35,859 nucleotides of DNA from a virus: the IMG/VR virus record IMGVR_UViG_3300046532_004207, positions 1 to 35,859 of that record. One strand, written 5' to 3'. Shown piece by piece: positions 1-35,859 of the stretch (positions within the stretch are counted from its first letter, which is position 1; every line of letters starts with the position of its first letter). A program made the translations under genes and the position numbers. The notes under the pieces are model-generated. The model made no database searches. It saw only the letters and a list, made by a program, of their open reading frames with translations, and was not told the DNA's origin.

Positions 1-324
1 AATCGTACTGCTTGGAGTAACTGAAGAGGTCGTGGTTATTGTCGGAGTAACTGTCGGGGTCGTCGTATTAGTCGGCGTTATGGAAGGAGTTGCGGTTATT
101 GTTGGAGTTACCGTACTGGTTGGCGTTTGGGTTTGTGTTGGAGTAACCGTACTGCTTGGAGTAATCGTACTGCTTGGAGTAACTGAAGAGGTCGTGGTTA
201 TTGTCGGAGTAACTGTCGGGGTCGTCGTATTAGTCGGCGTTATGGAAGGAGTTGCGGTTATGGTGGGAGTTACCGTACTGGTCGGTGTCTGAGTTTGGGC
301 TGGAGTAGCCGTGTTACTCGGAGT
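1..324 (-). repeat. 162-bp tandem repeat in Thr-Pro stalk
   Basis: Bases 1-162 and 163-324 are two copies of a 162-bp unit (54 codons). By eye the first 99 bases are identical and the rest is diverged. A looser third copy resumes near 343 with an 18-bp insertion. The unit length is a multiple of three, so copy-number change would lengthen or shorten the stalk without breaking the frame. Confidence 0.8.
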
Positions 325-1005
325 AACCGTGCTGCTCGGAGTAACTGTGCTGCTCGGAGTAACTGAAGAGGTTGCGGTTGCTGTTGGGGTAACCGAAGAG
401 GTTGCCGTGGCCGTTGGCGTTGCCGTGCTGTCTGGTGTTGTGCTCGGAGTGGGAGTTATGCTTGCTGTAGGAGTAGCGGAAGGGGTGATGCTCGCAGTGG
501 GCGTTACAGTCGAAGTAACCGTACTCGTGGGAGTGCTTGTTGTGTCGGGAACCATAGACTGCGTAGGCGAAGGAGTGGTCGTACTCGTTGGCGTTATCGT
601 ATTCGTCGGAGTTACCGTATTTGTTGGAGTTAAAGTCGGAGTTACCGTATTAGTCGGGGTTATCGAGGGCGTCACGTTCGAAGTTCTGGTAATACTCGGA
701 GTAGGCGACGGAGAGGGCGTTGGGCAAGGGAAATTAATGCCTGATATGGTAGGATTAATACATGCCACTTCACCCCTTTGGTTATATGCGCTAACCTTAT
801 AATTGTAGGAGTACCCATTACATCCGGTGACTATATCCATTCCGGTCACCTCTATTTCCCCAACGTCCGCCGCGCTCAGGGTTTCAATAATCTGAAATGA
901 CCCCTCGGATCCATTTAATACCTCCTGCCTGTACACCCTATACTCATCAGCCTGATTATTAGAGTGATTGTTGTGCAGAAAACTATAATATACCTTAAAG
1001 TCCAT
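1..1005 (-). CDS. FnIII-like head with Thr-Pro repeat stalk, virion fibre or surface protein (partial)
   Basis: This reading frame is open from ATG at 1005 to the window edge (335 codons, no stop), so the C-terminus is missing. Residues about 1-90 read like a fibronectin type III domain: YRVYRQEV, then YNYKVSAYNQRGE. After CPTPSPSPTPS the rest is Thr/Pro/Ser with period-four to period-six units such as TPTNTVTPT, TPSITPT and TPSSTVTP. There are few charged residues, as expected for an extended stalk. The DNA holds a 162-bp tandem duplication (1-162 and 163-324). The long opposite-strand frames rich in VGV are shadows of this repeat. It is the last of four leftward genes and starts 56 nt after the 329-aa gene. 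No Shine-Dalgarno is visible; a TATAATAC box lies 5 nt before the ATG. A fibre, decoration or adhesin role is inferred. The Thr-rich stalk would suit O-glycosylation by the enzymes at 32627-35528, but this is untested. Confidence 0.75.
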   Translation of the reverse strand, partial: MDFKVYYSFLHNNHSNNQADEYRVYRQEVLNGSEGSFQIIETLSAADVGEIEVTGMDIVTGCNGYSYNYKVSAYNQRGEVACINPTISGINFPCPTPSPSPTPSITRTSNVTPSITPTNTVTPTLTPTNTVTPTNTITPTSTTTPSPTQSMVPDTTSTPTSTVTSTVTPTASITPSATPTASITPTPSTTPDSTATPTATATSSVTPTATATSSVTPSSTVTPSSTVTPSNTATPAQTQTPTSTVTPTITATPSITPTNTTTPTVTPTITTTSSVTPSSTITPSSTVTPTQTQTPTSTVTPTITATPSITPTNTTTPTVTPTITTTSSVTPSSTI

Positions 1006-1010
1006 AAAAA

Positions 1011-1018
1011 GTATTATA
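1011..1018 (-). promoter_or_regulatory. TATAATAC box before the Thr-Pro gene
   Basis: On the minus strand TATAATAC lies 5 nt upstream of ATG 1005. It sits in the loop of a weak AT-rich inverted repeat (AAAAAG at 1006-1011, CTTTTT at 1023-1028). It resembles a sigma70 -10 box or a T4-type late promoter core. The same octamer precedes the ATG at 32202, and a nine-base relative precedes the ATG at 21957. The position would give an almost leaderless mRNA, so function is uncertain. Confidence 0.3.
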
Positions 1019-1061
1019 CACTCTTTTTAGAATAAATTAAAAAAAGAAAAATTCCAGTTTA

Positions 1062-2051
1062 TTATTCCGTAAGGGTTAGAGAGTACGGAGGAAATGGTAA
1101 TTCCGGCCCGAGTCTTAACCCGCGAGGGGCTAAAGGCGGACCCATTGTGGCTGGAGCTCTGTTTGCTACAGGCTCAAAAAGCTCGCCCCTTGGGAATCTA
1201 TGAGCGACCAAATTAAAATCCGCAAAACCTATATACAAACCAGGGTGAGTCTGTTTCGCAATTCTATCGTTAAGCTTTGAGACACTCACTCCGTCAACAT
1301 GAAACACGCTTCTACTGTTTTGCCTATTAAAGTATCTATCACTTAAATCTTTATAGTCAAAACTCCCAAGTTTTAGATCTCCAAATTCATTTAATGGGTA
1401 TTCATTATATCCAACATTAGCTATTGTTGTGTGATTTAAATCCTTCAGTATGGAAAACACTCCATCCAGCTGATAGGAACTTTCTGAAAATATTACGCAC
1501 CTAACGAAAGATTTCGTGGCGTCCTCACCCCCAAATGCAAAAGGGTCGTTGTGGCCACTCTGATAAGATATGAATATAGCGGGAACAACTTGATCGTATG
1601 GCTTAATACCTTCGTATATATCCTGATCAAATCTACTGTTTTTATCAAATTTAGTTTCTATTAACAGCTCTTCCTCTGTTTGGTCAGTAATGTATATATT
1701 AAAATCCTTGACCGAGTATATACCCTCCACATCATCCGCAGATCCCGCTAGGGATTTTGGAATCAAGACTCTTCCGTTATTAAAATCATACTTTATGTCT
1801 TGTTGGTTTTTTGCTATATATAGTCCGTTTAATGTCACCCCATCTATAACCTGAGCGTTACTTATGGATGAATCCGCCACCCATTGTTTGTGCGGAGAGG
1901 CGAAGGAGTTGAAATTAGAATCAAGCCTTTCATCATTTTGAAAATAGAAGGATGACTCTATATTTTGAAATGCTTCCCCCCTACTTAGTATAACATAGTC
2001 AAGCCATAAGGCAAAACTTGTAATAATTTGATGTTGAAATTGTGGTTTCAT
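1062..2051 (-). CDS. Uncharacterised protein, probable virion or head-tail joining component (329 aa)
   Basis: I do not recognise a named family. ATG at 2051 overlaps the stop of the 201-aa gene by one base (TAATG), so the two are probably translationally coupled. The protein is soluble in appearance, with no signal peptide or convincing membrane helix. The N-terminus has an aromatic stretch ending ALWLDYVILSRG, followed by mixed alpha/beta sequence. The last 40 or so residues change character to Pro/Arg/Gly-rich (from about RAPATMG to PYSLTLTE), like an exposed tail. I checked that this end is in frame and not an obvious frameshift. Its place in a leftward block next to the tail genes suggests a neck, tail-completion or other structural protein; this is inferred from context only. 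Confidence 0.7.
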   Translation of the reverse strand: MKPQFQHQIITSFALWLDYVILSRGEAFQNIESSFYFQNDERLDSNFNSFASPHKQWVADSSISNAQVIDGVTLNGLYIAKNQQDIKYDFNNGRVLIPKSLAGSADDVEGIYSVKDFNIYITDQTEEELLIETKFDKNSRFDQDIYEGIKPYDQVVPAIFISYQSGHNDPFAFGGEDATKSFVRCVIFSESSYQLDGVFSILKDLNHTTIANVGYNEYPLNEFGDLKLGSFDYKDLSDRYFNRQNSRSVFHVDGVSVSKLNDRIAKQTHPGLYIGFADFNLVAHRFPRGELFEPVANRAPATMGPPLAPRGLRLGPELPFPPYSLTLTE

Positions 2052-2656
2052 TATACTATGGCTATTTTATTTAGGGTTGAGACTCTCACTTGGAATCTTT
2101 TCAAGATGTCCGATATATAGCTAGTGGGAGAAAAAGCCGCTCCGGAAACTTGACCTTTAGACTGAATTCCTCTCCCTGATCTACTAGTGGGAGCTTCTTT
2201 ATATAAATATTGCCCCAAATTGGATATTCCATTCTCAATACCCTTCGCCCAGCTCCTTCCATTAGCCCAAGGCAATGGAGTCACCCCAAAGATCTCTTCC
2301 GCAGTTGGGGTCATGACTATCGTCCTTGAACTCCCGTCCCTGCTTACGAACGTTGATCCTATAGTAACGTCCTGAAGTTTATAATGTATTGGGGCGGTAG
2401 GGCTATCTCCTGACTCAAAACCTATGAACGAAAACAAATTCCCTTTTCCATTTAAAGTCCCTGAGGTGTTTTGGGCTGATGGTCCAGCCTCGATCTCCAC
2501 CGTAATGGGGTGGTCGGAAAACTCCTTAATTAGTTCTTGCTTTAATTGAGTAAACTCACTATGAACGATAAGCTTGACCTTGGCAATGTATTCTATCGAT
2601 TTGCTTAGGTCTATCTGAAGAGCTATTGCCTTTGCGGTTATTGGTCTAATAGGCAT
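2051..2656 (-). CDS. Uncharacterised protein, candidate neck or tail-completion protein (201 aa)
   Basis: The start is ATG 2656 with a good ribosome site (GAGGG, about 7 nt upstream). The stop overlaps the next gene by one base. The N-terminal part is a charged helix (LIVHSEFTQLKQELIKEF). A Gly/Asn/Ser stretch follows with the phrases HPITVEIEAGP and GNLFSFIGFESG, then a beta-rich middle and a basic C-terminus (ILKRFQVRV). The pattern of a helix followed by HP-x-T-x-E-(I/L)-x-x-G and a GNLFSFIGF turn looks like a conserved small phage structural protein of the head-tail joining type. I cannot assign a family with certainty. It lies in a tightly packed leftward block with the 152-aa and 329-aa genes. 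Confidence 0.7.
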   Translation of the reverse strand: MPIRPITAKAIALQIDLSKSIEYIAKVKLIVHSEFTQLKQELIKEFSDHPITVEIEAGPSAQNTSGTLNGKGNLFSFIGFESGDSPTAPIHYKLQDVTIGSTFVSRDGSSRTIVMTPTAEEIFGVTPLPWANGRSWAKGIENGISNLGQYLYKEAPTSRSGRGIQSKGQVSGAAFSPTSYISDILKRFQVRVSTLNKIAIV

Positions 2657-2659
2657 AAC

Positions 2660-3118
2660 TTATCCCTCGTCCACAGGCTTTAAGTAAAAAGTATAATACT
2701 TTGGGGAAAAAAGTCCGTGAGGCATCTCGTCACTAATCACCGAAAACTTCCTCCCGTCAAACTCGCATCTTTTTGTCCCCTTTAAATATCCGTATCCAGT
2801 TTCATCAACCTTAACTCTCACTTCCCCTACATGCTTTTCTACTTTTATCTGGGCTCCTACGTCCCTATCAAAAACGTCCTCGTTTTGTCTCCCTATATAT
2901 AATATCCTAGCCTTAAACGTTGCCTGAACGACACTTCTCTTGATTGATTTGACTTGACCTTTTACATTTTTATACAAATAATTGTAGTTTGGATCGGTAC
3001 TAAGAATCACTCTCTGAGCCTCTTTTATGAATTTTATGTCACGAGCAAACGTGTCATGTATATCATCAAAAACAGACTCAAACCTATTCTTATCGCTATC
3101 ACTAATTAAAGAACCCAT
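2660..3118 (-). CDS. Uncharacterised small protein of the leftward block (152 aa)
   Basis: I take ATG 3118 (MGSLISDSDKN). A TTG six codons upstream (3136) is open but has no ribosome site. The stop lies 3 nt from the next start. The N-terminal third is helical and charged (RFESVFDDIHDTF, IKFIKEAQRVIL). The C-terminal two thirds look beta-rich, with alternating residues (FKARILYIGRQ, VEKHVGEVRVKVDETGYG). There is no signal peptide or membrane segment. It is first in the leftward block, directly facing the rightward gene at 3175. A virion-assembly role is possible by position; no family was recognised. Confidence 0.65.
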   Translation of the reverse strand: MGSLISDSDKNRFESVFDDIHDTFARDIKFIKEAQRVILSTDPNYNYLYKNVKGQVKSIKRSVVQATFKARILYIGRQNEDVFDRDVGAQIKVEKHVGEVRVKVDETGYGYLKGTKRCEFDGRKFSVISDEMPHGLFSPKYYTFYLKPVDEG

Positions 3119-3174
3119 GCTTTTTTTTACACACAAAGCAAGAATAATGTGTATTATTTATTGGTATAAGGTTT
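3119..3174. promoter_or_regulatory. Divergent intergenic control region
   Basis: These 56 bases separate the leftward block from the rightward tail block, so promoters for both directions should lie here or within the flanking genes. On the plus strand GTGTATTAT (3149-3157) lies upstream of an AAGG ribosome site and ATG 3175. On the minus strand the same bases read TAAATAATAC about 32 nt before ATG 3118. The region is strongly AT-rich. The promoter assignment is inferred from layout. Confidence 0.4.
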
Positions 3175-3456
3175 ATGGAAGCAAAAGAATTTCTTTCGGA
3201 TAGGGTAAATGGAAGCACTAAAAGCTTATTTAAGAGTTTCTTAGTTCTTATAGAAGATCTGCATGCAGAGAACCAAATCTGTTTTAGCAAATTAAAACAC
3301 AACCTCCCAGAGCATTCTGGCATCATCGATCAGGCAAATTACTTCGATGAGGATAAAATGCAATATCTTCGAAAGAAAATTCTAGACATAGGAAATGAAT
3401 CAATTAGAGGGGCAAATTCTGATTTTGAAAAATTTACTATAAAATTTAATTTTTAA
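3175..3456 (+). CDS. Small uncharacterised protein (93 aa)
   Basis: The start ATG 3175 has an AAGG ribosome site 4 nt upstream (TAAGGTTTATG). The protein is largely helical and charged: an N-terminal helix around SLFKSFLVLIEDLHAE and a C-terminal helix around YLRKKILDIGNES. No family was recognised. It is the first rightward gene, 35 nt before the first putative tail chaperone, and could belong to that operon. An overlapping minus-strand frame (3102-3326) lacks a ribosome site and would clash with the divergent arrangement, so I treat it as a shadow. Confidence 0.6.
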   Translation: MEAKEFLSDRVNGSTKSLFKSFLVLIEDLHAENQICFSKLKHNLPEHSGIIDQANYFDEDKMQYLRKKILDIGNESIRGANSDFEKFTIKFNF

Positions 3457-3491
3457 TATTACTATATTAATACAAAACAAAGGAATAAGGA

Positions 3492-4340
3492 ATGTATACA
3501 AAAACAAACAAAGAAATATATAGGTTTAAAGTTTTTCTTGATCAAGAAATTGAGAAGGAAGTCGACGTTGAAAAGGAGGTCGAGGTCGAGAGGGACGTTG
3601 AGGTAGAGAAGAAGCGCAAAAACAAGGATACGGGTAAAATGGAAACATATACCGTTTCCGAGAAAAAGATGGTCAAGGAAAAGCAGATCGTAAAAGAGAA
3701 GCGATCCGAGAAAGATACCGTTGAGCATACATTCTCGATCAAGCAGCCCACTCGCCGAGAAATGGAGGAGGCCGATATGGAATACAGCATCGAAATGAGC
3801 AAGTGCGTCAAGCAGGGAGTCCTAACTAAAGCCATGCTCCTCAACAAGTACAGTGACTCGGGGGGAATTATGAGTGAGGCGGAAGCTAAGGACCTCGGAA
3901 GTATGTACGGCAGACTCTCTGAACTCCAAACCGAATTTACCGCTTGGAAGATGGGCGATAAACAAAAATTTTCAGACAAGCAAAAAGCAGTCGTAGACGA
4001 AATGGCTATGCTCAGAAGGGATATCGCAAAGACGGAAACGAATTTCTCCGCACTCCTAAACCACACGGCGGACAATAAGGCTCAAGCTAGAGTTATATCT
4101 TGGTATCTATTATTCCTAACTCAAAAGTATGCGGATGAAAATTCGGAACCATACTTTTCCGGAAGTACGTTTGACGAAAAACTAGACTCCCTATATAAGA
4201 TGGAGGAGGAGGAGGATGATCTCCTTGCTCTTGTTTATGATAAGCTTACTGCATTTACTAGCTTTTGGTACTTTAGCGTATCCGCCTCCATGGAGGACTT
4301 CCAAAATCTGGAAAAAGATATAGAAGAAGGCAACTTGTGA
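3492..4340 (+). CDS. Probable tail assembly chaperone, first frame (gpG position, 282 aa)
   Basis: The start ATG 3492 follows an AAGGAATAAGGA ribosome site. Residues about 18-75 are an extreme Glu/Lys/Val segment (EKEVDVEKEVEVERDVEVE, VSEKKMVKEKQIVKEK). The rest is helical and acidic, ending MEDFQNLEKDIEEGNL. No catalytic motif is seen. Two consecutive genes directly before the tape measure gene is the classical place of tail assembly chaperones (lambda gpG/gpGT), which coat the tape measure protein during assembly. That placement is the main argument; I see no clear sequence match. Its stop (4338-4340) is one base before the next frame, and a fusion by frameshift is possible. Confidence 0.55.
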   Translation: MYTKTNKEIYRFKVFLDQEIEKEVDVEKEVEVERDVEVEKKRKNKDTGKMETYTVSEKKMVKEKQIVKEKRSEKDTVEHTFSIKQPTRREMEEADMEYSIEMSKCVKQGVLTKAMLLNKYSDSGGIMSEAEAKDLGSMYGRLSELQTEFTAWKMGDKQKFSDKQKAVVDEMAMLRRDIAKTETNFSALLNHTADNKAQARVISWYLLFLTQKYADENSEPYFSGSTFDEKLDSLYKMEEEEDDLLALVYDKLTAFTSFWYFSVSASMEDFQNLEKDIEEGNL

Positions 4341-4341
4341 T

Positions 4342-5346
4342 GTGGATCTCTCCGAATATAGAAAAATATTCAAGGAGATAGTTGAGGGCTACACTAAGGC
4401 AAAGATAGGCGAGTCCACATACTACATAAAGCATCTGAGTGCCCTCGATCAGGTTGATATTGACGAGGTTCGGAAGAGTTATTATGATAACGCGATAAAG
4501 AGGGGCATACCTTCCGAGAAAGAAGTGCTTAAAGCTTTATCCGATGAAGGTCAATGGACGGAGAAGGATCAGGGAGAGATTGACAGGCTTGGAGTATTTA
4601 TCTCTCAACTCCAACAAAACAAAACCCAATTAGTCCTCAAGTCTCAAATAGACAAGCAAAACGAGACTATCCAGAAAACTAGAGCTAAGATCGATGGGCT
4701 TAATGCAAAGCTTAAATCCCTAATGGGAGTCAACGCCGAAGATTATGCAGACAAAAGATCAAATGATTATTACATTATAAAGTCCTTCTATGAGGACAAG
4801 GATCTTAATACTCCGCTTTTCCCAGAAGAATCGAGCTTTAACGATCTATATGCAGAAGAAGTCCAAGCTTTAGTTACTTGCTATAACAATACCTTCCTCT
4901 CTTTTGAGGAATTAAAAATTCAAGAAATGATTCTTCAGGATTTTTATTATATTTATTTTCCCTTTAGTGATGATACTGTTGGGTTTTATGGGTCTCCAGT
5001 GGTTCAGCTTACGTATAATCAATTAAAATTAATTGTATATACTAAAATATTTAAAAACATTTTCGAAACAAATAAACACATTCCGGCAAAAATCAAAAAG
5101 GATCCCAAGGCCTTACTTGACTATGGTAGCATTTCTGATGATGCGAAGGAAAAAATGAAAAACAAACTTGACTCCGGTCAGGACGGAGCAACACTGTTCG
5201 GTGCTACTGATGAAGATTATGAGTATGCCGGCCTAGATAAACCCTCCGATAAGGTCGGAGTCTCCCTCCATAAAGCTGCAGAGAAAAAAGGAGGATCTCT
5301 CAGCATGGAAGATTTAATGGAATTAAGCGGCATACCCAAAAAATAA
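4342..5346 (+). CDS. Probable tail assembly chaperone, second frame (gpT position, 334 aa)
   Basis: The start is GTG 4342, one base after the previous stop. An out-of-frame ATG overlaps that stop (TGATG at 4338-4342), so initiation here would use GTG by coupling, or the protein is made by frameshift. The frame is open upstream only to 4324. Residues about 80-130 form a predicted coiled coil (ISQLQQNKTQLVLKSQIDKQ, then IDGLNAKLKSLMG). A middle segment is rich in aromatics (MILQDFYYIYFPF). The C-terminus is acidic and Lys-rich, ending MEDLMELSGIPKK. It lies 29 nt before the tape measure gene, as expected for a chaperone. Function rests on position; it could be another tail assembly factor. Confidence 0.55.
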   Translation: MDLSEYRKIFKEIVEGYTKAKIGESTYYIKHLSALDQVDIDEVRKSYYDNAIKRGIPSEKEVLKALSDEGQWTEKDQGEIDRLGVFISQLQQNKTQLVLKSQIDKQNETIQKTRAKIDGLNAKLKSLMGVNAEDYADKRSNDYYIIKSFYEDKDLNTPLFPEESSFNDLYAEEVQALVTCYNNTFLSFEELKIQEMILQDFYYIYFPFSDDTVGFYGSPVVQLTYNQLKLIVYTKIFKNIFETNKHIPAKIKKDPKALLDYGSISDDAKEKMKNKLDSGQDGATLFGATDEDYEYAGLDKPSDKVGVSLHKAAEKKGGSLSMEDLMELSGIPKK

Positions 5347-5375
5347 AGTGTACTTATCCCTAACAGGAAAAAGGC

Positions 5376-8300
5376 ATGCAAGGATTAGGATTAAAAACTT
5401 ATCAAATTGGCTTAGGGCAAAGCGTTGAGGCTGTCGTAAGTAGGATTAACAGGCGAGGTCTGGCAGTTAAGGTCAGAGCTAGTGACTTCACTCAACCCCT
5501 TGGGAGAATGTCCGCCAAGGCGAATGAATTTACTAAGTCGCTGGAAGCTTCAAACGCTCGAGTTATTGCCTTCGGAGCTTCTGCCGCTATCATTGGCGGA
5601 GTTACCACTTCCTTCGTTCAGCTAGTGGTACAGGCGACAAAAGTTGAAAAAATCCTTGGCGATATTAATGCGGTATTGAATACTAGCGTTGCTAATTTGG
5701 AGAAATTTGGTGACGGTCTTTTTAATGTTGCCAGAAATACATCCCAATCACTTGAGGTCGCCGCTGAGGCTGCTCTTGAATTTTCTCGTCAGGGTTTAAG
5801 TATGGAGGAGACTCTTAAGCGCACTAATGATGCGCTAATATTAACTCGACTAACCGGACTGAAGGCTGCAGATTCAGTTAAGGGCCTTACTGCTGCGGTG
5901 AATGGGTTTGCGGATGTGGGGCTCAGCACCGCCTCCATAATTAACAAGCTAGCAGCCGTAGACGTTAAATTTGCCGTTAGCGCCGATGATCTGATTAATG
6001 CTCTGGCAAGAGCTGGGGCCGTTGCCCAAGATGCAGGAGTTAGTTTTGACCAACTCATAGGAGCTGTTACCGCCGCTCAACAGATTACGGCTCGAGGTGG
6101 ATCCGTTATTGGTAATAGTTTTAAGACAATTTTCACAAGGATACAAAGAAGCTCAACGGTTAACCGACTTGAGGAGCTTGGCATTGCGGTTAAGGACATC
6201 ACAGGGAAAACTCTTCCCGCCCTTACCGTGCTTCAGAATCTATCAGACACATATGACACTTTGGCTTATTCAACTAAGGCCGCAGTTGCCGAACAAGTTG
6301 GTGGGGTTTTTCAGATCAACGTCCTTAAGGCTGCTCTAAAGGATTTAGGCAAGGAGAACTCAATATATACGCAAGCCACACTAACCTCCTCATCTGCAAC
6401 CAATCAAGCCTACCAAAAGAATGCTCAACTGCAAAAAACCCTATCTTCAATCGCAGAACAGACCCTCACTACAGTCAGGGAATTAACCGCTAATCTAGGC
6501 GAGTTAACCATCGCCCCAGCCCTTAAGGAGTTTCTGGATGCCGCCAATAAGATAATGGGAGTCTTCTCGGATATGCTAGGGGAAAAGGAAGGGGAAAGCA
6601 TAGGGGGCGATTTTGCGAAAGGTATTTCTCGAGCCATAGGTAATGTTATGGCTGGACCCGGCATGTTTGCTTTAGTTATGATTTTCGCTAAATTATTCAG
6701 CCAAGCCTTTAAGTTTGCTAAAAACTCCGTTAAGGATCTCCTTCAAATTCAGTCAATAAAAGAGAAAGAGAGGGCTATACAGGAATCAATTGTTGACGCC
6801 ATGATTCAAAACGAGACCTTATCCACGGAATTGTTAAAGCTTAGTGGAAACAAAGCTAAACAGGAAGAGATAGTGCTCAAGCTTCTACAGAAACAGACAG
6901 CCCAAATAGAAGCTCAAAGACAAATAGCCAAAGACATAGCTCCCTCACTCAGGAGAGCGGGGGTTCAGCCTAACTTAATCGTCGAACCCGCCAAGAAGAC
7001 TAAGGCTTCTGGCCACATTCCTTCATTCGGCCCAGCGACGCCAATGGAGAGCAGAAAGGAGAGGGCGGGAGCTCAAAAAGCTGGATATGCTGCCGGACCA
7101 GTATCTACCATGTCTATCCCTCAAATGGGAAGGGTGGTATATAATAAAAAAGAAACTGTAAAGAAATTTGATGGAATGAGACAACCAGCTATTATGCCCC
7201 CACAGGAAAGTATGGCCGGCAAAACATACAGGAAGGACTTCTCTGGCAAGCATGGATTTGATCCCTATAAAAACTCTGGCTTTATCCCGAGTTTCGCTGT
7301 AGCTCCTGTCAGGGGAACCCCTCAATCTGTATTCTGGGACTATAAGGGTAATCGACGCAAGTCAGCTCTTAGTGGTGACGACACAAGGGAGCTAAGGGAA
7401 GTTCATGGGTATGACTATGTGAATAATTCTTGGCAAGGAATCAACAAAACTGGATTTAGGCTCAACCCCAAGGCAAAAAATATCAACAAGAAATACTATA
7501 AGAATGTGGGTCGGGGAGCTGAACCGGTACGCCTTTCGTACCTAGAGGAAATGATGTACCACGATAGAAGGCTTCCCATAACGGACAAAACAGCAGTTCG
7601 CTCCTTCGAAAAAGAACGCGGCCTACCTTCGGGGAATTCTATATCCGGAGATTCTTACATGAACCCTGATTTCAAGAAAAAAACCGGAGTTAAGGGGTTG
7701 AGTGATCTGGGGCCGCACATGAAGAAGGGCGGTCTAGAGGGTCCAGTAATTATAGGGTATGACTCCAGACAAAACAAAATTCAATTATCAGAGGGGCATC
7801 ATAGGGTGGCTGCAGCTCTAGATCTCAACAGCGGCCTGAAGGGTCAGGGTGGAGACTTTCACAGGAATATTCCCGCACTAGTTCAGGGCGGACCCCTAGA
7901 CTCAACAGGCGGAAGAGATTACAGTATGGGAGTTGTAAACCTAAGCAAAACACCCCGAAAGATACCAAAGAGCGTAACTGAAGCGTTAAAATATAATTCA
8001 GGCCGAGTTGTTGGAGGGACATGGAAGCCTTCCGAGTTTGGAATTCCTAATTTTGCACTCGAGGCAGCTAGGATAGGGAGCTCAAACATACTGAGGCTGC
8101 CAACGTCAAGGATGATTACGGAAACAACGAAGACGGACTTTAAAGGGAAAAAGCATACGGGATGGAAAACCCTAGAAGCCCCACTTGACAATATTCAGAA
8201 ATTCGCCGCATCTTATGCTGATGAGTTTTCGGCCCTAAAGGGAATGGGGATCAATCTTCTTCAGCGTAAAATGTATTTCGCAAACCAAACCTCATTGGTT

Positions 8301-11300
8301 CCCAAAAAAGACACTAGGGCGGTAGCTAAAACGCAGAGGACCGCAAGGCTGGCAAAAAAAGGTACTTTTGCAAACCTAAACCAACACAAGATTACAGGCT
8401 CCGCTTACGAGACAGCTCTTGATGATAACGCCTTGGGCGGAAAGGGCTACAAAAACACTTGGGCCGGATCTTATGGCTTAAAGGGCGAAACCAAGGGAAT
8501 AGGAAATCAAAATGCAAAAGTTGACTTCATTAAAGAGGGAAGGGTTCCCATTGAAGCTAAGTACGGAAAATATACACCAGCAAACCTTATAGCCAAAAGC
8601 ATACGTCTTTTTAGCGATCAATACGTCGAGGACTATTTGAGGGCTGGGGGTGAAGGAGCTCTTGCTGGCAACATGTCCGACAGGAAATTTAATGAGTCGA
8701 AAAAACTCTTGGAAGATTTAGGGCATACAGGAGTAAACACAAACATGATTAGAGATTGGGGCCTTTCTTCAGGCTTAGTGCCAAACTTTAAGTTTCTTTA
8801 TCAGCCTGCGATATCTGCAGATAAAATCCCTACAGACTTTCCGACATTCCCAATTCCTAGCGTTGCCGGTAAGGAGGTTGATGTCCTCGGAAGTACAAAC
8901 TCCTATTATACGGACCCCAAGCAACTTCATGATTTCATGCATACTGAGGGGAAGATTATGTTGGGTCGGTTGAATACCCCTAGAACAGAAGATGCTGGAG
9001 GACGACTATCCTACCTTAGATATAATATGCCGAATAAGCTATATCATAGGCTTCTTGGTAAAGGTACTGGAATTATGGGTGACAAAAAGAGGGGGCCACT
9101 CTTAAGGTCGAATAGTAAAGCTTACCTGAACAGGACGAGAATGGAAGTTCACGAGCCCTTTCATCAGCAGAACATGAATAGCGAATTAAATTCCCTTTAC
9201 GGTATGCACTCCACGGGAAAGCCAATTAAGGGATTTAAGAATAAACCTATAGCAAACAAAGCCTACATGAATAATAACGTTCAGTTAAAGCGCTTCGGAA
9301 AAGGTAAAGTTACGCTAACCCCGCCTAGCATATGGAACAATCGCGCTAGTCTTGCGGCATTAAAACTGGATACCAGCCAATCTAAATTATTTAATATTGG
9401 CTCTTTAGCTGGCAACGAGAATTTCATAGGAGATATGGCTCGTAGTGTGCCTAAGGGCGACAGGGGTAAAGCCCTGCGCGAGGTTTATGGAACTGGAGAC
9501 ATAAAAGCCCTCAGCAAATACATACCATCGGATTCTGCTGCGGGAGGGTTCATTCCTAGTTATGCAGACCCAGCGGTGCATCAACCGGACATCAATAGGC
9601 TGCTGTTTAAGCCAATCATGCGAGCTCGCACCCCGAAGGACGTTGCGATGATAGCTAAGAACTTTGCAGTATCCCATAGTACGGGAGCTTTATCCGGAAG
9701 ATATGCCGAGGGTACTACTGGAGAACAAAAGGATTTTGAGGACTATCTTCAAGTAGGTCTCGGCGAAGACTCCTACAAATGGGAGGATACAAAAGACCCT
9801 TATTCAGAAGCAAATATTGACACGTCACAGTTTGCTTATGAGACAGGGCGAGACAGTATTGCATCCGGAGCCGTATCCCACACCACTCGACTAAGCACTG
9901 CAAATCAGTTTGCTGGAAGCGCACAGAATGTATCCCTTAGCGACATCGGAACTGAAAGGGACCCGAACGCAGCCCTTGCAGCGGGCTATACAGGACCGCC
10001 CAAACACATAAAAGGGAATCATCCAATTGAAAAGAATGCTGCAGAGCAAGTAAAGCTATACAGAGGGCATGATGGAGCCGTTCACGAAACAAACGTTCCC
10101 AAGAAAAACATATTTGGATACGATAAGATAATAAGGGTCCTTAGTCTGAAATCCAGACACCCTCGCTATCCCATGCTTGACAGGATGAAAAAATCAATAA
10201 CTGACGGAACGTTTTTTGAGTACTGGGCAAAGAAAGGATTATTCCTAAACCTTAACGGAAAACGAAATGATAAGAAGTTAATTGGTATGGAAGATGATCT
10301 TGGGGCAAGGTCGGGTAAATACTATAATTCCCCCATGCCCTCAGCCTATCCGCGCAGAATGAGAGAGCCTGGTGATACCATAAAGGGGGAAGATGAAGTC
10401 ATACAGTTGTTAAGCGGGGGCCTTATTCCTAATTTTATAGACCCGCCCCGCAAGGAAAAGCCTTTCGAAATTCCAAAGAACCCCCATGCTCCATCAGGAG
10501 CTGCCGTAAAACTATATAGGCACGGCAATTCCATACCTAGAAAACTAGGGGGAACCGCCCATACCACTATAAACAGCTCAATGAGATCTTTTCACGGGGG
10601 TCAGGTCCCGCTAAGAAGCTTCACCAGTCTTAGTGGTTTGAAGACTCAATATAAGAAAGTTGCTGGAGCCAAAGCCTCTCAAGTGTCAAGCAACTACTCT
10701 GAGTACCTCCTGAATCAATCCGATTTGCATGATTTGTCTGCAACTGGGGGGCCTCAAAACGGAATTTTTACAGCCGATCCGACAAGGATCAATCACCTTA
10801 AGGGAATGCAAGACCCCAGACTACAAGGGAAATATCAGAGGTATATGTACAACTCTGCCTCCGGAAACTATGCTGGTGGCTTAATTCCAAACTTCATTAG
10901 AGCTGGAGCTGGTGGCCCAAGATCCAGAGTGACCAGTAAGGAATTTGCGAAATTAAGTACAGGACTATCTAGATGGACAGCGCGAAATCAGCCAGACCCA
11001 AGGCTTAAATTAATCGGTCCAGAAAAACTTTTTACAATACCCCGCAGAAGGCAGGACGAAACGATACAGAACATCAGGCAATTCATAAGCTCTCCGGAAT
11101 ACCAACAGACTCAAGCTCCGGACCTAAAGAAAAAAATTACAAGGTTCTACGCTCGATTACTTGGGGGGAGCTCTTCAGATAGCCCAGACAGAACCTTCAC
11201 GAGGCATCACGATCCTTCGTTCGAGGGCAGGATAGCTGCGTCTGGCGGCTTGATTCCTAATTTCCTGAAAACTCATGGTGGAGCAAGGCCAGGGACAGGC

Positions 11301-14300
11301 CCCAAGTCATCGATACCCTGGGGGACATTAACAAAAACAACTAAAGATAACTGGAAAAAGGGCGAACACCTCGATCAGGGCAGTTATCGGGATTGGGTTA
11401 ATTTTATTCAATACGAAAGTGACGGACCGAAAATAAAGTTAGGATCATATGCTAGTGGCCGCAACACGATCAAGACCTTCGCCGGGACCACAGGGAAGAA
11501 CGGGAAGCTTGCGGCCAAACTTTACACTCCATATCTCAGCAAGCTAGATCCGGATGTGGGCAAGAGATCTAAATATGGAACTGAGGTTGAAAAAGCCTTG
11601 GCTGCCAACTGGGGGAGAAAGCCGACACCCAATGCCTACCCTATGGATTACATTAATAATGAAACAAGTCTAACGGGCACAGCCTCAATCCCTCGAGGGG
11701 GTCTGAAATTAATGACGGACTCTACGGTTGGGGATTCAGTGATAAGCCCTAGCGGACACGGAAAGGTTCATTTCTTCTCTAAGTTTTTAGCCCACTGGGC
11801 GAAGACCAATCCAGCGACCCTTAAAACTAAGCTAGCAGGGGCTGATCCTACTTTTAGTAGCACAGACCTAGACGGTCTTCCCTATAGGGATATGATCGGC
11901 AGAGGAAGTGTCAAGACCTTGGGCACGGATCAAAAAAATGTCGATGTTACCGCTATAGGTAGTGGTTTAATCGCAAGACAAAAAAGGACCCTGACGGACC
12001 TCATTGATGAAGACAAAACGTATAAATTTAAATACGATAAAGACTATTGGACATATGATCCATTCATATCTGGCAACACGCTTATGAAAGAAGGTGACAT
12101 GGCTTCCTCTGGACACGTACCAAACTTCGCAAACCCACTTGTTGACGCTATTTCAAGGGAGAAAAATGCCCTTAGTGAGAGCGGATCAAACGCACGAGTT
12201 TACGTCGATCAGGATAATAGATTGAAAAACATTAAAAACCCAATGGGTCTCCTTGTTGCAAACACCAGAGACGAACCGTCTTCTGGATCTCAGGGAGTTA
12301 ATAGAGCTATTAATATGGGACTTGATCCGAAGACTCATGGAGCTAGTTCTGGAATGATGCCTAATTATGCTGGGATTGTTCACAAAAATCCCTTCGGCAT
12401 GCCTGGTATGCCTGCAACAAATCCACCTGCTGCTGCACCTGCTGCTGCACCTGCTGCTGCACCCGCTCCAGGTAGTGGTGGAGGCCAAACTGCACCTTCA
12501 GGCGGAGGAGTAAACCCAGGAGCAGGCGGCGACATGATGATGAAAATGATGGGCCTAACAACTTTAATGTATGCATTTGAAGGTGCTTTAGGCGGAGCAA
12601 ACGAAGAGGTGGGCGGGTTCGGGAAAACCCTGAAAATATTGAGCGGTGTAGTTATGGGGGCCTCTCAAGCTATGATGATTAGTATGATGTTGACCAAGGG
12701 AGCCCTAGGCAAGGCTGCGGGTGCGACTAAAGCAGGGGGAGGCATGCTTTTGTCTGGAGGTAAAACATTAATTAAGGGAGGGCCGGGTGGAGTAATTGCT
12801 GGTAGGGCAAAAGGTCTTGCAGGCATGGCTAAAGGCGCTGGAGGAATGATTAAAGGCGGTGCCGGAATGGCTATGGGAATGCTCGGACCCCTCGGAGTAG
12901 CTGCCGCGCTCTTGATACCAATCTTCACAGCCTTAAAAGAAAACTTAGGATGGTTTACCTCAGCCACAGAACAATCCGCAAAAGAACTCGAGAAAGTTGA
13001 GAAAAAAATGGGTGCACTGGGGGATGCTGCCCAATCCGCTAAATCCGCCCAAGAAAATTCGAACAAACTGGAAGAACTCAAGTCTCTTGGCAAAAGCAGA
13101 AGCATAGCTCAGGAAGAGGAATATGTCAAGCTTCAAGTTTCATCAGTAAAAAATGAAGTAAAGCTGGCAGACTCAGTCGATTCTGTGACTAGGAATTTTA
13201 AATTGTCCGACTCACAACTAAAAGATCTGAATGGGTCATATACGGAACAGATCACTATGCTGGGAAAGCTTCAAATTGAACAAGCCAGACTTGCCGGTAT
13301 TATGGCAAGAACAAAATCCAGAACCAAAGACTTCGAGGAAGATCACGGCGAAGGCATGTGGGCTACTATGTTTTCCGACACCACGGAACAAAAACGATCC
13401 AAACTTCATGATTTAGCTCGCCTAGAGGGCAAAGATAGAGGCAATACAGCTATGGATATGTTTGATATGGACAAAGTCAATGCCATGTCCCCCAAGAAGA
13501 GGAATGAAATGCTTAGATCACTACAATCGTCAGCGCAAGAGGCAATTCCCACCATGTATAATAACCTAAAAGACCAAACGGATTCGGCAGGATGGGGTAC
13601 CGGAAAGATTTGGGCAGCTAAAGAAGATTGGTTCGGGGCGCTCGACTGGGAGTCGGCCATTAAAGGCGAGTCTCAGGACTCGGGAGGAGAGGTGTACGAT
13701 AATGCGCTGGCTCCCATGCAGGAGTGGTCCCAACAGTATAAAGATGTTTTGACTAATCCCGAGGCAGGCTCGATGGCCCTGCCGGATTTATATGCTTCAG
13801 CATTAAAAACGGGAAGCAAATCAAGTCTAATTGGGAGTGGGAGTGGGAACTTGTATAATAAAAAAGTACTCTCTAACGAAGCTGCCGAGGGGATGATAAA
13901 TGCGATTACTGATTCCATTCAAAAGGGAGTTAAACCCCAGAAGAGCAAAGCAAATTTTGACGTTCAAGCCACGAGCAGACAGGCAAAACTAATGTCCGAA
14001 CTCCAAACTGATAGATTGAAAACGATGAACGACATGTCTCAAAAGAGGCTGGATATAGAGAGTAAAATTCTCCAGAATGCCGAAAAAAGACTTGGATTAG
14101 ATACCGAAATGGAAGATTTTTTCGGCATTCTGACAGATGGAGAGAAAATTAATCGCGCAACCAACTCAAGCCTTAGGACCTCCAGAGAAAAAACTCAATC
14201 AACAAATAAGGGAATTAATCTTGATGCTAAGTCTAAAAATATAGATATATTCAAAGATAAAATAAATAAAGATATTATTAATAAAGATATTATGGAAGAA

Positions 14301-17300
14301 ACCGTTGGTCTGCGACTTGATAAAATTAAGCAAGTATTATTAGATCAAGACATTAAGGATGAAATATCTAAACTTAAAAAAGGATTAGAGGAAAGGAAAG
14401 TTGAGAAGGCTGAAAAAACCAAAGACAAATTTTATAAGGATAAGGACACATATAGAGAACATATGAGCAGAGAGGGCGACGATGGAGGGGTGGGGATAGA
14501 ATCTGCAGAGCAACGAGTTTTCTTTGATGCTCTGGGAGCTGCTGGCGGTGGAGGTATAGGTTTTAGTGTCGAATCATTTAATAAAAAATTAATTGAATTT
14601 GCCAAGTTGGCTGGGACGTCTGTAAGCAAAATCAAAGAGGTAATGGAGATGAAGATTGACCTTGATGCCGGAGAATTGGACTTTACATTTAATGGAGCAG
14701 AGGGAATCGATCCTTTTGGTATCGCAAACAATGATTTTACGGTTAATGAATACCGAAAAGGAGAAAACGCCCCAGATGGTTATGAAAGCACTGCCTTGAG
14801 CTGGGGGCTTGAGCAAATGAAGGAACTTCAAAGAGAAAGCCGTCTGACCTCAACAACCCCTGAGCGACGTGCTAAGATTGTCGATGAGATTGCCGATCAC
14901 AAGAAAAACGTGAATAGTCCATTTCAAGTTTTTGACGGCTCCGATACAGGGACCGACGAGACGAAAGCTAATACAATGAACAGATTGCTGTCTGATGGAC
15001 GAGCTAATAAGGGAAATAATGCTTCCGTAAAGATGGCTACCAAACAAGCGAATTATAACAACACTCTGGCAGAGGCTAATGTGGATAATGAGGCTGGCCA
15101 GATGAATAACCTTACTATCAAAGCCTATCAAATCCGTATCAAACAGGCTATAAAGGACGCCGATTTTGCCGATGCTAAATTCTGGAAAGGAAGACTGGAT
15201 GATTTTGTCGAAACAAGCGGTGAGGTTACCAGAGCCAAGCTGAAAGCTGACGCAGAAGCCAAAATTCCCAAGAAACAGAAGACATCGACAGTGGGTACTA
15301 GCGCTGATGCAGATCCAAATACTGCGTTGGCTCTTATCGAGAGGGTAAATGCTGAAAGAAAAGCACGAAAGGCTGCTGGACCAGCCGAAGGACCAGATGT
15401 AGGGCGAACGAAAGAGATGCAGGCTTCAAATGATATGCTTAAAGCAAAGCTGGCAGGGTTAAATGAGACCAAAGCTGACAAGATCGCTAGGATCAAAGCC
15501 CAATATTCCATTGGTGCCACACCCCCCGCGTCCGCACCTGCGGATAAGGCTAAACCATCCCCCGCATCCGCACCTGTGGATATAGCTAAAAAGACTGCTG
15601 GAATCGCAGCTCGAACTGTCCCAAGGGACCCATCCCTCGCCACGCCCGCCGCTTTTCAGTCAGGTATGGCTTTTACTCAAACCCAAGGGAACCCTTGGAT
15701 TCCACACACCGCCAGCTCCGTCTTAGATGAAGCTAGCAGTAAAAGTCAAACCAAAGAGATGAAGGACTCAGTAAGGGATTTAGGTGACGAATTATTCAAT
15801 GAACTCGAAGCGCTCAAGGCCAAAAGAATGACCCAAGGAGACGATAAACCCCTTGATGTCAATATGACCGATGTAGCTAGTACCATTCAGAGAGTGATCG
15901 GTAAAGAAGATACCTCTACTCAAATCAACGCCATTAAGGAATTCAACGCAAAAAATGAAAAACCCGATCAGGCATCCCTAACCGGCCTCACCGGAGAGGG
16001 AATGGATCAATTTTCACTGTCATTGGCTAAAGTCGAAGCTGAACGAAGGAACAAAATAAACGTAAACAATGAAGCTGGAGACCTTGACGTAGAAAGAATT
16101 GGCATCGAAGCCCTTAAGGAACATTTTCAAAAAAGAACCGTTCAGGGAGCGACGGCAGCCCAAGACATGCTGAAGAAAATTGAATCCCAACCGGGAGGCC
16201 TGCAGGGGCAAGTATCTGAGGCGGCAGGCGTACAATTAAAAGCTAGAGGTATGTTCGCTCCCATGGAGGGTAAAGTAGCGGAAGCTCAATTGTCTGCTAC
16301 TCAGAGCCAGTTGAAGGACGGATCTTTACGTAAAGTAATGATGATGGAGGAGAAGAAAGCGCTCGCAACATTGCTAAGAAACAATATTATAGATCTAGAA
16401 AAATCTAAAATCAACAATGATCTGCTGGACGGCACTAAAAGGGGACTTGAGCTCACGCGAACATCATTGTCTAAAAAAACTGAAGGAATGAGAGCTGGGT
16501 TAATTGAGATCCAAAACAAACTCAAACTCGCAAATCTTACTGAAGAACTTGCCAAGCAAGCCCAAATAGAAATACAAACAAAACTAAAGGGTCTAGATCT
16601 GGAATATAAAACCCTTGACGCGAAACAAAGATATTACGAAAACACAAACGCTCTTGCGGAAGAAGTTGCCAAGGAGCTCAAAAACAGAGCTAAGACGGAC
16701 GACATGAAGAGGTCCAGAACTCAAGAAGAATGGCTCCAGCAAGACAATAAGGATGTCGAACGCGGAAATGGTAAAACATACAGACAAAATAGAGTAGGAA
16801 ACGAATTTAAAGATCAGATGGGCCAAAGGGGTCAAAACATTAAGGACTCCAGAACCGCAATGAAATATCATAACGAGGGTGGTAATTCACTCAGAGCGTC
16901 CGAATCTAGACTTGGAATGCTTCAATTGCAAAAAGAACAGAATATCGATCAAGGAAAAACTAGACTGTTCTCAGATACCATAGCTGTCAAAATTGCGGAA
17001 GTTAATAACGAGCTTGAACGCTTCAATGAAACTCTTGCCAACACCACCTTCGATTCAGTTAAGCAAGGCTTTAGGGATATGGTAACGGCAATGGGTGACG
17101 GAACTAAAAGTATGGGCGATGCCATGCTTGGATTCTTGGGCGGAATAGCTAATGCGATTCACGAGCAATTGCTAGACAGGGCCACAAAGCAAATTACATC
17201 TGGAATTTTCGAAATGATGGGCATGGGAAAAATATCCGAAAATAATCGTGGCGGTCTTATTCGGGGTTATGCCTCTGGTGGATCCGTGGGGTCTTCTGGT

Positions 17301-18827
17301 AAAACTCCAGCCATGCTTACCGCTGGCGAATATGTTGTCCGTAAAAAGATAGTTGATAGACTCGGAGTTAGCTCCCTGAATAAAATGAATCAATCTGGGG
17401 ATGTGGATAGTTCGCTTACTAATTTGTATGACAAACCAAACGGAGACTCCATTGACGTTTCAACCTCCGGTTCCGCCGCTCTCCCCCCAATGATGAGATT
17501 TAATGAGGGCGGACATCTTAACGCCGCTCTCTCTAAGGCCAGTCAGCCAATTATTCACCTTGAGAATGGGGGCTGGATGAATCCGCTCGTGGCCAATAAA
17601 GATGATTCGCCGGGTATGAAAATAGGTAAGGGGGCTGGTTATTTACTTGGGTCAATGGGTGCTAATTATTCCGACAGGGACAAATCCCAGAACTCTGGAC
17701 CAGAAGCTCCGCAAAATCCAAACGAGACGCGCCTTAATACTTTTTCCTCCCTTAATATTGATCCTACTGGCCGCCAAATGACGGCAAGGTATAGGCAAAA
17801 TGATGATTATTCTAAAAAATATAGCGACCACCTACTAGCCAAATACCAACATGGAGTTGATATGCAAAACCAAAAAGTCGACAGCAAAGCAGCTCAACTT
17901 CAGGGCATAGCTGGTAGCATTACTACTGGTTTGGCTTCTTACGGAATCCAGAAGGGCTTTCAGGCCCTCAGTAGTCTGGGTAAGGTCGCCGGATTCAATC
18001 CCCTTAAATGGAACGAAAAAGACGCGACTGCGCGAACCGAAAAATATTTTAAGGACAACGAAATTACTAGCACAAACTTTCAATCCAAGGACCCCTCTCT
18101 ATTCGAAAGTACCAGACAGGGATCTAACGTAATGGGACGAGCGGGAAAAAGATTTAGTCGGGAAACCTCTCCGTACGGAAGCTTCGACGGCAACGTCCGC
18201 AAAGGTAGCACATTTCAGTACAACAAAGATCAATGGGGAGAGTTGCACCAAAAAGGCTATGTAGAAAATACCCATGATAACTTCAGGGGAGTAAAGCAAC
18301 ATGCCCCTAAATGGAGAGCCAGAAGTCATGAATTTGAAGATAGCCTAAAGAACAGCGCAAAAACCCTTCAGGATTTCTTACACACAAGCAGCCGAAACAA
18401 AGGCTCCAAGAATCAAGACCCCTCATCTGCGAAATTAGGCTTTAGCGCTGGGGGCAGAGTTCAGGGTCCATCCGGAAGGGATCAGGTTGGTCCTGTTATG
18501 CTCGATAGGGGAGAGTACGTTATTCGAGCTTCCAGCGTGAGTGGAGTTGAGAAGCAGTATCCCGGCTTCTTCGATAGGTTAAACTCGATGAAGATGAACG
18601 AAGGGGGTCCGGTTGCTCCCGTCAAGAGTCCGCTAGATCCGGCAGCTGAATCCTCGACTAGCCAAAGCTCAAGCAACGTAACTGTTAATATAAACGTAAG
18701 CTCTGGAGGCCAAGCCTCCGTGGAGGGCGGAGGTGGCGGCGAGCAAGCCTTTGCTGCTAAAATTAAGGATGCCGTAATTGGGGTTATATCTCAAGAAAAG
18801 CGGGTTGGAGGGATGCTGAATGGCTAA
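5376..18827 (+). CDS. Giant tail tape measure protein, TP901 type, with embedded modules (4,483 aa)
   Basis: ATG 5376 has an AGGAAAAAGG ribosome site. Residues about 40-300 match the TP901/PhageMin_Tail tape measure core: ARVIAFGASAAIIGG, NTSQSLEVAAEAALEFSRQG, then an ITARGGSVIGNSFKTIFTRI stretch. Residues 545-2333 are a chain of globular modules bounded by ten GG-x-(I/V)-P-(N/S)-(F/Y) motifs; most tape measures lack this. A Pro/Ala linker follows (about 2346-2375), then a hydrophobic Gly/Met/Ala-rich segment (about 2385-2530), probably able to enter a membrane. Long charged coiled coils run through about 2560-3860. The C-terminus carries two TPAMLTAGEYVVRKK-like phrases (about 3970 and 4380), a usual tape measure ending. 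The frame is continuous. If fully helical (0.15 nm per residue) it would span about 670 nm; without the module block, about 400 nm. It is the tail length ruler and probably a channel component. It overlaps the next gene by 8 nt. Confidence 0.93.
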   Translation: MQGLGLKTYQIGLGQSVEAVVSRINRRGLAVKVRASDFTQPLGRMSAKANEFTKSLEASNARVIAFGASAAIIGGVTTSFVQLVVQATKVEKILGDINAVLNTSVANLEKFGDGLFNVARNTSQSLEVAAEAALEFSRQGLSMEETLKRTNDALILTRLTGLKAADSVKGLTAAVNGFADVGLSTASIINKLAAVDVKFAVSADDLINALARAGAVAQDAGVSFDQLIGAVTAAQQITARGGSVIGNSFKTIFTRIQRSSTVNRLEELGIAVKDITGKTLPALTVLQNLSDTYDTLAYSTKAAVAEQVGGVFQINVLKAALKDLGKENSIYTQATLTSSSATNQAYQKNAQLQKTLSSIAEQTLTTVRELTANLGELTIAPALKEFLDAANKIMGVFSDMLGEKEGESIGGDFAKGISRAIGNVMAGPGMFALVMIFAKLFSQAFKFAKNSVKDLLQIQSIKEKERAIQESIVDAMIQNETLSTELLKLSGNKAKQEEIVLKLLQKQTAQIEAQRQIAKDIAPSLRRAGVQPNLIVEPAKKTKASGHIPSFGPATPMESRKERAGAQKAGYAAGPVSTMSIPQMGRVVYNKKETVKKFDGMRQPAIMPPQESMAGKTYRKDFSGKHGFDPYKNSGFIPSFAVAPVRGTPQSVFWDYKGNRRKSALSGDDTRELREVHGYDYVNNSWQGINKTGFRLNPKAKNINKKYYKNVGRGAEPVRLSYLEEMMYHDRRLPITDKTAVRSFEKERGLPSGNSISGDSYMNPDFKKKTGVKGLSDLGPHMKKGGLEGPVIIGYDSRQNKIQLSEGHHRVAAALDLNSGLKGQGGDFHRNIPALVQGGPLDSTGGRDYSMGVVNLSKTPRKIPKSVTEALKYNSGRVVGGTWKPSEFGIPNFALEAARIGSSNILRLPTSRMITETTKTDFKGKKHTGWKTLEAPLDNIQKFAASYADEFSALKGMGINLLQRKMYFANQTSLVPKKDTRAVAKTQRTARLAKKGTFANLNQHKITGSAYETALDDNALGGKGYKNTWAGSYGLKGETKGIGNQNAKVDFIKEGRVPIEAKYGKYTPANLIAKSIRLFSDQYVEDYLRAGGEGALAGNMSDRKFNESKKLLEDLGHTGVNTNMIRDWGLSSGLVPNFKFLYQPAISADKIPTDFPTFPIPSVAGKEVDVLGSTNSYYTDPKQLHDFMHTEGKIMLGRLNTPRTEDAGGRLSYLRYNMPNKLYHRLLGKGTGIMGDKKRGPLLRSNSKAYLNRTRMEVHEPFHQQNMNSELNSLYGMHSTGKPIKGFKNKPIANKAYMNNNVQLKRFGKGKVTLTPPSIWNNRASLAALKLDTSQSKLFNIGSLAGNENFIGDMARSVPKGDRGKALREVYGTGDIKALSKYIPSDSAAGGFIPSYADPAVHQPDINRLLFKPIMRARTPKDVAMIAKNFAVSHSTGALSGRYAEGTTGEQKDFEDYLQVGLGEDSYKWEDTKDPYSEANIDTSQFAYETGRDSIASGAVSHTTRLSTANQFAGSAQNVSLSDIGTERDPNAALAAGYTGPPKHIKGNHPIEKNAAEQVKLYRGHDGAVHETNVPKKNIFGYDKIIRVLSLKSRHPRYPMLDRMKKSITDGTFFEYWAKKGLFLNLNGKRNDKKLIGMEDDLGARSGKYYNSPMPSAYPRRMREPGDTIKGEDEVIQLLSGGLIPNFIDPPRKEKPFEIPKNPHAPSGAAVKLYRHGNSIPRKLGGTAHTTINSSMRSFHGGQVPLRSFTSLSGLKTQYKKVAGAKASQVSSNYSEYLLNQSDLHDLSATGGPQNGIFTADPTRINHLKGMQDPRLQGKYQRYMYNSASGNYAGGLIPNFIRAGAGGPRSRVTSKEFAKLSTGLSRWTARNQPDPRLKLIGPEKLFTIPRRRQDETIQNIRQFISSPEYQQTQAPDLKKKITRFYARLLGGSSSDSPDRTFTRHHDPSFEGRIAASGGLIPNFLKTHGGARPGTGPKSSIPWGTLTKTTKDNWKKGEHLDQGSYRDWVNFIQYESDGPKIKLGSYASGRNTIKTFAGTTGKNGKLAAKLYTPYLSKLDPDVGKRSKYGTEVEKALAANWGRKPTPNAYPMDYINNETSLTGTASIPRGGLKLMTDSTVGDSVISPSGHGKVHFFSKFLAHWAKTNPATLKTKLAGADPTFSSTDLDGLPYRDMIGRGSVKTLGTDQKNVDVTAIGSGLIARQKRTLTDLIDEDKTYKFKYDKDYWTYDPFISGNTLMKEGDMASSGHVPNFANPLVDAISREKNALSESGSNARVYVDQDNRLKNIKNPMGLLVANTRDEPSSGSQGVNRAINMGLDPKTHGASSGMMPNYAGIVHKNPFGMPGMPATNPPAAAPAAAPAAAPAPGSGGGQTAPSGGGVNPGAGGDMMMKMMGLTTLMYAFEGALGGANEEVGGFGKTLKILSGVVMGASQAMMISMMLTKGALGKAAGATKAGGGMLLSGGKTLIKGGPGGVIAGRAKGLAGMAKGAGGMIKGGAGMAMGMLGPLGVAAALLIPIFTALKENLGWFTSATEQSAKELEKVEKKMGALGDAAQSAKSAQENSNKLEELKSLGKSRSIAQEEEYVKLQVSSVKNEVKLADSVDSVTRNFKLSDSQLKDLNGSYTEQITMLGKLQIEQARLAGIMARTKSRTKDFEEDHGEGMWATMFSDTTEQKRSKLHDLARLEGKDRGNTAMDMFDMDKVNAMSPKKRNEMLRSLQSSAQEAIPTMYNNLKDQTDSAGWGTGKIWAAKEDWFGALDWESAIKGESQDSGGEVYDNALAPMQEWSQQYKDVLTNPEAGSMALPDLYASALKTGSKSSLIGSGSGNLYNKKVLSNEAAEGMINAITDSIQKGVKPQKSKANFDVQATSRQAKLMSELQTDRLKTMNDMSQKRLDIESKILQNAEKRLGLDTEMEDFFGILTDGEKINRATNSSLRTSREKTQSTNKGINLDAKSKNIDIFKDKINKDIINKDIMEETVGLRLDKIKQVLLDQDIKDEISKLKKGLEERKVEKAEKTKDKFYKDKDTYREHMSREGDDGGVGIESAEQRVFFDALGAAGGGGIGFSVESFNKKLIEFAKLAGTSVSKIKEVMEMKIDLDAGELDFTFNGAEGIDPFGIANNDFTVNEYRKGENAPDGYESTALSWGLEQMKELQRESRLTSTTPERRAKIVDEIADHKKNVNSPFQVFDGSDTGTDETKANTMNRLLSDGRANKGNNASVKMATKQANYNNTLAEANVDNEAGQMNNLTIKAYQIRIKQAIKDADFADAKFWKGRLDDFVETSGEVTRAKLKADAEAKIPKKQKTSTVGTSADADPNTALALIERVNAERKARKAAGPAEGPDVGRTKEMQASNDMLKAKLAGLNETKADKIARIKAQYSIGATPPASAPADKAKPSPASAPVDIAKKTAGIAARTVPRDPSLATPAAFQSGMAFTQTQGNPWIPHTASSVLDEASSKSQTKEMKDSVRDLGDELFNELEALKAKRMTQGDDKPLDVNMTDVASTIQRVIGKEDTSTQINAIKEFNAKNEKPDQASLTGLTGEGMDQFSLSLAKVEAERRNKINVNNEAGDLDVERIGIEALKEHFQKRTVQGATAAQDMLKKIESQPGGLQGQVSEAAGVQLKARGMFAPMEGKVAEAQLSATQSQLKDGSLRKVMMMEEKKALATLLRNNIIDLEKSKINNDLLDGTKRGLELTRTSLSKKTEGMRAGLIEIQNKLKLANLTEELAKQAQIEIQTKLKGLDLEYKTLDAKQRYYENTNALAEEVAKELKNRAKTDDMKRSRTQEEWLQQDNKDVERGNGKTYRQNRVGNEFKDQMGQRGQNIKDSRTAMKYHNEGGNSLRASESRLGMLQLQKEQNIDQGKTRLFSDTIAVKIAEVNNELERFNETLANTTFDSVKQGFRDMVTAMGDGTKSMGDAMLGFLGGIANAIHEQLLDRATKQITSGIFEMMGMGKISENNRGGLIRGYASGGSVGSSGKTPAMLTAGEYVVRKKIVDRLGVSSLNKMNQSGDVDSSLTNLYDKPNGDSIDVSTSGSAALPPMMRFNEGGHLNAALSKASQPIIHLENGGWMNPLVANKDDSPGMKIGKGAGYLLGSMGANYSDRDKSQNSGPEAPQNPNETRLNTFSSLNIDPTGRQMTARYRQNDDYSKKYSDHLLAKYQHGVDMQNQKVDSKAAQLQGIAGSITTGLASYGIQKGFQALSSLGKVAGFNPLKWNEKDATARTEKYFKDNEITSTNFQSKDPSLFESTRQGSNVMGRAGKRFSRETSPYGSFDGNVRKGSTFQYNKDQWGELHQKGYVENTHDNFRGVKQHAPKWRARSHEFEDSLKNSAKTLQDFLHTSSRNKGSKNQDPSSAKLGFSAGGRVQGPSGRDQVGPVMLDRGEYVIRASSVSGVEKQYPGFFDRLNSMKMNEGGPVAPVKSPLDPAAESSTSQSSSNVTVNINVSSGGQASVEGGGGGEQAFAAKIKDAVIGVISQEKRVGGMLNG
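7275..8060 (+). other. ParB/Srx-like module within the tape measure
   Basis: This is the segment between the second and third boundary motifs (residues 634-893). It contains GPVIIGYDSRQNKIQLSEG followed by GHHRVAAAL (H808, H809, R810). That layout, a short strand pair and then (D/E)-G-H-H-R-x-A-A-A, is the signature of ParB N-terminal/sulfiredoxin-like domains, which occur as NTPase or nuclease toxins and in phage proteins. Activity is not shown. The other half of the module (VFWDYKGNRRKSALSG onward) is unrecognised. Confidence 0.5.
8040..8795 (+). other. PD-(D/E)xK nuclease-like module within the tape measure
   Basis: Between the third and fourth boundary motifs (residues 889-1139) lie E1012 in a helix (SAYETALDDN), D1050 (KVDFI) and E1060-A-K1062 (VPIEAKYGK), followed by a helix. 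The order helix-Glu, then D, then E-x-K about ten residues later, is the catalytic signature of PD-(D/E)xK phosphodiesterases such as restriction endonucleases and Holliday junction nucleases. All three core residues are present, so it may be active. The call rests on the motif and spacing only. Confidence 0.5.
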
Positions 18828-19623
18828 CAAGAACGCTGTATCAAACTATGAGCAACAATTTTATTTATCTGGAGTTCTACTTTCTGGAGTTACTTCTCTA
18901 AATGGAGGATACTCGATAGATGAGTCTCCTATAAATATAATAGGAAAAGGCTACACGTATCCAGTTAGACACAATCCTCTCGTGGGGAACTTCAGTATAT
19001 CAAAATATTACATAGGAAAAGAGCCCTTACTTGATTATACCGGAGACAGCCCCATCAGTGGAAGTATTAATTATGGCGGAAAAAGCTTTGGATTTAATAG
19101 TGGGTTCTTAACCGACTATTCCCTTTCTGCCTCAATAAGCTCCATACCTACGGCGAACGCGTCAATAATCGTCTACGGTGATGTCGGCTCGGGAATAAAT
19201 GCTTCCGGATCCAACGCTCACCCTCCTATCCAGATACCGAATCAAGGATCAATATCAATTAATGCAAGCGGCTATCAGACAAATAGGGTCACTCAGTTTT
19301 CCTATAACCTAAGGATAGACCGTAACCCAATCTATAAAATAGGCTCACCGTTTCCCGTTCAGGTTGATCGAGGGTTCCCTATTACTCAAGAAGCTAGCTT
19401 CTCAATTGACGTTGACGAGTTTGAAATAACAAAGATTCAAGAATATTTAATATCCCCCAAGCAACAGGATATAGAGCTTTCCTTCTCCAACCCCATCAAT
19501 GGCAACGAAATAGAAAAATTTGAAATAAAAAACGCTAGATTACTTAATCAGTCAATAAAGTCTAGTAGTGATGATATTTTATCTGTTGAATTAAGCTACA
19601 TTGGATATATTAATAAGAAATGA
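18820..19623 (+). CDS. Tail-tube-like minor tail protein, paralogue 1 (267 aa)
   Basis: ATG 18820 lies inside the end of the tape measure gene (8-nt overlap), with GGAGGG at about 18807. The protein is rich in Ser, Gly, Ile and Tyr in an alternating beta pattern with almost no helix, as in tail tube and distal tail folds. It shares phrases with the next gene: FLTDYSLSASISS and ANASIIVYGDVG against YLTSYSFSLSPNG and ASASFLVYGEL, and FSYNLRIDRNP against FSYNISVNRNP. These show a paralogous pair. The position between tape measure and gpM-like genes suggests a tube terminator, distal-tail ring or adaptor between tube and tip. The exact role is inferred. Confidence 0.7.
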   Translation: MANKNAVSNYEQQFYLSGVLLSGVTSLNGGYSIDESPINIIGKGYTYPVRHNPLVGNFSISKYYIGKEPLLDYTGDSPISGSINYGGKSFGFNSGFLTDYSLSASISSIPTANASIIVYGDVGSGINASGSNAHPPIQIPNQGSISINASGYQTNRVTQFSYNLRIDRNPIYKIGSPFPVQVDRGFPITQEASFSIDVDEFEITKIQEYLISPKQQDIELSFSNPINGNEIEKFEIKNARLLNQSIKSSSDDILSVELSYIGYINKK

Positions 19624-20786
19624 AATTTTTGCCATACGAAGACGTTCCTCTTTATATCTCCACCAATGAGGGTGATGGCGAGTATATATTCGCGGAAAGC
19701 GCGTCTCTATCCGTTGACCAACCTTTGTCCGTTACAAGACAGGTGGACGACAATCTTTTGCAGATATGCGAATTTGGACTCGGGGAGGACATGGAATACC
19801 AAAGCCCCACCTTTCAATCAAACACCTCTTACACAGTATGCCTTGGCCCAGCAAAGGGCCCTCCTAAACCTTTAGCTACGTCGATATACAGAATCCCCTC
19901 AGGAACAAAGGTTTCTTTTCCGAATAATAAAAATTTATACTTCAGCGATGACATCTCTCCAGAGGGGGATGATTTCTTGGTTTCGTTGTACCCCAAAAGC
20001 GGTGGGTGGACACTGAGCGACGGGGAGTCCCAGAGCGGATATTTCGAGCCAGTATTTAATTATGTCTCAGATGGCCCAGTTCAAGGAACCCTAAATGTTG
20101 GGTTTTACCCCAATACTGGAAACTTAAAAAACTTTTTTAATATAACTGGCCTATCAAACCCAACTCAATACCCGCCCATTGACGAAGGAAAAATAACGGG
20201 TTTTCTCGGAGATTTCGCATTTACTGATGCGTATCTTACCTCTTATAGTTTCAGCCTGTCTCCGAATGGAATCTCGCAAGCCTCGGCATCATTTTTAGTT
20301 TACGGAGAATTGAAGCAAAACTCCTCCCTTTCTCAAGACTATTACTCATCCAACCTATACCAGCAGCAGTCTGTCCCGCACGGAGAAACAAGTCAAGTAA
20401 TAGGACATACGAGCCTAGGCATCAACCACCCAATATCTTTTAGTTATAATATATCCGTCAACAGAAACCCAGCATTTGTATGCCCCACAGGATCAGACCA
20501 CAGCCAAGGCAGAGTACCCACTAGGGTAACAAAAGAAGGCACTACTATAGAAATGTCAATAGAGGGGGATAGTATTGATCCCAACATACTATCGAACGGA
20601 TTAAATGGCAAACGAGCAAATATCACCGCAGAGCTTAGGGACTTGAGTTATTCCAACTTTAGTGATAATTCAAACGGCTTCATGAATAGCTTTAGTTGTA
20701 GTGGAGTAATAGCCTCGCAGTCTCTTTCCGTTAATTCCGCCGGATATCTCAACGGAGCTGTATCAGTCACCCAATCTCTCTCGTAA
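19620..20786 (+). CDS. Tail-tube-like minor tail protein, paralogue 2 (388 aa)
   Basis: ATG 19620 overlaps the previous stop by 4 nt (ATGA). The C-terminal two thirds are homologous to the preceding gene by eye, sharing the (Y/F)LT(S/D)YS, (F/I)(L/I)VYG(E/D) and FSYN-x-x-x-(N/D)RNP blocks. The N-terminus (about 120 residues, including PSGTKVSFPNNKNLYFS) is extra. The sequence is beta-rich with low charge and no signal peptide or membrane helix. Repeated tube-like domains in tandem genes suggest stacked rings between the tube and the tip. No enzymatic motif is seen. A sugar-binding or adaptor role cannot be excluded. Confidence 0.7.
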   Translation: MKFLPYEDVPLYISTNEGDGEYIFAESASLSVDQPLSVTRQVDDNLLQICEFGLGEDMEYQSPTFQSNTSYTVCLGPAKGPPKPLATSIYRIPSGTKVSFPNNKNLYFSDDISPEGDDFLVSLYPKSGGWTLSDGESQSGYFEPVFNYVSDGPVQGTLNVGFYPNTGNLKNFFNITGLSNPTQYPPIDEGKITGFLGDFAFTDAYLTSYSFSLSPNGISQASASFLVYGELKQNSSLSQDYYSSNLYQQQSVPHGETSQVIGHTSLGINHPISFSYNISVNRNPAFVCPTGSDHSQGRVPTRVTKEGTTIEMSIEGDSIDPNILSNGLNGKRANITAELRDLSYSNFSDNSNGFMNSFSCSGVIASQSLSVNSAGYLNGAVSVTQSLS

Positions 20787-21940
20787 TGAATATTGAACGA
20801 ACAAACTCAACATCGATTTCCAGCCTGACAAGCTTTGGCTCCTCAGCTGCATTTTCCTCGATAGCTTACGAGAACACCTTTGGTGACAGTCACCACCAAA
20901 GGCTACTGAAGGGGATCAATGGTCTAACTATGACATTTTCTGCAAAATTTGAGAATCTGACCGACCTTGAATCAAGCAATATTATTTCTTTCCTGCAAAA
21001 ACAATTTGACTATGAGGCTCAATCATATTCCAATGAAGGCCGATTTACAAATAAAAGAATTGTTCCATTTGAATACCAGCCCTGCTTTCCCTATAAAAGC
21101 AATAGGTTTACGTGTTTAGATTTTACTCACGACAAAACTTCATTTAACGTCAGTTCGATTACGGCAAACATGATGTGCGTAGGGGGTAGCATACTACAGA
21201 ATACGGAGTCCTCCGCTGGGCACAACTTAAACACTGATTGCAATCTGTCTAGTGCAGTTATTGCGGCCAGTAATTCCGAGCAAACCATAAATTTCTCCGC
21301 ATCAGATAATTACTGCACCCTTAACCCTAATAACGTCCTGTACAATAGCGATGATTATAGAACGGCAAAAGTTGACTTTCCGGTTAACATACAGGAAAAT
21401 GCAAGCTCAAGCGTAAAACTTAAATCGGAGTTTGGGTTTCCCGCTGGGAGTTATTCTTCCCAGCACACAGACTTAAGGAACTCTATATATTTGCATAACC
21501 CCAACGATTGCTCATATTATCCCAACAAGCCAAAGTATAACGGAGGGGAAATAGATTTCAGAATGTTTGACTTTAGGCCAAGCGGCTCAGTTTCAATTCA
21601 AAATTCACCAAAATATAGAAGCTCTTCTCTAACGGATTTCTATAAGGTTTTTAATAAATACGGATTTAATCCAAACCTTACGAATTTACAATTAGCATTT
21701 GATGGGAGATCAGATATAGAAGCAAAAAAAATATTGTTTTTCCTTGAAAGTCACCTAGGTTATAAGAAGTTTTGCTTTCATCCGCAAAAAGACTACGGGG
21801 GGAATCTGCAGTCAAGTGCAAACACTCCTCCCAGTAAGTCTGGATTAAGTTTCTTTTATTGCCCAGAATGGAACCATACATTTAACTACCTAAACAATCA
21901 CTCTATTAGCACAACATTTATAGAATGTTTAAGCAATTAG
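20786..21940 (+). CDS. M: gpM-like minor tail protein with two copies of the domain (384 aa)
   Basis: The start ATG 20786 overlaps the previous stop by one base (TAATG). The N-terminus has the lambda gpM-family pattern: an F-G-D-x-x-x-Q-R-x-x-x-G-I-N phrase (FGDSHHQRLLKGINGL) followed by an alternating strand and an SNIISFLQKQ helix. The C-terminus repeats the helix-strand part (SDIEAKKILFFLESHLGY) and ends with the usual (Y/C)xEW phrase (FYCPEWNHTFNYL). This suggests two gpM-like domains in one chain; lambda gpM is about 109 aa. gpM sits at the tube-tip joint and forms a ring with gpL. Position just before the gpL-like gene agrees. Confidence 0.75.
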   Translation: MNIERTNSTSISSLTSFGSSAAFSSIAYENTFGDSHHQRLLKGINGLTMTFSAKFENLTDLESSNIISFLQKQFDYEAQSYSNEGRFTNKRIVPFEYQPCFPYKSNRFTCLDFTHDKTSFNVSSITANMMCVGGSILQNTESSAGHNLNTDCNLSSAVIAASNSEQTINFSASDNYCTLNPNNVLYNSDDYRTAKVDFPVNIQENASSSVKLKSEFGFPAGSYSSQHTDLRNSIYLHNPNDCSYYPNKPKYNGGEIDFRMFDFRPSGSVSIQNSPKYRSSSLTDFYKVFNKYGFNPNLTNLQLAFDGRSDIEAKKILFFLESHLGYKKFCFHPQKDYGGNLQSSANTPPSKSGLSFFYCPEWNHTFNYLNNHSISTTFIECLSN

Positions 21941-21946
21941 TTTTAT

Positions 21947-21955
21947 TATAAATAC
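21947..21955 (+). promoter_or_regulatory. TATAAATAC box before the gpL-like gene
   Basis: TATAAATA is an exact match to the T4 late promoter core, but it ends only 1-2 nt before ATG 21957, and no Shine-Dalgarno is seen. If used as a promoter, transcription would begin inside the gpL-like gene and serve downstream genes. It resembles the TATAATAC boxes at 1011 (minus) and 32190 (plus). It could be chance in AT-rich DNA. Confidence 0.25.
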
Positions 21956-21956
21956 A

Positions 21957-22838
21957 ATGGAGCAATCTATACATAAGGAAATATTTGAGCTTGAACTCTC
22001 AGTAATAGTGGTTCTTTACGAAATAGTACTCAAGGATCACGGTGGGGCAAAGTATTATTTCCATGCCGGAGAAAATGGATACCAAAACACATTGTATTAC
22101 GGAAACGGAACCGGAGCAAATGCATACCACTACATTCCTGTGTCCGCTCAAGGATTCGACTATACGGACGACACCCTTCCCAGACCCACCATCAGCTTTG
22201 ATAACACAAACAGTTTTTTCAGCTTAAAGACAAGATTCTTTGAGGATTTTATTGGCTATGAGATTAGGCGCATTAGAACTTTTGTGAAGTTTTTGCATGG
22301 AAAAAATTTCCCCAATGACATCAATCCATATGGCACCCCCACCGAAGATTCCTTTCCCACGGAAAAATATGTCGTCAATCAAAAGACCGCAGAAAATTCA
22401 GAATTAATTTCCTTTGAGCTAACATCTGCCCTCGAAAAGGAAAGGGCGTTTATACCTAATCGCAAAATAGTCTTCAACACATGTCAGTGGCAATACAGAA
22501 GCTCCGTTGGCTGTGGGTACAATGGAGCTCCCGTTACGGATGGCAGAGGTAATGCTATTTCCCTTACCTTGTCGGATAAAGGAACATTTAATATTTCAAC
22601 AACCTATAACGAAGGTGACTATGTTAAGATTGAAAATACAATCAACCCCAATTCACCACCCAAAGTTTATGTATGCTTGAAAGATAACACCACGGGCATA
22701 AAGCCCGACAACGGAAAAGATAAATGGCTAGAAGACGCTTGCCCCAAAAATATATTTGGGTGCAGAGCTCGCTTTCAGGCCGAAGAAAAAGATGACGGAT
22801 TACCATTTGGGGGATTCCCTGGGACTTGGGAACAGTAA
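21957..22838 (+). CDS. L: gpL-like tail tip protein, Fe-S cysteines split by an inserted module (293 aa)
   Basis: The C-terminal part carries the gpL pattern C-x-W-x-Y-R...C-G-Y...C...C: C176 and C186 (TCQWQYR, GCGYNG), then C262 and C269 (ACPKNIFGCRARF). In lambda gpL four such cysteines hold an iron-sulfur cluster at the tail tip. Here about 75 residues separate the pairs. They include a sequence like a chitin-binding (ChtBD3/CBM5/12) module: YNEGDYVKIE, VYVCLKDNTTG and KWLEDA. Residues 1-170 match a gpL ring domain in position, and the GAKYYFHAGENG-like start is plausible. Start ATG 21957 lacks a ribosome site but follows the previous stop by 16 nt. The gene overlaps the gpK-like gene. Confidence 0.85.
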   Translation: MEQSIHKEIFELELSVIVVLYEIVLKDHGGAKYYFHAGENGYQNTLYYGNGTGANAYHYIPVSAQGFDYTDDTLPRPTISFDNTNSFFSLKTRFFEDFIGYEIRRIRTFVKFLHGKNFPNDINPYGTPTEDSFPTEKYVVNQKTAENSELISFELTSALEKERAFIPNRKIVFNTCQWQYRSSVGCGYNGAPVTDGRGNAISLTLSDKGTFNISTTYNEGDYVKIENTINPNSPPKVYVCLKDNTTGIKPDNGKDKWLEDACPKNIFGCRARFQAEEKDDGLPFGGFPGTWEQ

Positions 22839-23538
22839 GCCTATACTGGCTGCAATTAAGGAAGCCCTCTCCAAGGATCATGAGTCTTGTGGAGTGTTTT
22901 ACTTTTCTGATGATTTGGATTACAAGTATTTATCCCTAGACAATGCTAATAAAATTGATAAAAACTATTTCTCCATTAAGAATAAAAAATTTTATGAATT
23001 ATATTTAAATGATAAAATTATATCCCTCTTTCATAGCCACACAAAAGACCACGATGAAAACCCCAGCGTGGACGACATAGAGGTCTCTGAGGCTCTAGCT
23101 TTGCCATCTATGATTTTTTCTTTAAAAACTAAATCCCAATTTATATATTTCCCGAAATCACACAAACCCAGACCGCTAAAGAAAAGAGTATTTATACCTT
23201 ACTTTCAGGACTGCGTTTCTTTTGTGAAGGATTATTATTATTTGAATTTAGATATAAAGCTACAAGAAGTTGTTTCTAACTGGGCCAGAAGGAGGGAGGA
23301 TCCGAATGAGTTCTTAATTGAGGAAATGGGTAAAGCTTTTTATGAAATTAATGAAAGCCCGAGGCCTCACGATATCATTGTATCTCAGCCATCCATGAGT
23401 GAATTATTTCATTTATCCATATATGGTAAGGAAAACACAATACATCATCACCCTATCGGATGCTACCCCAAGAGGGAATTATTTCTGCCTGAGTCACTGA
23501 ATAAAGTGTATAAGACATATAGGCACAAGGACTTATGA
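22792..23538 (+). CDS. K: gpK-like tail protein: JAMM peptidase plus NlpC/P60 (248 aa from ATG)
   Basis: A longer frame begins at TTG 22756. I chose ATG 22792 (MTDYHLG), which still lies inside the gpL-like gene and has a weak GAAGAAAAAG upstream. The N-terminal half has JAMM/MPN metal-site residues: a Glu in DHESCGVF, HSH at residues 81-83, then S92 and D95 (H-x-H-x8-S-x2-D; the classical spacing is seven). The C-terminal half is NlpC/P60-like, with C141 in FQDCVSFVKDYYY and His candidates H207 (FHLSIYG) and H218-H220. Lambda gpK has the same two domains and is needed for tail-tip assembly, with likely peptidoglycan cleavage. The stop overlaps the next ATG by 4 nt. Confidence 0.88.
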   Translation: MTDYHLGDSLGLGNSKPILAAIKEALSKDHESCGVFYFSDDLDYKYLSLDNANKIDKNYFSIKNKKFYELYLNDKIISLFHSHTKDHDENPSVDDIEVSEALALPSMIFSLKTKSQFIYFPKSHKPRPLKKRVFIPYFQDCVSFVKDYYYLNLDIKLQEVVSNWARRREDPNEFLIEEMGKAFYEINESPRPHDIIVSQPSMSELFHLSIYGKENTIHHHPIGCYPKRELFLPESLNKVYKTYRHKDL

Positions 23539-26500
23539 AGAAATTTGTTTTACATGGAGAAATGGCGGATCTGTTTGGACCCGAAATAGATCTTGACGTA
23601 TCTAGCCCCCACGAGGCAATCCATGCTCTATGCGTTAACCTAAAGGGCTTCCGTCGTTACATTATCAAAAAGTCCCTGTCTGGGGTGAGTTACGAATTCG
23701 TAGACACTAAAAAAAATAAATACGAAAGCTTCTGTGGTCACATTGTCCTGAAAGATAATCGATATGACATTATAGCGTCCCCCCAAGGTCACGGAGGAAT
23801 GATGGCCTTCTTTGGGAGTAATCCCATTGGAGCTGGATTGGCTAATGCTGCAATGGGTTTTGGCATGCAGAAACTTGTAAATAAGTTCACTAAGGGCTCT
23901 ATTCAGGAAGACGACGTTCCGGAGTACGAGGTTATCGAAACGAACTCTTTCATATATTCCCAGAACGAAAACAAAACCCAGCAGGGATCCCCAGTTCCCG
24001 TTATTTATGGTCAGTTGAGAGTTGGTACTAAAGTTATTAATTCTAGCGTTGAAAACTACGACTACAACAATGACGATGCGTATATTTATGAAAACCCCCC
24101 CAACCTAGATTCAATTGAAATGATCCACGGGGGCCAGTACAGCTTTGTGCTCCCACCTGTTGGCGATGATTTTAGATCAACAACAGATTTGGATGCATTT
24201 GCTTCTTTTTCAGCGGCAGGAAAGAGAGCCATGACTTTTGGTGAAAATGGAGCGAAAGAATTTGATCCTAACATAGGAAACGAAGGCCAACATGAATCCT
24301 TCAATGCGGGGGACGAGAAACAGAGTAAGTGGGATGCTATGTCAATGTCCAAATTTGGCCCCTCCAGCAATAAGCCCCTGAAACGTTCTGGCGGAGAATC
24401 AAGCTTCAAGGAGAATGATACCATTAGACCTTATGTATTTCCGCCTTCTGATCAAATAGACTACTGGATGAGACCTCAAGGGCATAATGATATCTGCATA
24501 GAAAGAGAAACGAAAAATAACATAGTAGTTAGTGAAAATTTAGCTTGGGTCGGAAGCGACATCAACTCAGATCAAATGAGGATTGGAAATCGTGGACAGT
24601 TTCAAAAGCTGGAATCCATCGGACTATATAAGTCTCTGGAGGTTCTTTCCGAAGGTCCAATTGCTGGGCTAGCGATGCCAATATCAACAACTTCTACGGA
24701 TGACAATGGAAGGGTTACGTATCCACTTGAGGTCTCGGATACTCAGGAGTCCACCAGAAGCGCTAAGTTATCTTATCTGAAATACCACGACTATGTCCCT
24801 GCCGGAAACCTTCAACTCGCAGACAGCTCGACAAACACCGCGACATTAACCATAAAGTCAGCCGGATCTGAATATAAAGATATTAACGGAACTCTCCTAG
24901 ATGGAGCCTATAGCATAACAGGCAATGATTTAACTAACCATGACCATAAGCTCTTCATCGGTATGGATGCTCCCAACGTTTCATATTCAGCTAAAATTAC
25001 GGATACTACGTTTGACGATTCCACATCCTATGACGTGGGAGGTACCGAATACTACCTCTCTGAAAATAAAATATTTTTAATAAACCCCGTTGACGGGGAG
25101 CTCATCATGAACTCCAGTGGTAGTAATAACCCAGCTAAATTGGCCGCTAAATATTACGATAGTGAATACACCTTTGACCTTGAGGCTCTGTCCGATGACC
25201 CGCCCAAGAGGCTTCCTGATGAATCCGAAGCCATTGACTTCTTTGTTGGGGAAAACTATCCTAACGGCACTACCCAGTATTCCATTGTGCCAGATAATCA
25301 AAAAGCGGAATTTGACATAAGTATAGAGCCAGCCAGACACACTGAGGATATTTTTTCAAAAGCTCAATGTCTGGATCTGGGAGCCCTTATGGGTCACGAC
25401 ATTGTTGGCCAAACGATTACCACGGCATATCAGCAATTTGAAACTTATGACGTTAGCGCTACCGTCCCAGGTGCCGTAGATAGAGATGGTAATTCATACA
25501 ACTGGACTGAAATGTGTAGAATTTTTACTGCAGGGAGTAACAGTCTTCCGAGTGATGCGAAGGATAAGCCGGTATATATTCCGGTAGGATTTCTAGCTCG
25601 AAAGGATGGCTTGGACTTTAACCCGGACACAGCCAGCAATTCTAGCCTGACAAACCTTGAGTATTATCTTAACGCATTTAAGTATGAAAACGGAAAACTC
25701 AAGACAACCGCCCCTCCTGACGGCATGGGAGTCCTCCAGTGCGCTCAATTGTACGTCAAACTTACCGTAGGTGAATACATTGGACTAAGAGAGGTTCCTG
25801 ACGACTGGAACGGTTTCGAGAATTGGTACATGAGCTTCGGTTTCGGGACCACAAAAATTCAGGTTAAAGAATACGTCCAAATGCACACTTTTTCTCCAAG
25901 CGCGGCAAATTATCCATCGTGGAATATATACGAAGATTATTCTTCTGGCAATTTAGTTTCCCATAACGGTCTGGTCTATGAGGCAAAAGCATCAATTACG
26001 GGAGACCCAAAGACCTCAAGCTATCCAGCGTTCGACCTAACCTTTAGTTACCCAATAAACTCAAGAGTTCAGCACGGAGGCTCTACCTACAAATCCAAGG
26101 CTGCAATTACGGGCAACCCAGCTCCGTATAAGGTTGATGAGTGGAGCAGATTTAATCGTTACTCTACTTTTTCATCATCCACAGCAACCTTCCCCGATGT
26201 GTCTCAATTTAATAACACAAACACGGTAACATTCGGAAGTAAGTTCTACAAGAGAACCGGTGGTACAATTAACCCTCAGCCCGATGATTACGGCTTAAAA
26301 ATAGCCCTATCAAGCTGGCTAGCTGCCACTTCATACAGTAAGGGTGATATTTTTTACGACGATGCCGGTTCTGGTTTAAACGATTACTATTTTGCTAAGC
26401 AATCAATTGTGGGAGACCCAAGTAACGTTGAACCTACAACCAACCCCACGCAGTTTCAAAAGTTTGAATACCTTCCGCCAGACGTAGATTCAGACTGGGG

Positions 26501-29500
26501 TGAAATAACCCTGATGGCTGGCAACCCATCTTCCCTGACGACAGAGTGGGAAGAGGTTTCCGTAGAGAACTCCTCCCCGCCATCCCCTGAGAAAAAATGG
26601 GATGGATTTAGTGCGTTTGCTCAAGGAGAATGCGTGGCTTATGGTGGGCAATTTTACTGCGCGACAAGTACTATTTCATCAGTCGTTAATCCCGACACCC
26701 TCCCAGTCTGGGACCCTCTCGGTTCTTACGGAATCACCGTTGATGGCGGGGTTAGTACCGTTCAATATGGCGGCTCAGTTTATACGTTAAAAACTGGTGC
26801 AGATATTTCTCCGGAAATAGATGATGGGTTCCTAACTGATACGGAAGTTGAGACTCAATACCTCATCAACACCACCCTGTATTCCGATTATGCTTCCGTC
26901 AATGGAATTTGGCCCTCGGTACCCAAGTATGACGGGGCAGTTCTAGTGGAAAATGACCCACCTGACCAAGCAAATTCAATCGACTGGGAAGAAGTAGAAG
27001 CTAATCCTGTCCCAACGGCATCGAGTTCAGGTTGGGCTGAAAACGCGGAATGGAAACTTAAAGAGTCCTCCTTTTCGGAAAGTTTCTCCAAGGATAATTA
27101 TTACGTTCATTGTGATTATATGTCAAGAGAGGGAATAATTCAGAATCCTGACCCCTCCCCAAAATCCCCTGGGTTCTTTGCGGGGCTTTTGGGTAAAGTA
27201 AAATATATTAGGCAATCTAACGTAAATGAGCATGTTGATGCGATTACGCAAAGTTCAGACTACTGGCGAAAACTAATAAACGGCGACGGCAAAGGTATAC
27301 ATATGGGAGACTTGATCAGGGAAGACTTTCAAAAGGCTACCAAGACGGGCAATACGGCTGCAAGATATGAAAAGAAAATAAAAAAACTGTTAAGTGGCAG
27401 CACAATTTCTCACAACTTCGCGGAAGGCACGACATTACTTTACCATCATGGTCCAGACTTTAATGAAATAATCCTTCTGGAATTTGAGAGTCTCTATGGC
27501 TCTGCAGGCGTTCCCAGCAGCTGTCTTTCTTCGCTTGGCTCGAGAATGGGTAACTCCAGACAGACGGGGGCAATCGTACAGTCTGTCACGCTTGGCTCAA
27601 CCTCCTATAATGTCTCCAACTCCAGTCAAGCCATCATTGACGAGCTGGAAATAAGTGCATACAAAAGCAGCAGAACCAGACACGTGAGGTTCGTCGCTGG
27701 TTCCGGCGGAGACAATCTGGACGGAGCGACTTACATAGACAGCTTTCCGGAATATATGCGACAAGCAAACAAAGAAACGTTCGACGATGTTGCTATGTAT
27801 CGGAAGGGCTACAACGAAAAGGACGACTCTACTAATCCTTACGGATTTTATGACCCAACTTATTACCCGAGGGTTACTGTTTTTGTTTTGAGAAAACGAA
27901 CTGATGGAGATGTTGAACTTTGTCCGACCTTGATAGAGGCCGTTGCTAAGGTCGACTCATCAACCGGAACCATTGATAGGGTTCACCTGCTAGGTAGTTC
28001 GGAAAATCCGGTATATGACCATTCGATGATTAGTGAAAACTCCAACGGATTTACTCCGATTTCTCCGCAAAATATTGAATTCGCAAGATACAACTTCCAG
28101 TCTGCCGACAATCGCTATCAAGACGTGGGTATATATTTAAGGATTGACGCTACTCACGGCTACCATTCTGTTTCGTTCGATGCTACTAGCGGAAGCTTAT
28201 CGTCAATGTCAAATGGAGGACAGCTAGGTCTGGCTAGTAGCTGGAGGGATCACATCATTTCAGATGGAGTCGGGATATACAGGGAGATGCCAATAATGTC
28301 AAATGGTCAAGAGATAAAAATTGGCGAGATAGGTAACACCAGTGGATCGGTTACAGTATCAACGGAAAACTCTCTGGATACAAGTGCAGCTGTTGATACT
28401 ACTAACCTACCAACCACCATTAATACTGGCAGGGTTAAGTCCATGTCAATATCCAATGTGGGAAGCGGTTACGATAATAAATTTCAAGGCTACGTTTTTA
28501 ATCGAAAATACCTCGTTAGAAGCATAACGTCAACCGGTTTCGAGAGGGGGTATAAGCCAGACTCATCTTTTATTGTTTATGGAGTGCCCAAGAGCATACT
28601 GGACTCAACGACATCTAGTTCCGCCATAGCTCCTTTTGCGAAATTCAAAGCAAGGGTCCATGTTAATCAGTATGGCTCAATCCAGCAGTCTACCACTACG
28701 CCTGTCGGAGAACAAATGAAAACACCTGTTCAGGTTATTGATTCGGGTTATTCATTTAGCGACGAGAACGATAGCCTGATATTCCTGAGCTCCACATATC
28801 ATGACGATCTGTCTTTTTCTGATCAAAGCAAATTAACCTCCGTGATAGGTGCGGTGGATTCAGGCATCTCCTCAACTAATGAGTCAAATTTTTTAGTTCC
28901 GGAACTTCATTTCAGTAAGCAGACAATGATCCTTGAGGCAACTATGTCTGGTGGCATTGTTAGTAAAATTTCCATATCCACAAATGGTTTGGGATTTAAT
29001 GGTAGCCGAGTACTGAAAGACCCCTTTCAATTGATTGACTTTAGGGCTCCTAAGTTTAATTTGGTTTTCTCAAGTGGGGTGCTTCAGTCAGCCTCACTAG
29101 ACGCCACCTACGGAACTTCTGGTTATTCACCAAGTGACACTAGGGTTAAAACTAGATTCAGTAATCCATTCGTTCCGGCCGGATCATTTCCGCCAGATAA
29201 TCCGAATAATGATCCCTATGATAAATTTAGATCGATATATCTAAACGACGTCCCGATTCGAGACCACACGGACAGATTTAATTACTCTAAGTTCCATTTT
29301 GACATGAGGATTGGTAATTACAAAAACCATCACAACACGCATCCAATTGAGGGGGATCTTGCACCTCTGGCTAGCTTTCAATTGATGTCCAGTGAGTTTA
29401 GGGTACCCACCCATACTAAATTCGTCAACTACCCCCTCTGGGGGCCCAGAAACGAAGGAGAGAAAGACTATTACTATACCCACACAATAAAAAATCCAGC

Positions 29501-31604
29501 GATTACCAATGTCTCTTTTTCAATTAAAATTAAACAGCTCCATTATATATACGAAGGGGATGAGTCTGCGGTATACCTCAATCTCGTTCCGATTATAGGA
29601 ATGATCCTTGGTTGGCTGCTCGGAAAGTGGATAATGGAAAAAATAGTAAAAACTATTTTTCCGGAAGTAACCATAGGCTTTGGCATGGGCACAGTCGTGG
29701 GGCTTACAGTCCCTGGTCCTACAACGGCAATGGAGTTTGTTTTTGCGGCTATGGCTTGGGCTCTCGTCATTGGTGGCGGGATAATTGGAGCCCTACTGGC
29801 TTTCTCTTGGCTAAAAAAGCATTTTAAATGTAAAATGATCCCTTGGCTGTGCATTAAGATTGGAAATAAGATTAAAAATAGCGGCGAAATCTGGCCGGCT
29901 AAGGCTAGGTTCTGCATTGAGCACGGAGTGGAGGGCGAGGAGCTCACCAAGGACACTTTCATCTTCAGGGGGTGCGCAACTAGTGATTATGTCAAGGATA
30001 TTTATATTAATAATTTACCCGAAGCTCAAGAAATAGGAGTCAACACTGAAATTAAAAAGAATCGCATTTTTAGAGTTTATCGCTTAACGAGAGAGCTTGA
30101 TCCCGTTACTGGTGGGCTGGTGGAGGCAAGATACAAAATCGGTGCGGAATTGCTATCTGTTACTGAATATGTGGACGGTTATTTTTCCTATCCCAATACG
30201 GCCATAGTGGGAACTAGACTGAACTCAAAAGATCACCCAAGCCTTCCAAGGAGAGAATATTTGATCAAGGGCAGGTTAATCAGAATACCGAGCAATTACA
30301 ATCCTGTCAACGGAACTTACTCAGGAGTATGGAACGGTCAATTTCATGAGAAGCTACAGTGGACAAGCAATCCGGCTTGGATTATTTTTGATTTATTGAC
30401 AAACGACAGATATGGCATGGGAAAATACGGGATAACCGACGAAGATATTGATAAGTGGTCGTTTTATAAGTTTGCAAAAAGGTGTGATGAAAAAATTGAC
30501 GTTATTGTCGAGGGGGTCGCATCTGAGGAGCGTAGGCATATGTGCAATCTTTATATAGACTCAGAAAGGCAGGCTTATGATTACATAAGGGACTTAATGA
30601 AAATATATAACACTAAGATCAATTTCACTGCAGGAACTATTCACATCGTTCAGGATGCCCCCGCCGAACCAGACGGAGGCCCTGTAATGCTATTCAACAA
30701 CTCCAATGTTAGTGAGAAGGGTTTCGCTTATTCCAGTACTCCGGAAACCGATAGGGTTACTGCTGTTACGGTAGACTTTATTGATGAAAGAGATAACTAC
30801 ATGAACAAGACTGAATATGTGGAAGACGCAGAAGGGGTAAGAAAGCATGGATACTCCCACTCTAAGATTGCCGGATTAGGCATTACAAGAAGAGGGGAGG
30901 CTCATAGGTTAGCTTGGCATAAAATACTCACAAAGCAGTTGGAGAAAGAAGTTATTAATTTTGAAACCGGAATTAGGGCTGCCTATCTCAGGATAGGTGA
31001 CGTCATTGAGGTTATGGATAATAACAAGACCGCAAAGCATTCCGGCGGAAGAATTTCGTCTATAATAGATAGCACCACGATAGAAATTGACATCCCTGTC
31101 GAGGCATTGGGTAATACGACCTCTCTATATATAGAGTCCCCCGTACAAGACCATGACCAGTGGAAGGCTAACCACTCATTCGCTCTCACCGACATAGTTA
31201 TACATGAATCCCTATTCTACGAAAATACCTCGGGATCCAATACCGGTGTGCCCCCCAATGAAGACGAAGCTAACTGGGTGAGCTCAGAAACAATTCGTCA
31301 GACACAATTTCAAGAATATTCCATATCAAGCAAGAGTGGATTCAATGTTGTTCTGTCTAGCAACATATCTAGCAATATCAAAGAAGGCTTCACTTGGATT
31401 ATCAAAGAAAACGAGGAGGACAAATCTAAACCAAGACAATACAAGATAAAGGAAGTTAAGGAAATTTCGCATCTACAATACGAAGTTAGTGGAACCGACC
31501 ACATAGAAGACAAATACAATCAGGTCGATAATAGCGCTGGAGCTCAAGAGGGTGTGGAATTTGAAAGTCGTGAATATTACGGCCCCCCAATTAGCATAGC
31601 CTGA
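23535..31604 (+). CDS. J: Central tail tip protein: gpI-gpJ fusion with large insertions (2,689 aa)
   Basis: Residues 1-115 are gpI-like (MKKFVLHGEMADLFG, then a Gly-rich AFFGSNPIGAGL segment), normally a separate gene in lambda. Then come gpJ blocks: SPVPVIYGQLRVGTKVI (about 151-167), LSEGPIAGL (371-379), SIYLNDVPIRD (from 1900), ATSDYVKDIYINNLP (about 2150), YPNTAIVGTRL (about 2221) and NPAWIIFDLLTNDRYGMG (about 2277). Between 379 and 1900 lie about 1,520 extra residues, including sugar-binding-like modules. A hydrophobic hairpin lies at about 2015-2100 and another sugar-binding-like module at about 2538-2580. Lambda gpJ is 1,132 aa. gpJ forms the trimeric central fibre and hub that contacts the receptor. 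ATG overlaps the gpK-like stop (ATGA). The frame is intact throughout. Confidence 0.92.
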   Translation: MKKFVLHGEMADLFGPEIDLDVSSPHEAIHALCVNLKGFRRYIIKKSLSGVSYEFVDTKKNKYESFCGHIVLKDNRYDIIASPQGHGGMMAFFGSNPIGAGLANAAMGFGMQKLVNKFTKGSIQEDDVPEYEVIETNSFIYSQNENKTQQGSPVPVIYGQLRVGTKVINSSVENYDYNNDDAYIYENPPNLDSIEMIHGGQYSFVLPPVGDDFRSTTDLDAFASFSAAGKRAMTFGENGAKEFDPNIGNEGQHESFNAGDEKQSKWDAMSMSKFGPSSNKPLKRSGGESSFKENDTIRPYVFPPSDQIDYWMRPQGHNDICIERETKNNIVVSENLAWVGSDINSDQMRIGNRGQFQKLESIGLYKSLEVLSEGPIAGLAMPISTTSTDDNGRVTYPLEVSDTQESTRSAKLSYLKYHDYVPAGNLQLADSSTNTATLTIKSAGSEYKDINGTLLDGAYSITGNDLTNHDHKLFIGMDAPNVSYSAKITDTTFDDSTSYDVGGTEYYLSENKIFLINPVDGELIMNSSGSNNPAKLAAKYYDSEYTFDLEALSDDPPKRLPDESEAIDFFVGENYPNGTTQYSIVPDNQKAEFDISIEPARHTEDIFSKAQCLDLGALMGHDIVGQTITTAYQQFETYDVSATVPGAVDRDGNSYNWTEMCRIFTAGSNSLPSDAKDKPVYIPVGFLARKDGLDFNPDTASNSSLTNLEYYLNAFKYENGKLKTTAPPDGMGVLQCAQLYVKLTVGEYIGLREVPDDWNGFENWYMSFGFGTTKIQVKEYVQMHTFSPSAANYPSWNIYEDYSSGNLVSHNGLVYEAKASITGDPKTSSYPAFDLTFSYPINSRVQHGGSTYKSKAAITGNPAPYKVDEWSRFNRYSTFSSSTATFPDVSQFNNTNTVTFGSKFYKRTGGTINPQPDDYGLKIALSSWLAATSYSKGDIFYDDAGSGLNDYYFAKQSIVGDPSNVEPTTNPTQFQKFEYLPPDVDSDWGEITLMAGNPSSLTTEWEEVSVENSSPPSPEKKWDGFSAFAQGECVAYGGQFYCATSTISSVVNPDTLPVWDPLGSYGITVDGGVSTVQYGGSVYTLKTGADISPEIDDGFLTDTEVETQYLINTTLYSDYASVNGIWPSVPKYDGAVLVENDPPDQANSIDWEEVEANPVPTASSSGWAENAEWKLKESSFSESFSKDNYYVHCDYMSREGIIQNPDPSPKSPGFFAGLLGKVKYIRQSNVNEHVDAITQSSDYWRKLINGDGKGIHMGDLIREDFQKATKTGNTAARYEKKIKKLLSGSTISHNFAEGTTLLYHHGPDFNEIILLEFESLYGSAGVPSSCLSSLGSRMGNSRQTGAIVQSVTLGSTSYNVSNSSQAIIDELEISAYKSSRTRHVRFVAGSGGDNLDGATYIDSFPEYMRQANKETFDDVAMYRKGYNEKDDSTNPYGFYDPTYYPRVTVFVLRKRTDGDVELCPTLIEAVAKVDSSTGTIDRVHLLGSSENPVYDHSMISENSNGFTPISPQNIEFARYNFQSADNRYQDVGIYLRIDATHGYHSVSFDATSGSLSSMSNGGQLGLASSWRDHIISDGVGIYREMPIMSNGQEIKIGEIGNTSGSVTVSTENSLDTSAAVDTTNLPTTINTGRVKSMSISNVGSGYDNKFQGYVFNRKYLVRSITSTGFERGYKPDSSFIVYGVPKSILDSTTSSSAIAPFAKFKARVHVNQYGSIQQSTTTPVGEQMKTPVQVIDSGYSFSDENDSLIFLSSTYHDDLSFSDQSKLTSVIGAVDSGISSTNESNFLVPELHFSKQTMILEATMSGGIVSKISISTNGLGFNGSRVLKDPFQLIDFRAPKFNLVFSSGVLQSASLDATYGTSGYSPSDTRVKTRFSNPFVPAGSFPPDNPNNDPYDKFRSIYLNDVPIRDHTDRFNYSKFHFDMRIGNYKNHHNTHPIEGDLAPLASFQLMSSEFRVPTHTKFVNYPLWGPRNEGEKDYYYTHTIKNPAITNVSFSIKIKQLHYIYEGDESAVYLNLVPIIGMILGWLLGKWIMEKIVKTIFPEVTIGFGMGTVVGLTVPGPTTAMEFVFAAMAWALVIGGGIIGALLAFSWLKKHFKCKMIPWLCIKIGNKIKNSGEIWPAKARFCIEHGVEGEELTKDTFIFRGCATSDYVKDIYINNLPEAQEIGVNTEIKKNRIFRVYRLTRELDPVTGGLVEARYKIGAELLSVTEYVDGYFSYPNTAIVGTRLNSKDHPSLPRREYLIKGRLIRIPSNYNPVNGTYSGVWNGQFHEKLQWTSNPAWIIFDLLTNDRYGMGKYGITDEDIDKWSFYKFAKRCDEKIDVIVEGVASEERRHMCNLYIDSERQAYDYIRDLMKIYNTKINFTAGTIHIVQDAPAEPDGGPVMLFNNSNVSEKGFAYSSTPETDRVTAVTVDFIDERDNYMNKTEYVEDAEGVRKHGYSHSKIAGLGITRRGEAHRLAWHKILTKQLEKEVINFETGIRAAYLRIGDVIEVMDNNKTAKHSGGRISSIIDSTTIEIDIPVEALGNTTSLYIESPVQDHDQWKANHSFALTDIVIHESLFYENTSGSNTGVPPNEDEANWVSSETIRQTQFQEYSISSKSGFNVVLSSNISSNIKEGFTWIIKENEEDKSKPRQYKIKEVKEISHLQYEVSGTDHIEDKYNQVDNSAGAQEGVEFESREYYGPPISIA
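25917..26819 (+). other. Cluster of ChtBD3/CBM5/12-like modules in the gpJ insertion
   Basis: Residues about 795-1095 repeat the pattern W/Y-x-x-G-x-x-V-x-(H/Y)-x-G-x-x-Y-x-(A/S)-K/C: YSSGNLVSHNGLVYEAKA, INSRVQHGGSTYKSKA, SYSKGDIFYDDAG...YYFAKQ, FAQGECVAYGGQFYCATS and VSTVQYGGSVYTLKTG. Several are followed by (I/T)-(T/V)-G-(D/N)-P. This is the look of short carbohydrate-binding modules of the ChtBD3 type. At least four to five copies are visible. Binding specificity is unknown. Confidence 0.6.
29577..29834 (+). other. Hydrophobic hairpin inserted in the gpJ-like protein
   Basis: Residues about 2015-2100 contain two long apolar helices (VPIIGMILGWLLGKW and FAAMAWALVIGGGIIGALL), separated by a Gly/Val-rich segment and followed by SWLKKHFK. 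The segment sits between the FnIII-like strands (NVSFSIKIKQL before, WPAKARFCIEHG after), where gpJ relatives normally have a short loop. It could insert into the host membrane during DNA delivery or pack in the trimer core. Confidence 0.65.
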
Positions 31605-31605
31605 T

Positions 31606-32187
31606 ATGAAAAACCACGATATTACATTTGAGTGGCCGCATTTCGACTTAATGCACAACAATGTCCTTGTTGACGTATATCAAAATAACCTTTTTGACTA
31701 CAGGGTAAAACAGGAATGCAAAAATAATTCCATCAATATTTCTATTCTCCCGAAAAGCAGCTCAGTTTTCGTGAAAGTTTATCCAGATAACGACGGCTCT
31801 ATTTACAACGAAGAGTTTTACTTAAGCGACACGATAGAGGCCACTGAAGGGCCCTTAAGACCGGTTGAGCCAAGCTTCGAGGACGTGGAGGTACTCGCCC
31901 CCTCCATCGAGTCAATTACCAGATCAGTAATAAATTCTGATGATAATTTCATATATATCAAAATAACCCCCATCTTCGGGGTAATACCTCAATATTTATT
32001 GCTGAAATTTTATTATGATAAAAACCGCACCAAGTTAATGAAGGAGTACAAAACTCATGACGTGCACAGTGCATTGATCAAGTACCCTAGGGGTGAATCC
32101 AGCTATTTAAGTATTTATCCTTTTACTAAAGAAAAATCCGGAAAAAAATTTATTTATAATAATATATTTAATTATCAATGCATTTAA
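31606..32187 (+). CDS. Uncharacterised protein after the tail tip gene (193 aa)
   Basis: ATG 31606 lies one base after the gpJ stop and has no ribosome site, so translation is probably coupled. The protein looks like two beta-sandwich halves: the first ends near VFVKVYPDNDGSIYNEEFYL, and the second contains NFIYIKITPIFGVIPQYLL. The link between them is Pro/Glu-rich (GPLRPVEPSFEDVEVL). The halves are similar in pattern (a polar strand, then Y-P near each end: VKVYPDN, LSIYPFTKE), suggesting an internal duplication. No family was recognised. The position suggests a tail-tip accessory or fibre-attachment protein. Confidence 0.65.
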   Translation: MKNHDITFEWPHFDLMHNNVLVDVYQNNLFDYRVKQECKNNSINISILPKSSSVFVKVYPDNDGSIYNEEFYLSDTIEATEGPLRPVEPSFEDVEVLAPSIESITRSVINSDDNFIYIKITPIFGVIPQYLLLKFYYDKNRTKLMKEYKTHDVHSALIKYPRGESSYLSIYPFTKEKSGKKFIYNNIFNYQCI

Positions 32188-32189
32188 CT

Positions 32190-32197
32190 TATAATAC
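32190..32197 (+). promoter_or_regulatory. TATAATAC box before the 129-aa gene
   Basis: TATAATAC ends 4 nt before ATG 32202, just past the stop of the preceding gene (32187). It is identical to the octamer before the Thr-Pro gene (minus strand, 1011-1018). No Shine-Dalgarno is seen at either start. It could be a promoter giving a leaderless message. Chance occurrence in AT-rich DNA is the alternative. Confidence 0.3.
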
Positions 32198-32201
32198 TAT
32201 T

Positions 32202-32591
32202 ATGGACTATAGAAAATTTTATAAAGATATTTTAAAGGTATCCGCTCAGGCTAAGAGGCGAAGTGGAGATGAGGGGATCAAAATGCAAGAGACGGAGGAG
32301 GGCATAATGAAGGGCATTATGGAGAAGGCTCCGGAAGAGCTCAAGCCCCACATGGAAGCTTTCATAAACAGCAAGGGCACCCAAGCGGAAAAGTTTGATA
32401 AAGTATTCGATACTGAGGGTTTTGATTTTGTGGAATTTTTTGAAAAGTTCTTAAACGGAGTAAGCGATTCCCCTGAACCGTTTTCTCATCAAGGCGTTGA
32501 TATTGATTTTGGCGAAGTCAAGCAAAGATACGAGGAGTCTAAGGAAAAGTTTAAGAAATACGAAGACTCCGAAGATATTAACAATTTTTAA
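32202..32591 (+). CDS. Small acidic helical protein (129 aa)
   Basis: I start at ATG 32202 (MDYRKFYKDILK). An in-frame ATG at 32178 would add eight residues and overlap the previous gene by 10 nt; neither start has a ribosome site. The protein is helical and highly charged: a basic N-terminal helix (ILKVSAQAKRR), an acidic middle (QETEEGIMKGIMEKAPEEL) and a C-terminal helix (VKQRYEESKEKFKKY). No family was recognised. It lies between the tail tip module and the glycosyltransferase operon and might be a small assembly factor or chaperone for a fibre. Confidence 0.6.
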   Translation: MDYRKFYKDILKVSAQAKRRSGDEGIKMQETEEGIMKGIMEKAPEELKPHMEAFINSKGTQAEKFDKVFDTEGFDFVEFFEKFLNGVSDSPEPFSHQGVDIDFGEVKQRYEESKEKFKKYEDSEDINNF

Positions 32592-32626
32592 GGGACTCTT
32601 CCGATTGGGTTGTGTAATGTATCTTG

Positions 32627-33667
32627 ATGGATATATTACTTACCGCATCGTTTAAGAATGGTTTGTGGGTCAACGGACTACAGCAAAACATTGTTTTTTT
32701 AGCAGAACTTCTTCAAAATCTTGGGCACAATGCCATGATCGCCGTCAATCATCCTCTGGATAAGTGCAAAGAACCTCCGGCGGGAATACTTTTTATGGAG
32801 GAGCACGAGATGCCTGAGTACACCTTTGATTATATTCTACAAACTGGCATCATGTTGAGAGACGACTCGATTCGAGCTGCAAAAGAAAAAAATCCACGAC
32901 TAAAAAACGTTCATGTTCATTACGGGAATAGGCTTATTACGGATGTCGAGATTTGTGCCAGCAATAAGAAAAAAGCCCTAAGAACATATTCCGTTGACGA
33001 AGTTTGGGTTTCTCCGCACTACACGTTCTCCATCCCCTACCTTCAAACCTTCTACAGAAGCCAAAGGGTATTTAATATTCCATACATATGGTCCCCCAGA
33101 TATATGGACGAATCACTTAGGTACAATTCAGATGACGACAAAAACATTGGCATTATGGAGCCAAATCTGAATATGACAAAAAATTGCTTGATTCCAATAT
33201 ATTTAGTTGAGAATGTTTTTAGAAGCGAGCCCGATCTATTCAGTTGTTTGCGCATTCATAACTCCTCCAAACTCAAGGATAAAGATTACTTTAAAAGCTT
33301 AATGCTTAGGTTGGATATAGTAAAAGCAAATCGCAAGGCTATTTTTGGGCCCCGCATTCCAATGAAGGAGCTGTTTAAAATTTCCAATGTAATTGTCTCG
33401 CACCAACTCCTAAACTCCCTGAATTACGTGTATCTTGAAGCTATGTACTTGGACATGCCTATAATACATAACTCTGAGGACATAATGGAGGCTGGATACT
33501 TCTATCCTGATTATGATATAAATGTTGGGGCTGAAAAATTAAAATACGCCCTGAAGTTCCACGATGACAACCTTGATGACTACCGCAAGAAATCAAAGCG
33601 GGTGATGGATAGATTCTCCCCAGATAGCGAGCTTGTGCAGGATCAATACAGGAGTCTAATCGGGTGA
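32627..33667 (+). CDS. DUF2827-type glycosyltransferase (GT-B like), paralogue 1 (346 aa)
   Basis: I start at ATG 32627 (MDILLTASF); a TTG one codon upstream is possible. The sequence follows the DUF2827 layout: N-terminal LWVNGLQQNIVFLAELLQ and LGHNAM, a middle VWVSPHYTF and PYIWSPRYMDE, then IMEPNLNMTKNCLIP, and a C-terminal IVSHQLLNSLNYVYLEAMY followed by PIIHNSE. The last block is the usual nucleotide-sugar binding Glu region of GT-B enzymes (E in YLEAMYLDMP). It shares all these blocks with the next gene. The substrate is unknown; it would transfer a sugar to a fibre protein or to host surface glycan. The end overlaps the next start by 4 nt. Confidence 0.75.
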   Translation: MDILLTASFKNGLWVNGLQQNIVFLAELLQNLGHNAMIAVNHPLDKCKEPPAGILFMEEHEMPEYTFDYILQTGIMLRDDSIRAAKEKNPRLKNVHVHYGNRLITDVEICASNKKKALRTYSVDEVWVSPHYTFSIPYLQTFYRSQRVFNIPYIWSPRYMDESLRYNSDDDKNIGIMEPNLNMTKNCLIPIYLVENVFRSEPDLFSCLRIHNSSKLKDKDYFKSLMLRLDIVKANRKAIFGPRIPMKELFKISNVIVSHQLLNSLNYVYLEAMYLDMPIIHNSEDIMEAGYFYPDYDINVGAEKLKYALKFHDDNLDDYRKKSKRVMDRFSPDSELVQDQYRSLIG

Positions 33668-34761
33668 GAATAGGGATTACTACAGACTTATCTCAGAGTT
33701 TTTGGTCCAATGGTCTGAATCAGAATGTAAAGTTCTTGTATGACATTTTTCACAGGCTCGGACATAATGTGTTCTATATAACCGACAACAAACCCTTAAC
33801 CAAACTTTCCTTTAATCATAAATATATTTCACTGGAGAAAGTCGCGGGCGATCCGAGCGAAACATTTGATGTTGTTATTTGCTGCGGATGGGAAATGTCA
33901 ACCGAATGCATTAAGAAGATAAAATCCAGAAAAACTAATGTAAAGTTCTTTTCCTTATATCTTGGCAATAAGATTATGTTTGATATGAGGGATTTGATTT
34001 TCAATGACAGAAATGGGCCTTTTCGATTTAATTCCGTGGAATACGGAAGTCTTTTGTCTGGCATTTGGCTTTCTCCCCATCATGAGTTCGGGGCAGAATA
34101 TGTTAAGGTGGCATATGGAAACGACAGCGTCAAGGTTGCTCCGTATGTGTGGGATCCATTCTTTGTTCAAGAAAGAATTGCCACGCTCAAGGCGGCCGGC
34201 AAGGATCCGTTCTTCAGGCCTGATCGAGTCTCCAGAGTCCAAGTTTTTGAATCGAATACTCTAATTAATAAAAACATGATGATTCCATTTTGTATCGCCC
34301 AAAGATTTGATAAGGATTTTCCTGATGTTTTGGGTGGGGTTAATATTTTTTGTACCTCAAAACTAAGACATCGTGAGTACTTTAAGTCATGGGTGAGTCG
34401 ATTTGACATTGTGAAGAAAAAAGGTTTTCTTTATTTTAACAATAGGTGGTGTACTCTTGACGCTATGGCCAAGTGGGGCGGGACCATAGTCTCCCATCAA
34501 TATGACAACGACTTGAATTACGCCCACTTTGAGGCTCTCTACATGGGAATTCCTTTAGTTCATAATTCGGAAGCTCTCATTGATCAGGCCTACTATTATC
34601 CTAGGTTTGACGTGGGAATGGGTAGCAAGCAGTTATATAACGCGATACAGAACCACCACTCCGTGGAGAAGGACTACATGCATTACGGCAGGGAATTCGT
34701 ATCTAAATACAGCCCGTACAACCCCGATATATTGGCTCAATATGCAGAAATGATAAAATGA
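33664..34761 (+). CDS. DUF2827-type glycosyltransferase (GT-B like), paralogue 2 (365 aa)
   Basis: The start is GTG 33664, overlapping the previous stop (GTGA), and this gives MRIGITTDLSQSFW. It is a paralogue of the preceding gene: FWSNGLNQNVKFLYDIF and LGHNVF, LSPHHEFGAEYV, PYVWDPFFVQE, VFESNTLINKNMMIPF, and IVSHQYDNDLNYAHFEALYM followed by PLVHNSE. Length and block spacing are close to those of paralogue 1. Two tandem copies suggest that two linkages are made in series or that the enzymes form a pair. The GT-B C-terminal Glu (FEALYMGIP) is present, so activity is likely. The stop overlaps the next ATG by 4 nt. Confidence 0.75.
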   Translation: MRIGITTDLSQSFWSNGLNQNVKFLYDIFHRLGHNVFYITDNKPLTKLSFNHKYISLEKVAGDPSETFDVVICCGWEMSTECIKKIKSRKTNVKFFSLYLGNKIMFDMRDLIFNDRNGPFRFNSVEYGSLLSGIWLSPHHEFGAEYVKVAYGNDSVKVAPYVWDPFFVQERIATLKAAGKDPFFRPDRVSRVQVFESNTLINKNMMIPFCIAQRFDKDFPDVLGGVNIFCTSKLRHREYFKSWVSRFDIVKKKGFLYFNNRWCTLDAMAKWGGTIVSHQYDNDLNYAHFEALYMGIPLVHNSEALIDQAYYYPRFDVGMGSKQLYNAIQNHHSVEKDYMHYGREFVSKYSPYNPDILAQYAEMIK

Positions 34762-35528
34762 AAATATTCCCAAAAGAATTAACTGTCAAGCAAAGGGAGT
34801 TCATAAAACTAAGGGACGACTGGATCGAAATAAGGGACTTAGATTTTTTGAGGTTTATCTCTGACTCAATTCCCGACAGGACGATCCCCGCAGAGAAATA
34901 TACATGCTACAACCCAAATAAAAAAATAGGAATCGTGTCATTGTATACTCCAGAAATATCCGAACATGCTATAGAGTCAGAGCTTAGTGTGAGGAGGTAT
35001 GCCGAAATGCGCGGGTATACATTTCACGTATATCGGGACTCCATAGATAAGGAGTCTCACCCAAATTGGTCAAAGCCTCAAGCAATATTAAATCACATCA
35101 GGGATCATGAGGTCATAATATGGATGGACTCCGACACGCTAATTTTCAATACCCACATAAGGTTCGAGGACATTTTAAGTAAGTGCCGTCCTCCTCAAAA
35201 AATTATTGCGACCAGAGACATAGGGGGTAAATCCATGATAAATACTGGCATTGTAATGTTCAGGAATCACCAGTACACTGTTAATTTAATTGAGAAATGG
35301 GCCAATTTCACTTGCGACAAGTCATCCCTGTATTCAAGTGGGGGCGATCAGGAGGTCCTGTGCGAAATACTCAAAAAGTCTGACCCGCAGGGCTTTAATA
35401 GAAAAATTTTCCCAATGAGCGAATTTAATACTGACCCTCGATTTGTCCAAGAAGATACATTCATACTGCATTTAATGGCATACGGACCTATTCTTAAAAA
35501 TATATTTATGAAATACTGGAACTCATAA
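34758..35528 (+). CDS. GT34/GMA12-MNN10-like glycosyltransferase (GT-A fold, 256 aa)
   Basis: The start ATG 34758 overlaps the previous stop (ATGA). After about 50 residues, KIGIVSLYTPEISEHAIESE opens the GT-A domain. WMDSDTLIFN holds the metal-binding D-x-D. INTGIVMFRNH, GGDQEVLCEIL and FILHLMAYG (a candidate metal-binding His) follow in the order seen in galactosyl/mannosyltransferases of the GMA12/MNN10 type. There is no signal peptide or membrane anchor, so it acts in the cytoplasm. Together with the two DUF2827 enzymes it makes a three-gene glycosylation operon next to fibre genes. Acceptor and donor are unknown. Confidence 0.8.
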   Translation: MKIFPKELTVKQREFIKLRDDWIEIRDLDFLRFISDSIPDRTIPAEKYTCYNPNKKIGIVSLYTPEISEHAIESELSVRRYAEMRGYTFHVYRDSIDKESHPNWSKPQAILNHIRDHEVIIWMDSDTLIFNTHIRFEDILSKCRPPQKIIATRDIGGKSMINTGIVMFRNHQYTVNLIEKWANFTCDKSSLYSSGGDQEVLCEILKKSDPQGFNRKIFPMSEFNTDPRFVQEDTFILHLMAYGPILKNIFMKYWNS

Positions 35529-35606
35529 TTCCAGAAAAAAGAGCTAAATCTTTAAATAATTCAAGAAAAAATTTCACAAAGTTAACTTTTTGATGTAAAG
35601 AATTGT
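35529..35606 (+). promoter_or_regulatory. AT-rich intergenic region before the fibre gene
   Basis: These 78 bases separate the glycosyltransferase operon from the fibre gene. A perfect 12-bp palindrome, AAAGTTAACTTT, lies at 35578-35589, and TTTAAATAAT occurs upstream. The ribosome site is weak (GTAAAG about 8 nt before the ATG). No GC-rich terminator hairpin is seen. An operator or promoter is possible. Confidence 0.3.
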
Positions 35607-35859
35607 ATGGCAAAGATATTCTCAGCAGAGAAATTATCACTTAATGGCGACCAAATACGCATTAAGACCGACGGTAGCGCTGGCACTATTCGCATTACGA
35701 ATAGCGCCGAAGACACTACCTACTTCAGAGAAACTGACATCAGCAGTCTTCAGACCGTTGACAGTACTAACAAGTCCAGCTTGGATGCGAACATCAGCAG
35801 TCTTCAGACCGTTGACAGTACTAACAAGTCCAGCTTGGATGCGGACGTCAGCAGTCTCC
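35607..35859 (+). CDS. Repeat-rich fibre or appendage protein, N-terminus only
   Basis: ATG 35607 opens MAKIFSAEKLSLNGDQIRIK and the frame stays open to the window edge (84 complete codons). The first 43 residues look like an attachment domain (beta strands GTIRITNSAED). Then an 18-residue unit begins, reading about DISSLQTVDSTNKSSLDA, present twice in full and a third time in part. The Ile/Leu/Val spacing suggests a trimeric coiled coil or rod. Such N-terminal heads with repeated rods are usual in phage tail fibres. The C-terminal receptor-binding part is outside the window. Confidence 0.7.
   Translation, partial: MAKIFSAEKLSLNGDQIRIKTDGSAGTIRITNSAEDTTYFRETDISSLQTVDSTNKSSLDANISSLQTVDSTNKSSLDADVSSL
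35736..35859 (+). repeat. 54-bp tandem repeat in fibre gene
   Basis: Units 35736-35789 and 35790-35843 differ only in their first base (GAC against AAC). A third begins at 35844 and is cut by the window end. The 54-bp period encodes 18 residues in frame. Near identity at the DNA level indicates recent duplication or ongoing recombination, so copy number may vary between isolates. Confidence 0.9.

Follow-up and report, generated by a model that had tools for sequence, protein, structure and literature searches.

A fused gpI-gpJ tail-tip hub with a large internal insertion in uncultured lambda-type phages

What happens to a lambda-type tail tip when its plug and hub are encoded as one chain and some 1,500 residues are placed inside the hub? 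The question is raised by a single gene in the window analysed here, the whole 35,859-nucleotide stretch of IMG/VR record IMGVR_UViG_3300046532_004207. The gene, its parts and its neighbours are as follows.

21957..22838, + strand: gpL-like minor tail protein (Pfam Phage_tail_L, 2.1e-34; phrog_18, 3e-51)
22756..23538, + strand: gpK-like protein, directly 5' of the fused gene (phrog_30, 1.3e-25; NLPC_P60 weak at 0.006, below the cut-off)
23535..31604, + strand: fused gpI-gpJ hub protein, 2689 aa, one uninterrupted open reading frame
23535..24065, + strand: gpI-like plug domain, residues 1-177, lacking the hydrophobic helices of separate gpI
24066..24590, + strand: linker from the gpI to the gpJ part, residues 178-352, with low conservation in the alignment and dN/dS above that of gpI
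24591..24671, + strand: gpJ start block KLESIGLYKSLEVLSEGPIAGL, residues 353-379, conserved in all relatives; aligns to J of lambda and to unfused J
24672..29231, + strand: insertion, residues 380-1899, in the HDII-insertion domain at the turn from SEGPI to LND (placed by alignment; domain naming from PMC10721106 and PMC11101478)
29877..31541, + strand: gpJ hub core, residues 2115-2669, matching lambda gpJ up to about residue 603; no FNIII fibre follows
31606..32187, + strand: short protein of 193 aa, at the position of the fibre-like gene of compact relatives (gene position compared)

Plug and hub in one reading frame

The earlier note had read gpI as fused in front of gpJ, and this is real: phrog_32 matches at the N-terminus and phrog_31 at the C-terminus of the same reading frame, which runs from the gpI-like domain (1-177) through the linker, the gpJ start (SEGPI, at 371) and the insertion (380-1899) to the gpJ hub. 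The phrog_32 match (1.2e-19) covers positions 4-200 of 203, nearly the full length of the gpI family, and a profile built on the N-terminus of the clade matches the lambda gpI of a solved tail tip (8iyk_I, 3.7e-11). Residues 2208-2669 match gpJ (phrog_31, 5.4e-114), and a phmmer match to lambda gpJ (8iyk_J, 8.8e-55) begins at residue 2117. The same note took gpI to be normally a separate assembly protein. Separate it is in lambda, and sampled gpI matches in cultured phages were annotated as separate small genes, with which the annotated regions examined agree; a mere assembly protein it is not, as three copies of lambda gpI are bound to gpJ in solved tips, where they are a structural plug (PMC10721106, PMC11101478). 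On our analysis the fusion would mainly couple two partners present in equal number; it may also alter the assembly pathway, as the note proposed.

The hub lacks the C-terminal FNIII repeats, shaft, fibre and receptor-binding domain of lambda J, the alignment with lambda stopping at about residue 603, 20 residues before the stop codon. J stops at the point where the FNIII fibre of lambda would start, so the insertion probably does work of that missing fibre and is not an addition to it. Compact relatives have a downstream fibre-like gene of 650-1006 aa with an FNIII-like start, a weak likeness. That this gene is J's displaced FNIII fibre is not supported, hhalign giving a probability of only 11%.

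The fusion is common to 23 distinct IMG/VR contigs, and 21 of these also have the insertion, which is 960-2155 aa long where measurable. A tree of the J core supports the fused group at 99/97 and the insertion clade at 100/100; by this tree there was one fusion and then one insertion, each with a single origin.

A conserved core and a variable array

We located LSEGPIAGL at residues 371-379 and SIYLNDVPIRD from residue 1900, so that 24672-29231 is exactly residues 380-1899, as the earlier note had placed it. Its spacing is also right: the SEGPI and LND/LNS blocks are 1,520 residues apart, versus about six in the aligned lambda gpJ record. The search it proposed for relatives with and without the insertion found both, the unfused J relatives having only a short turn at this site in the alignment. 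The Ser/Thr richness that it remarked on extends across the insertion, with 14-28% Ser+Thr in 200-residue blocks and a peak at 1601-1800. Its reading of the insertion was partly correct, in that the window and its nearest relatives have a CBM5/12-like array there; a simple module set does not describe the insertion, which also contains a conserved core of about 850 aa. On sequence comparison the insertion is two-layered, with this core in every relative that carries it and a variable array in addition.

24672..25694, + strand: insertion core, first half, about residues 380-720 (aligned in all relatives; pLDDT mostly 80-94 in a compact homologue)
25695..27656, + strand: variable array, about residues 721-1374, with about six CBM5/12-like motif copies (counted by eye) and then a clade-specific stretch (Pfam CBM_5_12, array HMM, Foldseek)
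25920..25991, + strand: strongest CBM5/12 motif, residues 796-819 (PF02839 in Pfam at 29.7-32.9 bits against a cut-off of 26.2)
27657..29231, + strand: insertion core, second half, residues 1375-1899, conserved in relatives
31161..31223, + strand: lone CBM5/12-like motif of the last hub domain, residues 2543-2563 (profile; absent in some relatives)

The core is mostly under purifying selection. Folded in a natural compact relative, L018 (residues 349-1540), it gives a mostly confident all-beta prediction, and a fold search with it in PDB and BFVD returned nothing at E <= 0.001. The insertion had no match among cultured phages; the genome collection scan matched no cellular genome, and therefore found no host. 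In the L018 model the ring flanks of the insertion have pLDDT <50, and it is the conserved flanking sequence that suggests closure of the ring around the insertion.

The sugar-binding-like modules that the earlier note had noticed are supported, with sugar binding itself predicted. Scanned alone, the stretch scores 32.9 bits with Pfam CBM_5_12 (cut-off 26.2); in the whole protein the score is 25.5 bits, just under the cut-off. A home-made profile finds CBM5/12-like copies at 796, 888, 1022 and 2543. Foldseek with the array model gives a CBM5/12 match (E 2.3e-4, prob 1.00); the partners include the tandem CBM12 of Vibrio chitin deacetylases (E 3e-4) and chitinase chitin-binding domains. The whole array model is poor (mean pLDDT 45), and only its single modules are credible as predictions. 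Among the aligned relatives the full array occurs only in the window, L002, L015 and L022, and most compact relatives have no modules recognisable with the home-made profile. Modules of the CBM5/12-like kind are common, and their ligand may be something other than host sugars.

Variable spots and relocated helices

The phages L018 and L009 are about 96-97% identical over ~16 kb, the downstream fibre-like gene included, yet 41% of sites in mid-insertion and 43% of those in the hydrophobic insert are different, compared with 4% in the rest of the gene. The variable segment in mid-insertion, which corresponds to the array stretch of the window, is sharply bounded in these otherwise near-identical phages, while the downstream fibre-like gene is little changed. 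A second near-identical pair, L071/L072, has raised divergence at comparable places. Since the pair differences concentrate in mid-insertion and in the FNIII-A hydrophobic hairpin, they suggest that these are the host-contact parts. The isolated motif at 2543-2563 lies near a weaker third variable spot of L018 versus L009.

29565..29816, + strand: two hydrophobic helices, residues 2011-2033 and 2065-2094, in the FNIII-A / HDII-ins2 domain of J (alignment, helix counts)

Lambda J has only a short loop at the site of these helices in the alignment. Hydrophobic (TM-like) helices occur in 32/32 separate gpI proteins but in 1/23 fused ones (22/23 lack them), whereas J has them in 0/32 cases where gpI is separate and in 22/23 fused proteins; as this swap happened once, within one clade, the counts 32/32 and 22/23 are not independent. 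The H1/H2 helices of lambda gpI have been proposed to enter the outer membrane (PMC11101478).

How the tip may work, and how it compares

With moderate confidence, we favour a single-chain plug-hub of a lambda-type siphovirus, with an arm that grips surface sugars and with relocated membrane helices. The N-terminal gpI part would be the plug in the lumen and the gpJ part a trimeric ring. From the ring, the chain would exit through the first turn of the HDII-insertion domain, form an arm of ~1,500 aa outside the cone and return to the ring; the arm would consist of a clade-wide structural base and a distal CBM5/12-like array gripping surface sugars. Binding would open the ring and release the plug, and the two hydrophobic helices, moved from gpI to FNIII-A of J, would enter the outer membrane and guide DNA ejection. 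That the insertion is an arm on the phage surface is likely, because its middle is variable in near-identical phages and its array folds like chitin-binding modules known from solved receptor-binding complexes of phages. This internal arm is probably a swappable grip on bacteria. The long separate fibre-like gene of compact relatives could be the true receptor binder, which counts against the arm. We also suggest, tentatively, a re-partitioned tip, in which along with the fusion the hairpin went from gpI to FNIII-A of J and receptor binding from the C-terminal J fibre to the internal arm, and in which hairpin and arm co-vary from strain to strain, so that membrane entry and receptor contact would evolve together in a single chain.

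A possible objection is that the insertion is mainly structural, standing in for the sealing and bracing FNIII collar of the lambda tip, and that the downstream fibre-like protein binds the receptor. J indeed lacks the FNIII domains with which the lambda tip is closed (PMC11101478), the ~850-aa core is in all insertion-bearing relatives, and the compact relatives do have their long downstream gene. However, it is the middle of the insertion and not that gene which changes between near-identical phages, the window has just the 193-aa protein at its position, and the gene's FNIII likeness is weak; we consider this alternative unlikely, if worth keeping in view. An enzyme-like device that degrades or anchors to a surface, such as a depolymerase, would suit a big all-beta domain lacking a fold match combined with sugar-binding-like modules, as in many polysaccharide-active proteins, but Pfam and PHROGs give no enzyme family and the fold search of PDB and BFVD no match at its cut-off, and we find it improbable.

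We see an equally small chance that the chain is cut after translation, gpI, arm and hub being separate proteins and the fusion only genetic: the gpI-gpJ linker is poorly conserved, as a processed linker could be, but its length is similar in all relatives and Pfam finds no protease or autocleavage domain in J. An assembly artefact or chimeric contig might be suspected in a metagenomic contig that has no isolate. This we refute, giving it practically no credence: the same architecture is found in 23 distinct contigs and an identical copy in another contig, IMGVR_UViG_3300047669_002491. Chance as the source of the architecture is excluded because so many independent contigs have it.

How lambda-type tails open and how they cross the outer membrane is unsettled, the gpI helices being proposed to enter it, and a clade with the helices in another domain of the same machine amounts to a natural experiment on which location counts. 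The variable spots are candidate host-contact surfaces in uncultured phages. The clade further indicates that a lambda-type hub can stay one chain despite 960-2155 extra residues in its first turn.

The closest comparison is the lambda tail tip itself (gpJ, gpI, gpL; PDB 8IYK, 9E7M), with which the window shares the gene order M-L-K-I-J, parts whose sequence identifies them as gpI and gpJ, and hub domains that align to lambda residue ~603. In lambda gpI is separate and contains the helices, whereas here it is fused to J and the helices are in FNIII-A of J; lambda gpJ has about six residues where the 1,520-aa insertion is found here, and its FNIII, shaft, fibre and receptor-binding parts are absent from this J. 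Plug and hub in one chain are already known from the T5 baseplate hub protein pb3, to which we liken the fused protein by published description: gpL, gpI and the gpJ N-terminus together correspond to pb3, and the T5 fibre is a separate gene, pb4 (PMC10721106). Plug and hub are fused here too, and the downstream gene, a putative counterpart of the separate fibre, is only weakly FNIII-like; the pb3 chain also includes HDI and has its plug inside the HDII insertion, whereas here gpL is separate and gpI is N-terminal.

The Salmonella phage Jersey gp32 HDII-ins3 (PMC13243795) is likewise an extra domain on the HDII-insertion finger of a lambda-type gpJ, although it is a single Ig-like domain rather than a multi-part insertion of ~1,500 aa; we liken the two by domain, not by exact insertion point. 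The receptor-binding parts of the Agrobacterium phages Milano and 7-7-1 (PDB 8FQC, 9RKV) have the same module fold (Foldseek prob 1.00), in other tail parts and another context. Finally, the evolved Dit and evolved Tal of Gram-positive phages (PMC7291167) have carbohydrate-binding modules in loops of tail-tip ring proteins, as does the protein here, whose CBM5/12-like array is within the insertion in the HDII-insertion domain turn; this insertion is far larger (960-2155 aa), is built on a conserved core with no fold match, and occurs in a gpJ of lambda type, its modules being of the CBM5/12 family and not BppA-type.

Position and origin of the insertion in the fused gpI-gpJ hub

The window is an IMG/VR virus record of 35,859 bases. 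Residue numbers refer to the fused protein encoded in it, unless a relative or a pair of relatives is named:

23535-31604, + strand: fused gpI-gpJ open reading frame, 2689 aa, no internal stop

A near-complete gpI occupies residues 1-177 (phrog_32, 1.2e-19) and also matched the lambda gpI of the solved tip (3.7e-11); the C-terminal part is gpJ (phrog_31, 5.4e-114; lambda J, 8.8e-55). The genes 5' of the frame are gpM-, gpL- and gpK-like, so that the gene order is that of lambda, but with I and J fused. We located LSEGPIAGL at residues 371-379 and SIYLNDVPIRD from residue 1900; these positions, the frame and the phrog_32/phrog_31 matches confirm an earlier note that had described an insertion between these gpJ blocks, with gpI in front; the coordinates given there, 24672-29231, correspond exactly to residues 380-1899.

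Alignment of lambda J (sequence taken from its database record), unfused relatives and the window places the insertion close to the N-terminus of J, in a short turn that follows SEGPI-G and precedes the LND/LNS strand. This region belongs to the HDII-insertion domain (PMC10721106, PMC11101478), and according to one of these two studies the first strand of HDII-ins1 moves towards the membrane upon tip opening. The same site holds about 9 residues in the unfused relative L080, about 26 in the unfused L078, and a turn of only ~35-45 aa in the fused sisters L075 and L076. A different insertion of ~290 aa, with a CBM5/12-like motif discernible by eye, occupies a nearby loop of the same J region in L075 and L076 (fused genes at 7067-12706 and 1210-6312, respectively); sister lineages thus carry insertions at two different loops.

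Scanning viral contigs with three queries (gpJ part, gpI part and insertion core) recovered a clade in which all near-complete members have the gpI-J fusion and an insertion of 960-2155 aa. Relatives both with and without the insertion, a check proposed in the earlier note, were found, the latter being L075/L076 and the unfused L078/L080. A maximum likelihood J-core tree of 42 rows supported the insertion clade at 100/100, the fused-only pair at 100/98, and fused versus unfused at 99/97, which on this sample argues for a single fusion followed by a single insertion. The insertion had no match among cultured phages, nor the hub among cellular genomes.

Conserved core, variable array and the end of J

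Alignment of 17 proteins divides the insertion into two layers: a core (~380-720 and ~1375-1899) present in 17/17, and a block at ~721-1374, extensive in the window and in the related loci L002, L015 and L022 but almost missing from compact relatives. An AlphaFold2 model of the core from one compact relative (L018 residues 349-1540, 24 sequences) is mainly beta, with pLDDT mostly 80-94 in the insertion and under 50 at both ring flanks, so that in the model the insertion folds on its own; its fold found no match in PDB or BFVD at E <= 0.001.

CBM5/12-like motifs populate the variable block (Pfam 32.9 bits with the block scanned alone), with HMM copies at 796, 888 and 1022 and further weaker copies seen by eye in the alignment. 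As a whole this block was modelled poorly (mean pLDDT 45), although some of its modules came out well. For these modules Foldseek gave a probability of 1.00 against the tandem CBM12 modules in Vibrio chitin deacetylases and against parts of the receptor-binding structures from the Agrobacterium phages 7-7-1 and Milano; chitin-binding domains of chitinases gave weaker matches. The last hub domain carries a lone CBM5/12-like motif (window 31161-31223, J residues 2543-2563) that recurs in some relatives and gives way to a short loop in others.

By alignment, window J ends at about lambda residue 603, whereas lambda J continues into FNIII, shaft, fibre and receptor-binding domain. Directly 3' of J, a separate gene of 650-1006 aa follows in most compact relatives; at this place the members with the largest arrays encode only 193 aa (window), 294 aa (L002) or 273 aa (L015). 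The downstream gene starts with an FNIII-like stretch. Compared by profile, its likeness to J's FNIII is weak (probability 11%), which leaves a split-off central fibre as a suggestion only. J has a long C-terminal extension in L002 (3371-14701; 3777 aa, Pro/Thr repeats, ITPTPS...) and L015 (2504-17830; 5109 aa, weak Calx-beta match).

Other genes of the window are:

5376-18827, + strand: tape-measure protein, 4483 aa (Pfam PhageMin_Tail, PHROG tape measure)
32624-34761, + strand: two adjacent DUF2827 genes (1.9e-65 and 2.1e-64), directly after the tail genes
34758-35528: Glyco_transf_34 gene, next after the DUF2827 pair

At ~0.15 nm per tape-measure residue, the customary rule, the tail would be several hundred nm long. 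Together the last three genes may form a glycosyltransferase cluster, a candidate for decorating the Ser/Thr-rich proteins of the tail or altering the surface of the host.

Relocated helices and variable segments

Hydropathy was scored at 55 distinct loci on the Kyte-Doolittle scale, with windows of 19 residues and a threshold of 1.6. Where gpI is separate, a hydrophobic segment occurs in gpI at 32/32 loci and in J at 0/32; at fused loci it occurs in the gpI part at 1/23 (borderline, 1.61) and in J at 22/23, the exception scoring 1.55. All fused proteins belong to a single clade, so the split probably reflects one historical event rather than 23 independent ones. The window's helices, residues 2011-2033 and 2065-2094, lie within the FNIII-A / HDII-ins2 domain of J, where lambda has a short loop. 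In lambda the gpI helices are transmembrane by prediction, and their entry into the outer membrane has been proposed (PMC11101478); T5 pb3 uses its plug hairpin as an anchor (PMC10038345).

Over ~16 kb, the aligned blocks of L018 and its near-identical relative L009 are about 96-97% identical, the downstream fibre-like gene among them; the alignment breaks inside J (at L018 8023-8249 and 10444-10569), and further downstream the two differ greatly in length. In the J proteins of this pair, 4.4% of sites differ outside three segments; within these the figure is 41% in the middle of the insertion (640-925), 43% in the hydrophobic insert (1440-1525) and 18% at 1985-2045. In a second pair, L071/L072, identity is about 97-100% and falls, less steeply, to 79-91% ahead of about residue 900, within 1600-1690 and around 1830-1850. 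dN/dS indicates purifying selection in the conserved parts, most pronounced in gpI and in the core of J. We read the variable spots as host-contact segments, which these sequence comparisons suggest are exchanged by recombination. About 1.5 kb of L009 (about 14216-15803) is absent at the same place in L018; this stretch lies in a downstream gene that encodes 896 aa in L009 and 378 aa in L018.

Predicted function and known tail tips

The insertion most likely supplies built-in side arms, which, as the earlier note had proposed, would project from the tail-tip ring. That fusion alters the assembly pathway is not established, since gpI in lambda tips is a structural plug of three copies and T5 has the same parts within one chain. 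Hub subunits comprise one to three polypeptides and gain domains by fusion (PMC13243795), and Dit and Tal proteins are decorated with CBMs (PMC7291167), so the kind of architecture is already known. As far as could be found, the new features are the size of the insertion, its conserved core, which has no fold match, and a variable membrane hairpin that is both coupled with the insertion and relocated.
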